DNA of 64,000 nt, from positions 62,001 through 126,000 of the forward strand of contig NZ_JAJPWV010000002.1 of assembly GCF_021215455.1 (NCBI RefSeq). Direction: 5' to 3'. The stretch is from Mucilaginibacter roseus (GTDB lineage: Bacteria > Bacteroidota > Bacteroidia > Sphingobacteriales > Sphingobacteriaceae). Below the pieces are notes generated by a model that had not been told where the DNA came from, did no database searches, and worked only from the letters and a program-made list of their open reading frames with translations. Positions within the stretch are counted from its first letter, which is position 1; each line of letters starts with the position of its first letter. This document shows positions 1 to 64,000 of this stretch, piece by piece. The translations under genes and the position numbers were made by a program.

Positions 1-1
1 G

Positions 2-235
2 CTTTATGCAAAAATTAAATACCCCGAAAGCGCCTTAAAGGAGCATGTAAGCGGCTGGATTACTGTTGAACTCACGGTTGATAAAGATGGCAAACCTAAA
101 AATCTGAGCGTTGTAAAGGGACTTGGCCATGGCTGCGATGAAGAAGCCGTGCGGGTAATGAGCGAAGCCCGTTTCACCAACAAAACCGGCGAGGACCACG
201 ACATGCGTTACCGCCTGCCTTTCGCAATACATTAA
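2..235 (+). CDS. TonB-like protein, C-terminal end (partial)
   Basis: The frame is open from base 2 to a TAA, so only the last 77 residues are present. The segment reads YPESALKEHVSGWITVELTV, followed by DKDGKPKN, a conserved Gly/Cys turn and CDEEAVRVM. This is the pattern of the TonB C-terminal domain (PF03544), which contacts TonB boxes of outer-membrane receptors. The 5' part with any membrane anchor lies outside the window, so it could be a TonB energy transducer or a regulator carrying the domain. It ends five bases before the convergent E2 gene, and no terminator hairpin is visible between them. Confidence 0.8.
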   Translation, partial: LYAKIKYPESALKEHVSGWITVELTVDKDGKPKNLSVVKGLGHGCDEEAVRVMSEARFTNKTGEDHDMRYRLPFAIH

Positions 236-240
236 CGTGT

Positions 241-1617
241 TTATTCCTCGCGCTTAACGTCCCAGTTTTCGAGGTAATCTGCAATTCGTTTAAGGAACGA
301 GCCGCCCAGCATACCATCAACCACACGGTGATCATATGATAACGAAAGGTACATCATCTGCCTGATGGCGATCATATCTCCTTGCGGGGTTTCAATAACA
401 GCCGGCTTTTTTTTGATAGCGCCAATAGCCAAAATGGCTACCTGCGGTTGGTTGATGATAGGCGTACCCATGATGTTACCAAATGTACCTATGTTGGTAA
501 TGGTAAAGGTTCCATCCTTAATATCGTCCGGACTAAGCTTATTATTACGGGCACGGTTGGCCAGATCATTAACCGCACGGGTTAAGCCTGCAAGGTTCAG
601 CTGATCGGCATTTTTTATAACAGGCGTTATCAGGTTTCCGCTTGGTAATGCGGTAGCCATGCTTATATTGATATCCTTTTTACGGATGATCTGCGAATTT
701 TTTACCGATACATTGATAAGCGGAAAATCCTTAATAGCTTTTACCACCGCTTCAACAAAAATCGGTGTAAAGGTAATTTTTTCTTTCTCGCGCTGCTCAA
801 AGCTGTTCTTAATCTTATCGCGCCACATTACCAGGTTGGTAACGTCGGCCTCAACAAATGAGCTTACGTGTGGCGATACCTGCTTACTCATTACCATATG
901 ATCGGCAATAAGTTTGCGCATCCTGTCCATCTCAATGATCTCCTCATTGCCCGATGTAGATGCGGTACCTACCGGTGAAGTATACACAGGTTTAGCGACA
1001 GGTTGAGGAACTGGCTGTGGCTGTGCGGCACGTGGCTGCTGAACCTGCTGATTGCCACTTGTAGCGCGGTTTTCAAGGTAAGCCATCAAATCGTCCTTCG
1101 TTAAACGGCCATCCGCACCGGTACCCGGAATGCTATCTAATTCTTCATTAGTTATTCCTTCGGCTACCGCGATGTTGCGCACCAGCGGCGAATAAAAACG
1201 TACGGATGATGATATCGAAGGCGCAGCTTGCACCTCGCGTTGTGCTAACTGATCGGTACCCGGTATGCTGTAACTTTCCTGTTCCTGAACAGGCGTTTGT
1301 ACAGGCTGCTCTGCCGCAGGCGATGCTTCCTGTTGTGGTGCGGGTTGCTGTGGTGTTTCAACGGCAGTTTCCTCACCTTCAATTTCAATAATGGCTATTA
1401 CCTTGCCCACCTCTACCACGTCATCCTCGTTAAACAATATTTCAACAAGTTTACCGCTTACCGGAGATGGAATTTCGGAGTCTACCTTATCTGTAGCAAT
1501 CTCGGCTATGGTGTCATCGGCTTCTACGGTGTCGCCGGGCTTTTTCACCCACTTCACAATAGTCGCTTCGGCAACACTTTCACCCATTTTAGGTAGCAAT
1601 AACTGAAATTTAGCCAT
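241..1617 (-). CDS. 2-oxo acid dehydrogenase E2 (dihydrolipoyl acyltransferase)
   Basis: 458 residues with the standard E2 layout. A lipoyl domain covers about residues 1-76, with the lipoylated Lys44 in ATDKVDSE. A Pro/Gln/Ala-rich linker follows, then a peripheral subunit-binding domain at about 140-180 (SPLVRNIAVAEGI...GRLTKDDL). The catalytic acyltransferase domain runs from about 230 to 458 and carries the active-site His430 in YDHRVVDG. The enzyme transfers acyl groups from lipoamide to CoA in a 2-oxo acid dehydrogenase complex. Sequence alone does not decide between branched-chain (BkdB-like), oxoglutarate and pyruvate complexes. E1 and E3 genes are not next to it. It lies 44 bp downstream of cinA on the same strand and may be co-transcribed with it. 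Confidence 0.93.
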   Translation of the reverse strand: MAKFQLLLPKMGESVAEATIVKWVKKPGDTVEADDTIAEIATDKVDSEIPSPVSGKLVEILFNEDDVVEVGKVIAIIEIEGEETAVETPQQPAPQQEASPAAEQPVQTPVQEQESYSIPGTDQLAQREVQAAPSISSSVRFYSPLVRNIAVAEGITNEELDSIPGTGADGRLTKDDLMAYLENRATSGNQQVQQPRAAQPQPVPQPVAKPVYTSPVGTASTSGNEEIIEMDRMRKLIADHMVMSKQVSPHVSSFVEADVTNLVMWRDKIKNSFEQREKEKITFTPIFVEAVVKAIKDFPLINVSVKNSQIIRKKDINISMATALPSGNLITPVIKNADQLNLAGLTRAVNDLANRARNNKLSPDDIKDGTFTITNIGTFGNIMGTPIINQPQVAILAIGAIKKKPAVIETPQGDMIAIRQMMYLSLSYDHRVVDGMLGGSFLKRIADYLENWDVKREE

Positions 1618-1661
1618 ATATGATATAACAGTTGATCGGTCAAAAATAACTAAATCTGCGA

Positions 1662-2912
1662 TTAAATTACCTTATCGTTAAGTAAAGTATTTAACATGCC
1701 CAAGGCGCTGATGGCCGAGCGTTCGATGTTTTGCTGACGCTTGCCCCTGAAGGTGAACTTTTTAACTAACTGCTTAGAGGCTGTTACTACTGCTATCCAA
1801 ACCGTGCCTACAGGCTTATCCGGCGTACCTCCATCGGGGCCAGCAATGCCGGTTACGGCAATGGCATAGTCTGACGCGAAATTTTTAAGCGCGCCGTTAG
1901 CCATCTCGATAACCGTTTCTTCGCTTACCGCGCCAAATTGCTGGATGGTTGCTGCGTTTACGCCCAGTATACTTTGTTTAAGCTGGTTGGAATAAGATAC
2001 CGCTCCCCCCAAAAATACCTTTGACGAACCTGCATGCTGGGTAAGCAAACTCGATAGAAAGCCACCGGTGCAGCTTTCCGCTGTTGATAGTGTAAGCCCG
2101 CGTTCCGTCATCATGTTCAGGATAGCCTTTTCCAGCGGGATATCTTCCCGTGCGGCCACCACATTGCTCACGCGTTCGGCAATACGGTTAGTAAAAGCGT
2201 CAACCTGCTGCTGTAAAAGCGTTTCGTCGCCATCGCTATATCCGCTTATGCGTAAACGCACCTGGCCAAGTTTTGGCAGATAAGCCAGCTTAATATAGGG
2301 TGGCAGTTCGTTTTCAATATCGGCAATACGTTCCGCCAGGTACGACTCGCCCTCGCCTACCGTTAATATGGTATTATGTATAATGGTTGAAAGCTTAAAG
2401 GTTGCCTTTATTTTTGGCAGCACCTGCTCATCCATCATATACATCATCTCAAAAGGCACGCCCGGCATCGACATGTATACCTTGCCGTTGTGGTTAAACC
2501 ACATGCCCGGTGCCGTACCGTTGTTATTATTGATTACCTCGCAATTGGCAGGCACCAATGCCTGCTGGCGGTTAGTATCTAACAGCGGCCTGTTATATCG
2601 TTTAAATATTTCGAGCACATTGTTTAATGCCACTTCGCTTTCAACAAGTTCAACACCAAAATATTCGGCAAGCGTTTTTTTGGTAATGTCATCCTTTGTG
2701 GGGCCAAGGCCGCCGGTGATGAGGATGATATCAGCACGACCGGTAGCTTCAGCAAACGCTTTCAGGATATGCTCGCGATCGTCAGACACGGATGATATCT
2801 GCTTCACGCGTACGCCTATTTCATTCAGGCGTTGCGCCATCCAGGCGGAATTGGTGTCAACAATCTGCCCTATGAGTATCTCGTCGCCAATGGTAATAAT
2901 TTCTGCCAGCAT
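1662..2912 (-). CDS. cinA: CinA family nicotinamide-nucleotide amidohydrolase
   Basis: 416 residues, the usual CinA length. The N-terminal MoCF-like domain (about 1-170) starts MLAEIITIGDEILIGQIVDTN and has the TGGLGPTKDD loop typical of the molybdopterin-binding fold. The C-terminal domain (about 255-416) has the STAESCTGG signature of nicotinamide-nucleotide deamidases (PncC). The family recycles NMN and hydrolyses ADP-ribose; the competence link in its name is historical and not implied here. Start is ATG at 2912, two bases after the lptD stop codon, so the two are almost certainly translated from one mRNA. Confidence 0.94.
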   Translation of the reverse strand: MLAEIITIGDEILIGQIVDTNSAWMAQRLNEIGVRVKQISSVSDDREHILKAFAEATGRADIILITGGLGPTKDDITKKTLAEYFGVELVESEVALNNVLEIFKRYNRPLLDTNRQQALVPANCEVINNNNGTAPGMWFNHNGKVYMSMPGVPFEMMYMMDEQVLPKIKATFKLSTIIHNTILTVGEGESYLAERIADIENELPPYIKLAYLPKLGQVRLRISGYSDGDETLLQQQVDAFTNRIAERVSNVVAAREDIPLEKAILNMMTERGLTLSTAESCTGGFLSSLLTQHAGSSKVFLGGAVSYSNQLKQSILGVNAATIQQFGAVSEETVIEMANGALKNFASDYAIAVTGIAGPDGGTPDKPVGTVWIAVVTASKQLVKKFTFRGKRQQNIERSAISALGMLNTLLNDKVI

Positions 2913-2914
2913 AA

Positions 2915-5743
2915 TTAAAATCCTCCGCCGTAATACCTGTTGCTGGTATAATCGCTGCGCTTGGTAAGTTTAAGGTCCTGTAAAATTGATGATTTAACTT
3001 TAATGGTTACGTTGTATGATTTGTAGTAACCGAACGGCAGCCATTGTACCGACAAATCCCAGCAATGCAGATCGCGGTATATGGCGAACGATGTGGCGTC
3101 AGCCAGTTTCATGGCATTAAAGTCAAAGTTGGTTGAATATTGTATCTTCCACTTAGGTGTTATACTTACGTCGCCGCTAATCATCATCGTATTAGTGGTA
3201 TTGGTAGCCACACCCGTGTTACTGTAGTTAAAGTTATAACTGAAAGATATATTCCAGGGTACAGTAAAGTCAATATAAGCGCCCGGGTCACTATTGATCA
3301 GCGATAACTGCCTTGATTGTTCGGGCGTCATGCCTTGCAGGGTATTAGGCTGTGCCTGCTTTTTGGGGCTAAAGGACGATGAATTCAAGCTACCACTCAT
3401 GGATAAACCCAGGTTGGTCAGCATCGGCAACTTACCATCCTTCCAGGTGTAGCGCGCCGTTGGTTGGGCATAACGAATCACCGCTCCGTTGGTGATTGAA
3501 TCGCGCACGCGCAGCACATACGGGTTAAGCGAGCCATTGAAACTAACGTTAACCTTTTGCCCAAATAAACCGGTGTGCCCCGAAAATGATATAGGCGAAA
3601 GTTTAATCGAGTCGGCCGCGAAGTTGTAAAAGGTGGATATGGAGAAGCCTTGCAAAATGGCTATCTTTTTATCCGTATTGGAGGTATCAGTAGCCTTCGG
3701 CCTAACTTTGGCTTCAATAACGTTGTCAATATTTAAACCCAAACCAGCTGAACGGCCTGCAGACGGACCGCCATAAACGGATTGCTCAAATATAGAATAC
3801 GTTTGCGCGGTGTAGGTATAAGGTATTGATGCCTCACTCACAATAGTGCGGTAATAACCATAGCTCGGATCAGAAAAGTCGGGGCGGTAGCTGAACGTTA
3901 ACGACGGCGTCATTACATGCCTGATGGCTTTGATTTTGCCTTTAAAATTAGCCTGGCTATAAACTTTGGTTGAAAAGCCTGCGTTCAGGTTATACTCACC
4001 GGCACGCGCGAAGCCTGCAACGGTATCAACAACCGCCGTACCCGGCGCTACGTTCGGGTTGTCACGGTCATATCGTTTACGGATGGATTGCAGATACCAG
4101 CGCTCGGTATAGTTTGCCGACGTATTAAACTGGAAGTATTTTAAAACATTCAAGCTCAAAGCAACAGGGATAGTATGCTGCATACCGTTTTGTAAACGTT
4201 TGCTTAATGTTTCGCTGGTGAACAGCTGCGACTCCGGAATATTGTTGATCTTATTTTGCGCCTGCAAGCTATAACCCACGGTAATTTTTTGATACCATTT
4301 TTGCTCGCCTATGCGGTTCTTGCTATCAAACGGGCTAAGGGTTGACATGTTGAAGGACACCGTTGGCAGATCGAGCGTTATACGCTTTTGCGATATATCC
4401 TGGCTATGGCCCAAACTTACGTTTAAGTTGAATGGCGTACCAGCCCAGGTTTTGCCATAGGCGATACTTGAACGCATGTTGTTTTGCGTTAACTGCGTAA
4501 GGCTATAGTTTTGCCCGGCAGGCGAATTTTGATAAAAGCTTGATGTACCCGCGTTAACCGAAGCACTGAACGTACTTCCGGGATGCGCGTTGGCATCCTG
4601 GCTGTGCGACCAGGAGATGTTGAAGTCCTTAGCGGCCGGATCGCCGGGCAATCCGTAGTTGTGCGAACCGTAACTCAACGTTAGGTTACCCTGATATTTG
4701 TAGCGCTTTAAATAACGTGCAGCGGTGCTCAACTCATACGATCCGCGCGAGTAGATAGACACGTTGCTGGTCATGTCCATATAATCGTTCAGCGCGATGT
4801 AGTAACCCAGGTTACGCATAAAGAAACCCAGGCGGGCGTCCTCACCGAATGTAGGGAAAATAACACCCGAAGCCCTCGACTCCGGCTTCGGGAAGAAACC
4901 GAAAGGCACACCCAACGGCAACGGAATGTTAGCGATCTCGAGATAAGCCGGGCCCGATATAATGCGGTGTTTCTCGCCTATCCCTTTTGTGATCACAATA
5001 CCAAAGTGCGTATGCGGAAAAGGCTCGTTACAGGTACTGTAAATTACATTCTTGTAAGCAACCTCATCATTATTAAGCTTTTTTGCCTGTCCGCCTGATA
5101 TAAAGTTTCCGTCCTGCTCAGATGCCGGGTTAAAAATCTTTCCTTTTTTGGTTTTATAGTCAAACAGCAACGAGTCGGCATAAGAGGGCTTATCATTTTT
5201 TTGCTGAAATATAGGGCGGCCAATGTAGCGGCCTGTTTTAGGGCTTGGCCTGCCGCTGGCGTATATCAGGTGGTTCTTTTTATCAATACGGATGTATTCG
5301 GCATCAAGCTCAACGTCCTCATAAGTTACCCGCGCCTTGCCGTACAGGTACATCAGGTTATTTTCGTTATCAACAATAATACTATCCTCGGCATGAGCCT
5401 TAACTTCTGATTCTAAACCGTTGGCTGATTTGCGGCCGGTATCAGTAGGCAAAACCAACGCCGAACGGCCAGTATCGCGAGCGGATGTATCACGCCGCAA
5501 CGAATCTTTCGGGATGGTGTCTTTTGAAATGGCGGCGGTTGGTTTAGCGCGGGGTGGTTCGGCTTTTTTACCGAAAGGGCCTCTCATCAGGCGGCGGTCG
5601 GTAGCACGGTTACTATCCAGTTTTATAATGGTATCACGCGCTATAACTTTTGAGCTACTTTTATATCCGCTTCGGTATGCAACAGCCACCGCATTTACCG
5701 TTAATATAATAGCAAGCAGAAAAAAAGGCCTAACGAATTTCAA
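2915..5743 (-). CDS. lptD: LPS-assembly outer-membrane protein LptD (Bacteroidota type)
   Basis: 942 residues. A signal peptide follows the start (MKFVRPFFLLAIILTVNAVA). About residues 100-230 form an OstA-like periplasmic domain (HAEDSIIVDNENNLMYLYGK), and the rest is a long beta-barrel rich in alternating aromatic/polar strands. The protein ends in Phe, as BAM substrates do. LptD places LPS in the outer leaflet together with the LptE lipoprotein, which is not in the window. The start codon is TTG; no ATG lies in frame between it and the preceding in-frame stop, and the signal peptide begins right after it. On the minus strand the bases TAATTTTG overlap this TTG, probably by chance. First gene of the lptD-cinA-E2 run. 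Confidence 0.88.
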   Translation of the reverse strand: MKFVRPFFLLAIILTVNAVAVAYRSGYKSSSKVIARDTIIKLDSNRATDRRLMRGPFGKKAEPPRAKPTAAISKDTIPKDSLRRDTSARDTGRSALVLPTDTGRKSANGLESEVKAHAEDSIIVDNENNLMYLYGKARVTYEDVELDAEYIRIDKKNHLIYASGRPSPKTGRYIGRPIFQQKNDKPSYADSLLFDYKTKKGKIFNPASEQDGNFISGGQAKKLNNDEVAYKNVIYSTCNEPFPHTHFGIVITKGIGEKHRIISGPAYLEIANIPLPLGVPFGFFPKPESRASGVIFPTFGEDARLGFFMRNLGYYIALNDYMDMTSNVSIYSRGSYELSTAARYLKRYKYQGNLTLSYGSHNYGLPGDPAAKDFNISWSHSQDANAHPGSTFSASVNAGTSSFYQNSPAGQNYSLTQLTQNNMRSSIAYGKTWAGTPFNLNVSLGHSQDISQKRITLDLPTVSFNMSTLSPFDSKNRIGEQKWYQKITVGYSLQAQNKINNIPESQLFTSETLSKRLQNGMQHTIPVALSLNVLKYFQFNTSANYTERWYLQSIRKRYDRDNPNVAPGTAVVDTVAGFARAGEYNLNAGFSTKVYSQANFKGKIKAIRHVMTPSLTFSYRPDFSDPSYGYYRTIVSEASIPYTYTAQTYSIFEQSVYGGPSAGRSAGLGLNIDNVIEAKVRPKATDTSNTDKKIAILQGFSISTFYNFAADSIKLSPISFSGHTGLFGQKVNVSFNGSLNPYVLRVRDSITNGAVIRYAQPTARYTWKDGKLPMLTNLGLSMSGSLNSSSFSPKKQAQPNTLQGMTPEQSRQLSLINSDPGAYIDFTVPWNISFSYNFNYSNTGVATNTTNTMMISGDVSITPKWKIQYSTNFDFNAMKLADATSFAIYRDLHCWDLSVQWLPFGYYKSYNVTIKVKSSILQDLKLTKRSDYTSNRYYGGGF

Positions 5744-5759
5744 AATTAATAATGAATAG

Positions 5760-5767
5760 TATTTTTG
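5760..5767 (+). promoter_or_regulatory. Bacteroidota -7 promoter element for the amidase pair
   Basis: TATTTTTG is an exact match to TAnnTTTG, the -7 element read by the Bacteroidota primary sigma factor. Transcription would start near 5774, downstream of an ATG at 5752 but upstream of the in-frame ATG at 5797. No clear TTTG -33 element is visible at the expected distance, so support is the -7 match plus its placement. Confidence 0.6.
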
Positions 5768-5796
5768 CAGATATGGTTAACCAGCGTTCAAACATA

Positions 5797-6654
5797 ATGA
5801 AAACACTGAATAGATTGAATTATTGTTTACGGTTACTGTTTATATCAATTGCATTTTTTTGTTTTAAAACTTCGAGGGCATCCAATTTTAATGCGCCCAA
5901 AGATACGGTTAATCAAACTAATAAATTTAAACTAAAAACTGTTATTGTTGATGCCGGGCACGGTGGCTTTCGCACCGGCGCTTCAGGCAAATACTCTGTC
6001 GAAAAAAACGTAACGCTGCAAATTGCATTTAAATTGCAGAAGGCGATAGAAAAAGAATTAAGCGATGTGAAAGTGGTGATGACCCGCACTACTGATGATG
6101 ATATTTTGTGGCAAAAACGCTCGGATATTGCCAACGATGCCAAAGGCGATATCTTTATTTCTATACACTGCAATTCCCTCCCCGATCGTATAGTACGCTC
6201 AGCTTCGGGCAAAAAAACAAGGGTAGCCAATCGTTCAGGCAAAGGTGTATTACTGTTGGTGTATGGTTTTCATCGCACTAAGGAAGAAGAAAAAGCCATT
6301 AAGGACACCCGCCTAAGCGACGAGGAAGAAATGGATGCCGTGATTGACCCGAATGACCCGGCAGCCATGATACTAATGAACGAGTACAAACGCAAGTACC
6401 GCAAGCAAAGCGTAAGGTTTGCCAGTATTTTGAACCAGGAGTTTATTGAAAACGACGGCCGCCGTAGCGAGGGTATACGTGAGCAGGGCGTGCTTGTGCT
6501 TTGCCACAGCGCCATGCCGGCAGTGTTGGTTGAAACCGGTTACATCAACAATCCGGATGAGGAAGATTACCTGAATTCTGAAGAAGGACAGAACCAAATT
6601 GTAGCTACTATTGTACGCGCTTTAAAAACTCTTAAAACCGAAGTGGAAGCTTAG
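5797..6654 (+). CDS. N-acetylmuramoyl-L-alanine amidase (Amidase_3), first copy
   Basis: Zinc amidase that cleaves the MurNAc-L-Ala bond of peptidoglycan. Visible features: a signal peptide (KTLNRLNYCLRLLFISIAFF...TSRA), the zinc-ligand motif VDAGHGGFRTGASG, IFISIHCNSL with the second His, and the catalytic-Glu segment VLVETGYINNPDEEDYL near the end. An insertion of about 70 residues between the last two is rich in charged residues and is shared with the neighbouring copy. An ATG 45 bases upstream (5752) is in frame, but it lies upstream of the predicted transcription start and would put 15 polar residues before the signal peptide, so 5797 is preferred. A close paralogue follows 42 bp downstream. 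Confidence 0.88.
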   Translation: MKTLNRLNYCLRLLFISIAFFCFKTSRASNFNAPKDTVNQTNKFKLKTVIVDAGHGGFRTGASGKYSVEKNVTLQIAFKLQKAIEKELSDVKVVMTRTTDDDILWQKRSDIANDAKGDIFISIHCNSLPDRIVRSASGKKTRVANRSGKGVLLLVYGFHRTKEEEKAIKDTRLSDEEEMDAVIDPNDPAAMILMNEYKRKYRKQSVRFASILNQEFIENDGRRSEGIREQGVLVLCHSAMPAVLVETGYINNPDEEDYLNSEEGQNQIVATIVRALKTLKTEVEA

Positions 6655-6696
6655 TGTTTATTGCCAATAAAATTAAGTTTAGTCCGTTAACTGCAA

Positions 6697-7599
6697 ATGA
6701 TGATAGCATTTTCAAGGAAATACATTTATATATTCTCTATACTTATAAGTTCTTTTTCATTAGCGCCATCCGCAAAGGCATTTGAACAGCAAACAGCCGA
6801 TTCGGTACAAGCGCCGGAAGGTTTCAGGCTGCGTACGGTGGTTATTGACGCCGGGCATGGCGGTAAAGATCCGGGCGCATTTGGCCCTAACACAAACGAA
6901 AAAACGGTTACCCTTGCCTTGGCCCTCAAACTTCAAAAGGCTATTGAGCGCGATCTGCCTGGTGTTAATACCATCATGACCCGCAAGAACGACACCTTTG
7001 TGGAGTTGCACAAACGATCAGACATTGCCAACCAGGCTAAAGGGCAATTATTTATTTCCCTGCATTGCAACTCCCTGGCCAACCGTAAAGTTACCGAGGT
7101 GGTGGGTTACCGTAAGCGCAAAGGCAAAAGCATACCTATATATAAAACCAGCACGGTGGCCAACCGCAGCGGCAAAGGCGCCATGATACTGGTATACGGC
7201 TCGAGGCGTGTAGGCGCGCAGGAAGAAGCATTGCGTGAGAATGCCGTTATCTTTACGGAAAAGAACTACAAGGACAATTATGCCGGGTACGATCCCGATA
7301 ATCCGGCATCGGTTATCATGCTAAACACATTTAGAGATAAATATCGTAAACAAAGTATACGCTTTGCGAGTTTAATAGACAGCGAACTCACAGGAACTTA
7401 CAATCGCGAAAGTCATGGTGTGAAGGAACAGGTGGTTTTGGTGCTCGATCATACAGCCATGCCATCGGTGCTGGTTGAAACCGGGTTTATCAATAACCCG
7501 GATGAAGAAGACTACCTTACATCAGATGAAGGACAGAACGAGATTGTAAATGCTATTTTAAGCGCCCTTAAGAGTTATAAAAAACAACTGGAGAATTAG
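6697..7599 (+). CDS. N-acetylmuramoyl-L-alanine amidase (Amidase_3), second copy
   Basis: 300 residues, a tandem paralogue of the preceding gene. It shares VIDAGHGGKDPGAFG, LFISLHCNSL, VANRSGKGAMILVYG, DKYRKQSIRFASL and VLVETGFINNPDEEDYL. The signal peptide is RKYIYIFSILISSFSLAPSAKA. The internal insertion is somewhat longer than in copy one (it adds VVGYRKRKGKSIP). Two adjacent ATGs (6697, 6700) are both possible. The pair is likely one operon with the following MCE gene, 21 bp further on. Two secreted amidases side by side suggest an old duplication followed by specialisation, for instance in daughter-cell separation. Confidence 0.9.
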   Translation: MMIAFSRKYIYIFSILISSFSLAPSAKAFEQQTADSVQAPEGFRLRTVVIDAGHGGKDPGAFGPNTNEKTVTLALALKLQKAIERDLPGVNTIMTRKNDTFVELHKRSDIANQAKGQLFISLHCNSLANRKVTEVVGYRKRKGKSIPIYKTSTVANRSGKGAMILVYGSRRVGAQEEALRENAVIFTEKNYKDNYAGYDPDNPASVIMLNTFRDKYRKQSIRFASLIDSELTGTYNRESHGVKEQVVLVLDHTAMPSVLVETGFINNPDEEDYLTSDEGQNEIVNAILSALKSYKKQLEN

Positions 7600-7620
7600 A
7601 ATTTATTAAACAGCTATACC

Positions 7621-8565
7621 TTGAAAATCTCAAACGAAACCAAAATAGGCGTATTTACCGCAATAGCCATTACCTTATTACTATTAGCTTACAGCTACCT
7701 CAGCGGTAACGATGTTTTTTCAGGCTCAAATAAATATTACGCCATCTATAAAAATGTGGAAGGCTTAACCGTATCAAAGCCGGTTTTGGTAAATGGTTAC
7801 CAGGTAGGCCGTGTTTCAAAGATGGAACTACAGCCCGACGGTCGTACAGTGGTTGAGTTTAAGGTTGACGACAAATATAACGTCCCTTCAAACACCCTGG
7901 CGCAGCTGCAAAGTACCGACCTTTTGGGCGGTAAGGCCATTGTTTTTGATTTAGGCGACAGCTCGCAGCCGGCCCAGGATGAAGACACGCTGCGTGCCGA
8001 TATTCAAGGCAGCCTTGCGGAAAGCTTACAGCCGATACAGAAAAAGGCGGAAGCGTTAATTACCAAGATGGATTCGTCGCTGGCATCAATCAACCGCATA
8101 ATGAACCCGGCTTTTGAAAAAAATGTTGACCGTAGCTTTGCCAGCATTGCCAACTCCCTGCAAACGCTTGAAGGCACTACTAAAAAAATAGATGCACTTG
8201 TTGGGTCGCAATCATCGCATATTAACACCATCATGGGCAATGCAGCTACCGTATCTGGTAACCTGAAGGGTACTACCGCTCACTTTAATGACATCGCCCT
8301 TAACTTTAAAAAATTCAGTAACGACCTGGCATCTACAGATCTGAAGAAGACCATGGACAATGTTGATAAAACTATGGCTAACCTGGAATTAACCACCAAT
8401 AAAATTAACAGCAGGGATGGCAGCTTAGGTTTATTGATTAACGACAGTACCATGTACAAAAACCTGAGTGCAGCATCAGCCAATCTTAACAACTTGTTTA
8501 TTGACCTGAAGGCTCACCCTAAACGCTACGTTAGCTTCTCGATATTTGGAGGCGGTAAAGATTAA
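7621..8565 (+). CDS. MlaD/MCE family phospholipid-transport protein
   Basis: 314 residues. One N-terminal membrane anchor (KIGVFTAIAITLLLLAYSYL) is followed by an MCE domain at about residues 38-112 (YAIYKNVEGLTVSKPVLVNG, GRVSKMELQPDG, STDLLGGKAIVFDLG). A long helical, coiled-coil-like tail rich in Asn/Thr/Leu heptads follows. MCE proteins form rings that move lipids between inner and outer membranes with an MlaEF ABC transporter, not encoded here. The start is TTG, taken because the anchor begins directly after it and no better ATG exists. It follows the second amidase by 21 bp and is closed by a strong terminator at 8592. Confidence 0.88.
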   Translation: MKISNETKIGVFTAIAITLLLLAYSYLSGNDVFSGSNKYYAIYKNVEGLTVSKPVLVNGYQVGRVSKMELQPDGRTVVEFKVDDKYNVPSNTLAQLQSTDLLGGKAIVFDLGDSSQPAQDEDTLRADIQGSLAESLQPIQKKAEALITKMDSSLASINRIMNPAFEKNVDRSFASIANSLQTLEGTTKKIDALVGSQSSHINTIMGNAATVSGNLKGTTAHFNDIALNFKKFSNDLASTDLKKTMDNVDKTMANLELTTNKINSRDGSLGLLINDSTMYKNLSAASANLNNLFIDLKAHPKRYVSFSIFGGGKD

Positions 8566-8591
8566 GAAATTTTAGACTTCACACATACATG

Positions 8592-8622
8592 AGGCTGCAC
8601 GGGTAACCGGCAGCCTTTTTTA
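8592..8622 (+). terminator. Rho-independent terminator of the amidase-MCE operon
   Basis: GGCTGC (8593-8598) pairs with GCAGCC (8610-8615) and is followed directly by a run of five or six T. It sits 27 bases after the MCE stop. The T run reaches into the stop codon of the convergent 2H gene. Confidence 0.85.
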
Positions 8623-9126
8623 TTGAAATAAATAATCACGCACATGCTGCCAGGGGCCATCAAGATAACGCCACAGGCTAAATCCTAAACCCTGTGCTGT
8701 AAACGGAGTAAACGAACCGGATAATTCCTTCAAAGTATTTGCGGCTGTATTAGCGTTGACTTTGTTCTGTATGGTGATGTGCGGCCATAGCTTTTGCCTG
8801 TCCTGCGGAATGAGCCATTGCTGCCATTGCCGTTGCAGGTTGCCGTGGAGCTTTTGCAGCTCGGCACTATCGCACTTAAAAGCTACACCATTACCAATCG
8901 AAACCATATTGGTTATGATGACTTCTAAACGTTGCTGCCCGGCTGCCAAATTTTCAATGGTATTGTTAATACCTGGTTCGTTAGCAGGCAGGTGATGAAA
9001 AAGCGTGAGGTGTGCATCCAAAAAGTTCCTTTCAGGAGGGAAATATTTCTTGCGTAACTGGTTAAAGTAAATTTGTGCCTTATCGTCCAGTTTCAGGGTT
9101 AAAATGAGTGGCTTTTCCGTGTGCAT
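8620..9126 (-). CDS. 2H phosphoesterase / 2'-5' RNA ligase-like protein
   Basis: 168 residues. It carries the two His-x-Thr signatures of the 2H superfamily: HLTL with His39 and HITI with His116. These two histidines form the active site that opens cyclic 2',3' phosphates or related esters (PF13563, 2'-5' RNA ligase superfamily). Its substrate cannot be told from sequence. It stands alone on the minus strand, with its 3' end touching the terminator of the convergent MCE gene and its 5' end facing the long arginine leader region. Confidence 0.82.
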   Translation of the reverse strand: MHTEKPLILTLKLDDKAQIYFNQLRKKYFPPERNFLDAHLTLFHHLPANEPGINNTIENLAAGQQRLEVIITNMVSIGNGVAFKCDSAELQKLHGNLQRQWQQWLIPQDRQKLWPHITIQNKVNANTAANTLKELSGSFTPFTAQGLGFSLWRYLDGPWQHVRDYLFQ

Positions 9127-9294
9127 CAGGCTTTGTTTTTCACCCTGCTTTCAACGCTCAATAATTTATAATGTTTGGCTGCGGCGGTGGAGATTTAGCC
9201 GGCTTGTAACTCACTGACCGGCAAATGTGTAATTACCATTTTTCAACCCAATGTAATAAGGCATTGTTAAGTTATTAATTAGTGCAATTTTTTC

Positions 9295-9325
9295 TTGCAT
9301 AAATAAAAATTAATACGATACTTTG
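9295..9325 (+). promoter_or_regulatory. Promoter of the arginine operon
   Basis: A TTG at 9295-9297 (-33) is followed 21 bases later by TACTTTG at 9319-9325, a variant of the Bacteroidota -7 element TAnnTTTG, then CAC. Transcription should begin near 9332, about 28 bases before the small ORF at 9361 and 276 bases before the first large gene. Nothing else is recognised in 9127-9294. Confidence 0.6.
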
Positions 9326-9360
9326 CACAAAATTTAAAAACGCAAATAAATACTGTATAA

Positions 9361-9486
9361 ATGAACCAGCAAAGCTTTTATAAGCCAGTTACAAGAGCAA
9401 TTTTTGCTCCTGTTGCCAATGCTTTGGTTTCAGTTATCTTTATATGTATTCCGTCTCGACGACGATTGTTTATCCCCCGGGTTTAA
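9361..9486 (+). CDS. Putative arginine-rich leader peptide of the arg operon
   Basis: A 41-residue ORF (MNQQSFYKPVTRAIFAPV..., ending IPSRRRLFIPRV) from ATG to TAA. It lies inside the predicted 5' leader of the arginine operon. Five of 41 residues are Arg, and three are consecutive CGA codons at residues 33-35, near the end. Leader peptides rich in the product amino acid are the classic sensor for attenuation of biosynthetic operons. Downstream of its stop are two small hairpins and a perfect 14-bp palindrome. No similar peptide is known to me in this phylum, so the role is inferred from position and composition. It could also be a chance ORF in a long leader. Confidence 0.5.
   Translation: MNQQSFYKPVTRAIFAPVANALVSVIFICIPSRRRLFIPRV
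9395..9409 (+). promoter_or_regulatory. Hairpin inside the leader-peptide ORF
   Basis: GAGCAA (9395-9400) pairs perfectly with TTGCTC (9404-9409) around a three-base loop. It lies within the leader ORF and a translating ribosome would melt it, so it could take part in a translation-dependent RNA switch. Confidence 0.4.
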
Positions 9487-9531
9487 TTTACACTGCTACA
9501 ACCCATTGAAGAGTTTTTGATGTTAAACTCT
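9479..9531 (+). promoter_or_regulatory. Two RNA hairpins after the leader-peptide stop
   Basis: GGGTT at 9479-9483 can pair with AACCC at 9500-9504, the first arm lying within the last codons of the leader ORF. AGAGTTT (9510-9516) pairs perfectly with AAACTCT (9525-9531). A ribosome stalled at the CGA triplet would be about 20 bases upstream of the first arm. No clean poly-T terminator follows, so if this is an attenuator it is either Rho-linked or acts on later translation. Confidence 0.35.
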
Positions 9532-9561
9532 GTCAACAAAAAATCATCTGATTACTTAATA

Positions 9562-9575
9562 GGTTATATATAACC
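9562..9575 (+). promoter_or_regulatory. Perfect 14-bp palindrome before the first arg gene
   Basis: GGTTATATATAACC is a perfect inverted repeat without a spacer, 32 bases before the GNAT start codon and inside the transcribed leader. Dyads like this are typical dimeric repressor sites; its location well downstream of the predicted promoter would suit a roadblock or an RNA element instead. The protein that would bind it is unknown. Confidence 0.4.
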
Positions 9576-9607
9576 GTTTAGTTTACAGCAATCATTCTAT
9601 TTTTTTA

Positions 9608-10267
9608 ATGACCATAAACGATTTTGATATATTAGTTGCATCAGCACAACACGTTGATTTTGCGCAGCAGATATGTGATGAAATGGCTGAATCAGCTAAG
9701 GCACGCGGTACCGGTATCGCACAACGCTCGCCTGAATATGTGGCCAACAAAATGCTTGAAGGCAAGGCTGTTATAGCGTTACATAAAGATGGCACCTGGG
9801 CAGGCTTTTGCTATATTGAAACCTGGAGCCACGGGCAATTTGTTGCGAACTCCGGGCTTATTGTTAACCCTAACTTTCGTAAGGTGGGCCTGGCTAAAGC
9901 TATTAAAGAAAAGATATTTGAACTTTCGCGCACTAAATATCCCGATGCCAAGCTTTTCGGCCTGACTACGGGGCTGGCGGTGATGAAGATAAACTCTGAT
10001 CTTGGGTACGAGCCGGTTACCTACTCTGAGCTTACACAGGACGAGGAATTTTGGAAAGGCTGCAAAAGCTGCGTTAACTACGATATCCTGATGAGCAAGG
10101 GCCGTAAAAACTGCATGTGCACTGCCATGCTTTTTGATCCGGCTGATAAAGCTAAACAGGCCGAAAGTAAATTGAAGAAAATAACACACAAGGCTACCCT
10201 GCTTCAGCGTTTGGAAAACGCGTTGCGCGGATCATCAAAAATTATTGCACTATTAGCAAAGGTTTAA
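9608..10267 (+). CDS. GNAT family acyltransferase of the arginine operon
   Basis: 219 residues, first structural gene of the arg operon. The GNAT core spans about residues 10-155; the CoA-binding turn is the NFRKVGLAKAI segment. The C-terminal third has a Cys cluster (CKSC, then CMC about 16 residues later) that could bind metal. Bacteroidota arginine operons often begin with such a GNAT protein in place of classical ArgA or ArgJ, and it is the natural candidate for the N-acylglutamate synthase, using acetyl- or succinyl-CoA. That role is inferred from the operon. The argG start is 30 bp after its stop. Confidence 0.75.
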   Translation: MTINDFDILVASAQHVDFAQQICDEMAESAKARGTGIAQRSPEYVANKMLEGKAVIALHKDGTWAGFCYIETWSHGQFVANSGLIVNPNFRKVGLAKAIKEKIFELSRTKYPDAKLFGLTTGLAVMKINSDLGYEPVTYSELTQDEEFWKGCKSCVNYDILMSKGRKNCMCTAMLFDPADKAKQAESKLKKITHKATLLQRLENALRGSSKIIALLAKV

Positions 10268-10297
10268 ACTTTTAACCCGGTTGAACAAACATATATA

Positions 10298-11485
10298 ATG
10301 AAGAAAAAAGTAGTATTGGCATACAGCGGCGGTTTAGATACATCGTTTTGCTGCATTTATTTAACCCGCGACCTTGGCTTAGAGGTGCACTCGGTAATTG
10401 TAAACACCGGCGGTTTTAGCGACGAAGAGCTTAAAAGCGTTGAAGAACGTGCCTTTAAAATGGGCGTAACCAGCCACCACGTTGTTGACGAGACCACCAA
10501 TTTTTACGATAGCTGTGTGCGTTACCTTATTTATGGTAACGTGTTAAAAAACAATACTTACCCTCTTTCGGTAAGTGCCGAGCGCGTTAGCCAGGCCACA
10601 GCAATTGCCAATTACGCTAAAGAGATCGGTGCTGAATATGTTGCCCATGGTAGTACCGGTGCCGGTAATGACCAGGTGCGTTTTGATATGATTTTCAACA
10701 TTCTGATACCGGATGTAAAGATTCTTACCCCTATCCGCGACCTTAAACTGAGCCGCGAAGAGGAGATAGAATACCTGAAAAAGCACGGCGTTGAAATGAA
10801 CTTTGAGAAAGCCAAATATTCTATCAACAAAGGTATTTGGGGTACATCTGTTGGGGGTAAAGAAACCCTGACCTCTAATTTAGGTTTACCCGAAGAAGCA
10901 TGGCCTACACAGGTAACCGCTACCGAAGAAAAGAACCTGGAGTTGACCTTTGAAAAAGGCGAACTGGTTGCCATTGATGGCGATCGGTACGATCATCCAA
11001 CCAAAGCTATACAGGCCTTACAAGCTATTGCCCAACCTTATGGTGTTGGCCGTGATATACACGTTGGCGATACCATTATCGGCATTAAGGGCCGCGTTGG
11101 TTTTGAGGCTGCCGCACCGGTGATCATCATCAAGGCTCACCATACATTAGAAAAACATGTACTTACCAAATGGCAGTTAACGTGGAAAGACCAATTGGCT
11201 ACATTTTACGGCAACTGGCTGCACGAAGGGCAGTTTCACGACCCGATTATGCGCAACATGGAAGCGTTTTTAACCGATACGCAAAAAACTGTTAGCGGCA
11301 AGGTATACGTTCAGCTTAACCCTTACCGTTTCCATGTAGTGGGTATCGAGTCAGATCATGACCTGATGTCGAACAAATTTGGCAGCTACGGTGAAATGAA
11401 CAATGCATGGAGCGGTGAGGATGTAAAAGGATTCTCCAAAATATTTGGCAATCAGGTGATGATCTATCATAAAGTTAACTCATAG
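10298..11485 (+). CDS. argG: Argininosuccinate synthase
   Basis: 395 residues. The ATP-pyrophosphatase loop is AYSGGLDTSF (Ser10-Ser16) right at the N-terminus. The conserved aspartate/citrulline-binding stretch includes HGSTGAGNDQVRFD. It joins citrulline and aspartate with ATP in the next-to-last step of arginine synthesis. argH, which would complete the route, is not in the window. Followed after the stop codon by a G/C-rich palindromic repeat, then the cupin gene. Confidence 0.96.
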   Translation: MKKKVVLAYSGGLDTSFCCIYLTRDLGLEVHSVIVNTGGFSDEELKSVEERAFKMGVTSHHVVDETTNFYDSCVRYLIYGNVLKNNTYPLSVSAERVSQATAIANYAKEIGAEYVAHGSTGAGNDQVRFDMIFNILIPDVKILTPIRDLKLSREEEIEYLKKHGVEMNFEKAKYSINKGIWGTSVGGKETLTSNLGLPEEAWPTQVTATEEKNLELTFEKGELVAIDGDRYDHPTKAIQALQAIAQPYGVGRDIHVGDTIIGIKGRVGFEAAAPVIIIKAHHTLEKHVLTKWQLTWKDQLATFYGNWLHEGQFHDPIMRNMEAFLTDTQKTVSGKVYVQLNPYRFHVVGIESDHDLMSNKFGSYGEMNNAWSGEDVKGFSKIFGNQVMIYHKVNS

Positions 11486-11510
11486 CCCCCTTACCCCCTA
11501 AAGGGGGATT
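11486..11510 (+). repeat. Palindromic repeat between argG and the cupin gene
   Basis: Begins at the first base after the argG stop. Its core CCCCCTAAAGGGGG (11494-11507) is a perfect 6-bp-armed dyad. It belongs to the same family as the copies at 11557, 11921, 11991, 13063, 13097 and 18577. Confidence 0.7.
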
Positions 11511-11520
11511 AAAAGTCGAT

Positions 11521-11928
11521 ATGTCATCAACAGAAAACAATAGTACTGCTAATGTTACTCCCCCTTCAGGGGGCTGGGAAGCGACCACTATTTTTTCAAA
11601 AAGCGAATGCCTTAACCATTATGTATGGGGCGATGATTGCCACGGCTGGACCTTTGTTGATACAGACGGACTATCCGTTAAGCAGGAGTTAATGCCTCCT
11701 GATACGGCTGAAGAGTTGCATTACCATGAAAAGGCAACGCAACTCTTCTTTATACTAAAAGGAAGGGCAACCTTTGTGATAGACGCTGTCGAGCATGCTC
11801 TGCGTGAGCAGCAAGGCATCGAAATTAAGCCGGGTCAGCAACATTACATCAGTAATAAATGGGATATCGACCTGGAATTTATTTTGTACTCATATCCATC
11901 TACAAAAAATGACAGGGTTATCCCCTAA
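11521..11928 (+). CDS. Cupin-domain protein in the arg operon
   Basis: 135 residues with one cupin barrel (about 45-125). The metal-binding motif is visible as HYHEKATQLFFILKGRATF, followed later by IEIKPGQQHYISN. It stands between argG and argC on the same strand with short gaps, but no step of arginine synthesis needs it, so its role is unknown. The N-terminal 20 residues are low-complexity (MSSTENNSTANV) and contain TPPSGGWE, encoded by a palindromic repeat that looks inserted in frame. The stop codon lies inside another copy. The original start may have been further downstream before the repeat arrived. Confidence 0.75.
   Translation: MSSTENNSTANVTPPSGGWEATTIFSKSECLNHYVWGDDCHGWTFVDTDGLSVKQELMPPDTAEELHYHEKATQLFFILKGRATFVIDAVEHALREQQGIEIKPGQQHYISNKWDIDLEFILYSYPSTKNDRVIP
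11557..11580 (+). repeat. In-frame coding palindromic repeat (cupin gene)
   Basis: The dyad CCCCCTTCAGGGGG (11560-11573) is followed by CTGGGA and encodes residues 13-20 (TPPSGGWE) of the cupin protein. Arms and loop match the intergenic copy at 11494 except for the two loop bases. Confidence 0.65.
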
Positions 11929-11944
11929 CCCCTAAAGGGGAACT
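11921..11944 (+). repeat. Palindromic repeat across the cupin stop codon
   Basis: CCCCTAAAGGGG at 11929-11940, preceded by TCCCCTAA that holds the TAA stop of the cupin gene (11926-11928). The last codons (VIP) are therefore repeat-derived. Confidence 0.65.
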
Positions 11945-11956
11945 AATTTTATTATA

Positions 11957-13006
11957 ATGACTGAGTTACATTCAAACATATCCACCGACAATTCCCCTTC
12001 AAGGGACGGGAGCATACGTGCAGGAATTATAGGCGGTGCAGGTTATACCGGCGGAGAAATGCTGCGCATTCTCATCAATCACCCTAATGTTGAGATAGCT
12101 TTTGTGCATAGTAACAGCAATGCGGGCAATTATGTATATGAAGTACATTCGGACCTGTTTGGCGATACAGACCTGAAATTTGCGTCTGAGCTATCGACCG
12201 ATATCGATGTGCTGTTTTTATGTGTCGGACATGGCGACGCGCGTAAATTTTTAGAGACCAACGCTATTCCTGATACTGTTAAGATCATTGATCTTAGTCA
12301 GGATTTCAGGCTAAAGCCGAAAGCAAGCATCGGCACCAAGAACTTTGTTTACGGCCTGCCGGAATTAAACCGTGATGCCATCCGCACAGCGCAGAATGTT
12401 GCTAATCCGGGTTGCTTTGCCACCTGTTTGCAGTTGGGCTTGCTGCCGCTTGCAGCCAAAGGACTGATAACCACAGAAGTAAACATAACCGCTACCACAG
12501 GTTCAACCGGTGCAGGGCAAAGCCTTTCAAGCACGTCGCATTTTAGCTGGCGGAATGATAACCTGTCGGTTTATAAAGCGTTTGACCATCAGCATCTGAA
12601 CGAAATAGGACAGTCGCTTAATCAGTTACAGTCAGATTTCACTCCTCCTTCAGCCGGCTGGGGAGCCTTGAATTTCATCCCCTACCGTGGCGATTTTACA
12701 CGTGGTATTATTGCATCTATGTACACTGATAGTGATTTAACGCAGGAAGAAGCGTTAGCACTGTATACGGATTTTTATAAAGATCAGGCGTTTACCCATG
12801 TTACCGATAGAAATATCGACTTAAAGCAGGTAGTAAACACTAACAAATGCTTTATACAGGTTAAAAAGCACGGAAATAAGCTATTAATAATAAGCATTAT
12901 AGACAATTTACTCAAAGGCGCGTCAGGCCAGGCGGTTCAAAACATGAACCTACTGTTTGGTCTGGATGAACGCGCCGGATTACGATTGAAAGCGATTGGA
13001 TTTTAA
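11957..13006 (+). CDS. argC: N-acyl-gamma-glutamyl-phosphate reductase
   Basis: 349 residues. The NADP-binding start IRAGIIGGAGYTGGE is at residues 20-34 and the catalytic Cys153 is in NPGCFATCLQ. It reduces the acyl-glutamyl phosphate made by ArgB. Two features are odd. The first 19 residues precede the point where ArgC proteins normally begin and include SPSRDGS, encoded by a palindromic repeat. Residues 229-237 (TPPSAGWGA), just before the conserved NFIPYRGDF, match the in-frame repeat peptide of the cupin gene. Both look like insertions at tolerated loop or terminal sites. argD follows after 165 bp that hold a composite repeat. Confidence 0.95.
   Translation: MTELHSNISTDNSPSRDGSIRAGIIGGAGYTGGEMLRILINHPNVEIAFVHSNSNAGNYVYEVHSDLFGDTDLKFASELSTDIDVLFLCVGHGDARKFLETNAIPDTVKIIDLSQDFRLKPKASIGTKNFVYGLPELNRDAIRTAQNVANPGCFATCLQLGLLPLAAKGLITTEVNITATTGSTGAGQSLSSTSHFSWRNDNLSVYKAFDHQHLNEIGQSLNQLQSDFTPPSAGWGALNFIPYRGDFTRGIIASMYTDSDLTQEEALALYTDFYKDQAFTHVTDRNIDLKQVVNTNKCFIQVKKHGNKLLIISIIDNLLKGASGQAVQNMNLLFGLDERAGLRLKAIGF
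11991..12013 (+). repeat. In-frame coding palindromic repeat (argC N-terminus)
   Basis: ATTCCCCTTCAAGGGACGGG codes for NSPSRDG, residues 12-18, directly upstream of the conserved ArgC start. TCCCCTTCAAGGGA is an imperfect dyad of the same family as the other copies in this operon. Confidence 0.55.
12641..12667 (+). repeat. In-frame coding repeat inside argC
   Basis: ACTCCTCCTTCAGCCGGCTG followed by GGGAGCC encodes TPPSAGWGA, residues 229-237. It has the same order as the cupin copy (TPPSGGWE), with more decay of the dyad, so it may be older. Confidence 0.6.
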
Positions 13007-13023
13007 GTAGTGTGTTAGTAAAA

Positions 13024-13138
13024 CGTCATTGCGAGGTACGAAGCAATCTCAAACCCACCCAACCCTCCCAAAGGGAGGGCTATCATAAATAAAGTTCTCC
13101 CCTTGGGGAGGATTTAGGAGGGGTTAGTCGTAATGACG
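13024..13138. repeat. Composite inverted repeat with CGTCATTGCGAG end
   Basis: The 115-bp unit starts CGTCATTGCGAGGTACGAAG and ends with AATGACG, the inverse of its first seven bases. Inside are two perfect dyads: CCCTCCC-AAA-GGGAGGG (13063-13079) and CTCCCC-TT-GGGGAG (13097-13110). It separates argC from argD. It resembles the dispersed CGTCATTGCGAG repeats seen in many bacterial genomes and small MITE-like elements. It codes for nothing visible. Confidence 0.65.
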
Positions 13139-13171
13139 TAATTTTTTAATCTTATATAACCTTATAAATAA

Positions 13172-14302
13172 ATGGATCTGTTCGACGTATATCCAATTAA
13201 TAATATAAACATTACCCGTGGCACCGGCAGCCTTGTTTATGATGACAAGGGCACCGAGTATCTTGACCTGTATGGTGGCCATGCTGTTATTTCAATTGGC
13301 CATACCAACCCGCATTACGTAAAGCGTTTGGAAGACCAGTTGCACCAGATCGGTTTCTATTCAAACTCGATAGAGATTCCGTTGCAAAAGCAACTGGCTG
13401 AAAAGCTGGGCCATGTATCAGGCAAAGAAGATTACCAGTTGTTTCTGTGTAACTCAGGTGCCGAGGCCAATGAGAATGCCCTGAAACTGGCCTCATTCTA
13501 CAATGGTAAAAAAAAGGTTATCGCTTTCCGCAAGGCGTTTCATGGTCGTACATCATTGGCTGTTGCCGTAACTGATAACCCGAAGATAGTTGCTCCCGTT
13601 AACAAAACAGATAACGTGATATTCCTGCCTTGGTGCGACGAAGCAGCTTTGGAGCAAGCGTTCGCCGGTAACGAAATATCATCCGTAATTATTGAAGGCA
13701 TACAAGGTGTAGGCGGCATACAGGTAGCTACTGAAAGCTTTCTGCAAAAGATCAGAGCATTATGCGATCAGCATAACGCGGTATTTATTGCCGACTCGGT
13801 ACAATGCGGTTATGGCCGTACCGGCAAGTTCTTCTCGCATGATTTTGCGGGCGTTGATGCCGATATTTACAGTATGGCTAAGGGCATGGGTAATGGCTTT
13901 CCTATCGGTGGTATCATTATATCGCCTAAAATAAAACCGGCTTACGGTATGCTGGGTACTACCTTTGGCGGCAACCACCTGGCTTGCGCTGCAGGCTTGG
14001 CGGTGCTTGAAGTTATTGAGCAGGATAACCTGCTGCAAAACGCTGCCGAAATTGGTGGTTATCTGATAAGCGAACTAAAGAAACTTGAGCAGGTGAAAGA
14101 AGTTCGCGGTCGTGGGCTGATGATCGGTATTGAACTGCCCGAAGAGCTTAGCCATGTACGCAAAGACCTATTGTTCAAGCATCATATTTTCACCGGCGAG
14201 GCCAAGCCAAATGTGGTTAGGCTGTTACCGGCTTTAAACCTTACTAAAGCGTATGCCGACAGATTTTTAGAGGCGTTCAAACAAACCATCGCTTCAGCAT
14301 AA
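13172..14302 (+). CDS. argD: N-acylornithine aminotransferase
   Basis: 376 residues, class III PLP aminotransferase. The PLP lysine is in the SMAKGMGNGFPIGG segment, and the phosphate-binding region NSGAEANENALKLA is near residue 100. The start is MDLFDVYPINNINITRGTGS. It converts N-acylglutamate semialdehyde to N-acylornithine. argF' begins 14 bp after the stop, so the two are translated together. Confidence 0.94.
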   Translation: MDLFDVYPINNINITRGTGSLVYDDKGTEYLDLYGGHAVISIGHTNPHYVKRLEDQLHQIGFYSNSIEIPLQKQLAEKLGHVSGKEDYQLFLCNSGAEANENALKLASFYNGKKKVIAFRKAFHGRTSLAVAVTDNPKIVAPVNKTDNVIFLPWCDEAALEQAFAGNEISSVIIEGIQGVGGIQVATESFLQKIRALCDQHNAVFIADSVQCGYGRTGKFFSHDFAGVDADIYSMAKGMGNGFPIGGIIISPKIKPAYGMLGTTFGGNHLACAAGLAVLEVIEQDNLLQNAAEIGGYLISELKKLEQVKEVRGRGLMIGIELPEELSHVRKDLLFKHHIFTGEAKPNVVRLLPALNLTKAYADRFLEAFKQTIASA

Positions 14303-14316
14303 ACAGAAATAGGCTT

Positions 14317-15264
14317 ATGAAATTATTTACATCCGTACACGACGTATCCGACATTAACGCGCTTGCAGCCGAGGCTTTACAGCTAAAGCAAAACCCTTTT
14401 GCACATCAGCATCTGGGCAAAAGTAAAACGCTGGGACTGGTATTTTTAAACCCGAGCCTGCGCACCCGCATGAGCACGCAAAAAGCGGCGCTTAACCTGG
14501 GCATGAACGTTATGGTGCTGAATATTGACAAGGAAGGTTGGGCCTTGGAATTGCAGGACGGCGCTATTATGAATGGCGGCACAGTTGAGCACGTACGTGA
14601 AGCCGCCGCCGTAATGGGTCAATATGTCGACATTATTGGTGTACGTTCTTTTCCGGGATTGAAAGACCGTGAAGAGGATTACAGCGAAGCCATATTTAAC
14701 AAGTTTGTACAATATTGCGGTGTTCCGGTTGTAAGCCTTGAATCGGCCACACGCCACCCGCTACAGAGTTTGGCAGATCTGGTTACTATTCAGGAGCTAA
14801 AGAAAACAGCACGCCCGAAAGTGGTTTTAGCATGGGCGCCGCACATTAAAGCGCTGCCACAAGCTGTGCCCAACTCATTTGCCGAGTGGATGTGTAAGGC
14901 CGATATTGACTTTACCATCGCGCATCCCGCGGGTTATGAATTGAACACTGATTTTACCGACGGTGCAACCATCACCAATGATTTAAATGAGGCGCTTAGC
15001 GGGGCCGATTTTATCTATGTAAAAAATTGGTCGGCTTACGAGCCTTACGGTAAGGTATTGCCCGGCAATGAGGATTGGATGCTCAACAACGAAAAGCTTA
15101 AATTAAGTAATAACGCCAAGGTTATGCACTGCCTGCCGGTACGCCGTAACCTCGAACTGTCTGACGAGATATTGGACGGACCCAACTCTGTCGTAGTGCA
15201 TGAGGCGGGTAACCGTGTTTGGGCAGCACAAGCGGTATTAAAACAAATGCTGGAAACTCTTTAA
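14317..15264 (+). CDS. argF': N-acylornithine carbamoyltransferase (ArgF' type)
   Basis: 315 residues. Carbamoyl-phosphate binding motif SLRTRMSTQKAALNLGM (about 47-63), HPLQSLAD, and the C-terminal MHCLPVRRN. Overall pattern matches the Bacteroides fragilis N-succinylornithine carbamoyltransferase group, not ordinary ArgF, which works on free ornithine. In that group residue 90 of the 80s loop (GGTVEH here) is reported to set substrate choice: Pro in the succinyl enzyme, Glu in the Xanthomonas acetyl enzyme. Here it is Val90. The acyl group used by this operon is therefore uncertain. Last gene of the first arg block; a strong terminator follows. Confidence 0.92.
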   Translation: MKLFTSVHDVSDINALAAEALQLKQNPFAHQHLGKSKTLGLVFLNPSLRTRMSTQKAALNLGMNVMVLNIDKEGWALELQDGAIMNGGTVEHVREAAAVMGQYVDIIGVRSFPGLKDREEDYSEAIFNKFVQYCGVPVVSLESATRHPLQSLADLVTIQELKKTARPKVVLAWAPHIKALPQAVPNSFAEWMCKADIDFTIAHPAGYELNTDFTDGATITNDLNEALSGADFIYVKNWSAYEPYGKVLPGNEDWMLNNEKLKLSNNAKVMHCLPVRRNLELSDEILDGPNSVVVHEAGNRVWAAQAVLKQMLETL

Positions 15265-15288
15265 TTTACATTCAGCTTTAAGCTGTTC

Positions 15289-15327
15289 ACCCTCTTTCTG
15301 TAAAAACGGAAAGAGGGTTTACTTTTT
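15289..15327 (+). terminator. Terminator after argF'
   Basis: ACCCTCTTTC (15289-15298) pairs with GAAAGAGGGT (15309-15318), and the stem can extend two more pairs inward. A T-rich tract follows (TTACTTTTT). It ends the first arg transcript and abuts the stop codon of the convergent antiporter gene. Confidence 0.85.
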
Positions 15328-16563
15328 ATCTCCATACCAGGCACTTATAACTCTATTCAAGGTTAGTCCCTGCACTATTATTGAAAATATAACTACGAAA
15401 TAAGTGGCTGACAGTATGAGGCCTTTATGCTCAGACCCAGGCAATGTTAAGGCAAGCGCTATAGATATGCCGCCCCTCACACCGGCCCAGGTAAGTATAT
15501 TGATGCTGCCGTAATTTACATCCAGCGAACGCCTTAAAAAAGTAATTGGCAGCATAATGCTTAGCCAGCGAGCAATGAGTAATACAATAACGGATATGCT
15601 ACCGATCAGCCAGTAATTGTTTATTGCCGGTATGTTGATCATTTGCAGCCCGATCATCACGAATAGAATGGTATTGAGCATTTCGTCAACCAGTTCCCAA
15701 AAGCTGGCAAGTTCCTGATGCGAGCGTTCACTTTTATCAATATTGATCGATTCGCTACCCGCGAACAGTCCAGCCGTTACCACCGCCAACGGGATTGACA
15801 GATGCCAGAATGAGGCTATTACCGAATTACCCATCACAAGAGCAAATGACACAAGAACAATGGTTTGAAAATCAGTAATCGACCGCATCAAGCGGTGCGC
15901 TATATAACCGGTAAATGCCCCCAAAGCAATCCCACCAAAAACCTCCTGAGTAAATAGAATAAAAGCCTTGTGAAAATCGGTACTGTTAACGCCGGCCTCT
16001 GCTATTTCAAGCAGCGTGATAAACAATACCAGTCCTATCCCATCATTAAAAAGGGATTCGCCCGATACAATCGTTTCGAGTTTTTGCGGTAGTTTAGACT
16101 CCTTGATAATTGCCGACACGGCAACCGGATCGGTAGGTGAAATGAGGGCACCAAAAATGAGGCAGTATAGCAAGGGTACGTTAAGTTCGAGCAAATCTGT
16201 TACAAAATACATCAATCCGCCAAAAATTGCAGTTGACAATATAACCCCTACAGTACTTAGCGTTATAACCGGCCACATCTGCCGTTTTAATTTTGTTTTA
16301 TCAATACGGAACGCTGTAGCAAACAACAGGAAGCCAAGCATGATATTTAGCACCGTACGCGAAAAATCAATACTATGTGCCAATTCGGTTAGCCGCCTGG
16401 CCCAATCTGTGTTTAACTTATTGCTGATGATAATTCCGATTGACCCAATGATGGCTATTGTAATAACACCAATTGTACCGGGCAGCTTAATGAACCTTGC
16501 ATTTATGTAAGAGTAAATTGCGCTTAAAACAATAAGTAAAGAAATAATTACAAATAATTCCAT
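15319..16563 (-). CDS. Na+/H+ antiporter, CPA1 (NhaP) family
   Basis: 414 residues, almost entirely hydrophobic with about 12 predicted membrane spans. Conserved ion-site region: SPTDPVAVSAIIKES followed by GESLFNDGIGLVLF. This is the CPA1 signature around the two acidic transport residues. It would exchange Na+ (or K+) for H+ to hold pH and salt balance. It lies between argF' and argB on the opposite strand and thus splits the arginine genes in two. No link with arginine synthesis is evident. Confidence 0.9.
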   Translation of the reverse strand: MELFVIISLLIVLSAIYSYINARFIKLPGTIGVITIAIIGSIGIIISNKLNTDWARRLTELAHSIDFSRTVLNIMLGFLLFATAFRIDKTKLKRQMWPVITLSTVGVILSTAIFGGLMYFVTDLLELNVPLLYCLIFGALISPTDPVAVSAIIKESKLPQKLETIVSGESLFNDGIGLVLFITLLEIAEAGVNSTDFHKAFILFTQEVFGGIALGAFTGYIAHRLMRSITDFQTIVLVSFALVMGNSVIASFWHLSIPLAVVTAGLFAGSESINIDKSERSHQELASFWELVDEMLNTILFVMIGLQMINIPAINNYWLIGSISVIVLLIARWLSIMLPITFLRRSLDVNYGSINILTWAGVRGGISIALALTLPGSEHKGLILSATYFVVIFSIIVQGLTLNRVISAWYGDKK

Positions 16564-16837
16564 TTAGGGTTGAGCGGCTGTATAATTTGCTAACACCTGC
16601 ATTTGCAAAAAGTTTAGCGCACATGCCTTACAACCAATAGCTATTGCAATAATGCCCGGCAAATATTACCTAAATTATATTTATGGCTCCTTTCGGAGTT
16701 ATTTAACTTAAAATTCACAATAAAATGCAATTTTCAATAAATAACACCTGTTTTATCGTCATCATAGCAATTACAGCGTTTAATAATAGATGACTCTATC
16801 TATTTTCCGTCATATATTCTTTAAAGCCGGTCAAATC

Positions 16838-16868
16838 GTTAACAAATCGACTTAAAATATTATTTTTG
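16838..16868 (+). promoter_or_regulatory. Promoter of argB-proC
   Basis: TATTTTTG at 16861-16868 is a perfect Bacteroidota -7 element, followed by CAC; a weak GTT lies about 20 bases upstream in place of TTTG. Transcription would start near 16875, leaving about 65 bases of leader before the TTG start of argB. The rest of 16564-16941 is A/T-rich spacer with no gene seen. Confidence 0.65.
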
Positions 16869-16941
16869 CACGTATATTTTTAGTATATTCATGCGGATGC
16901 TTTAAAGGTTTTTAGGCTCCGTACTACAGCTTAGAAAAACA

Positions 16942-17733
16942 TTGAGATCACTACATATTATTAAGATTGGCGGTAATGTTATTGATAACTCCGAAAATCT
17001 TTACCACTTTTTAAAAGACTTTACAGCACTTGAGGGCGATAAGATACTGGTACATGGCGGCGGTAAGGTAGCTACGCAATTATCAGAGACCTTGGGCATT
17101 GAGGCCAAGTTGGTTGACGGGCGCCGGATAACCGATATTGAAACTTTGAGGGTAGTGACTATGGTGTACGGCGGATTGATCAATAAAAACATAGTTGCCC
17201 AGTTGCAGCGGTTTGGCACTAATGCAATTGGCCTTACCGGTGCCGACGGTAACTTTATCCGCACAAAAAAAAGGCCTGTAAAAACAATCGATTACGGTTT
17301 TGTGGGCGATATTGATTCAGGCTCTATCAACCCCGAAAACATAAGCCGTTTGCTGGATGCGGGTTTCACACCGGTGTTTTGCGCCATTACACATGATGGT
17401 GAAGGTCAATTACTGAACACCAATGCGGATACTATCGCCTCGGCTTTAGCGGTATCATTAGCCAGGCTTTATGAAACTACGTTGATCTATTGCTTTGAAA
17501 AAGCAGGTGTGTTACACGATATAAATGATGAGGATTCCATCATTCGCGATATCAATCCTGAAAGATACCAGGAACTAAAAGAACAACAAATTATACACAG
17601 CGGTATGCTGCCGAAGCTGGACAATGCTTTCTCAGCCATTGCCTGCGGTGTAAAATCAGTAATTATAGGTAAGTCGGATGATTTAAGCCGCCTGCAACAG
17701 AAACAACCATTTGGGACAAGGTTAAGTAATTAG
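16942..17733 (+). CDS. argB: N-acylglutamate kinase
   Basis: 263 residues. The start is TTG; the family's first strand (LHIIKIGGNVID) follows at once and there is no in-frame ATG. Phosphate-binding KIGGNV and HGGGK loops, and LVDGRRITD that binds the acylglutamate. NAD/ArgB C-terminal pattern LNTNADTIASALA is present. It phosphorylates N-acylglutamate in the second step of the route and is usually the feedback-inhibited enzyme. It has its own promoter, apart from argG-argF'. proC starts two bases after its stop. Confidence 0.93.
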   Translation: MRSLHIIKIGGNVIDNSENLYHFLKDFTALEGDKILVHGGGKVATQLSETLGIEAKLVDGRRITDIETLRVVTMVYGGLINKNIVAQLQRFGTNAIGLTGADGNFIRTKKRPVKTIDYGFVGDIDSGSINPENISRLLDAGFTPVFCAITHDGEGQLLNTNADTIASALAVSLARLYETTLIYCFEKAGVLHDINDEDSIIRDINPERYQELKEQQIIHSGMLPKLDNAFSAIACGVKSVIIGKSDDLSRLQQKQPFGTRLSN

Positions 17734-17735
17734 TT

Positions 17736-18551
17736 ATGAATGCAAATCAGCAAATTGCCATTTTAGGCAGCGGTAACATCGGATTATCATTAGCAAAGGG
17801 ATTGGTTACCGCCAATATATGCCAGCCATCGCAGGTAATACTCACCCGCCGAAATATTGAGGCATTGGCCGAGTATGAAGAACAGGGTTATCAAACCACA
17901 TCAGCCAATTTAAAGGCTGTAAAAAAAGCTGATATTGTAGTGCTGGCTGTACTGCCGCAGCAGCTTAATAAACTGCTTGACGAGATAAAGCCAGCCATAA
18001 AATCAGAAAAGCAATTGCTGGTTTCGGTAATATCAGGCGTTAGCTGTGATGATATACGTCGCTATCTGGAAATGAACATACAGGTATTAAGGGCAATGCC
18101 TAACACGGCTATCGCCATTGGCCAATCCATGACGTGTATAGCCACCGATAACGGTACGCCTAAAAATGTAAACCTGGTACGCTCACTGTTTAATACCGTT
18201 GGCGTTACCATACAGATCAACGAAGAACTGATGACATCGGCCACGGCGCTTTGTGCCTGCGGTATCGCGTTCTTTTTACGGTCAATACGCGCGGCATCGC
18301 AAGGCGGCACTGAAATTGGGTTCCATGCACAGGATGCCTTACGCATGGCTGCCCAAACCGCTAAAGGTGCCGCGGATTTGTTACTGCAATTAGCCTCACA
18401 CCCTGAACAGGAAATTGATAAGGTAACCTCACCGAAAGGCTGTACCATTGCCGGCCTGAACGAGATGGAACACCACGGTTTCAGCTCTGCCATGATAAAA
18501 GGCATCAAGTTCTCAGCTGAAAAAGCCGGTGAACTTTACCACGAAGATTAA
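17736..18551 (+). CDS. proC: Pyrroline-5-carboxylate reductase
   Basis: 271 residues. Rossmann start IAILGSGNIGLSLAKGL, the conserved MPNTAIAIGQSMT segment in mid-protein, and the C-terminal VTSPKGCTIAGLNEME motif of ProC. It makes proline from pyrroline-5-carboxylate. Its place right after argB fits the shared glutamate-derived precursors and is common in Bacteroidota arginine clusters. Typical followers such as argE and argH are absent here; the island of glycoside genes begins instead. Confidence 0.9.
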   Translation: MNANQQIAILGSGNIGLSLAKGLVTANICQPSQVILTRRNIEALAEYEEQGYQTTSANLKAVKKADIVVLAVLPQQLNKLLDEIKPAIKSEKQLLVSVISGVSCDDIRRYLEMNIQVLRAMPNTAIAIGQSMTCIATDNGTPKNVNLVRSLFNTVGVTIQINEELMTSATALCACGIAFFLRSIRAASQGGTEIGFHAQDALRMAAQTAKGAADLLLQLASHPEQEIDKVTSPKGCTIAGLNEMEHHGFSSAMIKGIKFSAEKAGELYHED

Positions 18552-18576
18552 TTCACAATTAAGATATTCATCAAGG

Positions 18577-18595
18577 TCCTCCCCTTTGGGGAGGA
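18577..18595. repeat. Palindromic repeat after proC
   Basis: TCCTCCCC-TTT-GGGGAGGA, a perfect 8-bp-armed dyad, member of the same family as the repeats of the arg operon. It lies between the convergent ends of proC and the alpha-galactosidase gene. It may also stall transcription, but no T run follows on either strand. Confidence 0.65.
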
Positions 18596-18652
18596 TTATT
18601 CACTATGATTATTTTTAGCGGTGCTTATGAGGGCTTCGCCATTTAGAAAGGG

Positions 18653-20689
18653 TTACTTGTCAGGATCAAACCTGTAAATAATCGCATCCGCCGGAAGTAA
18701 CGACACCTCCATTTCATCACGGAACGAACCTAAATTCTGTTTACCCAAAATTTCGGTAACGCTACATTTAGCTGGAATATTTAAACGTTTGGCAATTAGT
18801 TTAAAAGTCGCCTCCTTATTGGTATAATTAAAAACCGCTACGTAGTGACACTTCCCAATTTTGTTTACAAATATTGACGACGCGCCCTCGCCAACATTAC
18901 CATCTACCGGTTTAAAAGCCTTGCCGTTTCTTACGATCTTCAATAGCTCCGGGTTTTGCAGATATTGTTTAGCACGAGCTTTCCATGGGCCATCAGCAGC
19001 GTAATCATCACCAGTCATTAATGTGCCTGTAATTACGCCTGACAGTAAACGTGCACGATTAGCCCCTTCGCTTTCCGTTGAAAATACGATGTGGTCGGCG
19101 TCTATATGATCGTATACATAGCTTTGCCACCAGCCGTAAGTAACGCTATTGAGGGTGTAACGGCTGTCTTTGATAGATTTAAAAGCATCGCAGGCTATGC
19201 GGCGGGTATGTACGTACCGGCCGCTGGCTAAACTTGGCGATATAGCCGCGTAGATTAGCATCTGCCCGTCAATACGTTTAATCAAATGCTCCATACCCTT
19301 GCGGTAAGCCTGCATACCAGTGGTTACACCCTTATCATAAAATCCGGTAGACTCAACAGCTGCATGGCCCAAAAAGTCGATCTTAATCATAGTGAAACCG
19401 CAAGCCTTAAAATGATCAATCATATAGTTAATGCGCGCCTGCGTACCCGGATGTGTTGGGTCGATAGCTCGTGCACCATCCAGCTCATGGTATTGGCTGC
19501 CGATCTTCGTCCAAGCCTCGCCCCAGGTGTGGTTGCTGCCTTCCATCTTTCTGTCCGGGCCCGATTTAAAACCCCAATCCGTAAAGGGAGCCCAGTAAAT
19601 ACCGGGCTGTAGTCCTTTAGCCTTGCAGTGATCGGCAAACTCTTTCAGCGTTGAAAAATCGCGCTCGCCGTTTTTATTTGTAAGCAGGTTATCCCAGTAC
19701 GAATCCAGGTCGATGTAAGCAGTATTACCTGAGCGGAAACCTCTAAGGCTGTCGGCAAAAAAATCAGCTACCTTAATGGCTTTATCAAAGGTCAGCTTTT
19801 CCTGTATCACGCCCCAGCTATTCCAGCCTATAGGTGTGGGTTTTGTCCATTTGGCTACAAAAGGCGGCTGGGCTATGCGGTTGGCCTTGCCAAATGCCTC
19901 AAGTCCTGCGCGGTAATCGGCAAAATAGCCAACAAAGATTAATGGTGAAGAAACCTCACTCCCGCTTACCATACCGTGGGCAATCTTGTCGCGGGTAACG
20001 CCTTCTTCGGTATAGCCGGCAACAACTTTTATGGCATTGCTTTCCGCAGCGGCGGTGGTTACGCCGGTTTTCCAAACCATATGCTCAACCGAACCCACCA
20101 CCAATCCGCCACGGGTATTGTTATCATAAACCGCCCCCACTTCGGCACTGGTTACCTTTTCACTCCCCTTAAATTGTTTTGCGTTATAACTGATAAAGGT
20201 ATCGTTATCAAAAGGCATAAACAGCGAATACACATTGCCGCTGATCTGCTTAAAGCCACCCTCTAACGGCACCATATTATTAGTAGATATGGCCTTACCT
20301 TTAATAATCAGTTGTGTATAAAAACTGCCCTCATTATAAGTATAAAATACCTGCTGCATGGTCGGCAATCCGTTAGCCGACAAAGTAACGACATGCTTCA
20401 CTCCTTTGCCAAACCCAGTATTAACAGCAGCTTTAGCGTATGCCCTGTTTGTGTATTTAGCTGTCGACAGGTTTTGCCCGTTAACAACTGCAGACGCTGA
20501 AATATGCGTAAAAACCGTTTCGCCTTTTTGATAAACATTATATAAACCTGAAGTAAGGTTGTAACTTATATAATTATTAGCGCCATAAGCGATTTTAATA
20601 ATTTTAGATTGCGCATTAACCGAAGCAGCCAGGCTCATGACCAAGCACAATGCGGCAGTTTTTATTGCATTTTTTATACTGATGAACAT
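18653..20689 (-). CDS. Secreted alpha-galactosidase-like glycoside hydrolase (clan GH-D)
   Basis: 678 residues with a signal peptide (ends AASVNAQ). An N-terminal beta-rich domain of about 270 residues precedes a TIM barrel that begins PTPIGWNSWGVIQ. The nucleophile is in FTMIKIDFLGHAA, as in GH27/GH36 enzymes, and RRIACDAFKSI is a likely acid/base region. A C-terminal beta-sandwich ends the protein. It should remove alpha-D-galactose (or a related sugar) from glycan side chains in the periplasm or at the cell surface. It follows GH95 by two bases and is the last gene of the three-gene operon from 24997. The GH27 versus GH36 choice is not certain. Confidence 0.82.
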   Translation of the reverse strand: MFISIKNAIKTAALCLVMSLAASVNAQSKIIKIAYGANNYISYNLTSGLYNVYQKGETVFTHISASAVVNGQNLSTAKYTNRAYAKAAVNTGFGKGVKHVVTLSANGLPTMQQVFYTYNEGSFYTQLIIKGKAISTNNMVPLEGGFKQISGNVYSLFMPFDNDTFISYNAKQFKGSEKVTSAEVGAVYDNNTRGGLVVGSVEHMVWKTGVTTAAAESNAIKVVAGYTEEGVTRDKIAHGMVSGSEVSSPLIFVGYFADYRAGLEAFGKANRIAQPPFVAKWTKPTPIGWNSWGVIQEKLTFDKAIKVADFFADSLRGFRSGNTAYIDLDSYWDNLLTNKNGERDFSTLKEFADHCKAKGLQPGIYWAPFTDWGFKSGPDRKMEGSNHTWGEAWTKIGSQYHELDGARAIDPTHPGTQARINYMIDHFKACGFTMIKIDFLGHAAVESTGFYDKGVTTGMQAYRKGMEHLIKRIDGQMLIYAAISPSLASGRYVHTRRIACDAFKSIKDSRYTLNSVTYGWWQSYVYDHIDADHIVFSTESEGANRARLLSGVITGTLMTGDDYAADGPWKARAKQYLQNPELLKIVRNGKAFKPVDGNVGEGASSIFVNKIGKCHYVAVFNYTNKEATFKLIAKRLNIPAKCSVTEILGKQNLGSFRDEMEVSLLPADAIIYRFDPDK

Positions 20690-20691
20690 AG

Positions 20692-23028
20692 TTACGCCTT
20701 AACAGATTTTGTGGTTATAAATTTACCGTTCACTTTAAGCTTTACGATTTTTGGCGTAGCCGAGATTACTTTATAATTAACCACCTTTCCATCTTTCCAG
20801 CTAAAACTAACGGTAAAATTGCCACGTGCCTTAAAGCCTTTAGCAGTACCCTCGGCTTTCCAGCTATCCGGAATGGCAGGCAGCAAATTGATATAACCTT
20901 CATGGCTTTGGATCAGCATTTCGGCAATGCCGGCTGTGGTGCCAAAGTTACCATCGATCTGGAACGGCGGCCCGGCAGAGAGCAAATTGGGGTAAATGCC
21001 GCCACCTGCGCCATAATTAATATCGGTACGCTCGGTTGGTTTCATGATCTCGGTGAATAGTTTATAAGCGCGGTTACCATCGTGCAGGCGTGCCCAAAAC
21101 AATAGTTTATAGGCTATAGTCCAGCTTGGCCCATCATCTCCCCTAACCTCAAGTGTTTTTTTAGCGGCTTCGGCCCACTCTGGTGTACCATTGGCTGTAA
21201 TGAGCGACGCCGGGTACAAACCGTACAAATGCGATATGTGGCGGTGCTGCGGATCGGTTTCCTTATAATCTTCCAACCATTCCATCACCCGTCCATCCTT
21301 AGCTATGTTTACTGCCGGTGGCAGGCTGTTTAGCATATCCCTCAGTTTTATACGAAAGTCGGCATCAATACGCAAGGTTTGCGAGGCGGTGATAACATTG
21401 TTAAATAACTCACGGATGATCTGATTATCAATGGTAGCCCCCTTACAAATACTTGCATGTTTGCCGTTGGGCAGGTAAAAACTATTTTCGGGAGATGATG
21501 ACGGCGATGTTACCAGCCAAAGCGTTTTTTTATCCCGTGTGAGTATACTGCTGTAAAATTGGGCTGCGCCTTTTAAAATCGGGTATATCTTTTTCAGATA
21601 CTGCCTGTCATTACTAAAAGCGTAATGATCCCACAGGTTGTTACATAACCAGCCCGAACCGGCCTTGGTTATCCCCCACGAGGCACTTTCGCCTGGCTCA
21701 GTAAAACCCCAGATATTAGTGATAACATGCGCCGCCCAGCCATCGGCATTGTAATACGCTTTGGCAGTGCGTTTGCCCGGTTCTATCATACCGTCTACCA
21801 AATCCGCCAGCGGCAGGTTAAGTTCGGACAGGTTAGCTACCTCAACCGGCCAGTGGTTCATTTGCACGTTTACATCCAGGTGATAATCGCCGTTCCAAGG
21901 GGTTTGTACCTGGTTAGCCCACAAGCCTTGCAGGTTTGGCGGCAACAGCCCTACCCTTGTGCTGCTGATGCTTAGGTATCGCCCAAACTGAAAAAACAAA
22001 GCAGGTAATCCCTTATCTGTCGATGGATTTTTATGAAAGGCGATCAACCGTTGATTAGTAGGTAAACTATCAGCCTTATTACTCTTACCCAATGTTAAAC
22101 TAAGCCTGTTAAAACGACTTAAATAGCTGCCCGTATGTCCCAGCCTATGCATGTAATATGAACTCTTTACCGCCTGATTAAGCAAGCTGTCGATCCTCTG
22201 TTTATAGCGCTGATCTTTATAATCCGTACCCATCGATATAAAAAGCGTAACCTCATCAGCCCCTTTTATCTCGAGCGTATTATCTGCAGTGCTTTGCGTG
22301 CCGCCTTTCAGTACAGCCTTAACATTCGCTAAAAATTGCATGCCGGGTTTATCGGTACCACTTTTAAGGCCGCCAGCCATTTGCAGGGTATTGCCATCCA
22401 CGCTTACCTCAGCGCGTTCAGGTCTGCTTAATGATATGCTTAAATTCAGCATCCCTTTTTTATCTGCCATCAGGTGGATAACGCTTACATCAGTACCAAA
22501 GCTGGTAAAATATTCGCGCCTGTAAGTTACGCCGTTTACAACGTAGCTGGCAGATGCGGTGGCTTCTTCCAAAGACAATTCACGCCTGTAATTACTGTAT
22601 TGCGGTTCCTTGCCATCGCCATAATTGAATTTAATATTGAGATCGCCAAACATTTGGAAACAGCCAAACGGCACATCACCGGAGCCAGGGGCTTTACATA
22701 CAAAGTTTTTGTCGATCAGATCCTGGGCTTCATCGTTTTTGCCTTCATCAAGCAGACGGCGTATCTGCGGCAGGTATTTGTAGGCCTCATAATTATTGGC
22801 ATCCTGCGGCGCGCCCGACCATAGGGTTATATCATTCAGCACGATTTTTTCGTTACTTACACCACCATCCGGCATCATACCCAGGCGGCCGTTGCCCAGC
22901 GGCAGGGTCTCTTCCCAAACACGGGCGGGCTTATCATACCATAGCTTTAAGGCTTGCGCGTTAACTGCCGACATCTGGGCAGAAAATGCCAAAACCAATA
23001 CACATAAAGCTTTTTTAACAATTCTCAT
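20692..23028 (-). CDS. GH95 alpha-L-fucosidase
   Basis: 778 residues with signal peptide (ends MSAVNAQA). The N-terminal GH95 beta domain is plain: LKLWYDKPARVWEETLPLGN and KIVLNDITLWSG. The (alpha/alpha)6 barrel carries NVQMNHWPVE, with the two Asn expected in the active site, and DGNFGTTAGIAEML with the catalytic Asp. GH95 enzymes mostly cleave alpha-1,2-linked L-fucose by inversion; a few take L-galactose. Middle gene of the operon esterase - GH95 - alpha-galactosidase. The pair of sugars released (fucose, galactose) matches the catabolic genes further right. Confidence 0.92.
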   Translation of the reverse strand: MRIVKKALCVLVLAFSAQMSAVNAQALKLWYDKPARVWEETLPLGNGRLGMMPDGGVSNEKIVLNDITLWSGAPQDANNYEAYKYLPQIRRLLDEGKNDEAQDLIDKNFVCKAPGSGDVPFGCFQMFGDLNIKFNYGDGKEPQYSNYRRELSLEEATASASYVVNGVTYRREYFTSFGTDVSVIHLMADKKGMLNLSISLSRPERAEVSVDGNTLQMAGGLKSGTDKPGMQFLANVKAVLKGGTQSTADNTLEIKGADEVTLFISMGTDYKDQRYKQRIDSLLNQAVKSSYYMHRLGHTGSYLSRFNRLSLTLGKSNKADSLPTNQRLIAFHKNPSTDKGLPALFFQFGRYLSISSTRVGLLPPNLQGLWANQVQTPWNGDYHLDVNVQMNHWPVEVANLSELNLPLADLVDGMIEPGKRTAKAYYNADGWAAHVITNIWGFTEPGESASWGITKAGSGWLCNNLWDHYAFSNDRQYLKKIYPILKGAAQFYSSILTRDKKTLWLVTSPSSSPENSFYLPNGKHASICKGATIDNQIIRELFNNVITASQTLRIDADFRIKLRDMLNSLPPAVNIAKDGRVMEWLEDYKETDPQHRHISHLYGLYPASLITANGTPEWAEAAKKTLEVRGDDGPSWTIAYKLLFWARLHDGNRAYKLFTEIMKPTERTDINYGAGGGIYPNLLSAGPPFQIDGNFGTTAGIAEMLIQSHEGYINLLPAIPDSWKAEGTAKGFKARGNFTVSFSWKDGKVVNYKVISATPKIVKLKVNGKFITTKSVKA

Positions 23029-23044
23029 CTTTTAATTATGGGGT

Positions 23045-24997
23045 TTATTTGTTGATCAGAAAATTCACAATGCGACAAGCGTTGCCCTTGCTCTTCGCGT
23101 TTTTATCCGCGCTGATTTTTATTTGCAAAGTGTGCTCGCCATTTTTTAAACCGCTACCCAGCAGTACATACCAGGGCAGATGCAAAAAGCCGCTCCACTC
23201 AGTATACAGGTCAACCTGTTTAAGCGGTGCGCCATCAATAGCGTATGAGATGATGCCCGCATCCCCTCCCGACACAATGGCTATGCCTACCGCATTTCCT
23301 TTAAAACTTAGCGTCAGCGTTGCACCTGGTTCTGTAGCAGTCAAGGCCGGTACGTTCACAAAACCTGGGCGTGAGCCTAAACCGTCAGTCGGTTGCCAGT
23401 TTCTATCCATCTTCCATTTATCATCATGCTTGGCATTGGTAATGTTATAATACGTGCCCCTCTCAAACGATTGGTTATTGAGTGGCTGAGGCAGCATATA
23501 TTTTGCAGATTTATCAACGCTATCCTTAAGGCATTCATTAAGTAATGATTTGATAAAAACGAAATAAAGTTCCTGCCCGTAGATTGCCGGGTGAAGATCC
23601 TTAAAATCATTGTTCCAGTCAAACTCCTTATTAGCAAGCTTATCCTTCACGCCTTTAGCAATGTTGATGGAAGGCAGGCCATAATTTGCCGCTACTATTT
23701 CATGATTTTTTATCTCAATAGGTTGCTTGCCCATATTGTAATCAGCGGTTTTATCAGGATCAGCAAATTCCATCATTACCACATCCATTTGCGGATTAGC
23801 TTTACGTGCATGACGAATAATGCCTTCCAGTGCCCGCACCTGCGTAAGGCTGTCGGTTTTGTTTACGCGATCGTTCACGGCGGCTTCAACAAACAACAGG
23901 TCAACCTTGCCACTGTCTAACAGATCGCGCTGCAACCTGAACGCGTGCGGCAAACTGCCCAGCGATGGAATGCCCGCCATAATAAAGGTGAATTTAGTCT
24001 GCGGGAAACGCTCCTCTAAATACCGGTAAACCTTATCGCGCCAGCCGGGGTTAAACGTGATTGATCCGCCTAAAAATGCCACCGTTGCTTTTTTATTGTC
24101 AGTAGCCGCACGATAAAAATTAGTAATGCCCCTACGCTTTTTGTGATAATCGGCATAAGGCGAAATCTTTTTTACCGGGTATGAGTTGTAATAAATAAAA
24201 TCCGTCCATTCCTCGTTATGTTTATCGGGCACATGATGGCCGTTTAAATGCTGCGGACCTTCGGTTACCGGATATGTTGTAACCGGGCCACCAGCGGCAA
24301 TATAGCGTTCTGCAAATAGTAAGCTATTTTCGGCAGGCGGCACCAGTTTATCATCTAAACCTATCATATTCAATACAGGTACCTTAAATGATGCCAGCCC
24401 TTCCAGGTTATCTATCGGGTTATCCATATAAGCCAAAGCCTGGGCTTCTGTAAAATTATAAACTTGTTTTAACTGCTTCCAGGCCGCGCTGTCGCCCAAG
24501 CCTTTTCCCTTACCCCCCGGCCAGCTTTTAAAATCATAAACCGGGGTTTCCGCATAAATGCAGCTAACCTTATCGGGGTTGCGTTTTGCCCAGCCTAAAG
24601 CATATAAACCACCACGACTAACCGCTTCTAATGCTGCTTTAGGCGCGAGTTGTACACTATCGATCAGGTAATTATAAAACTTATCCCATACCTGCATGGC
24701 GTAAGGGCTGCCATACTGGTCGTCAACACTAACATAAGCCACATGAAAACCGCGCGTTAGCAGCAAACTATCTATACCGGTATGCCAATCAGGGAATGAT
24801 GCGCGCCAGACCCAGGGCTTACCCGGCAAGGCTACCTTCGGTTTTACAACATAGCCTTTATGCCCGCTGATGTTAAGATCAGTTTTGTTAAATCCTTTCC
24901 AAACGGTTTGCGCGTTTGACGGAGTGGCAAAAACCACTACCATAAGGAACAGGATTACACTTTGATTAGTAAGTAGTTTAAACGTATTTGCGGTCAT
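23045..24997 (-). CDS. Two-domain esterase: alpha/beta hydrolase fused to SGNH hydrolase
   Basis: 650 residues with a signal peptide (ends FATPSNAQ). Residues about 30-275 form an alpha/beta-hydrolase with nucleophile-like Ser127 in AVSRGG, Asp215 or 216 in GLDDKLVPP and a His-rich segment near 250-260. Residues about 300-490 form an SGNH/GDSL hydrolase: Ser312 in FLGGSITF, Asn375 in AAVND, Asp467 and His469 in KDLHP. A beta-rich C-terminal domain of about 150 residues follows and may bind sugar. Both sets of catalytic residues look intact. It likely deacylates a decorated glycan before the fucosidases and galactosidases act. First gene of its operon, under a promoter with paired 13-bp sites. 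Confidence 0.8.
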   Translation of the reverse strand: MTANTFKLLTNQSVILFLMVVVFATPSNAQTVWKGFNKTDLNISGHKGYVVKPKVALPGKPWVWRASFPDWHTGIDSLLLTRGFHVAYVSVDDQYGSPYAMQVWDKFYNYLIDSVQLAPKAALEAVSRGGLYALGWAKRNPDKVSCIYAETPVYDFKSWPGGKGKGLGDSAAWKQLKQVYNFTEAQALAYMDNPIDNLEGLASFKVPVLNMIGLDDKLVPPAENSLLFAERYIAAGGPVTTYPVTEGPQHLNGHHVPDKHNEEWTDFIYYNSYPVKKISPYADYHKKRRGITNFYRAATDNKKATVAFLGGSITFNPGWRDKVYRYLEERFPQTKFTFIMAGIPSLGSLPHAFRLQRDLLDSGKVDLLFVEAAVNDRVNKTDSLTQVRALEGIIRHARKANPQMDVVMMEFADPDKTADYNMGKQPIEIKNHEIVAANYGLPSINIAKGVKDKLANKEFDWNNDFKDLHPAIYGQELYFVFIKSLLNECLKDSVDKSAKYMLPQPLNNQSFERGTYYNITNAKHDDKWKMDRNWQPTDGLGSRPGFVNVPALTATEPGATLTLSFKGNAVGIAIVSGGDAGIISYAIDGAPLKQVDLYTEWSGFLHLPWYVLLGSGLKNGEHTLQIKISADKNAKSKGNACRIVNFLINK

Positions 24998-25012
24998 AAA
25001 TAACTGGTGTGA

Positions 25013-25041
25013 TAAAGTTATATCGGGGCTGTCTTTACAAA
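25013..25041 (-). promoter_or_regulatory. Promoter of the esterase-GH95-galactosidase operon
   Basis: On the minus strand TTTG (25038-25041) is followed 17 bases later by TAACTTTA (25013-25020), one base from TAnnTTTG. The predicted start of transcription is close to 25006, so the leader before the ATG at 24997 would be very short. The paired 13-bp sites lie immediately upstream. Confidence 0.6.
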
Positions 25042-25074
25042 AATGGATAAACCGTTTTATTAAATGGACAATCC
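25041..25074 (-). promoter_or_regulatory. Paired regulator sites, esterase operon
   Basis: AAATGGATAAACC (25041-25053) and AAATGGACAATCC (25062-25074) are direct repeats with 11 of 13 bases identical and starts 21 bp apart, two turns of DNA. Exactly 20 bases separate the proximal copy from the -7 element. The same layout occurs at three other promoters of the island (35323-35384, 39727-39788, 39846-39907). It is the expected geometry for an AraC-type activator. Confidence 0.75.
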
Positions 25075-25252
25075 TTCTTTTTTACAATTATAAATAATGC
25101 CTTTCTTAGCCTGTAAGCAATATATTCCATCTATTATTTAATTTTAACCAAAGCGCTTCATGCCTTTGGCGATATACATTTAATTGTATTATAATAGCAC
25201 AACGCAGCCATAAACCCTGCGTAGCATCCCCCGCTTTAAATTGATACTTTGA

Positions 25253-26170
25253 ATGAACAGTACTGCTTTTAAAAGAAGAGACGGCTTTGAGGGTGAAAAG
25301 ATTATCAGCATTCCGCCTAAAGTTTGGAAAGATGTTTTCAGGAAAGATCCCTCGTTCTTCCGGATATATGTGGCGCAGATAGGCTATTTTCCGCGGGCTT
25401 CATACCACTATCGCGAGCGCCGCAAAGGCTGCGAAGACAATATTTTGATTTACTGCCTGCAGGGCAAAGGCTATTTTATCATCGGCGATAAAAAATTCGA
25501 GGTAAACGCTAACCAATACATCATGGTAGCCGCTACCGATAAATATATGCGCTATTGGGCCGATGCTGAAACACCGTGGACCATATACTGGGTACACTTT
25601 AACGGCACCGATATGCATGGCTTTAATAATTTTTTAAATATTAATAATAACAAAGGCGCGGTTACTATTCCGTTTAACGCAAAGGCTATTGAGCTCTGGA
25701 AAAATATGTACGACAGCCTTGAGATGGGTTACAGTACCGAGAACCTGTGCAACGCCAACTTTTGCCTGTATAATTTCATCGCTAACTTTTTATTTCCGGA
25801 GCGCCATATTGATGCCGCCCGCGATGAGAGCACCGATGTAATTACCCTCAGTATTAATTACATGCGCGCCAACCTGGATAAGAAACTTACGGTTGATGAT
25901 ATGGCTAACCAGCATAAGTTGTCAAGCTCGTATTTTTCCATCATCTTCAGAAAGGCAACAGGCATGCCGCCTATTGATTATTTTATCAACCTGAAAATGC
26001 AGAAGGCCTGCCAACTGCTTTTCTCTGAAGAAATTCGCATAAAAACTGTGGCCAGTAACTTAGGCTATGAAGATCAGTATTACTTTTCGCGACTGTTTAA
26101 AAAATTCATGGGCATGTCGCCTGAGCAATACCGATCAACGGCCAAGCGTGATGTTATTGCAGCTGTTTAA
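25253..26170 (+). CDS. AraC family transcriptional regulator of the glycan island
   Basis: 305 residues. The N-terminal half is a cupin-like sensing domain (ILIYCLQGKGYFIIGDKKFEV, then IYWVHFNGTD). The C-terminal 100 residues are the double helix-turn-helix of AraC/XylS proteins (LTVDDMANQHKLSSSYFSII and the signature FSRLFKKFMGMSPEQYR). It is transcribed away from the esterase operon, 255 bp apart, with the paired sites between them. It is the best candidate to bind the 13-bp repeats. A TACTTTG motif sits against its ATG, so the true start may be further in or the motif may be chance. The 3' end overlaps the GH29 gene by 17 bases. Confidence 0.9.
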   Translation: MNSTAFKRRDGFEGEKIISIPPKVWKDVFRKDPSFFRIYVAQIGYFPRASYHYRERRKGCEDNILIYCLQGKGYFIIGDKKFEVNANQYIMVAATDKYMRYWADAETPWTIYWVHFNGTDMHGFNNFLNINNNKGAVTIPFNAKAIELWKNMYDSLEMGYSTENLCNANFCLYNFIANFLFPERHIDAARDESTDVITLSINYMRANLDKKLTVDDMANQHKLSSSYFSIIFRKATGMPPIDYFINLKMQKACQLLFSEEIRIKTVASNLGYEDQYYFSRLFKKFMGMSPEQYRSTAKRDVIAAV

Positions 26171-27443
26171 TAACCGGTAATTTTTCAGCATTACCGTTAA
26201 TCTGAATGGCTATTACCGTGCAGTTATCATTCGGTAATTTACCGGGCATAGTAACTTGCAACCCGTCAGCCTGCGTAAATCTTAAGGCACTACCGCCTAA
26301 CACTTTTACGCTTTTTACCGTGGTGCCGTTTAGTGCAGGCAACTTAAGCACATCTATTTGTTTAAATACATGGATGAATATATAATTGCCTTTACGCGTT
26401 GCGGCGTAAACATCGTTAGGCGCGTACGGGCCACCTTTTGTGCCATAGATAGCCTGGCCGTATCTTTTGAGCCAGCTCCCCATTTCATTAAGACGGTCAA
26501 CCTGGCGCTGCTCTATGCGGCCATCCATCATCGGCCCAACGTTAAACAGTAAATTGCCATTACCACCGGCAGTTTTAACCAAGGTTTGGATGCACTCTTT
26601 TAAAGATTTCATCTGGTCGTTAGGCTTCCAAGCCCATTGGTTACAAATGGTGATGCAACTCTCCCATGGCTCCAGCATATTGATGTTGCCGATACGCTGC
26701 TCCGGCGTTAAAAAATCACCTACCGAATTTTCATTCAGCTTTTCACTCTCCTTGCCCAGGCGGTTGTTTATCACAATGCGCGCATCCAGCTTTTTTATAT
26801 GCTGATATATCTCACGGCCAAATTCATTTGTCCATGGTTTTTCCCAATAGCCATCAAACCATAGCATATCCGGCTTATAGCGGGTAATCAATTCGGTGAG
26901 CTCGCTTTTCATCGTATTAACAAACCTGGGCATACTGCCTTTTACATTGCGTAACGAATCATGCGGACTATGGATCGGGTAATCCGGGTCATGCCAGTCC
27001 AGCACCGTCATATAAATACAAAATGAGATACCCTGTTTTTTACAGGCCTTGGCCAGCAAGCCAACCATATCTTTTTTAAAAGGCGTACGGCTTATATTAT
27101 AGGCCGATACCGCCGACGGCCATAGCAAAAATCCATCGTGGTGTTTGGCCGTTATTACCAGGTATTTCATACCGGCATCTTTGGCGGTTTTCACCCACTT
27201 ATCGGCATCAAATAATACCGGGTTAAACTCCCGGTAAAGTGAATCGTAATCTGCCTGCGAAACTTCCTTATTGCGGCTCCATCCTATTTCGGTGCCACGC
27301 AAGGTAACCGGCCCAAAGTGAACAAACATCCCGAACCGCTTATCCATAAAAGCATCAATCGCCGCGGCAGGTGTTTTGGCATCGCTCTGTGCAAACGCGG
27401 ATGAAATCGTAAACAGACACAAAAAAATAATTAATCGACGCAT
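26154..27443 (-). CDS. GH29 alpha-L-fucosidase
   Basis: 429 residues from the ATG at 27443; an upstream GTG at 27464 would only add residues before the signal peptide (RRLIIFLCLFTISSAFAQ). GH29 marks: RFGMFVHFGPVTLRG, TAKHHDGFLLWPS and the nucleophile region PDMLWFDGYWEKPW. Retaining enzyme that frees alpha-1,3/4- or other L-fucose. A C-terminal beta-sandwich of about 90 residues completes it. It is the last gene of the susC-susD operon, and its 3' end overlaps that of the convergent AraC gene by 17 bases with no terminator between. Confidence 0.92.
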   Translation of the reverse strand: MRRLIIFLCLFTISSAFAQSDAKTPAAAIDAFMDKRFGMFVHFGPVTLRGTEIGWSRNKEVSQADYDSLYREFNPVLFDADKWVKTAKDAGMKYLVITAKHHDGFLLWPSAVSAYNISRTPFKKDMVGLLAKACKKQGISFCIYMTVLDWHDPDYPIHSPHDSLRNVKGSMPRFVNTMKSELTELITRYKPDMLWFDGYWEKPWTNEFGREIYQHIKKLDARIVINNRLGKESEKLNENSVGDFLTPEQRIGNINMLEPWESCITICNQWAWKPNDQMKSLKECIQTLVKTAGGNGNLLFNVGPMMDGRIEQRQVDRLNEMGSWLKRYGQAIYGTKGGPYAPNDVYAATRKGNYIFIHVFKQIDVLKLPALNGTTVKSVKVLGGSALRFTQADGLQVTMPGKLPNDNCTVIAIQINGNAEKLPVIKQLQ

Positions 27444-27491
27444 AGTAAAAATCAAAGCCTGCACAATTAAGATATTGTGCAGGCTTCACTG

Positions 27492-28700
27492 TTATTGTTT
27501 ATTCCAAAGGGTTATTTCGCTCATGTTACTATAGTTATTTTCGCCATTTGAATTGTGTTTGATGCGAAGCCTTATATAGCGTATTAGCTTGCCATGGTTA
27601 TCCAGATCGAACTTATAAGCATTTCTGCCATCATCTGTACGTACAACATCTTTAAGCAACACCCAGCCCTTTGATATGGCTTCATCTTTCCATCCCGGGT
27701 TGTTGGCGGGCAAGCTGGTATCGTGCCCATTAATGTCCTCTATACCCCAAACCTCAAACTGGTCGGGGTTATGGCAGCAATCGCGACCGGTTTCTTCCAT
27801 TTGCCCTATGTTATCATACACCTTACCCAAATCAATGGTAAGCTGTTGAGGTAAAGCCCTTTCATTGGAGTGAAAAATATTCGGGTAACTTTGCGGACCG
27901 TTTGAATTATCCCAGAGTTTTTCAATAGCAGTGCCAAATTCCGCATACACATCATTCGCGTTATTCATTTTTTTGAATTGCGATTTATCACATTTTACAT
28001 ACCGATACTCAATAGTTGGATAATCGCTGTAGGCGGCAACTGCGAAGGTATCGATAGATGTACGCTCCGGAATAAAGTATGAACGGTAGGTAACTACCGA
28101 CCCGATCTTAACATTCGGTATTGTTATACTGCTGCTATCCGGGCTCAGCTGAGCAGTTTTGGTTTCGCCTGCATTGGTAGTATACTTTATTTTGGTTGTA
28201 ATGTTGATGGTATCGGGCGTGATAAAATTCAACTTAACCGATCCATCCCTGTTGATATTGAAGGCATTCTCCACATCATACGCCCGGTTCAATAGCGTGC
28301 CATTGTATATTGGCCCGTAAACCTTTACGTTGTTCACCTCTTTGGCTATGGATTTATTACCCTTAGCGTCAAAAGAGAATATAGTAAACGAATATACGTA
28401 CTCGCGTAAACCGCTTATTACAGTGCTGATGGTGTCTTTTTTCTCGGTTATGTTTACTATTTGCGAATCAGCTCTGTTGTTCCAGTAAACAATATAGCGG
28501 GTAATGCTTGGATCGGTACTGGCTTTCCATTTAAGACCAACACGCAGGTTACCGGGTTGCGAGGTTACATCGCCAACGGCGCCTGTGTAAGTGATCTCCT
28601 TACCATCAAAAAAATCACGGAACTCTGTATCCTTTTTGCCGCAGCCATAAATAACCGCGAACATGGCACAGATTATTAAACAATATCTTAAGGTTTTCAT
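27492..28700 (-). CDS. Surface lipoprotein, DUF4998-like with C-terminal discoidin-like domain
   Basis: 402 residues. The lipobox ends FAVIYGCGKKD. The N-terminal part has fibronectin-like strands (GNLRVGLKWKASTDPSITRY, YWNNRADSQ) as in DUF4998 proteins of Sus loci. The last 150 residues resemble an F5/8 type C-like (discoidin) fold, ending IRYIRLRIKHNSNGENNYSN. Located after susD and a sister lipoprotein, so probably a surface glycan-binding protein that feeds the SusCD transporter. Ligand unknown. Confidence 0.75.
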   Translation of the reverse strand: MKTLRYCLIICAMFAVIYGCGKKDTEFRDFFDGKEITYTGAVGDVTSQPGNLRVGLKWKASTDPSITRYIVYWNNRADSQIVNITEKKDTISTVISGLREYVYSFTIFSFDAKGNKSIAKEVNNVKVYGPIYNGTLLNRAYDVENAFNINRDGSVKLNFITPDTINITTKIKYTTNAGETKTAQLSPDSSSITIPNVKIGSVVTYRSYFIPERTSIDTFAVAAYSDYPTIEYRYVKCDKSQFKKMNNANDVYAEFGTAIEKLWDNSNGPQSYPNIFHSNERALPQQLTIDLGKVYDNIGQMEETGRDCCHNPDQFEVWGIEDINGHDTSLPANNPGWKDEAISKGWVLLKDVVRTDDGRNAYKFDLDNHGKLIRYIRLRIKHNSNGENNYSNMSEITLWNKQ

Positions 28701-28721
28701 CTCTTTTAGCTTAATTAATTA

Positions 28722-29945
28722 TTACTGCGGATTACCATATAACGATAGCTCCATAACGTGCGCTATATCGCCGCCAGACCATGATCTGTTTACAGCCAGG
28801 CGGATAAAGCGCACGGTAGGCGCATCAAATGGTACGTTAAAGTTCACACCTGCGCGTACGAAGGCCTCGTCAGACGCGGTGGTTGCTCCCGGCGGTGAAC
28901 CTGACGGCGGATCAGGAAAATGGAAGTTGCCCATATTTATCCAGTCGCCCACCACGGCTCCCGGCGGCGCCGAAATAGGTAGTTTAGCGTCGCGCGGATT
29001 GGCAACTTTTGTACCCCATAAACTAAAATCGCGCGGGTTGCCGTGGCCGTAAGTAAATTCACCAACACGCTCCCACATAATGAAACGGCTTAGTTTGTAT
29101 ACTTTGCCTACATCAAACGTGCAAACGAAAGGCGGTTTTTCGCCCGGAAGCGTATGCCAGCCACTGCCATCGGCACTACCATTCCAAAGGTTTGGCAACT
29201 GCCACCCGTAGCCAATCGGCGTGTCACTTGGCAAATTAAAGGCACTGAACAAGCTTTTATTCAGCATCTCCTCATATAACGGACTGATCTCTTTTTTCAA
29301 CGTATCAGAAATATTTCCCCATTGATCGGTTACATATACACCAAATTCCCGTGGATCGGTACTGTACCCCCTGATGGAGTAATTGATGGTATCAGTCCTT
29401 GTAAAAAATTGGTCCTGCACTTCCATGGAATTGGTTGTGGGATCAAAGGCCGTAATAATGATCCCTATCTCCTTTTTAAGCGGATTTAGAGCCTGAACGT
29501 TTACACCACCAAAATCGGCATTTACGTTTATTGATGGTCTGATCAACTGGTAAACAGGCGTTTCGGGATGAACCTTTACCGTAACGGGATCAGACATCAC
29601 GTTGGCCCGCGATACCGTGTAAAGCGTTACATCATAATCTGCCGATGCTGCGAAACCATTAACCGTAACCGTGTCTGTATAGTAAGATGACTTGGTTTCG
29701 CGCTTTACGCCATCGCGTATATTGTATTGTGCAAGCACATACAATATATTTTCGGAGTTGGGCAAATCATAAGTGATGTAGGCACCTCCATTAAAATTAT
29801 CAACCTTAACGTTGGTTACCACCCCCGGCTTTGTGCTATCGCTCGATATAGGGGTTTTATTATACCCATCATTTTTTTTGCACGCCGCAACCACAAGTAT
29901 AACCAGGCAGGTTGCAACAGCTATATAATGTTTAATATTTTTCAT
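28722..29945 (-). CDS. Surface lipoprotein, DUF4959/DUF5000-like
   Basis: 407 residues with a lipobox (LVILVVAACKKND). Domain order fits DUF4959 (fibronectin-like, GVVTNVKVDNFNGGAYITYD), DUF5126 (middle) and DUF5000 (C-terminal discoidin-like, VRFIRLAVNRSWSGGD). This triple layout is frequent just after susD in Bacteroidota glycan loci. Likely a surface glycan-binding protein, 21 bp from the susD stop codon. It differs in sequence from its neighbour at 27492 but has the same overall plan, so the pair may bind different parts of one glycan. Confidence 0.8.
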   Translation of the reverse strand: MKNIKHYIAVATCLVILVVAACKKNDGYNKTPISSDSTKPGVVTNVKVDNFNGGAYITYDLPNSENILYVLAQYNIRDGVKRETKSSYYTDTVTVNGFAASADYDVTLYTVSRANVMSDPVTVKVHPETPVYQLIRPSINVNADFGGVNVQALNPLKKEIGIIITAFDPTTNSMEVQDQFFTRTDTINYSIRGYSTDPREFGVYVTDQWGNISDTLKKEISPLYEEMLNKSLFSAFNLPSDTPIGYGWQLPNLWNGSADGSGWHTLPGEKPPFVCTFDVGKVYKLSRFIMWERVGEFTYGHGNPRDFSLWGTKVANPRDAKLPISAPPGAVVGDWINMGNFHFPDPPSGSPPGATTASDEAFVRAGVNFNVPFDAPTVRFIRLAVNRSWSGGDIAHVMELSLYGNPQ

Positions 29946-29966
29946 GTTACTAAGTTTTTACCTTGC

Positions 29967-31892
29967 TTACCAGTTTGGATTTTGAACAAGATTGCCATTC
30001 ACTATTAAATCGTTATTTTTTATTGGCCACAGGTAGTTGCGCACGTTAAACACCGGCGTAAGTATGGTGCGCGGGCGGTAGTAGTTAAGCGGCTGTTCCT
30101 CGTAAATATTCCAGCCCTGCATTGGCCTGCTCATTACATTTTGTATTTCCTTCCAGCGGCGTAAATCCCAACCGGCCTGTCCCTCAAACGCCAGCTCTAT
30201 CCGGCGTTCCTGGTGAATGATCTGGCGCATGCCATCCTGCGAAGCAAACTTTGCGGCATTGCGTGAGTAATTGCTCCAGGCATCAACAACGCCCGGCAAA
30301 CCTGCACGCTGGCGCACCGGGTCAATGTAACGTACCACCTCGGCGTAAGGCTTACCCTGCTCATTCAGCACCTCGGCGTATAGCAAGTACAGCCCTGCCA
30401 GCCTGATCAGCGGCATACGGAAATCAACCCAGGTCATGTTCTCATCATAAACCGTTTGATAATTAACGAGCTTTTTAGCCCAGTAACCGGTTACGTTTAT
30501 ACGGATGTTATCTTTTGGCCCTGCGTACGAGCTGCTGCTGCGTGCCTGCACATACAAAGCGTTTTCCTGATCAAAAACATTGTTACCATACCATATAGCG
30601 CCATCAAAGGCCATATCGGCATAAAAGCGCGGCTCGCGGTTAAAGTGTGCCCTAACGGTTTGGTAACCATTGCGTATGTAAAAGCGGTTATCATCATCTC
30701 CCGTGCGTAGATTGTAGCGGTTGTTATAATCCCAGGTTTTATCCTCGTTAATAGGCACACCGTTGTTGGTGTAAAATAACTCCTGCTGAGATATTGGCGC
30801 GGCAAACGTACCTTGGGCAATCAGGTTAGCCGCGGCTTTAGCCGTTAAGCGGGGCATGTTATACTCCTGCCTGCCGTAACCAAATACCGGGTTAAGCGCC
30901 CAAATCAATTCCTTGTTGAGCTCCCATTTTTCAGTAATAGCGGTTTGCAGGGTAAGTACTCTCCGCAACGAGTCGGTTAAATTGGAAGGTATATTGGCCG
31001 GCGCGTTAAAGGTATGTAGCGCAAACCCGTTAGCTTCGCATAGCTTAACAGCGGCGTCGCAGGCTTCTGCTGCCTTATCCCATTTAGTGGCGTCGTAAGT
31101 GCTGCTGAATAGTTTTTCGCCATCCTTATTGGCCAAACTTGCAAAGTCAGGGTTACCATTAAACATGGGGCTGGCCGCGGTCGCCAGCACCTCGGCCTTT
31201 ACAGCAAGTGCTATTGGGCGGGTAATACGACCAAGCTCGCGCACCTGGTTTTGTATAATCACCGGCAGGTCAGGAGCCGATTCATCCAACAGGCGAACAA
31301 TGTAATTCACTACCGAGTCAGCCGGGTCACGTTTAACCTTTACCTCTTCTGTCGAGCTGGTTATCGGCAGGTTTTTATCGGTAATAGGTATCGGCCCGTA
31401 CATCCGGAACAGATAATAATGATAATAGGCTTTCAGGAACTTCACCTCTGCTATCCAACGCGCTTTTTCTGATGCGGTAAGGTCAATCGGCTTATCAATA
31501 TTTTCGAGCATGGTATTGCAGCGGCGTAATGCCCTGAATATGGCCTGCCCCCCATTTTCGCCATCCCAATAGTTAAGGCCGGGATTTTGAACATTCTGTG
31601 TACCACGGATCAGGTTAAAACCTGTGGGGTCGATCCCCTGGTTATCCGTCAGGTTGTTGGGGAATATGATCTCGCCCGAGCTGGTAAAACTCGGATCATT
31701 TTGCGGATATTGAAATTGCTGCAAGGTAGCGTAGCATGAAAACAGGTAGTTCTCCGCCTCGTTACGGTTACGAAAGGCATAATCAATAGTGCCTACGTTC
31801 TCCGGCGTTACATCCAGAAACTTTTTACACGATGTACCCAGCATGGTAATAGCGGCCAGGTATATTAATATTTTGTACGATCTCATCTTCAT
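29967..31892 (-). CDS. SusD/RagB family glycan-binding lipoprotein
   Basis: 641 residues from the ATG at 31892 (a GTG one codon upstream is also open). Lipobox ITMLGTSCKKFLDVTP is followed by the SusD start DVTPENVGTIDYAFRN and TPR-like helices (LRRCNTMLENIDKP, WIAEVKFLKAYYHYYLFRMYG). C-terminal RRIELAFEGQAGWDLRRWKE is the usual RagB/SusD end. It forms the lid over the SusC barrel and binds the oligosaccharide to be imported. The susC stop lies only a few bases upstream, so the pair is translationally tight. Confidence 0.95.
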   Translation of the reverse strand: MKMRSYKILIYLAAITMLGTSCKKFLDVTPENVGTIDYAFRNRNEAENYLFSCYATLQQFQYPQNDPSFTSSGEIIFPNNLTDNQGIDPTGFNLIRGTQNVQNPGLNYWDGENGGQAIFRALRRCNTMLENIDKPIDLTASEKARWIAEVKFLKAYYHYYLFRMYGPIPITDKNLPITSSTEEVKVKRDPADSVVNYIVRLLDESAPDLPVIIQNQVRELGRITRPIALAVKAEVLATAASPMFNGNPDFASLANKDGEKLFSSTYDATKWDKAAEACDAAVKLCEANGFALHTFNAPANIPSNLTDSLRRVLTLQTAITEKWELNKELIWALNPVFGYGRQEYNMPRLTAKAAANLIAQGTFAAPISQQELFYTNNGVPINEDKTWDYNNRYNLRTGDDDNRFYIRNGYQTVRAHFNREPRFYADMAFDGAIWYGNNVFDQENALYVQARSSSSYAGPKDNIRINVTGYWAKKLVNYQTVYDENMTWVDFRMPLIRLAGLYLLYAEVLNEQGKPYAEVVRYIDPVRQRAGLPGVVDAWSNYSRNAAKFASQDGMRQIIHQERRIELAFEGQAGWDLRRWKEIQNVMSRPMQGWNIYEEQPLNYYRPRTILTPVFNVRNYLWPIKNNDLIVNGNLVQNPNW

Positions 31893-31898
31893 CACTAA

Positions 31899-34800
31899 TT
31901 ATAAATTAACATTGAGGCCAAGGTTGAATACGCGTTGGATGGGGTAATTGAACCCGTTGCCGCCTATCTCCGGGTCCCAAAGCTTAAATGGGCTCCAGGT
32001 AACTAAATTCAGACCGCTGAAATAGATACGCGCGTTGCGCAGATTTAAACGCTGTGCATACTTTCGTGGTATGGAGTAGCCTATCTCTAATTGCTTAAGC
32101 CTTAAAAAGCTGCCGTCGCGCATCCACCAGGTACTGTTTTGGCGGTTGTTTTCAATCTGCGCCCCGTTGGCACCCAGGCGTGGGTACAGCGCGTAGAGGT
32201 TCTGGTTATCTTCTGACCAATGATCATCAGCATAAGCTTTTAACAACTGGGTATTTCCAGGCAACCATGAATCCGGACTTTGGATAAACGGACTGGTGCG
32301 GGCCGGGTCAATAAAGAATGATACCCTGGTTTGGCCCTGAAAAAAGGCTGAAAAATCGAAGTTGTGTATTTGTGAGGTTATACCAAAACCATAAACAATC
32401 TCAGGCACGGTTGGGTAACCGATAAAGGTTTGATCGGCACCATCAATCCGTCCGTCATTGTTAAGGTCGCGGTATTTGATGTCGCCCCCCATAGGCTGCT
32501 GCCCGTTGGTGCTGAATATTTGTTGCGGCGAGTTGCGCGCTTCGTTATCATCCACAAACAAACGTTCGGCAACATAGCCATACTGGCGGTTAAGTGACTG
32601 GCCTACGTTATAACGATATGGCTCAAGATAGTTTGGCTCTTCAAACTGCGTAAATTTGTTTTGTGCAAAGGTGAAATTACCACGCAGCGAAACCGATGCA
32701 TTTTTTGAGAACTGTTTTTTGCCATCAACGGATAAATCGATACCTTTTGAGTCGACCTTACCTATGTTAGCGGCAATCGGCGCTTCTAAACCCATGGTGG
32801 TTGGTATTGAAGCCCTATCCTGTAAAATATTATACTTGTGGTTTTTGTAAACCTCGGCAATTACATTCAGGTTTTTAAGCAGTGTAAACTCTAAACCAAG
32901 TGTTGTTTGTTGTGAGGTTTCCCAGGTTACATCGCGGTTTTCGTAGTTACGAATGCTTACCCCATTACGGCCATAGCCATTATTGGTACCAAACACGGCG
33001 GAGTTGCCGCCATTCAGGTTAACGTCTGAAAGATAGTAGAACCTTTGTACGCCGATAGCATCATTACCCACCAAGCCATGACTGGCGCGGATCTTCACGC
33101 GGTCGAATACATCGTATAAATCGCCCCAGAATTTTTCTTCAGATATGATCCATGACGCACCGATTGCCGGGAAGAAACCATAACGATGCTCCTCTGAAAA
33201 TCTTTCGGACCCATTATAACCGAAGTTAAATTCAAGGAAGTACTTGCTCTTAAACGAGTAAGTGGCACGGCCCGCAAGCGTAAGGTTACGGTATGGCAGC
33301 GAGTATTGCAAGGTGGTGGTACCTGACCGTGGGTCTTTAGCGTCTGAATACACTTGCTGCTGGCGGGTACCGATCAGTGAGCTGCTGATGGTATGGTTTT
33401 TACCAAATGTTTTGCTATAATCAAGCACACCCTGGAAGTAAACGAAAGTGTTTATATTATCGCTGCCGATATTACGGTTGTATTCCAGATACTCCCTTGC
33501 TACGTTATTGCCCGTTGGTTGTGGGTTAAGCCATTGTAGGGTGTAGGTATTGCTTGGTTTGTCGTATGTAGCAACGTTGTAGTAGAACGGCGAATAGCTC
33601 ATATCCGACGTGTAATAAGAGTACCTGTTGGTACTGAACAAGCCGTGAAAGTTAAGGCCGCTTGTTATAAAGTTCAGATTTTGATTTAGTTCGAGCTGAG
33701 CCAGCATGCGCGACTCCACAAAGTTTTTATGCCCGCGTAATAAAGAAGCATAAGGATTTATTTGGCCTATACTGTTATTTGCCGGTGAACCACCGGTTGA
33801 TAGCGTGTTACCGAACAAAATGTGTTGCGTATTCAGGTTCGCCTCATCCGGCTCATAAAACGCTGGGAACAATACCGGGCTGGTATGCATAGCCACATTG
33901 TACAAGTCTGTAGAGAACGATGCATCGTTAGTAAGCGGGCCATTGTACTCGTTAAAATTGCCCGACAACCTTAATATCAACTCGGTTTTATCGGTAAGGT
34001 TAACGTTGATGTTTGAACGCAGCTGATAGTTGGTAAACTTAACGTTGTTATTGTTATTGTTGCGGATATCAGTCCGCAGAATACCGTTGTCATTTGAGTA
34101 CGAACCGGCGAAGTAGTACTTAGCCACACCGCCACCGCCGCTGATGTTCAGGTTAGCGCGTTGGGTGTTAGTTCTGTCCTTAAATAACATGTCAATCCAG
34201 TCCACCGCCGGGTAAACGTACGGGTTACTGCCCGGCGTTCCGGCCAGTGTAGCCTGGGTATTTAGTATTTTGTTCTCCGTAAACGGCCGGGGCGCCAGCG
34301 GATTACGGGTTACCGTTGCCTCGTTAAACAAACGCATATAGGTAATCGGGTCGGCAAGCTCAATAGTTTTGGCTGATTGCGATATGGAATTTTCTAACCT
34401 GAAATTAATTTGCGCCTTACCTACTTTACCCTCTTTGGTTTTTACCAAAATAACACCGTTGCCACCACGTGCGCCATAAAGGGCTGTAGCGCTGGCGTCC
34501 TTAAGTATCGAAAAGCTCTCGATATCATCAACCTGGATGCGGGCCAGGTCTGACGAGGTAAGCTCCACGTTATCCACCAAAATTAATGGGTCGCGCTTGT
34601 AACCAAAGGTAGTTACCCCACGGATGAAGAAGTTGGCATTATCCTGCCCGGGTTGCCCGCTTGGCGTGTAAGCAATTACACCGGCAACCTGCCCCGCCAG
34701 CGCGGTTGTTAAGTTGCTGGCCGGTATTTTTAAGTTACCGGGCTTCACGGTAGTTACCGAGCCTACCAACGCCTCGCGGGTTTGCTTGCGGCTGTAAGCG

Positions 34801-35192
34801 GTTACAATTACCTCTTCCGCCAGGGCAACGTTCTCCTTGATCACAATTTTGTATGTACGCTGGTCGGCATTTACGGTTACCTGCTTATCCTGGTAACCAA
34901 CAAATGATACCTTTAAAACAGTACCTGGCTCAACATCCAAAACAAATTTACCGTTAGCATCAGTTGATGTGGCTTTGCCGTTTTTGTTTAGCGCGGTAAC
35001 GTTAGCACCGGCAATAATTCCGCCGGTTGTGTCGGTTACGGTACCCGTAATGGTTACCCTGTTTTGTGCGATACTACTTTGTGCCATAATCATGAGCACC
35101 GCAAATAGCAAAATGCAACAGGCAGCCTGCAAGTACTTTTTAGGAATTTTTAACACCAAAAGGCGTTTACTTAGTTTGTAAAGTTTACTCAT
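31899..35192 (-). CDS. SusC/RagA family TonB-dependent transporter
   Basis: 1097 residues from the ATG at 35192; a start 33 bases upstream would add only residues ahead of the signal peptide. An N-terminal carboxypeptidase-D-like domain (VTITGTVTDTTGGIIAGANV) is followed by the TonB box region and plug (VALAEEVIVTAYSRKQTREA, NFFIRGVTTFG), then a 22-strand barrel. The last strand is VFNLGLNVNL. It imports glycan fragments bound by SusD, driven by TonB. There is no FecR/sigma pair nearby, so control is by the AraC-type sites upstream. First gene of a five-gene operon that ends with GH29. Confidence 0.95.
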   Translation of the reverse strand: MSKLYKLSKRLLVLKIPKKYLQAACCILLFAVLMIMAQSSIAQNRVTITGTVTDTTGGIIAGANVTALNKNGKATSTDANGKFVLDVEPGTVLKVSFVGYQDKQVTVNADQRTYKIVIKENVALAEEVIVTAYSRKQTREALVGSVTTVKPGNLKIPASNLTTALAGQVAGVIAYTPSGQPGQDNANFFIRGVTTFGYKRDPLILVDNVELTSSDLARIQVDDIESFSILKDASATALYGARGGNGVILVKTKEGKVGKAQINFRLENSISQSAKTIELADPITYMRLFNEATVTRNPLAPRPFTENKILNTQATLAGTPGSNPYVYPAVDWIDMLFKDRTNTQRANLNISGGGGVAKYYFAGSYSNDNGILRTDIRNNNNNNVKFTNYQLRSNINVNLTDKTELILRLSGNFNEYNGPLTNDASFSTDLYNVAMHTSPVLFPAFYEPDEANLNTQHILFGNTLSTGGSPANNSIGQINPYASLLRGHKNFVESRMLAQLELNQNLNFITSGLNFHGLFSTNRYSYYTSDMSYSPFYYNVATYDKPSNTYTLQWLNPQPTGNNVAREYLEYNRNIGSDNINTFVYFQGVLDYSKTFGKNHTISSSLIGTRQQQVYSDAKDPRSGTTTLQYSLPYRNLTLAGRATYSFKSKYFLEFNFGYNGSERFSEEHRYGFFPAIGASWIISEEKFWGDLYDVFDRVKIRASHGLVGNDAIGVQRFYYLSDVNLNGGNSAVFGTNNGYGRNGVSIRNYENRDVTWETSQQTTLGLEFTLLKNLNVIAEVYKNHKYNILQDRASIPTTMGLEAPIAANIGKVDSKGIDLSVDGKKQFSKNASVSLRGNFTFAQNKFTQFEEPNYLEPYRYNVGQSLNRQYGYVAERLFVDDNEARNSPQQIFSTNGQQPMGGDIKYRDLNNDGRIDGADQTFIGYPTVPEIVYGFGITSQIHNFDFSAFFQGQTRVSFFIDPARTSPFIQSPDSWLPGNTQLLKAYADDHWSEDNQNLYALYPRLGANGAQIENNRQNSTWWMRDGSFLRLKQLEIGYSIPRKYAQRLNLRNARIYFSGLNLVTWSPFKLWDPEIGGNGFNYPIQRVFNLGLNVNL

Positions 35193-35322
35193 AAAAAAGG
35201 GTGAATAATTGGTAAAAAAAAGCAATAAGATACCCGTACAGGCCTTAATCCTGCATTAATGGGCATTGTTACTGCGAATGCCTTTACGTTAAATTGTTGT
35301 TATTTTATTTCGGCTTATAAAA

Positions 35323-35384
35323 CAAATGTATAGTGCCGGGCCAGCGCGATAAATGACGTATCCTTTTATTATAATGGATTATTC
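35323..35384 (-). promoter_or_regulatory. susC promoter with paired regulator sites
   Basis: On the minus strand the -7 element is TACATTTG (35323-35330), an exact TAnnTTTG. Sites on the plus strand: AAATGACGTATCC (35351-35363; 9 of 13 to the best copy AAATGGATAATCC) and TAATGGATTATTC (35372-35384; 10 of 13). Starts are 21 bp apart and 20 bases lie between the proximal site and the -7 element, the same spacing as at the other three promoters. Transcription would begin near 35316, giving a leader of about 120 bases. Confidence 0.7.
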
Positions 35385-35507
35385 GATTACGATAAAAGCT
35401 TTTTTCATTTTCATTAAGAACTGCGCTAAATTTTTAGCAATAATTAACAAAAATCGATTGCATGAAATCATCATTCTTTTGCTAAAACGATCAATTTGTA
35501 AAAATAA

Positions 35508-35921
35508 TTACTGCTGATGAAATACTTCGGACATTGCCGTCCATATTTGATGCCTGGCGAGGGCTTCGGGCAATGGTAGCTGCGTAGGGTCGGTTTGTTT
35601 CCACCAGCGCTGCGTAATTGTGTCGGAGGCCATTTTTTTCATGTCGGCATCAAAATCATTACCGGTGTATTCAAAATAACTGAACAGGTAATATTTATCG
35701 TCTATCTTTTGCAGGTAGATTGAATAGTTACGAATGTTACACTCCCTGATCTTTTTAACAACGCCAGGCCATGGTGCCGCATGCAGCTTTTTGTAATAGG
35801 CTATCTTTTCTGGTTTAATACCGGTCACCATACCATAACGCACTACTTTTTGTGCTGATGGATTACAGCTTATCAATAATACAACGATGCCTAAAACTAT
35901 CCTGCAAACAATATTTTTCAT
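35508..35921 (-). CDS. Exported L-rhamnose/L-fucose mutarotase-like lipoprotein
   Basis: 137 residues. A lipoprotein signal (IVLGIVVLLISCNPS) comes first, then a RhaM-type domain: VVRYGMVTGIKPEKIAYYKK, LHAAPWPGV with the conserved His and Trp-Pro, and YYLFSYFEYTG. RhaM enzymes interconvert alpha and beta anomers of 6-deoxy sugars. Most are cytoplasmic; this one should be anchored in the envelope, where it could set the anomer presented to the symporter. Its ATG overlaps the symporter stop by four bases. A cytoplasmic relative is encoded at 51210. Confidence 0.85.
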   Translation of the reverse strand: MKNIVCRIVLGIVVLLISCNPSAQKVVRYGMVTGIKPEKIAYYKKLHAAPWPGVVKKIRECNIRNYSIYLQKIDDKYYLFSYFEYTGNDFDADMKKMASDTITQRWWKQTDPTQLPLPEALARHQIWTAMSEVFHQQ

Positions 35922-37570
35922 CGGAATAAATAAAATAGTACTGACATAATGAGCAATAACAGCACCGATAGCACCTTGTAATTACCCAATCCTTTCCAGC
36001 TATCACCCTTTAGTGCTTCAAACGGAGAATTCCAGTATAACCTATCGCTGTCGATGGTTTGTTGCACAGGATAGACGTACGAAAAAAGTATTTGCATCAG
36101 CATACAGGCGCAAAACAGGTAGAAGGCCATCATCATAAACGGAACCTCTCCTATCCACGACGTGGGCATCAGCTTGGATATAATAAAAACTACTACGCCC
36201 AACAGCGACCCCAACCACAGCGTTAGCTTTGATGAGGTTGCAGATGCCTTTCTCCAAAATATACCTAATACAAACACGCATGTAATGGGCGGTGCAATAT
36301 GGGCAATAATATCGTTAAGGCCGTTGAAAATGCTCTCGTAACTATTGAGCAGCGGTAGCATAAGCAAGGATGCTATTACCGATACGCCTGCCGCAACTTT
36401 ACCTGTTTTAACCAGTTGCTTGTCTGTTGCTTCGGGCTTATAGCGTTTATAAATATCATAGCTTACCAGTGTTGATATAGAGTTAAGCGCTCCCGATATC
36501 TGGCTCATTAAACCGGATAGTAAAGCCGCAACTAATACACCCACTAATCCCTTGGGTATAAGTTGAGTGATCATGAGGGTGTAGATGCCCTTGCTGTTTA
36601 CCACCTGCTTGCCATCTGCAATGGTTTGCAGGGCTGATACATCCAGCAAACCTTTTTGCGAAAGCGTGTAAGCAAACAAACCAGGCAACACAAAGATGAA
36701 CACCGGAAGTATTTTAATAAAACCACAAAATAATGAACCTACCCGCGCGTGATCCTGATTTTTTGCACCTAACACGCGCTGTACAATGGTTTGATCGGCA
36801 CACCAATACCATATTCCCAGCACCGGGTACCCTAAAAACACCGAGTACCATGGCATACCGCTGCTATCGCCATGCGGGCGCATCATAGATAATTTGCTCA
36901 TCTCTCCATGTTGCTGCAATACATCCACCATAGGTTGCCAGCCGCCCATTTTTACCCATGCAGCCACACACATTATTACCGCACCGGCTAATAAAACAAT
37001 GGTTTGTATAGATTCTGTAACTACTACCGCTGTTAAACCACCCGCAACCGTATACAGGGCGGTGAGTAAGGAAATGATGATGACGCTGGTATACATGTCA
37101 ACCCCGAAAAGGGTTTGCAAAACAATGCCGCCCGCTAATAACGAAAAGGCGATATGAATAATGATCGCGGATATTACGGACACGATGGCCAACCAATCGC
37201 GACTGGCACGGTCATACCTTTTCTCCAAAAAATCAGGCAGGGTAGCAACACCTGACCGGATATAAAACGGCACAAAAAACAGCGCCAGCAAAATAAGTGT
37301 GAATGATGCCATCCACTCAAAGTTGCCATTCAGCAAACCGGTATCAAACCCGCTTTGTGCCAGGCTTACCAAATGCACGCAGGATATATTGGTGGCAAAC
37401 AAAGCCAGCCCGATTGTAGGCCAGCGCAAGGTTTTTCCTGCCAAAAAGTATTCGCCAGCGGCATTGCCGGTTTTATTTTTTTGCTGATGGCGGATGCCCG
37501 ACCATAAGCCTATAATAACAATGCCCAAAATGTAGAGCACCGTAATGGTAATATCTGCCGGGCCAATCAT
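35918..37570 (-). CDS. Sodium:solute symporter (SSS family), probable L-fucose importer
   Basis: 550 residues with about 14 hydrophobic spans. SSS features include a start DITITVLYILGIVIIGLWSG, FATNISCVHLVSLAQSGFDT in the first conserved region, and LLSGLMSQISGALNSISTLV in the sodium-site region. It sits between the exported mutarotase and fuconate dehydratase, so L-fucose (or another fucose-derived sugar) is the likely cargo. It overlaps the mutarotase gene by four bases and lies 8 bp after the dehydratase. Confidence 0.88.
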   Translation of the reverse strand: MIGPADITITVLYILGIVIIGLWSGIRHQQKNKTGNAAGEYFLAGKTLRWPTIGLALFATNISCVHLVSLAQSGFDTGLLNGNFEWMASFTLILLALFFVPFYIRSGVATLPDFLEKRYDRASRDWLAIVSVISAIIIHIAFSLLAGGIVLQTLFGVDMYTSVIIISLLTALYTVAGGLTAVVVTESIQTIVLLAGAVIMCVAAWVKMGGWQPMVDVLQQHGEMSKLSMMRPHGDSSGMPWYSVFLGYPVLGIWYWCADQTIVQRVLGAKNQDHARVGSLFCGFIKILPVFIFVLPGLFAYTLSQKGLLDVSALQTIADGKQVVNSKGIYTLMITQLIPKGLVGVLVAALLSGLMSQISGALNSISTLVSYDIYKRYKPEATDKQLVKTGKVAAGVSVIASLLMLPLLNSYESIFNGLNDIIAHIAPPITCVFVLGIFWRKASATSSKLTLWLGSLLGVVVFIISKLMPTSWIGEVPFMMMAFYLFCACMLMQILFSYVYPVQQTIDSDRLYWNSPFEALKGDSWKGLGNYKVLSVLLLLIMSVLFYLFR

Positions 37571-37578
37571 AATTCGGT

Positions 37579-38805
37579 TTATATGGATTTTATATCGCAG
37601 CTGCTTCCGGGTGCCTGTGGCGTTTGGTATAAGCCGCCCTCAATTATAACCGGATTTACAAAATATCTTTGCAAGTGCGGAATGTGTTCTAAAAATAAAG
37701 CTTCGTGCCCAAGTTTTATATGGTTAAATAAAACCAGGTGCTGGTGCAGCTGCCCCATATCCCCCACATGGGGTACAACAGGCACGCCATACTTTTTGCA
37801 TAGTAAACTTACTGTGATGAATTCACTCACCCCGCCCACACGCACCGCATCAACCTGAATGAATGATGCCGCGCCAGTTTGCAGGTAGTTTTTAAATATC
37901 ACGCGGTTAGGTACATGTTCGCCAAGGGCAAGCTTTACCGGTGCTATGGCTTCGGCCAGTGTTTTGTGTGCCAATACATCATCCGGGTGCGTTGGTTCTT
38001 CCACCCAGTATGGATTCATGCTTTTCAATTCGTTACATATACTGATGGCTTGCGGCAGGTTCCACTGCTGGTTGGCATCGAGCATTACCTTTACCTCATT
38101 GCCTGCTGCCTCACGCACAATGTGCGCCCTGCGAATGTCGCGTTGCGGATCGGCTGAACCCACCTTCAGCTTCATGGCGGTAAAGCCTTCGGCTACAGCT
38201 TTCAGGCAATTTTCACGCACCTTTTCATCGCTGTAATTAAACCAGCCTATAGAGGTATCATAACCGGGATATCCTTTCAGGGTAATCAATTCTCGCTGTT
38301 GAATACCCCTTTGCTGATCTGCTATCAATTTAATCGCTTCCTGCGCTGTAAGTTCATCTTCCAGGTAACTCAAATCGAGCGTGTTAACAATTTCATCAGG
38401 CGATAGGTCAATGAGCAATTTCCATAATGGCACGCCACGTTTTTTTGCCCACAGATCATAACAGGCGTTAGTTACCGAGGCCAGCGCCAAGTGCACCACC
38501 CCTTTATGCGGCCCCAACCACCTGAATTGCTGCTCGTTGGCCAGTTTGTTGAATAATACGCCAAAATTGCTCATCACCTCTTCAATATCCAGCCCCTTGA
38601 GCTTTTCGGCGTAAAATTTTGCGGCTGAACAAACCAGTTCATTGCCCTTACCCAAGGTAAAAGCCAGTCCGGTGCCGGTTAGTCCGCTATCGTCATGCAG
38701 TTGGGTAACAGCATATGAGTATACCGGGTCGCGGTGAATGGCATCGCTGCCCGCCTTACCATCCAGCTGATATCGGGAATCTTTAACTTGTATATTTTTG
38801 ATCAT
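37579..38805 (-). CDS. L-fuconate dehydratase-like enolase-superfamily enzyme
   Basis: 408 residues, mandelate-racemase subgroup. Ligand and catalytic residues are visible in order: AMKLKVG (KxK pair), VMLDANQQWN (metal Asp), YWVEEPTHPDD (metal Glu), LALGEHVPN (metal Glu) and VVPHVGDMGQLHQH (catalytic His). Sequence features such as FRWLGPHKGVVHLALASVTNA match known L-fuconate dehydratases. It would turn L-fuconate into 2-keto-3-deoxy-L-fuconate. The operon runs SDR - this gene - symporter - mutarotase. A second, unrelated dehydratase is encoded at 49537. Confidence 0.85.
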   Translation of the reverse strand: MIKNIQVKDSRYQLDGKAGSDAIHRDPVYSYAVTQLHDDSGLTGTGLAFTLGKGNELVCSAAKFYAEKLKGLDIEEVMSNFGVLFNKLANEQQFRWLGPHKGVVHLALASVTNACYDLWAKKRGVPLWKLLIDLSPDEIVNTLDLSYLEDELTAQEAIKLIADQQRGIQQRELITLKGYPGYDTSIGWFNYSDEKVRENCLKAVAEGFTAMKLKVGSADPQRDIRRAHIVREAAGNEVKVMLDANQQWNLPQAISICNELKSMNPYWVEEPTHPDDVLAHKTLAEAIAPVKLALGEHVPNRVIFKNYLQTGAASFIQVDAVRVGGVSEFITVSLLCKKYGVPVVPHVGDMGQLHQHLVLFNHIKLGHEALFLEHIPHLQRYFVNPVIIEGGLYQTPQAPGSSCDIKSI

Positions 38806-38820
38806 TACGTAGATTATTGA

Positions 38821-39594
38821 TTAATTGCTACGGCGATAGCCTAACTCGGCTCCACCGCTTACCGGCAATATGCAGCCCGTTATAAACCGCGCCGGAGACG
38901 ACACCAGGAATAAACAAACATCCGCAATCACATCAGCATCAGGGCAGTAACCCAATAAGTGTATGCTATCTAGGTATTTTTCTATGGATTGCGGACTTGG
39001 TTGCTGTTCGCTCCAGCTGCGCAGCATAGGTGTCCACACCCCGGCCGGGGCTATGGCGTTCACCCTGATGCCATGTGGCGCGTAATCAATCGCCATTGAT
39101 TTTGTGAGCGCGCTGATAGCGCCCTTGGTAGCACTGTAGGCGGCATGTATCTCCTGCCCAATTTCGCCGGCCATGCTACCGGTATTTAAAATACTACCCT
39201 TGTTTTTTATAAGTTGAGGTATGGCGTGGCGGGTGGTATTAAAAATGCCTTTTACGTTTACATCAAACAGGCGCTGCCATTCTTCGTCGGTTGTTTCGTG
39301 CAGGTTTTTTGATGGGTCGGATATGCCGGCATTGTTGTGCACTACATCAATACGGCCAAACCGCTCAACCGCCGCGTTAATTGCTTGTGCTATCTGGTCG
39401 ACATTTGATACATCAGCATGCAGATATATTACGTCATCGCCGTTTAGCGAAACCGAAGCCTTATCAATGCTCTCCTGGTTGTTGGATACGATGGCCAAAG
39501 CAGCACCCGCGTCGCGGTAAACTCTGGCACACTCAAAGCCGATACCCTCGGTTCCGCCGGTCAAAAAAACTACCTTGTCTTTTAATAATTGCAT
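38821..39594 (-). CDS. SDR oxidoreductase, first gene of the fucose operon
   Basis: 257 residues. NAD(P) loop FLTGGTEGIGFE, NNAG (HNNAGISDP), catalytic Tyr and Lys in YSATKGAISAL, and the end SGGAELGYR. Classical SDR. Probable roles in this setting are L-fucose (galactose-configured sugar) dehydrogenase or 2-keto-3-deoxy-L-fuconate dehydrogenase. It is one of three SDR genes in the island, so the exact step cannot be assigned from sequence. Promoter with paired 13-bp sites lies upstream. Confidence 0.82.
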   Translation of the reverse strand: MQLLKDKVVFLTGGTEGIGFECARVYRDAGAALAIVSNNQESIDKASVSLNGDDVIYLHADVSNVDQIAQAINAAVERFGRIDVVHNNAGISDPSKNLHETTDEEWQRLFDVNVKGIFNTTRHAIPQLIKNKGSILNTGSMAGEIGQEIHAAYSATKGAISALTKSMAIDYAPHGIRVNAIAPAGVWTPMLRSWSEQQPSPQSIEKYLDSIHLLGYCPDADVIADVCLFLVSSPARFITGCILPVSGGAELGYRRSN

Positions 39595-39726
39595 TTATGA
39601 TAAGCTTTTTGATTTCGTTATTTTAAATAATACCAACAGACTGCCTGCACGGCGTTAACCGCGAAAACCTTCAGAAAACTGTTAGTATGATTGTATTGGT
39701 TTGTTTAACTGGACTGTTGACGTTTT

Positions 39727-39788
39727 CAAAGTAACAGCCCGAAGAGAGGATTTAGAATAGATAATTCCACTTTTTTAATGGATAATAC
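39727..39788 (-). promoter_or_regulatory. Fucose-operon promoter with paired regulator sites
   Basis: Minus-strand -7 element TTACTTTG (39727-39734; one base off TAnnTTTG). Sites on the plus strand: GAATAGATAATTC (39755-39767; 10 of 13) and TAATGGATAATAC (39776-39788; 11 of 13), 21 bp start to start, with 20 bases from the proximal copy to the -7 element. Points toward the SDR at 39594. The rest of 39595-40022 holds the divergent promoter below and no gene. Confidence 0.7.
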
Positions 39789-39845
39789 CATTTGCTATTC
39801 ATAGCATTATTCAACAAAACGGCTAAATAACTTTAAAAACAGCCT

Positions 39846-39907
39846 TAATTATCCATCCAATTGATAGGATTATCCATTTTATAAACGTACCTCAGCCATT
39901 AGGTTTG
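39846..39907 (+). promoter_or_regulatory. GH36 promoter with paired regulator sites
   Basis: Sites TAATTATCCATCC (39846-39858) and GGATTATCCATTT (39867-39879) are the reverse complement of the motif, 21 bp apart. The second is exactly the best consensus. The -7 element TAGGTTTG (39900-39907) is an exact TAnnTTTG, 20 bases after the proximal site. Transcription should start near 39914, about 110 bases before the ATG at 40023. Confidence 0.75.
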
Positions 39908-40022
39908 AAAATAGAGGAACAAGCTCTTTACAAAACCGAACGATGGCATTTTCCGCTTTTTGTTCGATAACCAATTATCTGTTTAGCCGACATTTATAAG
40001 CTATTATTTTTATTTTTATAGA

Positions 40023-42233
40023 ATGAACAACAACCAACCAATTATCAATCCTAAAACTTTTATTGCGCTTGCCCTTGCACTCGGCCTTACGGGTATGGCC
40101 CGGGCGCAAAATATTACTATCCCCATTGAAACCAGGAATAATGCCCTTGTTTTACAGGTAGATAGTAAAAATGATGTAGGCACCATTTACTTAGGTAAAA
40201 AGCTTAGCGACGCTAACGCATACGCGCAAATACCGGCCGTTTATAAACAAACCGCTGATTATACCGACAATACATCAAACTCAGCCTATTCCACCTCCGG
40301 CTCGCGCGGATATTTTGAACCGGCCATCACCGTAACCCATGCCGATGGCAACAACTCGCTCGACCTGCGGTATGTTAGCCATAAAGTAACTAAAACAGAT
40401 AATAACGTGTCACTATTAAGTGTGGTGCTTAAAGATCCGGTTTACAATTTTGAGGTTACACTTTATTATAAAACCTACTTCAACGAGGATGTGGTGGAGC
40501 AATGGAGCAGTATTAAACATACCGAAAAGGGCAATGTGGTGCTACAAAAATTCGCGTCGGCCAACCTGTATTTAAAGGCGGCTAAGTATTACCTTACCCA
40601 ATACCACGGCGATTGGGCCAAAGAGATGCAGCCCGAGGAAAGCCTGATGACCCACGGTATTAAAACCTTAGATACCAAGCTGGGTACACGCGCCAACCTG
40701 TTTCAGCCATCCGTTTTTATGGTATCGTTAGATAAGCCTGCTACCGAGGACGAAGGCACTGTGTTATACGGCGCAGTTGAGTGGAGCGGAAACTTCCGTA
40801 CGGATCTGGAACTGGACAACCAGGACAACCTGCGCATTATAGCCGGTGCCAATAACTATGCATCAGCCTATACGTTAAAGCCAAACGAGGTATTTACCAC
40901 GCCTGCCTTTTTATACACCATGAGTGACAAGGGTAAAGGTGATGCCAGCCGTAAACTGCAGCGCTGGGCACGTAATTACCGGGTACTGGATGGCAACGGC
41001 AACCGCCTCACACTGCTTAACAACTGGGAAGCCACTTATTTCGATTTTGAGGAACAAAAGCTTTTTGAATTAATAAAGGACACCAAGAAGTTGGGCGTTG
41101 ATATGTTTTTGCTGGATGATGGATGGTTTGCCAACAAATACCCCCGTAATGGCGACAACGCAGGCCTGGGCGATTGGCAGGAAAACAAAAAGAAGCTGCC
41201 TAACGGTGTTGCATCCCTGGTGAAAGAAGCTACTAACAATGGCGTAAAATTTGGCATTTGGCTGGAGCCTGAAATGGTGAATCCTAAAAGTGAGCTTTAC
41301 GAAAAGCACCCTAACTGGGTAATTAAACAACCCAAACGTGCCGAACATTACTTCCGTAACCAATTAGTGCTTGACCTGGCTAACCCTGAGGTGCAAAACT
41401 TTGTGTACAGCATTGTGGATGATCTGTTCACTAAAAACCCGGATTTGGCTTACATAAAATGGGATTGCAACGCAGTGATTTTTAACGCCTACTCGGCACA
41501 TCTTAAAAATCAGTCGCATTTTTATATTGAGTATATGCGCGGGTTATACAAAGTGCTGGAACGCATACGTGCTAAATACCCTAAAGTGCCTATGATGCTT
41601 TGCTCGGGCGGTGGCGGCCGGGTTGATTATGCGGCGCTTAAATACTTTACCGAGTTTTGGCCAAGCGATAATACCGATCCGCTGGAACGTATTTTCATCC
41701 AGTGGGAATACTCCTACTTCTACCCTGCCATTACCAGCTCAAACCACGTAACCGATTGGGGCAAGCAACCTATAAAATTCCGTGTGGATGTAGCCATGAT
41801 GGGTAAACTGGGTTTTGATATTGTGGTAAGCAAGCTCAGCGGTGATGAACTTAAATTTTGCCAGGAAGCCATCAAAAACTATAACCAGTTGAAAGACATC
41901 ATTTGGCATGGCGAACAATACCGTTTGGCTGATCCCCGTAAAAACAGCGTAGCATCTATTATGTACATCGATGAGGCAAAGAGCAGCGGCGTAATGTTCA
42001 ATTACCTGGTGAATAACCGTTATGATGAAGGCAGCAAACTGCCTATTAAACTTAAAGGCCTTGATCCTACCAAACGTTATACGTTAAAGGAGATCAACCT
42101 ATATCCGGGAAGCAACTCATCGCTTGATGCAACTAAAACCTACAGCGGCGAATTCCTGATGACGATCGGTTACAACCCAGATGTAAAAGCGGGCCGTAAC
42201 AGCGTAGTATTGCAAATAAACGAAGCAAAATAA
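40023..42233 (+). CDS. GH36 alpha-galactosidase
   Basis: 736 residues with a signal peptide (ALALGLTGMARAQN). GH36 layout: N-terminal beta-supersandwich (about 25-330), TIM barrel and C-terminal sheet. Motifs: DDGWFANKY, GIWLEPEMVNPKSELY, the nucleophile region YIKWDCN, and LCSGGGGRVDY with FWPSDNTDP carrying the acid/base Asp. It frees alpha-1,6- or other alpha-D-galactose for galactokinase. It is a single-gene unit with its own copy of the shared promoter layout, closed by a perfect bidirectional terminator. Confidence 0.93.
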   Translation: MNNNQPIINPKTFIALALALGLTGMARAQNITIPIETRNNALVLQVDSKNDVGTIYLGKKLSDANAYAQIPAVYKQTADYTDNTSNSAYSTSGSRGYFEPAITVTHADGNNSLDLRYVSHKVTKTDNNVSLLSVVLKDPVYNFEVTLYYKTYFNEDVVEQWSSIKHTEKGNVVLQKFASANLYLKAAKYYLTQYHGDWAKEMQPEESLMTHGIKTLDTKLGTRANLFQPSVFMVSLDKPATEDEGTVLYGAVEWSGNFRTDLELDNQDNLRIIAGANNYASAYTLKPNEVFTTPAFLYTMSDKGKGDASRKLQRWARNYRVLDGNGNRLTLLNNWEATYFDFEEQKLFELIKDTKKLGVDMFLLDDGWFANKYPRNGDNAGLGDWQENKKKLPNGVASLVKEATNNGVKFGIWLEPEMVNPKSELYEKHPNWVIKQPKRAEHYFRNQLVLDLANPEVQNFVYSIVDDLFTKNPDLAYIKWDCNAVIFNAYSAHLKNQSHFYIEYMRGLYKVLERIRAKYPKVPMMLCSGGGGRVDYAALKYFTEFWPSDNTDPLERIFIQWEYSYFYPAITSSNHVTDWGKQPIKFRVDVAMMGKLGFDIVVSKLSGDELKFCQEAIKNYNQLKDIIWHGEQYRLADPRKNSVASIMYIDEAKSSGVMFNYLVNNRYDEGSKLPIKLKGLDPTKRYTLKEINLYPGSNSSLDATKTYSGEFLMTIGYNPDVKAGRNSVVLQINEAK

Positions 42234-42245
42234 CCTTGCTCCACT

Positions 42246-42292
42246 ATAAAAACAAAGGCCGGATGTTTAAAACATCCGGCCTTTGTTTTTAT
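42246..42292. terminator. Bidirectional terminator between GH36 and galK
   Basis: A perfect 22-bp stem: 42246-42267 pairs with 42271-42292 around a three-base loop. The G/C core GGCCGGATG is flanked by A/T tracts, so it works as a U-tract terminator for both converging genes. Confidence 0.93.
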
Positions 42293-42305
42293 AAATTGAA
42301 TAGGA

Positions 42306-43469
42306 CTAAGCGGCCACAACAGGTTTTGATACAATGGAAGTACCATCGCCGGTTAACACCACATAGGTAGTAAGCGGCTTACCCATAGCGGCTTCATATT
42401 TAGGTGCCAGGTCTGTAGCTATCCTTTCAATCGCTTCTTCTTTGATCAGGTTGATCGTGCAACCGCCAAAGCCGCCACCCATCATACGTGCGCCTAATAC
42501 ATCAGCATCATTGCGTACGGCATCAACCAAAAAGTCGAGCTCAGGGCAGCTTACGTTATACTCCTGCGATAGGCCGTGGTGTGTAGCGAACATCTTTTTA
42601 CCGAAAGCCACCAAGTCGCCGTTACGCAGATCCTCGCAACCTTTAAGCAGGCGGTCATTCTCTTCAACCACATATTTACAACGGGTAAAGGTTGACTGAT
42701 CGACAGGCTCAACTAACTCATGCAGCATATCCATTGTTACATCGCGCAAGCTGTTTACCTGCGGATATTTCTCTTTAACCAATGCAACGCCTTTTTCGCA
42801 TTGCTGGCGGCGCTGGTTATATTCGGTTGAGGCCAGGTTATGTTTTACGTTGGTGTTAAACAACACCAGCGCGTAACCTTCCATCTCAATAGGCACATAT
42901 TTATATTCGATGCTGCGGCAATCCAGTTGTATTAGGTGATTAGCCTTACCAAACAAGCTGGCAAACTGATCCATTATACCACAGGCCACACCGGCATAGT
43001 TATGCTCAGCCCATTGGGCGGTGCGGGCTAACTGCTCGCGGCTTAACCCCAGGCTGAATAACTCGTTCAGCGCGAAAGCCACCGCGCATGATATACCTGC
43101 TGATGACGACATACCCGCGCCGATAGGAATATCCCCATCAACCGCTATGTTAAAACCGGTTACTTTTTTACCACCATGAATCAGGCCATCCGTAACACCT
43201 AACACATAATTCGTCCATGAATTTTCGGTTTGCGGCGCTATATCTGCCAAAGGCACGGTTACCGTTTTATTAAATTGTACGGAGTGCATTACAATGTTGC
43301 CGGTGTCATTAGCGCTAATGGCAACGGTAGCGTATTTGTTTACGGCAGCAGGTAGTACAAAGCCTTCGTTATAGTCGGTATGCTCGCCCAAAAGGTTAAT
43401 ACGGCCAGGCGACTGCACCACCAAAGGCTCCGCCTCAAAAATTTGCTGGAAAATATCTGTTACGGTCAT
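42306..43469 (-). CDS. galK: Galactokinase
   Basis: 387 residues. GHMP-kinase marks: PGRINLLGEHTDYNEGFVLP near the start (galactose signature), IPIGAGMSSSAGISCAV (ATP loop) and GARMMGGGFGGCTINL near the end. It phosphorylates alpha-D-galactose at C1. It fits next to the alpha-galactosidase, whose 3' end it faces. It has its own promoter (43497) without convincing copies of the island's 13-bp sites, so it may be expressed independently. Confidence 0.95.
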   Translation of the reverse strand: MTVTDIFQQIFEAEPLVVQSPGRINLLGEHTDYNEGFVLPAAVNKYATVAISANDTGNIVMHSVQFNKTVTVPLADIAPQTENSWTNYVLGVTDGLIHGGKKVTGFNIAVDGDIPIGAGMSSSAGISCAVAFALNELFSLGLSREQLARTAQWAEHNYAGVACGIMDQFASLFGKANHLIQLDCRSIEYKYVPIEMEGYALVLFNTNVKHNLASTEYNQRRQQCEKGVALVKEKYPQVNSLRDVTMDMLHELVEPVDQSTFTRCKYVVEENDRLLKGCEDLRNGDLVAFGKKMFATHHGLSQEYNVSCPELDFLVDAVRNDADVLGARMMGGGFGGCTINLIKEEAIERIATDLAPKYEAAMGKPLTTYVVLTGDGTSIVSKPVVAA

Positions 43470-43496
43470 ATAATTGTGTTAACTGTCAAATCTACA

Positions 43497-43504
43497 TTAA
43501 TTTT
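43497..43504 (-). promoter_or_regulatory. -7 promoter element of galK
   Basis: TAGATTTG on the minus strand, an exact TAnnTTTG, 28 bases before the galK ATG, with TTTT near -33. Confidence 0.65.
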
Positions 43505-43565
43505 AAAGAAATAAAAATTTTGCAGACATTTTTTTTGACGGATCAAGTAATTGATTTTGATACGA

Positions 43566-44153
43566 TTAGTTATCGCTATCGAGCAAAAACACTGTCAGGC
43601 TGCGTGGCCCGTGTGCACCAATAACCAGCGATTGCTCAATGTCTGCCGTTTTTGACGGACCGGCTATAAAAGCCGCATAACCGTAATCTTTTTCGGCTAT
43701 TAATTGGTAGGCCTGCTGCATCAGCGGGACTATATTATTCCTGTTAAGCAGGATAACCAGGTGCTGCGTAATAAATGGTAGCGCACGTGCGCCCATCAAA
43801 TCCTCAGTTACCCAAACGGCACCATTTTCGGCAACGCCAAAATGGGCTTTGATAATAGCCACGTCAACATTTTCCAGTTCGTGCGGATCGCCGGGTTGGA
43901 TCAGTGTAGCTAATTCACTAAACTCATCAATAGCGGTTATCCATCGCTGAGCTTGCGGAAATGTATTTTCTAAAGAAGCTTTAACTGCAGCGTAATTATT
44001 CGCTTCAACAAACCGCCCCCCTATAAATTCTAACACTTGCTTAAACTTTTCAGCGGCCTCTGTCTGTTCAAAATAGAAATCAACATCAGCGGGCAACGGC
44101 CGTAGTTCAGGTTGGTTTTGCTTGATGGCTTTCAGAATACTATCACGGCTCAT
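43566..44153 (-). CDS. lutC: Lactate utilisation protein C (LUD domain)
   Basis: 195 residues, LUD-domain protein: start SRDSILKAIKQNQPE, middle GVAENGAVWVTEDLMGARAL, end AFIAGPSKTADIEQSLVIGA (GPSKTADIE is the family signature). With LutA and LutB it forms an iron-sulfur L-lactate oxidising system. The ATG overlaps the lutB stop by four bases (ATGA). Last gene of the long leftward fucose/lactate operon that starts at 51542. Confidence 0.9.
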   Translation of the reverse strand: MSRDSILKAIKQNQPELRPLPADVDFYFEQTEAAEKFKQVLEFIGGRFVEANNYAAVKASLENTFPQAQRWITAIDEFSELATLIQPGDPHELENVDVAIIKAHFGVAENGAVWVTEDLMGARALPFITQHLVILLNRNNIVPLMQQAYQLIAEKDYGYAAFIAGPSKTADIEQSLVIGAHGPRSLTVFLLDSDN

Positions 44154-45532
44154 GGTTGCTCTCCTTTCCGGTTCTTTTTATACCAGTCGGTAAACGAGCC
44201 TTCGGGTGGTGTTGGCATATCGCGCTGTTTGTACCAGGGGTTAAGGCCATTGTTCACCGCGAACGGGATGAATTTTAAGGCGAGCCTGCCTGCCTTACCC
44301 GAAATATTAAATATTGCCGGGGATGATAAAGCCAGGGTCATACCCTTCATCATGGCGGTTTTAGTTTTGGTAGAGTAACCGTTTTTTACGATCACCTGCC
44401 GCCATTTATATAACTGATCGTGAATGTCAATTTTAACCGGACATACATTTGAGCACGACCCGCACAGCGTTGACGCAAACGGCAGGTCGGCATACTTTTT
44501 CATATCCAGGTTAGGCGCCAGTATGGAGCCGATTGGCCCGGCAACGGCGGTGTGGTAGCTATGCCCACCGCTACGGCGGTAAACCGGGCAAGTATTCATG
44601 CAAGCGCCACAACGGATGCACTTTAATGAGTTACGAAAATCCTCACGGCCTAACTGTATGCTGCGCCCGTTATCAACAATAATAATATGCATTTGCTGGC
44701 CGGGGCGTGGCTTTTTAAAATGACTTGAGTACGTAGTAATAGGCTGCCCCGTGGCGCTGCGTGTAAGCAGGCGCAGAAATACACTGAGGTGTTTGCGTTG
44801 CGGAATCAGCTTTTCGAAACCCATACTGGCTATGTGTACATCGGCCAGGTGAGCACCCATATCGGCGTTGCCCTCGTTGGTGCAAACCACAAACTCACCG
44901 GTTTCGGCTATGGCAAAGTTTACACCTGTTAAGGCGGCACGGCGGGTTAAAAATACTTCGCGCAGATGCTGGCGGGCAGTTTCAGTCAGTATCTGCGGGT
45001 CGGATTCTCCTGCCGCAGTACCCAAATGCTCGTGAAATATATCGCCTATTTCTTCCTTTTTCTTATGGATGCAGGGTAACACGATATGGCTCGGCGGCTC
45101 TTTAGCCAGCTGAACAATACGCTCTCCCAAGTCCGAGTCAATCACCTCAACGCCGTTATCCTGCAAAAAATCATTCAGGTGGCATTCCTCAGTAAGCATG
45201 GATTTGCTTTTCACCATGCGGTCAATCCCCTTTTCTTTCAGGATAGACAGCACGATGGCATTATGCTCGGCAGCATCAGCCGCCCAATGTATTTTGATGC
45301 CGTTGGCAAGGGCATTCCCCTCAAACTGCACCAAATAATCGTGCATGTTGGAGAGTACGTTATGTTTTATTTGCGATGCGGTTTCGCGGAGAAGTTCCCA
45401 GTCTGGTATGCCATGACTGGCGCGGTCGCGCTTGGCACGAACGAACCACAGGGTTTCGTCGTGCCAGTCGACACGTTTTTCATCTTTATTAAAAGCCTGC
45501 GCTAACGCCGCATGATCCTTTACTGCACTCAT
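44150..45532 (-). CDS. lutB: Lactate utilisation protein B (iron-sulfur subunit)
   Basis: 460 residues. An N-terminal LUD-like domain is followed by two ferredoxin-type clusters: CIRCGACMNTCPVYR and CGSCSNVCPVKIDIHD. The C-terminal part ends with a typical tail (LNPWYKQRDMPTPPEGSFTDW). LutB is the electron-transfer core of the LutABC L-lactate dehydrogenase. Overlaps lutA and lutC by four bases each. In this island it would oxidise the L-lactate that the last step of oxidative fucose breakdown releases. Confidence 0.93.
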   Translation of the reverse strand: MSAVKDHAALAQAFNKDEKRVDWHDETLWFVRAKRDRASHGIPDWELLRETASQIKHNVLSNMHDYLVQFEGNALANGIKIHWAADAAEHNAIVLSILKEKGIDRMVKSKSMLTEECHLNDFLQDNGVEVIDSDLGERIVQLAKEPPSHIVLPCIHKKKEEIGDIFHEHLGTAAGESDPQILTETARQHLREVFLTRRAALTGVNFAIAETGEFVVCTNEGNADMGAHLADVHIASMGFEKLIPQRKHLSVFLRLLTRSATGQPITTYSSHFKKPRPGQQMHIIIVDNGRSIQLGREDFRNSLKCIRCGACMNTCPVYRRSGGHSYHTAVAGPIGSILAPNLDMKKYADLPFASTLCGSCSNVCPVKIDIHDQLYKWRQVIVKNGYSTKTKTAMMKGMTLALSSPAIFNISGKAGRLALKFIPFAVNNGLNPWYKQRDMPTPPEGSFTDWYKKNRKGEQP

Positions 45533-46269
45533 ACCATGGCCGCGTTTAAAATTTCAGCAATATGCATTACCTTAACCGGACTATTTTGCCGTTTAAGAAT
45601 GCCTTCCATGTGCATCAGGCAGCTCATATCGGCCGCGGTAATGTATTCGGCATTATTTTTTATGTGATCAGCCACCCTATCCTTACCCATTTTTACGGAT
45701 ACCGCTTCCTCGGCAACACAAAATGTACCGCCAAAACCGCAGCATTCATCGGCACGGGTTAAAGGGATCAATTCAATACCATCAACCATATTTAAAAGTT
45801 GCTCGGGTTTTGAAAAGGCCGGTGCCGTAAGTTCCGTCATTTGCGCAAGTTTGAGGCCACGCTGGCCGTGGCAGCTTTGATGTACCCCAACCCTGTATGG
45901 AAAGCTGGCTTTTATACTGTCCACCTTTATAACGTCCGTTAAAAATTCGGTCAACTCATAAATTCGTGAGCGGATGCTCTTTGCTTCGGCAGGGGCTTTA
46001 TCTGAGTGTAAATGATCCTTAATGTGCAGCGTACAGCTACCGGATGGCGAAACAATATAATCGTAACCGGCAAAGTTTTGGGTAAACAGTTCGTTGGTTG
46101 AACCGGTTAAATGTTCGTAACCCGAATTGGCCATAGGTTGCCCGCAACAGGTCTGATTAAGCGGGTAGCCAACTTCGAGACCCAGTTTTTCCAACAATTC
46201 CAGCGTATCAATTGCTACCTTGGGGTAAAACTGGTTAATATAGCACGGAACAAATAACCCAACCTTCAT
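45529..46269 (-). CDS. lutA: Lactate utilisation protein A (CCG-domain subunit)
   Basis: 246 residues with two cysteine-rich CCG domains: LNQTCCGQPMANSG in the first, DECCGFGGTFCV in the second, and ending CLMHMEGILKRQ. Partner of LutB and LutC. The stop overlaps the lutB start by four bases; the preceding SDR gene ends 12 bp upstream. Confidence 0.93.
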   Translation of the reverse strand: MKVGLFVPCYINQFYPKVAIDTLELLEKLGLEVGYPLNQTCCGQPMANSGYEHLTGSTNELFTQNFAGYDYIVSPSGSCTLHIKDHLHSDKAPAEAKSIRSRIYELTEFLTDVIKVDSIKASFPYRVGVHQSCHGQRGLKLAQMTELTAPAFSKPEQLLNMVDGIELIPLTRADECCGFGGTFCVAEEAVSVKMGKDRVADHIKNNAEYITAADMSCLMHMEGILKRQNSPVKVMHIAEILNAAMV

Positions 46270-46281
46270 CTGTACAAATAT

Positions 46282-47064
46282 TTACGATATGGCCCTGTCC
46301 AGGTGCACATAACCACCATCAACATAAATTAACTGTCCGGTAGTATGGCTTGATACCGGTGAAAGCAGGAACGCTACCGCATTACCCAATTCCTCGGTAG
46401 TCGTCATTCGGTTGCCTAAAGGTATCTTCGAGTTTATTTCTTTTAACTTTTCTTCGGGATTACCCAGTGTTTGTATCCAGCGTTCATATAACGGCGTGTA
46501 ACATTCGGCCACCACAACCGCGTTTACACGGATGTTGTGCGGCAATAGTTCAACCGCCCACTCGCGGGTGAGCGCGTTACGGCCACCGTTTGAAGCTGCA
46601 TAAGCAGACGTCCCGCCCTGCCCTGTCTCGGCAGTTTTTGATGTTATATTTACGATACTCCCCTGGCTCTTTATCAGATATGGCAACGCTTGCTGCGCCA
46701 TCATGTAATAGTGCACCAGGTTTTTGTGAAGCGACTGCATAAATTTTTCATAGGTGCCATTTTGCAAACCAACACCATCATTTTCGCCGGCGTTATTCAC
46801 CAGGCCGTCAATACGTCCATAGCGTGCAACTACCGCTTCAACCGCTGCTTTGCTGGCTTCAGGGTTTGATAGCTCAGCCACTACCTGGAAACCCGCGCCA
46901 CCCGCAGCTTCTACCTCAGCAAGTGTTTTTAAATTTTCGGTTTCGGTGCGGCTTACAATGGCCACTATGGCACCTTCGTTAGCCAATACCTGCACAATGC
47001 CTTTGCCTATGCCCCTCGCGCCACCGGTTACAATAATTACCTTATCCTTGAGTTTCAGATCCAT
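46282..47064 (-). CDS. SDR oxidoreductase, probable L-fucose dehydrogenase
   Basis: 260 residues. NAD(P) loop VTGGARGIGKGI, NNAGENDGVG, and a conserved end IPLGNRMTTTEELGNAVAFL...YVDGGYVHLDRA. Its pattern resembles L-fucose dehydrogenases of the oxidative pathway (VAECYTPLYERW). One oddity: the catalytic motif reads YAASNGG, with Asn where SDRs have the active Lys (YxxxK). This may be a subfamily trait or may weaken activity. It sits between lutA and the lactonase, which supports the fucose step. Confidence 0.8.
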   Translation of the reverse strand: MDLKLKDKVIIVTGGARGIGKGIVQVLANEGAIVAIVSRTETENLKTLAEVEAAGGAGFQVVAELSNPEASKAAVEAVVARYGRIDGLVNNAGENDGVGLQNGTYEKFMQSLHKNLVHYYMMAQQALPYLIKSQGSIVNITSKTAETGQGGTSAYAASNGGRNALTREWAVELLPHNIRVNAVVVAECYTPLYERWIQTLGNPEEKLKEINSKIPLGNRMTTTEELGNAVAFLLSPVSSHTTGQLIYVDGGYVHLDRAIS

Positions 47065-47076
47065 AAAAAGATCAGT

Positions 47077-47910
47077 TTATTTTTTTAAGTTATAAAATTC
47101 AGCAGCGTTTTGGCCCCAGAACAAGCTTTGCTCCTGCGCATTAAACTGCTGCATATAAGTTTCCAGGCTTTGAATAACCCGGTTGTAGCCACCTGCAACA
47201 ATGCTCACCGGCCAGTCAGACCCATACATTACCCTGTTGATGCCAAACTGACCAAAAACAACGTCGAGGTATGGTTTAACATCGTCAAGCGTCCAGTGGT
47301 ACCAATCAGCCTCGGTGCAAAAACCGGATACTTTACAATATACGTTTTTATGACTGGCTATGGTTGTAATATCTTCTGCCCAAACATCAATTTCACCGCT
47401 TTTAATTCCGGGTTTTGCCAGATGATCAATAATAAACTTTTGATTGGGGAAAGATGCTACCAGCTCATTAGCCGCTTTTAGTTGTTCGTTTGTGACCAGT
47501 ACATCATAAGTAAACCCGTAAGCTGCCAATTTTGATATACCCCGTTTAAATTCTTCGGTTAGCATAAATGATGCATCTTCGGCCTGTAAAACATGCCTGA
47601 AGCCTTTCATCAGTTCAAACTGACTATAGTATTGTAATCGTTCCTCCACATTTTCCGCACGAAGATCAACCCAACCCACTAAACCTTTTACGAAGGGCGC
47701 GTTTTTAGCTAAACCAAGCAAAAAGCTATTTTCCGCTTCGCTTTGATCAGCCTGCACGGCTATGCAACCTTCAATTTGATTATATTGCAGCAACGGCAAA
47801 AGGTCTTCAGGTAAAAAATCGCGTTGAATTACCGACATATCATCGGTTATCCAGGCATCTTTTACCGGATTGTATAACCAAAAATGCTGGTGCGAATCAA
47901 TTTTTTTCAT
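47077..47910 (-). CDS. Amidohydrolase family lactonase (probable L-fucono-1,5-lactonase)
   Basis: 277 residues, amidohydrolase_2 family. Metal site HxH in KIDSHQHFWLYNP, later FIIDHLAKPG and YGSDWPVSI with the final Asp. Members of this family in sugar clusters open aldonolactones. With the fucose dehydrogenase next door it would hydrolyse L-fuconolactone to L-fuconate. Its start codon lies inside the end of the FAH gene, a 14-base overlap. Confidence 0.85.
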   Translation of the reverse strand: MKKIDSHQHFWLYNPVKDAWITDDMSVIQRDFLPEDLLPLLQYNQIEGCIAVQADQSEAENSFLLGLAKNAPFVKGLVGWVDLRAENVEERLQYYSQFELMKGFRHVLQAEDASFMLTEEFKRGISKLAAYGFTYDVLVTNEQLKAANELVASFPNQKFIIDHLAKPGIKSGEIDVWAEDITTIASHKNVYCKVSGFCTEADWYHWTLDDVKPYLDVVFGQFGINRVMYGSDWPVSIVAGGYNRVIQSLETYMQQFNAQEQSLFWGQNAAEFYNLKK

Positions 47911-48754
47911 AAGCTACCACTTCTTGCCTTGATGAACCTAAACCATCAATACCAAGTTCCATCACGTCGCCAGGTTTAAGATATACCGGTGGCTTGAAGC
48001 CCAGACCAACACCTGCCGGTGTTCCGGTTGAGATCACATCACCCGGTAACAACGTCATGAACTGGCTTACGTAGGATACCAGGAACGGTATGTTAAAAAT
48101 CAGGTTTGACGTACTGCCATTTTGCATGGTTTCACCGTTTACCTTTAGCCATAGGTTAAGGTTATTAATATCGCCCAATTCGTCCGGCGTAGCCAAAAAC
48201 GGCCCCATTGGCGCGAAGGTATCACAGCCCTTGCCTTTATCCCACGTTCCGTTGCGCTCTAACTGAAATTCCCGTTCTGACACGTCGTTGTGTAGTACAT
48301 AACCGGCTATGTAATCAGCGGCTTCGGCTTCTTCAACGTACGATGCCTTTTTGCCGATCACTACGGCCAGTTCCACTTCCCAATCCGTTTTTACTGAATT
48401 TTTAGGAATCACCACCTTATCATACGGGCCAATCAGCGAAGTAGTGCTTTTAAAGAAGATCACCGGCTCGGGTGGTAGCGGGGCATTGGTTTCATGCGCG
48501 TGATCAGCATAGTTTAAACCAATGCACACAATTTTTGACGGACGCGCTATAGGGCTTCCCAAACGCTCGCTGTCATCAATTTTCTCCAGCTTATCCTGGT
48601 TATCTTTCAGGTATGCAGTTAATGATTCAAGGCCACCGGCTTCAAAAAACTGCTCGTTATAGTCGCTGCCCAAACCGGCAGTACTGTAGTTGACACCATC
48701 AATCTGTACACCGGTTTTTTCGTGTCCGGCGGCACCATATCTTATTAATTTCAT
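47897..48754 (-). CDS. FAH family hydrolase (probable 2,4-diketo-3-deoxy-L-fuconate hydrolase)
   Basis: 285 residues. Core of the fumarylacetoacetate-hydrolase fold: CIGLNYADHAHETNAPLPPE, KTDWEVELAVVIGKKASYVE, TGTPAGVGLGFKPP. In oxidative L-fucose degradation such an enzyme splits 2,4-diketo-3-deoxy-L-fuconate to pyruvate and L-lactate. The LutABC genes nearby agree with that product. Ureidoglycolate lyase-like or other FAH roles remain possible. It is 8 bp after the SDR at 48763 and overlaps the lactonase. Confidence 0.85.
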   Translation of the reverse strand: MKLIRYGAAGHEKTGVQIDGVNYSTAGLGSDYNEQFFEAGGLESLTAYLKDNQDKLEKIDDSERLGSPIARPSKIVCIGLNYADHAHETNAPLPPEPVIFFKSTTSLIGPYDKVVIPKNSVKTDWEVELAVVIGKKASYVEEAEAADYIAGYVLHNDVSEREFQLERNGTWDKGKGCDTFAPMGPFLATPDELGDINNLNLWLKVNGETMQNGSTSNLIFNIPFLVSYVSQFMTLLPGDVISTGTPAGVGLGFKPPVYLKPGDVMELGIDGLGSSRQEVVAYEKN

Positions 48755-48762
48755 ATATCGAA

Positions 48763-49527
48763 TTAATTGTTCAGCGTAATAAATCCACCGTCAATAGGAT
48801 AATCTGTCCCCGTGATAAAGCCAGACTCATCAGCACATAGGTACAGGGCAAGCGAAGCTATTTCTTCGGGCTTAGCCATACGGCCGATTGGCTGACTTTT
48901 GGATAATTTTTCAAATATCTCCGCTTGATTATCCGGATAATTTTTGGCTATAAATCCATCTACAAAAGGTGTGTGTACCCTTGCCGGTGATATGCTGTTG
49001 CAGCGAATATTATCTTTCAGATAGTCGCGCGCTACTGATAAAGTCATGGCGAAAATGGCTCCCTTGCTCATGCTATACGCAAACCTGTCGGTAATGCCCA
49101 CATGCGCGGCAATAGATGCCATGTTCAATATAGCGCCACCACCGTTTTGTTTCATCAGCGGTACAGCAGCGTATAAGCAATTGTAGGCGCCTTTAACGTT
49201 TACCTGAAAAATTCGTTCAAAATCAGCTTCGCCGGTATTTTCCAGGTTACCTACATGGGCAATGCCCGCGTTGTTTACCAGTATATCCACTTTGCTAATG
49301 CTGTTAAATATAGCTGTTATACCTGCCTGATCGGTAACATTACCTGCGTGAGCTTGTGCATTACCACCTGCGTTTGTTATTTCGGCGACAACATCGGCGG
49401 CTGCATCAGCATTTAGTTCTATTACGTGTACGGTAGCCCCTTGCCCCGCAAATAATAATGATATGGCTTTTCCGATACCACTACCCCCACCGGTTATTAC
49501 CGCTACTTTATTTTTTAAACTGAACAT
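48763..49527 (-). CDS. SDR oxidoreductase, probable 2-keto-3-deoxy-L-fuconate dehydrogenase
   Basis: 254 residues with an intact SDR set: TGGGSGIGKAI, NNAGIAHVGN and the YSMSK catalytic motif, ending GTDYPIDGGFITL. By position between altronate-type dehydratase and FAH hydrolase it would oxidise 2-keto-3-deoxy-L-fuconate to the 2,4-diketo acid. Distinct in sequence from the SDRs at 38821 and 46282. Confidence 0.82.
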   Translation of the reverse strand: MFSLKNKVAVITGGGSGIGKAISLLFAGQGATVHVIELNADAAADVVAEITNAGGNAQAHAGNVTDQAGITAIFNSISKVDILVNNAGIAHVGNLENTGEADFERIFQVNVKGAYNCLYAAVPLMKQNGGGAILNMASIAAHVGITDRFAYSMSKGAIFAMTLSVARDYLKDNIRCNSISPARVHTPFVDGFIAKNYPDNQAEIFEKLSKSQPIGRMAKPEEIASLALYLCADESGFITGTDYPIDGGFITLNN

Positions 49528-49536
49528 GGTTTATAT

Positions 49537-51201
49537 TTATAATGATACCCCTCTTTTCCAGGGGATAAAATCGTCCTGACCTAACTTGACCGCCTTTGGC
49601 GTGATATTGCCGCTGGCTACCTCAATCACATAATTCAGCATACGCTCGGCAGCTTGCGCTATGGTTTCTTCCCCCTCAATGATGGTACCGCAATTGATAT
49701 CAATAATATCAGGCATGCGTTTGTACAAAGCTGTATTGGTTGCCACCTTGATAACCGGCGCTACCGGGTTACCTGTAGGCGTACCTAAACCGGTTGTAAA
49801 CAACACAATGTTAGCGCCCGAGGCTACTTCAGCCGTTGTACTTTCCACATCGCTACCGGGCGTACATAAAAGGTTAAGGCCGGGTTTGGTTACTTTCTCC
49901 GGATAATCAAGCACGGCTGTTACCGGCGATGTACCACCTTTTTTTGCCGCCCCTGCCGATTTGATGGCGTCGGTAATCAATCCATCTTTTATATTACCGG
50001 GTGACGGGTTGGCGTAAAAGCCCGAACCATCAGCCTCAGCACGAGCGTTATAGGTGCGCATCAAATGCATAAACTTTTCTGCAGTTGGTACGTCAACACA
50101 ACGATCGCTCAATTCCTGTTCTACCCCGCAAAGTTCCGGAAATTCGGCCAGGATGACGCTGCCGCCCAGGCTCACCAAAATATCCGAAAGATAGCCGAGC
50201 GTAGGGTTGGCTGATATACCCGAAAACCCATCAGAACCGCCGCACTCTAAACCAACACAAAGCTTGGATATAGGTGCAGGTTGCCTTTCAACTTTATTGG
50301 CTTCGATAAGCCCGGCGAATGTTTGCTTTAAGGCCTGCTGCAATAAAGTACTCTCGGTACCCAGTTGCTGCTGCTCCAATATGTATAACGGCTTGCTGAA
50401 GTTGGCATCGCGTTTCTCAATTTCAGCACGTAAAATACTGGCCTGAGCGTGTTGGCAACCAAGGCTTAATACCGTTGCCCCTGCCACGTTCGGGTGGGTT
50501 ATGTAACCCGCAAGCAACCCGCAAAGCGCATCCGAGTCAATACGGGTGCCGCCGCAGCCCATATCGTGATTAATAAATTTTATCCCGTCAATATTCGCGA
50601 AAACCTTTTGTGCTGTTTTACTCTCGGGCGTCAGTTCCAGATCGGCCTGTAATATCTCCTCTACCGACTGGCCGGTGCGGTACATGTTAACCAACTTATC
50701 AACCTCGTTGGTATAACCACGGGGTTTGGTAAAGCCCAGCTTTTCGGTAAGGGCTTCTTTTAAAACGTTGATATTGCGGTTCTCGCAAAACACCAGCGGA
50801 ATAACCAACCAGTAATTGCCCGTGCCAACAGAACCATCGGCACGGTGAAATCCCATGAAGGTACGTCCCTCAAATGCTGATACATCGGGTTTATGCCAGT
50901 CTGTTTTACGGTTACCCAAATGGTATTCGCCCGAGGCATGTATTACGTTATCAACCGTAATGGCAGTGCCCTGCGGTATTGGCTGGTTAGCCTTGCCCAC
51001 CAACACGCCATACATAAATATTTCGTCGCCAGTTTTTAGGCTATGGATAGTGAACTTATGTTTTGCGGAAACGGGAGTAGCAAGCAAAAAATCCTCGCCG
51101 TTAAACTGCACGGGCGTACCAGCTGCCAAATCGGTAAGCGCCACCAGCACATTGTCGGCAGGGTGTATTTGTATATAGGTTGTATTGTTACTGTCAGGCA
51201 T
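49537..51201 (-). CDS. UxaA/altronate dehydratase family enzyme
   Basis: 554 residues. An N-terminal SAF domain (about 1-95: IHPADNVLVALTDLAAGTPV) joins the large altronate/galactarate dehydratase domain (NHDMGCGGTRIDSDALC, GLECGGSDGFSGISANP, TTGLGTPTGNPVAPVIKV). UxaA enzymes dehydrate altronate with a metal. Here it lies among fucose-acid genes, so a deoxy-aldonate such as L-fuconate is a good candidate substrate; uronate breakdown is the alternative, but no uxuB/uxaB-type oxidoreductase of clear identity is present. The SDR gene follows 9 bp downstream. Confidence 0.88.
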   Translation of the reverse strand: MPDSNNTTYIQIHPADNVLVALTDLAAGTPVQFNGEDFLLATPVSAKHKFTIHSLKTGDEIFMYGVLVGKANQPIPQGTAITVDNVIHASGEYHLGNRKTDWHKPDVSAFEGRTFMGFHRADGSVGTGNYWLVIPLVFCENRNINVLKEALTEKLGFTKPRGYTNEVDKLVNMYRTGQSVEEILQADLELTPESKTAQKVFANIDGIKFINHDMGCGGTRIDSDALCGLLAGYITHPNVAGATVLSLGCQHAQASILRAEIEKRDANFSKPLYILEQQQLGTESTLLQQALKQTFAGLIEANKVERQPAPISKLCVGLECGGSDGFSGISANPTLGYLSDILVSLGGSVILAEFPELCGVEQELSDRCVDVPTAEKFMHLMRTYNARAEADGSGFYANPSPGNIKDGLITDAIKSAGAAKKGGTSPVTAVLDYPEKVTKPGLNLLCTPGSDVESTTAEVASGANIVLFTTGLGTPTGNPVAPVIKVATNTALYKRMPDIIDINCGTIIEGEETIAQAAERMLNYVIEVASGNITPKAVKLGQDDFIPWKRGVSL

Positions 51202-51209
51202 TGGTGTTC

Positions 51210-51542
51210 TTACTTCAATTCAAATATCTTATCCATCAGCATCCATTTTTCGCCGGGTTTGGCCTGCGGCATCGGCTTTTGGAATTTCCACATCAGGGTT
51301 TCCCACTCCTGTACCTTGGCGTTGGCGGCGTCAGCCTGTGCCTTAGCCTCGAAGGTAAAAGTATCGTCCGCTTCAACTATCATGAACAGTCTGTCGGCAA
51401 AGCGGTATATCTCCATGTTCTGTATGCCGCTATCGGTAATGCTTTGCAAAACTTCAGGCCAAACCTTTTTGTGCCAGTCTTCATAGGCCTTTATTAAACC
51501 CGGATCATCATACAGATCAATAGTAAGACAATATTTTTTCAC
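51210..51542 (-). CDS. RhaM-like L-rhamnose/L-fucose mutarotase (cytoplasmic)
   Basis: 110 residues, full length for RhaM. Start is GTG (the family begins MKKYCLTIDLYDDPG). The conserved WHKKVWPEV and FADRLFMIVEADDTF are present. It equilibrates anomers of a 6-deoxy sugar, feeding the fucose dehydrogenase. First gene of the operon that runs to lutC at 43566, through eight genes with gaps of 13 bp or less. No copy of the 13-bp paired sites was found upstream, so it may answer to the AraC at 51741. Confidence 0.88.
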   Translation of the reverse strand: MKKYCLTIDLYDDPGLIKAYEDWHKKVWPEVLQSITDSGIQNMEIYRFADRLFMIVEADDTFTFEAKAQADAANAKVQEWETLMWKFQKPMPQAKPGEKWMLMDKIFELK

Positions 51543-51740
51543 GTGTTGATTATGATTAGCAAACCCCGGATACCGGAGGCGGTTTTATAAAAGTAATGTT
51601 ACAAATAAAGATAAACAGGTAAACTAAAAATTATTGTTTTTTGTCGTACTATTAAGCGATATTGTAATAAATGAGCTTTAATTTTTGTTTGACAGGTATT
51701 TTACGCTTATTTCACATCTTTATAAACCAATGATACGGTA

Positions 51741-52610
51741 ATGAAACCCCAACTATTAAAAGTATCAACCAATATTGTTCAATCCTTTAGCGCCCGGCGC
51801 GATACGGAGCCCGACATTAACAGCCACTGGCATTACCACCCGGAGGCCGAGCTGATTTATTTTAAAAGCGGTGGCGGTACACAATTTATTGGCGATAGCA
51901 TCGAGCATTTTAAAAGCGGCGACATTGTGCTGGTAGGCGGTAATTTGCCCCATTTCTGGAAATATGATGATGAATATTTTAAGGATGATGCAGCCCGGGC
52001 AGATGTAATAGTTATTCATTTTAATGAGAACTTTTGGGGTGATGTATTTTTAAACCTGCCTGAGAATAAGGCCATCAGAGATACGCTTGAACTGGGAAAA
52101 CGAGGTATCAGGATTAGGGGTATTGATAAAAACGTTGAAACCAGCGAACTTATGGAACGCCTGGTTTGCGCCGAGGGTCCCTCAAAAATCATGCTGCTTA
52201 TGGAGGTTTTAATGTCTCTGGGGAGTTATCCGCAAAAGCAGGCCCTGGCATCAATGGGTTTCCACTACAATTTTCAGGAGGCGGAAAAGGATCGTATAAA
52301 TGCCATATACAACTACACCATAGCCAACTTTAAAAACAAAATAAAGCTGGAGGAAATCGCAGCTATTGCTAACGTGAGCCCGAATTCGTTTTGCCGGTTC
52401 TTTAAATCGCGCAGCCATAAAACCTACTCGCAGTTTATTAACGAAATACGGGTTGGACATGCCTGCAAGCTATTGATTGACAATCAACTAAACGTTAAGG
52501 AGATTTGCTATGAAAGCGGTTTTTACAATTTTGCCAGCTTTCATAAATATTTTAAACAGATAACAGGCAAAAGCCCGCTGGGTTATCAAAAAACATTTGT
52601 TCGCAACTAA
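51741..52610 (+). CDS. AraC family transcriptional regulator next to the fucose-acid operon
   Basis: 289 residues. An N-terminal cupin (INSHWHYHPEAELIYFKSGG, IVLVGGNLPHFW) and a C-terminal double HTH (IKLEEIAAIANVSPNSFCRF, SGFYNFASFHKYFKQITGKS). Divergent from the mutarotase-lut operon, 198 bp between. In Bacteroidota such proteins often act on the neighbouring sugar genes. The intergenic stretch has two GATAAAC/GGTAAAC-like units (51610-51623) that could be half-sites, but the evidence is thin. Confidence 0.9.
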   Translation: MKPQLLKVSTNIVQSFSARRDTEPDINSHWHYHPEAELIYFKSGGGTQFIGDSIEHFKSGDIVLVGGNLPHFWKYDDEYFKDDAARADVIVIHFNENFWGDVFLNLPENKAIRDTLELGKRGIRIRGIDKNVETSELMERLVCAEGPSKIMLLMEVLMSLGSYPQKQALASMGFHYNFQEAEKDRINAIYNYTIANFKNKIKLEEIAAIANVSPNSFCRFFKSRSHKTYSQFINEIRVGHACKLLIDNQLNVKEICYESGFYNFASFHKYFKQITGKSPLGYQKTFVRN

Positions 52611-52614
52611 ACAA

Positions 52615-52640
52615 AAATGCCCGCAATAACGCGGGCATTT
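52615..52640 (-). terminator. Terminator between AraC and the anchor-I lipoprotein
   Basis: AAATGCCCGC (52615-52624) pairs with GCGGGCATTT (52631-52640) around a six-base loop. On the minus strand it is followed by a T-rich run (TTTTTGTTT), so it mainly ends the gene at 52664. It may also end the AraC transcript. Confidence 0.85.
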
Positions 52641-52663
52641 CAATCGTATTAAGGTTAAGGGAA

Positions 52664-54208
52664 TTAAATGGTATTGGGAGTGTACACCTTCACTACACCA
52701 TCATTCTCGCTGCTCACTACTAACAAGCTCTTTTTGGTTGGGCTATTTTTGGCAGGGATAAACAACACACCTTCCGGCGCATCGCCGCATTTAAATATCT
52801 GCAGGAATGATGGCTTGCTCGGGTCGGTAACATCATAAACAGCAACGGCATCGGCGCGTTCCATCCCTATAAAGGCTACTTTTTTGTTGCCAACCTTACC
52901 TACGGCAATGCCTTCTGGCTCTACTGATTTATCATCGCTGCGGCCGTCATCATACACGTTGGCGGCAATGGCTTTAACGTCAAGTTCGTTCTTACTGTCA
53001 AACACCTGGGCGCCGGTGTTGCCATTCCATACGCTGAATGAGCGCGCGCCGAATGAATACAGCGCTTCGTACTTACCATCACCGTTAGCATCGCCAAGCG
53101 TTTTAGTAACGTTTAATCGGCCTAACTGCGCTTCTTTTTGCAGATCAGCGGCGTTAGGGAAAGCAGTTGCATCAAGCGTTAATTTGCCTATTCGTTCTGC
53201 TTCAACAAAAGCGGTGTACTCGCGGGCATCGCCCTCATTCGCAGTGAACAGGTACGGCGTTCCGTTTGATTCTACCAAGGCAATGGCGTCAGGCATGTAA
53301 ATACCTTTAACATTCCACTTTGCCAGGGCAACACTGTTATTATCCTTATCGCTTACATTAATCTCATTACCGTCGGTATTGTAATCTTTAAAGCCAAGCG
53401 GAAAAATATCGGTGATGGTTTTAGTAGTGAGATTGATCTTTGCTATACCGTTGTTTTCCTGCAGGGTTACCCAGGCTGTTTTTGAATCTTCAGATACAGT
53501 GATGTATTCCGGCTCAATATCTTTTACAAAGCTGTTGCTTGGGCCAAATACACGGAAGCCTTTAGCTACCAGTTCTGCCTGTTTACCTGCGAAAGCTGAA
53601 AAGTTTACCGTTGCTACCGCGTAATTATTATCAACTGTGATAATTGATATTGAACCCTCCGGATCATTGGTGTAAGTAGCATTAGGCTCACCCTCATTAG
53701 CAGTTAGGATGAATTTGCCATCCGGCGAAAAGGTGATCATATCAGGCAGTGCACCTACGGTAACCGATCTAATTTCGCTGTAATCGCTGGTTTTAAATAC
53801 GGCAACCTTGCCATTAGCCTGTTTATCGCTTGACTCGATAGCGGCAGCCAGCTTTCCGTCGTACACCGCAACACTGTTAACAGCGCCGCCATAAGGCTGC
53901 ATGCTGATAGAGTGTATCTGTTTCATATTTTTAGGGTCACTAAAATCCAGTACGTCAATACGGTTTACCGCGCCGTTCTTCTCGTCGTTATTTACAACGA
54001 ACAAACGTTTGGTTTGCGGATCGAACGCTGAAATTTCGGCAGCTCCCGTTTCGCCAATATCTATTGAACCGATCTCGGCAAAAGTGGCCGGATCTTCATT
54101 CACAAAGAACTCTTCTTCAGGTTTCTCCGTATCCGGGGCTGTGTTTTCCTTTGAGCAGCTTGCAAAGCCAATGGCGAGTAATGAGATAAAAAGTAAAGGA
54201 TATTTCAT
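52664..54208 (-). CDS. Choice-of-anchor I family lipoprotein (beta-propeller)
   Basis: 514 residues with a lipobox (LLAIGFASCSKEN). Repeated beta-propeller blades follow: AEISAFDPQTKRLFVVNND, DMITFSPDGKFILTANEGEP, YITVSEDSKTAWVTLQENNG, PYLFTANEGDAREY, ending VSSENDGVVKVYTP. This matches the choice-of-anchor I family of surface proteins, once compared with alkaline-phosphatase and mesenchyme-type glycoproteins. Its function is not established. It has its own promoter and terminator, so it is not part of the fucose operon. Confidence 0.82.
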   Translation of the reverse strand: MKYPLLFISLLAIGFASCSKENTAPDTEKPEEEFFVNEDPATFAEIGSIDIGETGAAEISAFDPQTKRLFVVNNDEKNGAVNRIDVLDFSDPKNMKQIHSISMQPYGGAVNSVAVYDGKLAAAIESSDKQANGKVAVFKTSDYSEIRSVTVGALPDMITFSPDGKFILTANEGEPNATYTNDPEGSISIITVDNNYAVATVNFSAFAGKQAELVAKGFRVFGPSNSFVKDIEPEYITVSEDSKTAWVTLQENNGIAKINLTTKTITDIFPLGFKDYNTDGNEINVSDKDNNSVALAKWNVKGIYMPDAIALVESNGTPYLFTANEGDAREYTAFVEAERIGKLTLDATAFPNAADLQKEAQLGRLNVTKTLGDANGDGKYEALYSFGARSFSVWNGNTGAQVFDSKNELDVKAIAANVYDDGRSDDKSVEPEGIAVGKVGNKKVAFIGMERADAVAVYDVTDPSKPSFLQIFKCGDAPEGVLFIPAKNSPTKKSLLVVSSENDGVVKVYTPNTI

Positions 54209-54231
54209 AGTTTTAACTTATATGTAAGCGC

Positions 54232-54239
54232 CAAAACTA
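54232..54239 (-). promoter_or_regulatory. -7 promoter element of the anchor-I gene
   Basis: TAGTTTTG on the minus strand, an exact TAnnTTTG, 24 bases before the ATG at 54208. The -33 position is weak (TGGT). Confidence 0.6.
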
Positions 54240-54500
54240 TATGCGTATTGTTAAGCCTACCACCTGATCGTATTAACATTTTGTTAACCAATATTAAGCA
54301 CCAGTACCCGTGTTAAAACGGTATCGTTATCGTGATTTAACTTTGGCAATGCGGCCATTTTTTGGTATATTAGCATACAATTATACCGGTTCCAGGCTCC
54401 CCTGATTTTTTAAGTAACCAACCCAAACTTTATAACAATTTATTGCAGGACAGGTGCCTGCATGTTTTCTTCTTTAGCTTAAATCTCACATTAATTCATT

Positions 54501-55484
54501 ATGACAACAAAATTCGGATTCACGAAAATGACCGTTCAGGAATTTGAAACCTGGATAGACTCACTTAAGGTAGCGCGCACAGTGCTTACCGTTCAACAAC
54601 ACCATACTTATAGCCCGGCGTACGCGCAGTTTAAGGGTAACAACCATTTTGAGCTGCAAAAAGGCATGCAGGATTACCACATCAATCATAACGGCTGGGC
54701 AGCTATCGGGCAGCACTTCACTACCTTTCCGGATGGGACGATACTTACCGGCCGGTCGCTCGAACGCTCACCGGCCTGTATAACCGGGCAAAACGCCAAC
54801 GCCATATGCATTGAAAACCTGGGTAATTTTGATACCGGTAAGGATAGCATGACCGCTGAGCAGCGCGACACCGTTTTACGCATAACCGCTAAATTATGCA
54901 CCCGTTTCAGTCTTCCGGTAACTACTAATGCCATTGTTTACCATCACTGGTTTGATTTAACAAGCGGCGTAAGAAACAACGGAGCAAAAAATAATAAAAG
55001 CTGCCCGGGTACAGCATTTTTTGGCGGCAATAAGGTAAGCGACTGCGAAAACAATTTTTTGCCGCTGGTATCGGTACTTACGCAGCCTACCCCGCAAATA
55101 ACCGGGCAGGTTATAACATACGCTATGGTAACGGCCAGCTCGCTCAACATACGCACCAAGCCAAATGCCACAAGTGCTAAAGTTGCAGATAGGCCGGCTG
55201 CCACGTTGGGCGCCGTTTTGCGTGTTTACGAAGATAAAAACGGCTGGTACCGTATATCAGCAAGCCAGCAGCATTGGGTAGCCGCGAAATATACAGTTGA
55301 TGTAAAGCATGCCACCGTTTCGGCCAATACACTTAATGTACGTACCGGGCCGGGCACATCGTTTGAAAAGGTAGGCGCTTATACCAAAGGGCAGGAACTA
55401 TTCATCGCCGAACAAAAAAATAACTGGAGCCGCATTGGGATGGACAACAAGTGGGTAAGCAATGAATTTTTAGATTTTAAATAA
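54501..55484 (+). CDS. PGRP/Amidase_2 protein with two SH3-like domains
   Basis: 327 residues. Amidase_2/PGRP domain about 25-195: zinc-site regions QQHHTYSPAY and VYHHWFD, the fold motif HINHNGWAAIGQHFTTFPDG, CIENLGNFD and KSCPGTAFF. Two bacterial SH3 domains follow at about 205-265 (SSLNIRTKPNATSAKVADRP) and 268-327 (NTLNVRTGPGTSFEKVGAYT). The first residues (MTTKFGFTKMTVQEFETWID) are polar, so no signal peptide is seen. It would cut peptidoglycan but with no export route visible. A small hairpin at 54444-54462 precedes it in a 292-bp spacer. Confidence 0.85.
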   Translation: MTTKFGFTKMTVQEFETWIDSLKVARTVLTVQQHHTYSPAYAQFKGNNHFELQKGMQDYHINHNGWAAIGQHFTTFPDGTILTGRSLERSPACITGQNANAICIENLGNFDTGKDSMTAEQRDTVLRITAKLCTRFSLPVTTNAIVYHHWFDLTSGVRNNGAKNNKSCPGTAFFGGNKVSDCENNFLPLVSVLTQPTPQITGQVITYAMVTASSLNIRTKPNATSAKVADRPAATLGAVLRVYEDKNGWYRISASQQHWVAAKYTVDVKHATVSANTLNVRTGPGTSFEKVGAYTKGQELFIAEQKNNWSRIGMDNKWVSNEFLDFK

Positions 55485-55486
55485 CA

Positions 55487-56380
55487 TCATTTAAATTTTA
55501 CTCCCCTGGGCTCCGGTGGCAGGGGTATAAAATCTGTTTCGCCGGATACGGTAGCAAACTCCTGGTCGCGCCATTTTTGTTTGGCTTGCTCAATTAGTTC
55601 CTGGCTGGTGGCTACAAAGTTCCAGTAGATAAAACGCTCCTCAAAGAAAGGCTCACCGCCAAAAAAGTAAATAGTGCTGCCTGCGTCCATCGTAAATTCG
55701 CATAACTGGCTGTTTTTAGCTACCAATAATTCTTTAGGCTGATAAGTGGTGCCTTCACTTTCAATACTGCCTTCCAAAATGTAAAGCCCGCATTCGCCGT
55801 AAAGTTCATGCCCTATTTTTATGCTTTGCCGGCTTTTACTTTTCAGCTCCAAAAAGTAAAGCGGACTATAAACCGGCACCGGCGATTTCTTACCTGCAAA
55901 TTCGCCTGCTATCAATTTATAATTTACACCGTTTTGCTTCCATTCGGGTAGCGCATCGGCTTCGGCATGGTAAAACTCCGGCTCCATTTGCTCCAGTTGT
56001 TTGGGTAAGGCTACCCAAATTTGCAGGCCATGCAATTGCTTTTCGGATGTGCGCAGGTATTCAGGCGTACGTTCTGAATGGGCGATGCCTTTGCCCGCAG
56101 TCATCCAGTTAACCTGGCCGGGTTTTATTTCCATCTCGGTGCCTAAACCATCTTTGTGCATAATGGCACCCTCGAACAAATAAGTGAGTGTTGACAGGCC
56201 GATATGCGGATGCGGTGCGATATCGATATTCTGGTATTCGCTCAATTTAGCCGGCCCCATATGATCGATAAAAATAAACGGTCCTACCATGCGTTTACCG
56301 CTAAAGGGCAGCAGGCGGCCAACTAAAAAGTTACCAATATCGCGCGGGCGTTCTTCAATAATCAGGCTGATGTTTGACAT
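55487..56380 (-). CDS. Pirin family protein
   Basis: 297 residues. Two cupin halves; the N-terminal one has the metal motif DIAPHPHIGLSTLTYLFEGA, IMHKDGLG and GKGIAHSERTP. Pirins are iron-binding; some act as quercetin dioxygenases, others as redox-sensing regulators. It lies convergent with the amidase gene, two bases between stop codons, and divergent from the HEAT-like gene. Confidence 0.92.
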   Translation of the reverse strand: MSNISLIIEERPRDIGNFLVGRLLPFSGKRMVGPFIFIDHMGPAKLSEYQNIDIAPHPHIGLSTLTYLFEGAIMHKDGLGTEMEIKPGQVNWMTAGKGIAHSERTPEYLRTSEKQLHGLQIWVALPKQLEQMEPEFYHAEADALPEWKQNGVNYKLIAGEFAGKKSPVPVYSPLYFLELKSKSRQSIKIGHELYGECGLYILEGSIESEGTTYQPKELLVAKNSQLCEFTMDAGSTIYFFGGEPFFEERFIYWNFVATSQELIEQAKQKWRDQEFATVSGETDFIPLPPEPRGVKFK

Positions 56381-56469
56381 AATGATACAGCGGTAAATCG
56401 CTAATGCAATTTACAAATTAATCAAAAGCCTTTGGGTTGGTTTTTGTAATATTGGCTGAGGCCCGCGTC

Positions 56470-57039
56470 ATGCTCACACAAAACGAACTTATTAAACAGA
56501 TATCGGCCACCATGGGTAAAGCCCGTGTACTGTCGCTCACTGCGCTTATGCGAGAACACCGGTTTCCTTTAGGGGAGTTGATCGATATTACGTTTCATCC
56601 TGATAAAAACATCGCCTTTCGTGCATCATGGCTTTTGGAAAACATGATCATCGCCAATGCTAACGAACATCTTAACGATCTGCCTTACCTGATGCAGCGC
56701 TTTCCGGAAGTTATTTACCCGAGCAGTCAGCGCCATTATGCCAATACCATGATCAGGCTTACCAGCCATAAATCAAGTCAAGAAATAAAGCATACATTAA
56801 CAAGGCTTGACCTGGAAGCGGTAGTTGAAAAACTTTTTGACTGGCTGATAGACCCTGAAGTATTGGTGGCCGTTAAAGCTTCGGCGGCAGAAGCCTTGCT
56901 GAACTTGAGTACCCGGTACGATTGGATAGCGGATGAACTTGCCAACCAAATGGAGTTTTTAATGCGCAATGGTACCGCCGCTATACAGGCACGCGGCAAA
57001 AGGATACTCCATCAACTTAAAACCCGTAAAACAAAATAG
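56470..57039 (+). CDS. HEAT-repeat-like hypothetical protein
   Basis: 189 residues from the ATG at 56470; an in-frame TTG at 56437 is less likely. Helical throughout, with repeats suggestive of HEAT/armadillo helices: HPDKNIAFRASWLLENMIIA, DPEVLVAVKASAAEALLNLS, NGTAAIQARGKRILHQ. No enzyme motif. Such folds bind proteins or nucleic acids. Ends in a terminator that contains its stop codon. Confidence 0.7.
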   Translation: MLTQNELIKQISATMGKARVLSLTALMREHRFPLGELIDITFHPDKNIAFRASWLLENMIIANANEHLNDLPYLMQRFPEVIYPSSQRHYANTMIRLTSHKSSQEIKHTLTRLDLEAVVEKLFDWLIDPEVLVAVKASAAEALLNLSTRYDWIADELANQMEFLMRNGTAAIQARGKRILHQLKTRKTK

Positions 57040-57067
57040 CGACGGATATTAAATCCGTCGCTATTTT
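57033..57067 (+). terminator. Terminator of the HEAT-like gene
   Basis: A 15-bp stem, 57033-57047 with 57053-57067, loop ATTAA, followed by T/A. The stop codon (57037-57039) lies within the left arm. Confidence 0.88.
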
Positions 57068-57108
57068 TAATAAAGCCTTATTTGTTATTTCAGCTCCTGG
57101 TTGAAGCA

Positions 57109-57453
57109 TTAGGCTTTAGGCCTGTCCTCACCATGTAAGTGATCGCTCACCTGATTATGGTGCAGCTTAGCTAAAAGGGCGGCAGTGGCATTGTCGGCGT
57201 ACACACCGTAAGCATTTACCAACACGCCTTTTAGATTATACTTCTCTGAACTGATGGCATAAACTATCGACATGTCCGAAGGATTACTCGGCCCTTCAAA
57301 ACGATAAAATTCATCAATTTCAAATTCCTCGGGCAGCATTTCAATGCCGCGCTCTTTATCATTCACTGAGTCTTCATCCAAACTCAGGTTAGCTGTATAT
57401 CCTCTTTTCAGGAGGTCGTTAGTGGCATCCACTAAAGTTTCGTAGTTTTCCAT
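57109..57453 (-). CDS. Small conserved hypothetical protein
   Basis: 114 residues. No motif is recognised. Acidic and soluble: ENYETLVDATNDLLKRGYTA, EFEIDEFYRFEGPSNPSDMS, IVYAISSEKYNLKGVLVNAY. Similar short proteins in Bacteroidota have been labelled phosphoribosylpyrophosphate synthetase, a label this length and sequence do not support. Its regulation is not evident; a small hairpin (57479-57500) lies upstream of its start. Confidence 0.7.
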   Translation of the reverse strand: MENYETLVDATNDLLKRGYTANLSLDEDSVNDKERGIEMLPEEFEIDEFYRFEGPSNPSDMSIVYAISSEKYNLKGVLVNAYGVYADNATAALLAKLHHNQVSDHLHGEDRPKA

Positions 57454-57597
57454 GGCAGTGTATGTTTAGTGATAAATTAACAGCCTGGTTGAGGGCTGTT
57501 TTATATTACTATAACCTGCATTATACGCCGCTTGTTTTAGTTTTTTACTACTAATTAAATAGCGGCGCATTCTGAATACTATGCCGAGACCAATGTA

Positions 57598-58032
57598 TTA
57601 CTCTTTCTTTTTGCTCGCCGGTACCACTTCAGGGTGCGCATTACCACGATGGCAGCTGTTACAGTTAACGCCCTCTTCGGCCATCATGCCCAGCTCATTC
57701 TTTTTAGCATGAAAGTATTTCTTATTGAGCATGGCGGTCATTTTATACATGTTGCGCGCCATCTCCTTTTCAGGTTTGGCATCGTTAGCCCAGTCCATTT
57801 TTTTGGTGGCTGTATCGCGCACGTGGCAAAAGCTGCAGCGTACGCCAAGGGCGTGCTCCCACTCTTCCATTACATCATGCATCTGATCCTCAGTGATGTT
57901 TTTGGGTAGAACCTTCAGGTTCTTGAATTTCTTTTCTTCGGCGGGCGCTTCGCTTTTAAACGACATCATGGATGTACCGGCCACAACAGCCAGTAAACCA
58001 ATTGTGATAAATGTTTTTTTACTGATGAACAT
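57598..58032 (-). CDS. Diheme c-type cytochrome (CytoC_RC-like)
   Basis: 144 residues from the ATG at 58032. The upstream GTG at 58107 would put 25 non-signal residues first, whereas the signal peptide (TFITIGLLAVVAGTSMMS) starts right after 58032. Two heme-binding sites: CSFCH and CNSCH. The first half (VLPKNITEDQMHDVMEEWEH) and the pattern ALGVRCSFCHVRD match the photosynthetic-reaction-centre cytochrome c-like family, found also in many non-photosynthetic Bacteroidota. An electron carrier in the periplasm. Confidence 0.87.
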   Translation of the reverse strand: MFISKKTFITIGLLAVVAGTSMMSFKSEAPAEEKKFKNLKVLPKNITEDQMHDVMEEWEHALGVRCSFCHVRDTATKKMDWANDAKPEKEMARNMYKMTAMLNKKYFHAKKNELGMMAEEGVNCNSCHRGNAHPEVVPASKKKE

Positions 58033-58109
58033 ATTAGGGTGTGATTGAGCAGTAAATATAATATGCCGCCACACATTTGCAGCCCGATTACGTAAATATA
58101 CCAACACTG

Positions 58110-58955
58110 TTACACAGGCGGATGCTGCCTGAGCAAATCATCACTCAATTGCCAAAGTTTTTCGCGTGCTGCCGCATCATTAGCCGCGGATGATGTACCT
58201 GCCACCTTACACTTTTTAAAATAAGACCCGCTTTGGGTATGTAATCCGCTTTGCGTTGCCAGATAGACGGGCGTTTGTGCACCCTGTTCGGCTGTAATCA
58301 TAAAGGGCCGCGCTAATGACAGCAGAAAACCTGTAAAGCCCCCTGTGCCTGCACCAAATGAGGTATTAACTATTCCAGGATGCACGGAGAAGGCGGTAAT
58401 GCCTTTGTCCTTATACTTTTCGGCGACTGATTTAGTGAAAAAGATATTGAACAACTTGGCCATGCCATACACACGCATAGGCGAATATTTTTTTTCGCTG
58501 TTGATGTCATCAAAATCAACCTTGCCTACCCGATGGGCTTCCGAGCTAAGGCTGATCACGCGCGCCTGCCCTTTCTCCAACAAGGGCAACAAGTGTTGAA
58601 ACAGCGCAAAATGCCCAAGGTGGTTAACAGCAAACGTTTTTTCAAAGCCATCCTTACTCAATTCGCGCTGCGGAAACATGCCGCCGGCATTGTTGATCAG
58701 CACGTTTACGGCGAACAGTTTGCTTTTGAGTTTTTCGGCAGCGGTGTATACACTGTGCAGATCGCCCAGGTCACACTTGATACAAAAGATCTCCTTGTTG
58801 CCGGTTTGCTCCACAAGTTGTCGCACGAGTTCGTCGCCGCGTACCAAATCGCGAACTAATAAATATAGACCGTGCCCCTTTTTTGCCAGCGCCAAGGCTG
58901 TTTCTTTACCAATGCCTGATGTTGCTCCTGTAATAACGGTGGTTACTGCTGCCAA
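58110..58955 (-). CDS. SDR oxidoreductase (retinol-dehydrogenase-like)
   Basis: 281 residues. NAD(P) loop VITGATSGIGKETALAL, NNAGGMFPQRE, and YGMAKLFNIFF with catalytic Tyr/Lys. Resembles the extended retinol dehydrogenase/WW-oxidoreductase-like SDR group. Start is TTG, giving MAAVTTVITG; no ATG is available in frame nearby. Substrate unknown. Its neighbours, a cytochrome and a topoisomerase, do not suggest one. Confidence 0.82.
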   Translation of the reverse strand: MAAVTTVITGATSGIGKETALALAKKGHGLYLLVRDLVRGDELVRQLVEQTGNKEIFCIKCDLGDLHSVYTAAEKLKSKLFAVNVLINNAGGMFPQRELSKDGFEKTFAVNHLGHFALFQHLLPLLEKGQARVISLSSEAHRVGKVDFDDINSEKKYSPMRVYGMAKLFNIFFTKSVAEKYKDKGITAFSVHPGIVNTSFGAGTGGFTGFLLSLARPFMITAEQGAQTPVYLATQSGLHTQSGSYFKKCKVAGTSSAANDAAAREKLWQLSDDLLRQHPPV

Positions 58956-58991
58956 TGTAATAAATTTGCTGATCGGGAAATAAATATGTGT

Positions 58992-60077
58992 TTAGCTGGC
59001 CTGTGCCAGCTTTTCATTCTCGAGTATGCTTAATAATGCCTTTTCGGCGGTCCGTAATTCAGAAGCTTTTTCTTCTTTATCTTCATCCAGGTGACCAATA
59101 TATTTAAATAGCGTTCCTTCTTCATAGGTTTTTATTACCAGCGGATGCACATAATATTTTTTGCAAACGGTACGGGTGTTACCTAAAACTACGGCCACTT
59201 CATCAAGTACGCTCACTATCTTCTTTTTACACTCAGAGGCGTTATCATACTCACCAGCTTCTTTAAATGCAAATAAAGCGCTTACGCTACCTGCCCATGT
59301 TCGAAAGTCCTTAGCCGTAAAATCTTCCCCGGTGATGTTTTTAAGATAGGTGTTGATATCACCTGAATCAATAGTGCAACGTTTACCTTCATCATCATAA
59401 AACTGAAACAGCTCCTTACCCGGAATATCGCGACACTGCTTAACCAGCTTTGCCAGCTTTTTGCTTTGCAGCGATATTTTTTGGTACACGCCTTTTTTGC
59501 CTTTAAACTCAAAACGCATGTTGGAGCCTTCAATCTTCACATGTTTATCCTGCAAAGTGGTAAGGCCGAATGATCCATACAGTTTTTTATACGACTCGTT
59601 ACCTACACGTATGCTGGTCAGCTCCATTAAACGCACTACAAGCGCCACAACCTTTTCGTAACCGAGGTTCCGACGAGCCAGATCTTTGTCTACTTGCTCG
59701 CGTATGGCGGGCAAATGAGCTGCAAAGGTTTGCAGGCGATAATATTTTGACTGATTACGTATCTGGTTCCATTCCGGGTGGTAGCGGTATTGTTTCCGTC
59801 CCGCAGCATCAACCCCGGTAAACTGCAGGTGCCCGTTCTCATGCGGTGATATCCACACGTTGGTATATGCGGGTGGTATCACCAGTTTAGTAAACCTTGC
59901 AATCAGTTCCTTTTCCTTAACCAAGGCACCGTCAGCATCATAAAAACTCCAGCCCTTACCTGATTTTTTGCGGGTATAGCCGGGCATGGTATCAGTTACA
60001 TACCGCAAGCCTACGGCTTTGGCGGTTACCTTAGGGTCGCGACCAATTTTTTCGAGTTTTTTTTGAAGACGGTTCAT
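58992..60077 (-). CDS. DNA topoisomerase IB (poxvirus/bacterial type)
   Basis: 361 residues from the ATG at 60077; an upstream TTG at 60101 is less likely. N-terminal domain begins NRLQKKLEKIGRDPKVTAKA. Catalytic domain has LTSIRVGNESYKKLYGSFGL (Arg), the KDFRTWAGSVSALFAF region and the catalytic Tyr in NTRTVCKKYYVHPLVIKTYE. It relaxes supercoils by cutting one strand through a 3'-phosphotyrosine. Bacterial TopIB is found patchily and may spread by transfer, but nothing here marks this copy as foreign. Confidence 0.92.
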   Translation of the reverse strand: MNRLQKKLEKIGRDPKVTAKAVGLRYVTDTMPGYTRKKSGKGWSFYDADGALVKEKELIARFTKLVIPPAYTNVWISPHENGHLQFTGVDAAGRKQYRYHPEWNQIRNQSKYYRLQTFAAHLPAIREQVDKDLARRNLGYEKVVALVVRLMELTSIRVGNESYKKLYGSFGLTTLQDKHVKIEGSNMRFEFKGKKGVYQKISLQSKKLAKLVKQCRDIPGKELFQFYDDEGKRCTIDSGDINTYLKNITGEDFTAKDFRTWAGSVSALFAFKEAGEYDNASECKKKIVSVLDEVAVVLGNTRTVCKKYYVHPLVIKTYEEGTLFKYIGHLDEDKEEKASELRTAEKALLSILENEKLAQAS

Positions 60078-60152
60078 TGTTAGTGTATTGCTTAATAACA
60101 ATGATCATCCGCTTAAGTTTTCGGGGCAAAAGGTTCAATCCAGGCAACAAAA

Positions 60153-60176
60153 AAAGCCATGCTTACACATGGCTTT
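60153..60176 (-). terminator. Terminator of the DUF1080 operon
   Basis: AAAGCCATG (60153-60161) with CATGGCTTT (60168-60176), loop CTTACA; on the minus strand the stem runs into seven T. It closes the operon ending with the gene at 60196. Confidence 0.88.
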
Positions 60177-60195
60177 CCTAATATTTAAACAAGTT

Positions 60196-60963
60196 TTACA
60201 ACTCTCTAACCCAAATATTTCTGAAGCTTAGCGGCTCGCTCGGGTCGCCGTGTGCTTGCAGGTAAATTGGTGCCGCACCATGTTTGTGGTATGATGGTTT
60301 GCCAATATATTGAGTTGGGCCTAACAGTTCGGTATGGTTTTGTACCAGCACCCCGTTCAGGAAAGCGGTAACATAAGCCTTCGTTTTTACGCTACCATCC
60401 TCGTTAAAGGTCGGAGCGGTCCAAATCACGTCGTAAGTTTGCCACTCGCCCGGTTTGCGGGTAGGGTTAACTAACGGCGGGAATTGCTTGTAGATACTAC
60501 CGGCCTGACCGTTCACGTAAGTTTTGTTATTGTAAGAGTCGAGCACCTGTAACTCGTAACCGGCATCGCCTTTGCCTATTGACGCCAGGAAGATACCGCT
60601 GTTACCTCTGCCCTGGCCGGTACCGGTAATATTAGCAGGAACTCGCCACTCAACGTGCAGTTGGTAATTAGTAAATTTACGCTTGGTTACAATGCCACCC
60701 TCGCTTTTTTTCACGGTAAGCGTGCCGCCGGCAACATCCCATTTAGCGGGTTTGCTGTTATCATCAGCCGATGCCCACTCGTTAAGGTTTTTTCCATCAA
60801 ACAAAACAATAGCGTCTGATGGCGCTTCGGCGGTAGTTTTACCGGGTGTAACCACTTTAGGTACCGGCTCCCAAACCTCGGTATCTTCAGGTTTGGCGTT
60901 TTGCGCAAATGCCGATACGCTGCCAAAAGCCAGCAGCAGTGTCAGTATAGTTTTATTATTCAC
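60196..60963 (-). CDS. DUF1080 (3-keto-disaccharide hydrolase-type) protein
   Basis: 255 residues with a signal peptide (LLLAFGSVSAFAQNA); the start is GTG. A concanavalin-like DUF1080 fold: VLFDGKNLNEWASADDN, KFTNYQLHVEWRVPANITG, GNSGIFLASIGKGDAGYELQ, FLNGVLVQNHTELLGPTQY, ending PLSFRNIWVRE. DUF1080 proteins have been linked with hydrolysis of 3-keto-glycosides. Together with the sugar isomerase-like and cytochrome genes here it fits a pathway that first oxidises sugars at C3. Confidence 0.88.
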   Translation of the reverse strand: MNNKTILTLLLAFGSVSAFAQNAKPEDTEVWEPVPKVVTPGKTTAEAPSDAIVLFDGKNLNEWASADDNSKPAKWDVAGGTLTVKKSEGGIVTKRKFTNYQLHVEWRVPANITGTGQGRGNSGIFLASIGKGDAGYELQVLDSYNNKTYVNGQAGSIYKQFPPLVNPTRKPGEWQTYDVIWTAPTFNEDGSVKTKAYVTAFLNGVLVQNHTELLGPTQYIGKPSYHKHGAAPIYLQAHGDPSEPLSFRNIWVREL

Positions 60964-60976
60964 AGTAATTGGTTTT

Positions 60977-61849
60977 TTATACAGATAATGTTTTTACGTA
61001 TGCTATGCTTTCGCCGATACTTACGTAAGGATCGATATTGGTAAAGTTTTCCTGCTCCACAATAAAGTGCTTAATGCCCGCTTTTTGTGCCGCGGCAAAA
61101 ATAGCTTTATAGTCTATCAGGCCCTTACCTATCTCGGTATTCAACTCTTTATTGGCTTTATCAGCATCCTTTACGTGCACCAGTTTAAAACGGTTAGGGT
61201 GCTCGGTCAGCATCTTAACCGGATCAAGGTTTGAACGGTACACCCAGTACAAGTCGAGCTCAAGTGTTACCAGGTTTACATCAGTTTCTTTTAACAATAC
61301 GTCGTAAAAAGAGGTATCGCCAACCGGTTTCCACTCAAAGTTGTGGTTATGGTAACCAAATTTTAAACCTGCTTTTTTTACCAGCTCGCCGGCCTGATTA
61401 AATTTTTGCGCCATGGCTTTGCACTTGTCAACGGTGTCAATCAGTTCGCCGCCCATCCATGGTAGAATTACGTAGGTTGAGCCGATTGTTTTAGCCGCCT
61501 CAATAGCTTCGTTGATCTCCTTGTCACTGCCATCACGGAAATATGACTCGATACCGTAATGTCCGCTTGGCGAAACAAGTCCGTTAGCTTTCAGCAGTTG
61601 ACTGTAAGCCTTGGCATCAAGTCCCCAAAAACCATTTTGTTTAGAGTAGCCATAAGTTTCCACCTCTTTATACCCTGCTTTGGCAACCTTTTCGGTAACG
61701 CCTTTAACGTCTTTAGGCAGGTAATCGCGAAGGCTGTAGAGCTGTAAACCAACTTTGCTTACGCCCTTGGCCGATGACAGATCGGGCCTTAAAAGCATGG
61801 CCGCGCCAAGTAAACCGGCCTGACCTAAAAATGTACGTCTATTTGTCAT
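60977..61849 (-). CDS. Sugar phosphate isomerase/epimerase-like protein (TIM barrel), exported
   Basis: 290 residues from the ATG at 61849 (TTG at 61855 possible). A twin-arginine-like signal (NRRTFLGQAGLLGAAMLLRP) comes first. AP-endonuclease-2 type barrel: GLQLYSLRDYLPKDVKG, YVILPWMGGELIDTVDKCKA, FGYHNHNFEWKP, TLELDLYWVYRSNLDP, FKLVHVKDADKANKEL, HFIVEQENFT. In DUF1080 loci such proteins are thought to act as 3-keto-glycoside lyases or isomerases rather than on sugar phosphates. 13 bp before the DUF1080 gene. Confidence 0.87.
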   Translation of the reverse strand: MTNRRTFLGQAGLLGAAMLLRPDLSSAKGVSKVGLQLYSLRDYLPKDVKGVTEKVAKAGYKEVETYGYSKQNGFWGLDAKAYSQLLKANGLVSPSGHYGIESYFRDGSDKEINEAIEAAKTIGSTYVILPWMGGELIDTVDKCKAMAQKFNQAGELVKKAGLKFGYHNHNFEWKPVGDTSFYDVLLKETDVNLVTLELDLYWVYRSNLDPVKMLTEHPNRFKLVHVKDADKANKELNTEIGKGLIDYKAIFAAAQKAGIKHFIVEQENFTNIDPYVSIGESIAYVKTLSV

Positions 61850-61901
61850 GTGCAATGTTTTATTGTTGTTACTTTGATTAAGTATTAGTCGATTAGTTTA
61901 A

Positions 61902-63143
61902 TTACAAAACAATTTCAGCATCTTCGGCATTAACACCCGGCTGTGTTTCAACGTGCTTTTTATCACGGAAGAAGATCAGGAACAGCAATAACACTGCTGC
62001 TGCAATACCCGCAGGCACCAGCCAAATGGCTTGCCAGTTATGTGAATCCGCTCCTGTTTTCCAATGATCTACTATCGGACCTGAAATGTACGAACCGATC
62101 AACATCCCCACACCATAAGTAGCCAGAGTGATAAAGCCCTGCGCGGCGCTTTTAAAGCGTTCGCCAGCCAAGTTATCCGTATAAATTTGACCCGTAACAA
62201 AGAAGAAATCGTAACAGATACCGTGCAGTACGATACCTGCGATCAGCATATAGTAATTGGTATCGGCATTGCCATAAGCAAAGAATATGTAACGGATCAC
62301 CCAGGCCACCATTCCCAGCGCCAACATTTTTTTCACGCCCAAGCGCACAAAAAATAATGGCATCAGCACCATGAATAAAAATTCAGACATCTGCCCTAAC
62401 GATTGCTTACCCGCAGCGGCAGTCATACCCACTTCATTCAGGAAACGGTTGGTAAAGTTATAGTAGAAAGCAAGCGGCACGCAAATAGCAACTGATGCCA
62501 GAAAGAATGTCAGATAAGACTTGTTTTTTAGTAACCCGATAGAATCCAGACCGATGATATCGCCAAAGGTGGTTTTCTGACCTTTTTTTGCCGGAGGGGT
62601 ATCAGGCAAGGTAAAGCTTAACAAACCTAATAGCAATGATGCCGTACCCGCCATTTTGAAGGTAAGCACTAATTGGTTGCTTTTTTCCCAGCCTAACCAA
62701 CCAATAGTAACACCGGCTACAATCCAGCCTATTGTGCCCAAAACACGGATGGGTGGAAACTCCTTGCTCGGATCCTTCATTTGCTTAAATGCCACTGAAT
62801 TAACCAGTGCTAACGTTGGCATATAAACAATCATGTAAGCTAAAATAACCGGGTAAAAACCTTCAAAGTTAGTTATTGTGGTAGCGTACCATAGCAGCGC
62901 GCTGCCTATCAGGTGTAAAACGCCCAACACTTTTTGCGCCGAAAAATATTTATCGGCAATTAAGCCCACAATGAATGGTGCAATAATAGCCCCCCATGAC
63001 TGGGTGGCATAAGCAACACCATTCTGAAAATCGGTAGCGTTAAGAGATTTTAGATACGTGCCCAGCGTAACAAACCAGCCACCCCAGATGAAAAACTCCA
63101 GGAACATCATGGCTGATAATTTAAAGCGGTTAGTAAAGGTCAT
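61902..63143 (-). CDS. MFS permease (nucleoside:H+ symporter-like)
   Basis: 413 residues, 12 spans. Start KLSAMMFLEFFIWGGWFVTL and GTIGWIVAGVTIGWLGWEKS are typical for the NupG-like MFS group (nucleoside_tran_1). In Bacteroidota it often accompanies DUF1080 and sugar-isomerase genes, so sugar import is as likely as nucleoside import. It lies between the cytochrome gene (27 bp upstream) and the isomerase (52 bp downstream). Confidence 0.88.
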   Translation of the reverse strand: MTFTNRFKLSAMMFLEFFIWGGWFVTLGTYLKSLNATDFQNGVAYATQSWGAIIAPFIVGLIADKYFSAQKVLGVLHLIGSALLWYATTITNFEGFYPVILAYMIVYMPTLALVNSVAFKQMKDPSKEFPPIRVLGTIGWIVAGVTIGWLGWEKSNQLVLTFKMAGTASLLLGLLSFTLPDTPPAKKGQKTTFGDIIGLDSIGLLKNKSYLTFFLASVAICVPLAFYYNFTNRFLNEVGMTAAAGKQSLGQMSEFLFMVLMPLFFVRLGVKKMLALGMVAWVIRYIFFAYGNADTNYYMLIAGIVLHGICYDFFFVTGQIYTDNLAGERFKSAAQGFITLATYGVGMLIGSYISGPIVDHWKTGADSHNWQAIWLVPAGIAAAVLLLFLIFFRDKKHVETQPGVNAEDAEIVL

Positions 63144-63170
63144 TTTTTATGGTCTGTTTTGGTTTAATTT

Positions 63171-63698
63171 TTATTTAACCGCTAATATATACTTTACCAT
63201 CTCTTTTGCATCATTTTTTGATACATTAGGATGCGGGCTCATCGGTATCTGGCCCCAGTTGCCCGAGCCTCCGTTTATTACCTTTTCGGCAAGCATGTCA
63301 ATATTGGCAGCGGTTGGCTTGTATTTTTTAGCCACATCAGCATACGCCGGGCCAACTAATTTAACATCTTCTTTATGGCATGACAGACAATCACTGGCTT
63401 TGATTAGCTCGCCGCCCTTTGCCGAGCCTGCAACGGCTTCGGGTTTCTCGGGCTTTTCGGCCTTCTCCGGTTTTTCAGGTTGTTCGGCTTTCTCTGGCTG
63501 TTCCTTTTTCTCAGCAGGAGGTTGCGATACCGGTTTATCCGCAGGTGTTAGCGTATCGTTGCCAGCAGCCGAGTCTGTTGCTACCACTTCTGTACCATCG
63601 GCTGCAGTTGTATCAGCATCCTCCGTTTTTGTTTTAGTTTCGCCACCGCATGAGGCGAACAGTGCACCTGCTGCAAGAATTATAAAAAGCTTTTTCAT
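63171..63698 (-). CDS. Mono-heme c-type cytochrome lipoprotein with Glu-Lys-Pro linker
   Basis: 175 residues. A lipobox (LAAGALFASCGGE) anchors it. The region about 20-90 is low-complexity, with a run of EKPEKAEKPEKPE-type units. The cytochrome domain (about 95-175) has CLSCHKEDVKLVGPAYADVA with the heme site CLSCH and a distal Met in IPMSPHPN. The linker may hold the heme away from the membrane. It probably accepts electrons from a sugar-oxidising enzyme whose gene may lie beyond the window. Confidence 0.88.
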   Translation of the reverse strand: MKKLFIILAAGALFASCGGETKTKTEDADTTAADGTEVVATDSAAGNDTLTPADKPVSQPPAEKKEQPEKAEQPEKPEKAEKPEKPEAVAGSAKGGELIKASDCLSCHKEDVKLVGPAYADVAKKYKPTAANIDMLAEKVINGGSGNWGQIPMSPHPNVSKNDAKEMVKYILAVK

Positions 63699-63720
63699 AG
63701 GTATAGTTTTAAGCTATTGG

Positions 63721-63750
63721 TAAAAAAGCCCTCTCCTTTTGGAGAGGGCT
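63721..63750 (-). terminator. Terminator after the right-end isomerase gene
   Basis: AGCCCTCTCC (63727-63736) and GGAGAGGGCT (63741-63750) form a 10-bp stem with a TTTT loop. Read on the minus strand it ends in six T, so it lies directly after the partial gene at 63762. Confidence 0.9.
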
Positions 63751-63761
63751 TGATTGAGGTT

Positions 63762-64000
63762 TTATTCCAACCCCAGCAATCTTCTGTTATACGCTTCGTC
63801 GCCGCCAGCTGATGCAAAGTCGTCAAAGGCGTGATCGGTTACGTGGATAATGTGGTTCTTGATAAACTCGGCACCTTCGCGCGCGCCGTCTTCCGGGTGT
63901 TTAAGGGCGCACTCCCATTCCAGTACGGCCCAGCCTTCAAAGTCGTAAGCCGCCATTTTGCTGAAGATCGCCTTAAAGTCAACCTGGCCATCGCCCAGTG
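63762..64000 (-). CDS. Sugar phosphate isomerase/epimerase-like protein, C-terminal part (partial)
   Basis: Reads leftward from the window edge; the start codon lies beyond 64000. The visible 78 or so residues read LGDGQVDFKAIFSKMAAYDF, then EGWAVLEWECALKHPEDG, AEFIKNHII and the end AYNRRLLGLE. This is the C-terminus of the AP-endonuclease-2-like barrel found in sugar isomerase/epimerase proteins. Any ATG inside the window (63956) is internal. It is probably a second, paralogous enzyme of the DUF1080 cluster. Confidence 0.75.
   Translation of the reverse strand, partial: LGDGQVDFKAIFSKMAAYDFEGWAVLEWECALKHPEDGAREGAEFIKNHIIHVTDHAFDDFASAGGDEAYNRRLLGLE

Follow-up and report, generated by a model that had tools for sequence, protein, structure and literature searches.

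Which regulator controls the fucose/galactose island in this Mucilaginibacter, and how do its promoters come to look so alike? Within the window (the whole 64,000-nucleotide stretch of DNA analysed here), the preliminary description assigned eight half-sites and four −7 elements to four promoters, and all of them are present in the sequence at the positions it reported:

25062..25074, minus strand: esterase/GH95 promoter distal half-site GGATTGTCCATTT (composite matrix score of site 42.8 bits)
25041..25053, minus strand: esterase/GH95 promoter proximal half-site GGTTTATCCATTT
25013..25020, minus strand: esterase/GH95 −7 element TAACTTTA
35372..35384, minus strand: susC promoter distal half-site GAATAATCCATTA (composite score 38.2 bits)
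35351..35363, minus strand: susC promoter proximal half-site GGATACGTCATTT (weakest half-site; shared with the orthologue in relative G060)
35323..35330, minus strand: susC −7 element TACATTTG
39776..39788, minus strand: fucose operon distal half-site GTATTATCCATTA (composite score 33.1 bits)
39755..39767, minus strand: fucose operon proximal half-site GAATTATCTATTC
39727..39734, minus strand: fucose operon −7 element TTACTTTG
39846..39858, plus strand: GH36 promoter distal half-site TAATTATCCATCC (composite score 38.2 bits)
39867..39879, plus strand: GH36 promoter proximal half-site GGATTATCCATTT
39900..39907, plus strand: GH36 −7 element TAGGTTTG

Read toward the gene, the layouts are GGATTGTCCATTT-8-GGTTTATCCATTT-20-TAACTTTA for esterase/GH95, GAATAATCCATTA-8-GGATACGTCATTT-20-TACATTTG for susC, GTATTATCCATTA-8-GAATTATCTATTC-20-TTACTTTG for the fucose operon, and TAATTATCCATCC-8-GGATTATCCATTT-20-TAGGTTTG for GH36. 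The half-sites are 13 bp each, with a consensus of about GAATWRTCCATYA / GNTTTATCCATTT. Two of the four −7 boxes, TAACTTTA and TTACTTTG, each depart from the consensus TAnnTTTG by one base, and one of the four promoters scores best with a spacing of 21, not 20, to the −7 box. Across the 4.19 Mb genome, the pattern ATCCATT-N14-ATCCATT-N21-TANNTTTG, allowing up to three mismatches, has exactly four matches, which are the four island promoters, while the reversed-pattern control has none; a second pattern, derived from relatives, recovers the same four sites and no others. A weight matrix trained on relatives only places these sites at the top of the window (42.8, 38.2, 38.2, and 33.1 bits), with the rest of the window never rising above 0 and the reversed window, used as control, reaching a maximum of 7.2 bits.

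The candidate reader of these sites is encoded in the same island:

25253..26170, plus strand: AraC-family regulator, proposed activator (305 aa; N-terminal cupin AraC_binding domain, C-terminal double HTH)

The cupin of this protein (AraC 25253) matches PF02311 at 31.5 bits against a cut-off of 21.1, its C-terminal HTHs match PF00165 and PF12833 (HTH_AraC/HTH_18) above cut-off, and Pfam analysis reveals cupin and HTH only, with no kinase or receiver domain. By score, the best NCBIfam match is the E. coli AraC model NF007860, which spans most of both domains at 95.8 bits, below the cut-off of 208 that would make AraC 25253 an equivalog of E. coli AraC. Among the papers searched, none describes an AraC fucose regulator in Mucilaginibacter or Pedobacter.

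The comparison with relatives covered 21 within Mucilaginibacter plus 20 loci in other genera of its family, every one picked solely for an AraC 25253 homologue; loci L037–L062 were dropped as a control set because the pattern itself had selected them. In these AraC-homology-chosen neighbourhoods, 21 bp is the commonest distance between ATCCATT copies on one strand (31 pairs, versus a mean of 6 at other spacings), and 19 of the 31 pairs are accompanied by a −7 box at the same offset. Of 121 geometries tried, the combination of 21-bp repeat spacing and 20 bp to the −7 box scores highest at 93 of the relatives' 98 sites: 51/53 in clade A, the training set of the matrix, and, in sets kept out of training, 16/17 in clade B and 26/28 in other genera. 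The rigid geometry proposed for the four sigma-A-type promoters is borne out. A matrix scan of the relatives' loci, a check of the kind that the preliminary description had suggested, yields matches that precede orthologues of the same genes, namely SDR, SusC, esterase, GH95, GH36, and GH29 (24 loci). The motif reaches at least 20 bits in 16 of the 20 other-genus loci (control maximum 13.5), and a strong site is absent from the other four. Genomes with a clade-A AraC carry 6.3 motifs each, compared with 1.9 for those without clade A or B and about 1 in the control, in counts that ignore kinship. Likewise with kinship ignored, a fuconate dehydratase of at least 75% identity occurs in 20 genomes, all with a clade-A AraC; four genomes carry a homologue of 60–62% identity, and there the motif is missing from its surroundings. 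At the expected start of the relatives' SusC/GH95 promoters, CCAATTA shows a genome-wide excess (about 75 versus 51 in the control, 13 genomes) so weak that we left this motif out of the system.

We assign a probability of about 0.86 to a fucose-island regulon under the cytoplasmic cupin-AraC protein 25253..26170, acting through the 13-bp tandem sites by polymerase recruitment. Two AraC DNA-binding domains would occupy the tandem half-sites on one face of the DNA, with 21 bp corresponding to two helical turns; this spacing near the core promoter is found both in the window and in relatives. The Bacteroidota sigma-A −7 box lies at −12 to −5 (PMC9723704), so that the proximal half-site would span roughly −45 to −33 and the distal one roughly −66 to −54. 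If starts follow this assignment, the proximal half ends at about −33, as fits a class II site abutting the −35/−33 region, and the fixed 20 bp to the −7 box agrees with a class II activator promoter layout. A conserved −33 TTG was not found among 55 sites, and the proximal half-site may stand in for a weak, unrecognizable −33 element, with the bound activator touching and recruiting RNA polymerase, like AraC at araI2 in E. coli. AraC 25253 probably senses L-fucose, or a closely related derivative, that enters through the co-regulated symporter.

Could the pattern arise from chance or AT-rich promoter composition? The half-sites are AT-rich, and short tandem ATCCATT arrays are present in some genomes (G061), but the uniqueness of the four sites in 4.19 Mb, the empty reversed controls, and the cross-species footprint at orthologous genes in several genera rule this out, leaving it a negligible probability and bearing out the initial view that the pattern was unlikely to be accidental. 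In favour of a regulator other than AraC 25253 acting at the four sites, Bacteroides HTCS motifs are likewise 21-bp direct repeats (PMC3878776), and the closest solved DNA-binding domains belong to two-component regulators, one of them an HTCS. In addition, a divergent paralogous AraC clade (33–41% identity) has nearly the same operator, so that either protein might act at a given site in genomes with both. Against another regulator, the islands conserve no regulator besides the AraC 25253 orthologue, the motif accompanies AraC from genus to genus, motif counts track the presence of clade A, and the window's own genome holds a single AraC of the subfamily, with no second close paralogue at E<1e-20. 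We therefore consider a different regulator quite improbable, and the proposal of AraC 25253 as the regulator is supported by synteny, co-occurrence, and the cross-genus footprint.

The sign of control is a separate matter: protein bound at the proximal half-site, which reaches into the −33 region, could also block polymerase. E. coli AraC acts both as activator and repressor, and this two-way action would count toward repression by AraC 25253, or toward a dual role with DNA looping when sugar is absent. However, at 55 sites the 200 bp preceding the array contain no third (looping) half-site that recurs in a constant position, and the unrecognizable −33 TTG suggests a weak promoter in need of help, which speaks against repression. 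The fixed orientation of the sites and their rigid spacing from the −7 box also fit polymerase contact, making a repressing or looping role unlikely; we infer that AraC 25253 binds these operators as an activator.

The predicted targets comprise four transcription units:

18653..24997, minus strand: target operon 1, encoding a GDSL/SGNH esterase (23045–24997), GH95 (20692–23028), and an uncharacterised 678-aa protein (18653–20689); the motif precedes esterase/GH95 orthologues in relatives
26154..35225, minus strand: target operon 2, encoding susC, susD, two surface-glycan-protein-like proteins (DUF5000/DUF4998), and a GH29 fucosidase; the motif precedes susC orthologues
35508..39594, minus strand: target operon 3 (fucose operon), encoding an SDR (L-fucose dehydrogenase-like), L-fuconate dehydratase, SSS sugar symporter, and a member of the L-rhamnose/fucose mutarotase family; the motif precedes SDR orthologues
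40023..42233, plus strand: target gene 4, GH36 alpha-galactosidase family; the motif lies before the G060 orthologue and a GH36 in locus L192

The four operons of this soil bacterium make up a genuine regulon, though its general type was known before, and in dozens of relatives the two-part site is likewise kept beside the gene for this AraC-type regulator. Of the import, glycan cleavage, and fucose breakdown ascribed to it, breakdown is half covered: the lower fucose-pathway operon at 42306–51201 (lactonase-like, diketo-deoxy-sugar hydrolase-like, and LutABC-like genes) has no site in the window scan and was rejected as a member. This operon adjoins a different AraC gene at 51741.

At E. coli araBAD, the araI1–araI2 tandem half-sites lie 21 bp apart, with the proximal one at the −35 region. 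The island sites resemble araI1–araI2 in their 21-bp tandem half-sites and in the proximal one falling at the −35/−33 region, and AraC 25253 resembles E. coli AraC in its cupin ligand domain, double HTH, and proposed control of sugar catabolism. It differs in its score below the equivalog cut-off, half-site sequence, Bacteroidota −7 promoter, lack of a detected upstream looping site, and predicted targeting of a fucose PUL rather than arabinose genes. Bacteroides RhaR, an AraC-family regulator of L-rhamnose use, has a predicted site in which a direct repeat recurs every 21 bp (PMC3870299). AraC 25253 would likewise be an AraC-family regulator of a deoxy-sugar pathway in Bacteroidota, but RhaR governs one rhamnose operon whereas AraC 25253 would govern four operons including SusC/D and glycosidases. 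The HTCS regulators of Bacteroides PULs share the AraC-type DNA-binding domain, and at susC/D operons their direct repeats are spaced by about 21 bp (PMC3878776); they are membrane sensor kinases with periplasmic sensors, whereas AraC 25253 is a 305-aa cupin protein and not an HTCS, which joins kinase, receiver, and AraC in one membrane protein. The preliminary description knew of no motif for this family in Bacteroidota, yet these published HTCS and RhaR repeats mean that the motif type is not novel. The regulator-motif pair is new; the kind of system is known.

FucR of Bacteroides thetaiotaomicron also regulates L-fucose catabolism in Bacteroidota, as a GntR-family protein (PMC3878776). AraC 25253 differs in family, and its fucose operon encodes the oxidative route through fuconate dehydratase; no regulator except AraC is conserved in the islands, which argues against a GntR-type FucR there. 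Within the phylum, AraC thus looks like a separate solution to L-fucose control that goes with the oxidative route through fuconate. For a Sphingobacteriaceae AraC-family regulator, a defined operator and a defined set of targets now stand linked in several genera. The rule of half-site, 21 bp, half-site, 20 bp, −7 box makes regulons predictable in unannotated genomes and activator-polymerase contact at Bacteroidota promoters directly testable. More tentatively, at somewhat under even odds, the 21-bp tandem operator 20 bp from the −7 box, replacing the −33 element, may be a general grammar of AraC activators on Bacteroidota sigma-A promoters, with two or more diverged clades of AraC, the fucose-type and the galactose-type among them, sharing it. 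If so, PUL and monosaccharide regulons could be predicted directly from DNA sequence, with cross-regulation between paralogues a possibility.

Four promoters in the window form a real, well-conserved regulon, for which the AraC-family gene at 25253–26170 (AraC 25253) is the proposed regulator. They precede the following genes:

Operon 1: GDSL esterase, GH95 and an uncharacterised protein
Operon 2: susC, susD, two surface-protein-like genes and a GH29 fucosidase
Operon 3: SDR, L-fuconate dehydratase, SSS symporter and a rhamnose/fucose-type mutarotase
Gene 4: GH36

Direct reading of all four promoters, aligned toward their genes, confirmed the positions given in the preliminary description, as well as the 13-bp half-site length, the 21-bp start-to-start spacing, the 20 bp between proximal half-site and -7 box, and the constant orientation toward the gene. 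Two of the -7 boxes, TAACTTTA and TTACTTTG, are each one base off TAnnTTTG. Across the whole 4,193,356-base genome, the pattern ATCCATT-N14-ATCCATT-N21-TANNTTTG (up to three mismatches) matched exactly these four promoters, and the reversed pattern matched nowhere. A second, relative-derived pattern returned the same four matches and no others. At the esterase promoter, the -7 box lies only 15 bp from the annotated start codon (24998–25012), which implies either that the leader is ~11 nt long or that the start codon actually lies further downstream.

We then searched 100 relatives with the AraC protein and fetched up to 20 kb on each side of its orthologues at ~50% identity or more (clade A), so that loci were chosen by regulator rather than by motif. 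Across these 773 kb, ATCCATT pairs on the same strand, with one mismatch permitted, are most frequent at 21-bp spacing, with 31 pairs versus a mean of 6 at other spacings; 19 of the 31 have a -7 box at one common offset, and any other offset occurs at most twice. A matrix seeded by the window sites and then trained on relatives only (51 sites) ranks the four promoters first in the window (42.8, 38.2, 38.2 and 33.1 bits); every other position stays at or below 0, and the highest score in the reversed window is 7.2. In the relatives, matches precede orthologues of SDR, SusC, esterase, GH95, GH36 and GH29. The relatives' SusC, GH95 and esterase promoters also carry a recurrent (A)CCAATTA ~5–12 bp beyond the -7 box, where transcription would be expected to begin; this element is only weakly enriched genome-wide over its reversed control.

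Among 301 genomes of the order, AraC homologues were found in other genera of the family, and 16 of 20 such loci hold at least one site of at least 20 bits (reversed control maximum 13.5), again at SDR, SusC, GH95, GH29 and GH36 genes. Every site was scored over 121 geometries (spacing 16–26, distance to the -7 box 15–25). The best geometry is 21/20 at three window sites and 21/21 at one, and exactly 21/20 at 51/53 clade A sites and, in two sets outside the training, at 26/28 other-genus sites and 16/17 sites of a paralogous AraC clade (clade B). Some GH95 genes of other genera are preceded by two complete operator-promoter units ~96–99 bp apart, suggestive of a promoter duplication: L194 (9227, 9323), L200 (10513, 10612), L202 (9157, 9255) and L203 (9154, 9252).

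AraC 25253 combines a cupin AraC_binding domain with a double HTH. The genome is that of a Mucilaginibacter, the closest named relatives of this protein coming from Mucilaginibacter sp. UR6-1 and JRF (87–89% identity). A search with this protein found no second member in the window's genome at E < 1e-20. Across 22 neighbourhoods (21 relatives and the window), the AraC itself is the only conserved regulator family; all other conserved families correspond to enzyme and transport genes of the window itself. Genomes with a clade A AraC average 6.3 pattern matches versus 1.9 for same-genus genomes with neither clade (reversed-pattern control ~1; Mann-Whitney p = 6e-7 without correction for relatedness). 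All 20 same-genus genomes with a fuconate dehydratase of at least 75% identity carry a clade A AraC, and no motif was found around the homologue in four genomes with only a 60–62% one.

The -7 box of flavobacterial promoters lies at -12 to -5 (PMC9723704); on this scale the proximal half-site would extend from about -45 to -33 and the distal one from about -66 to -54. In 55 sites, the usual -33 position shows no conserved TTG, and no third half-site recurs. The regulator is probably, on the model of AraC at araI1-araI2, a class II activator that would replace the -33 contact; its target genes suggest L-fucose or a derivative as ligand.

The kind of system is already known: direct repeats averaging 21 bp are published for Bacteroides HTCS regulators (PMC3878776), and predicted direct repeats with 21-bp periodicity for RhaR, an AraC-family regulator in Bacteroides (PMC3870299). 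The L-fucose regulator known from B. thetaiotaomicron belongs to the GntR family (PMC3878776). The proposed regulator-operator pair is new, and no paper on the AraC 25253 clade or its motif turned up in the literature collection searched.

Clade B (33–41% identity; L107, L109, L110, L111 and L113–L126) has a similar HTH region and nearly the same operator and geometry. Its operators adjoin aldose 1-epimerase, MFS sugar transporter, SusC or GH95 genes, probably marking a galactose-type regulon, and cross-talk with the clade A regulon is possible.

Operon 3 most likely encodes the oxidative L-fucose route, because its dehydratase matches solved L-fuconate dehydratases (E ~1e-104) and its SDR, below the cut-off of the L-fucose dehydrogenase model, resembles that enzyme among other SDRs. 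In the esterase/GH95 operon, a 678-aa protein (18653–20689) has no Pfam or NCBIfam match and is kept in 14 of 22 islands. The window holds two further features:

42306–51201: operon of galactokinase, LutABC-like proteins, lactonase-like amidohydrolase, FAA-family hydrolase, two SDRs and an altronate/galactarate dehydratase-like gene
51741–52610: second cupin-AraC gene, divergent from this operon

The amidohydrolase is related to 4dlf and the hydrolase to L-2,4-diketo-3-deoxyrhamnonate hydrolase (8gsr), and the operon most likely encodes the lower part of the oxidative L-fucose pathway, leading to pyruvate and lactate. Fucose breakdown, which the preliminary description placed in the regulon, belongs there for its upper steps only, since the 42306–51201 operon has no 21-bp operator site and adjoins another AraC gene, itself a candidate for its separate regulation.
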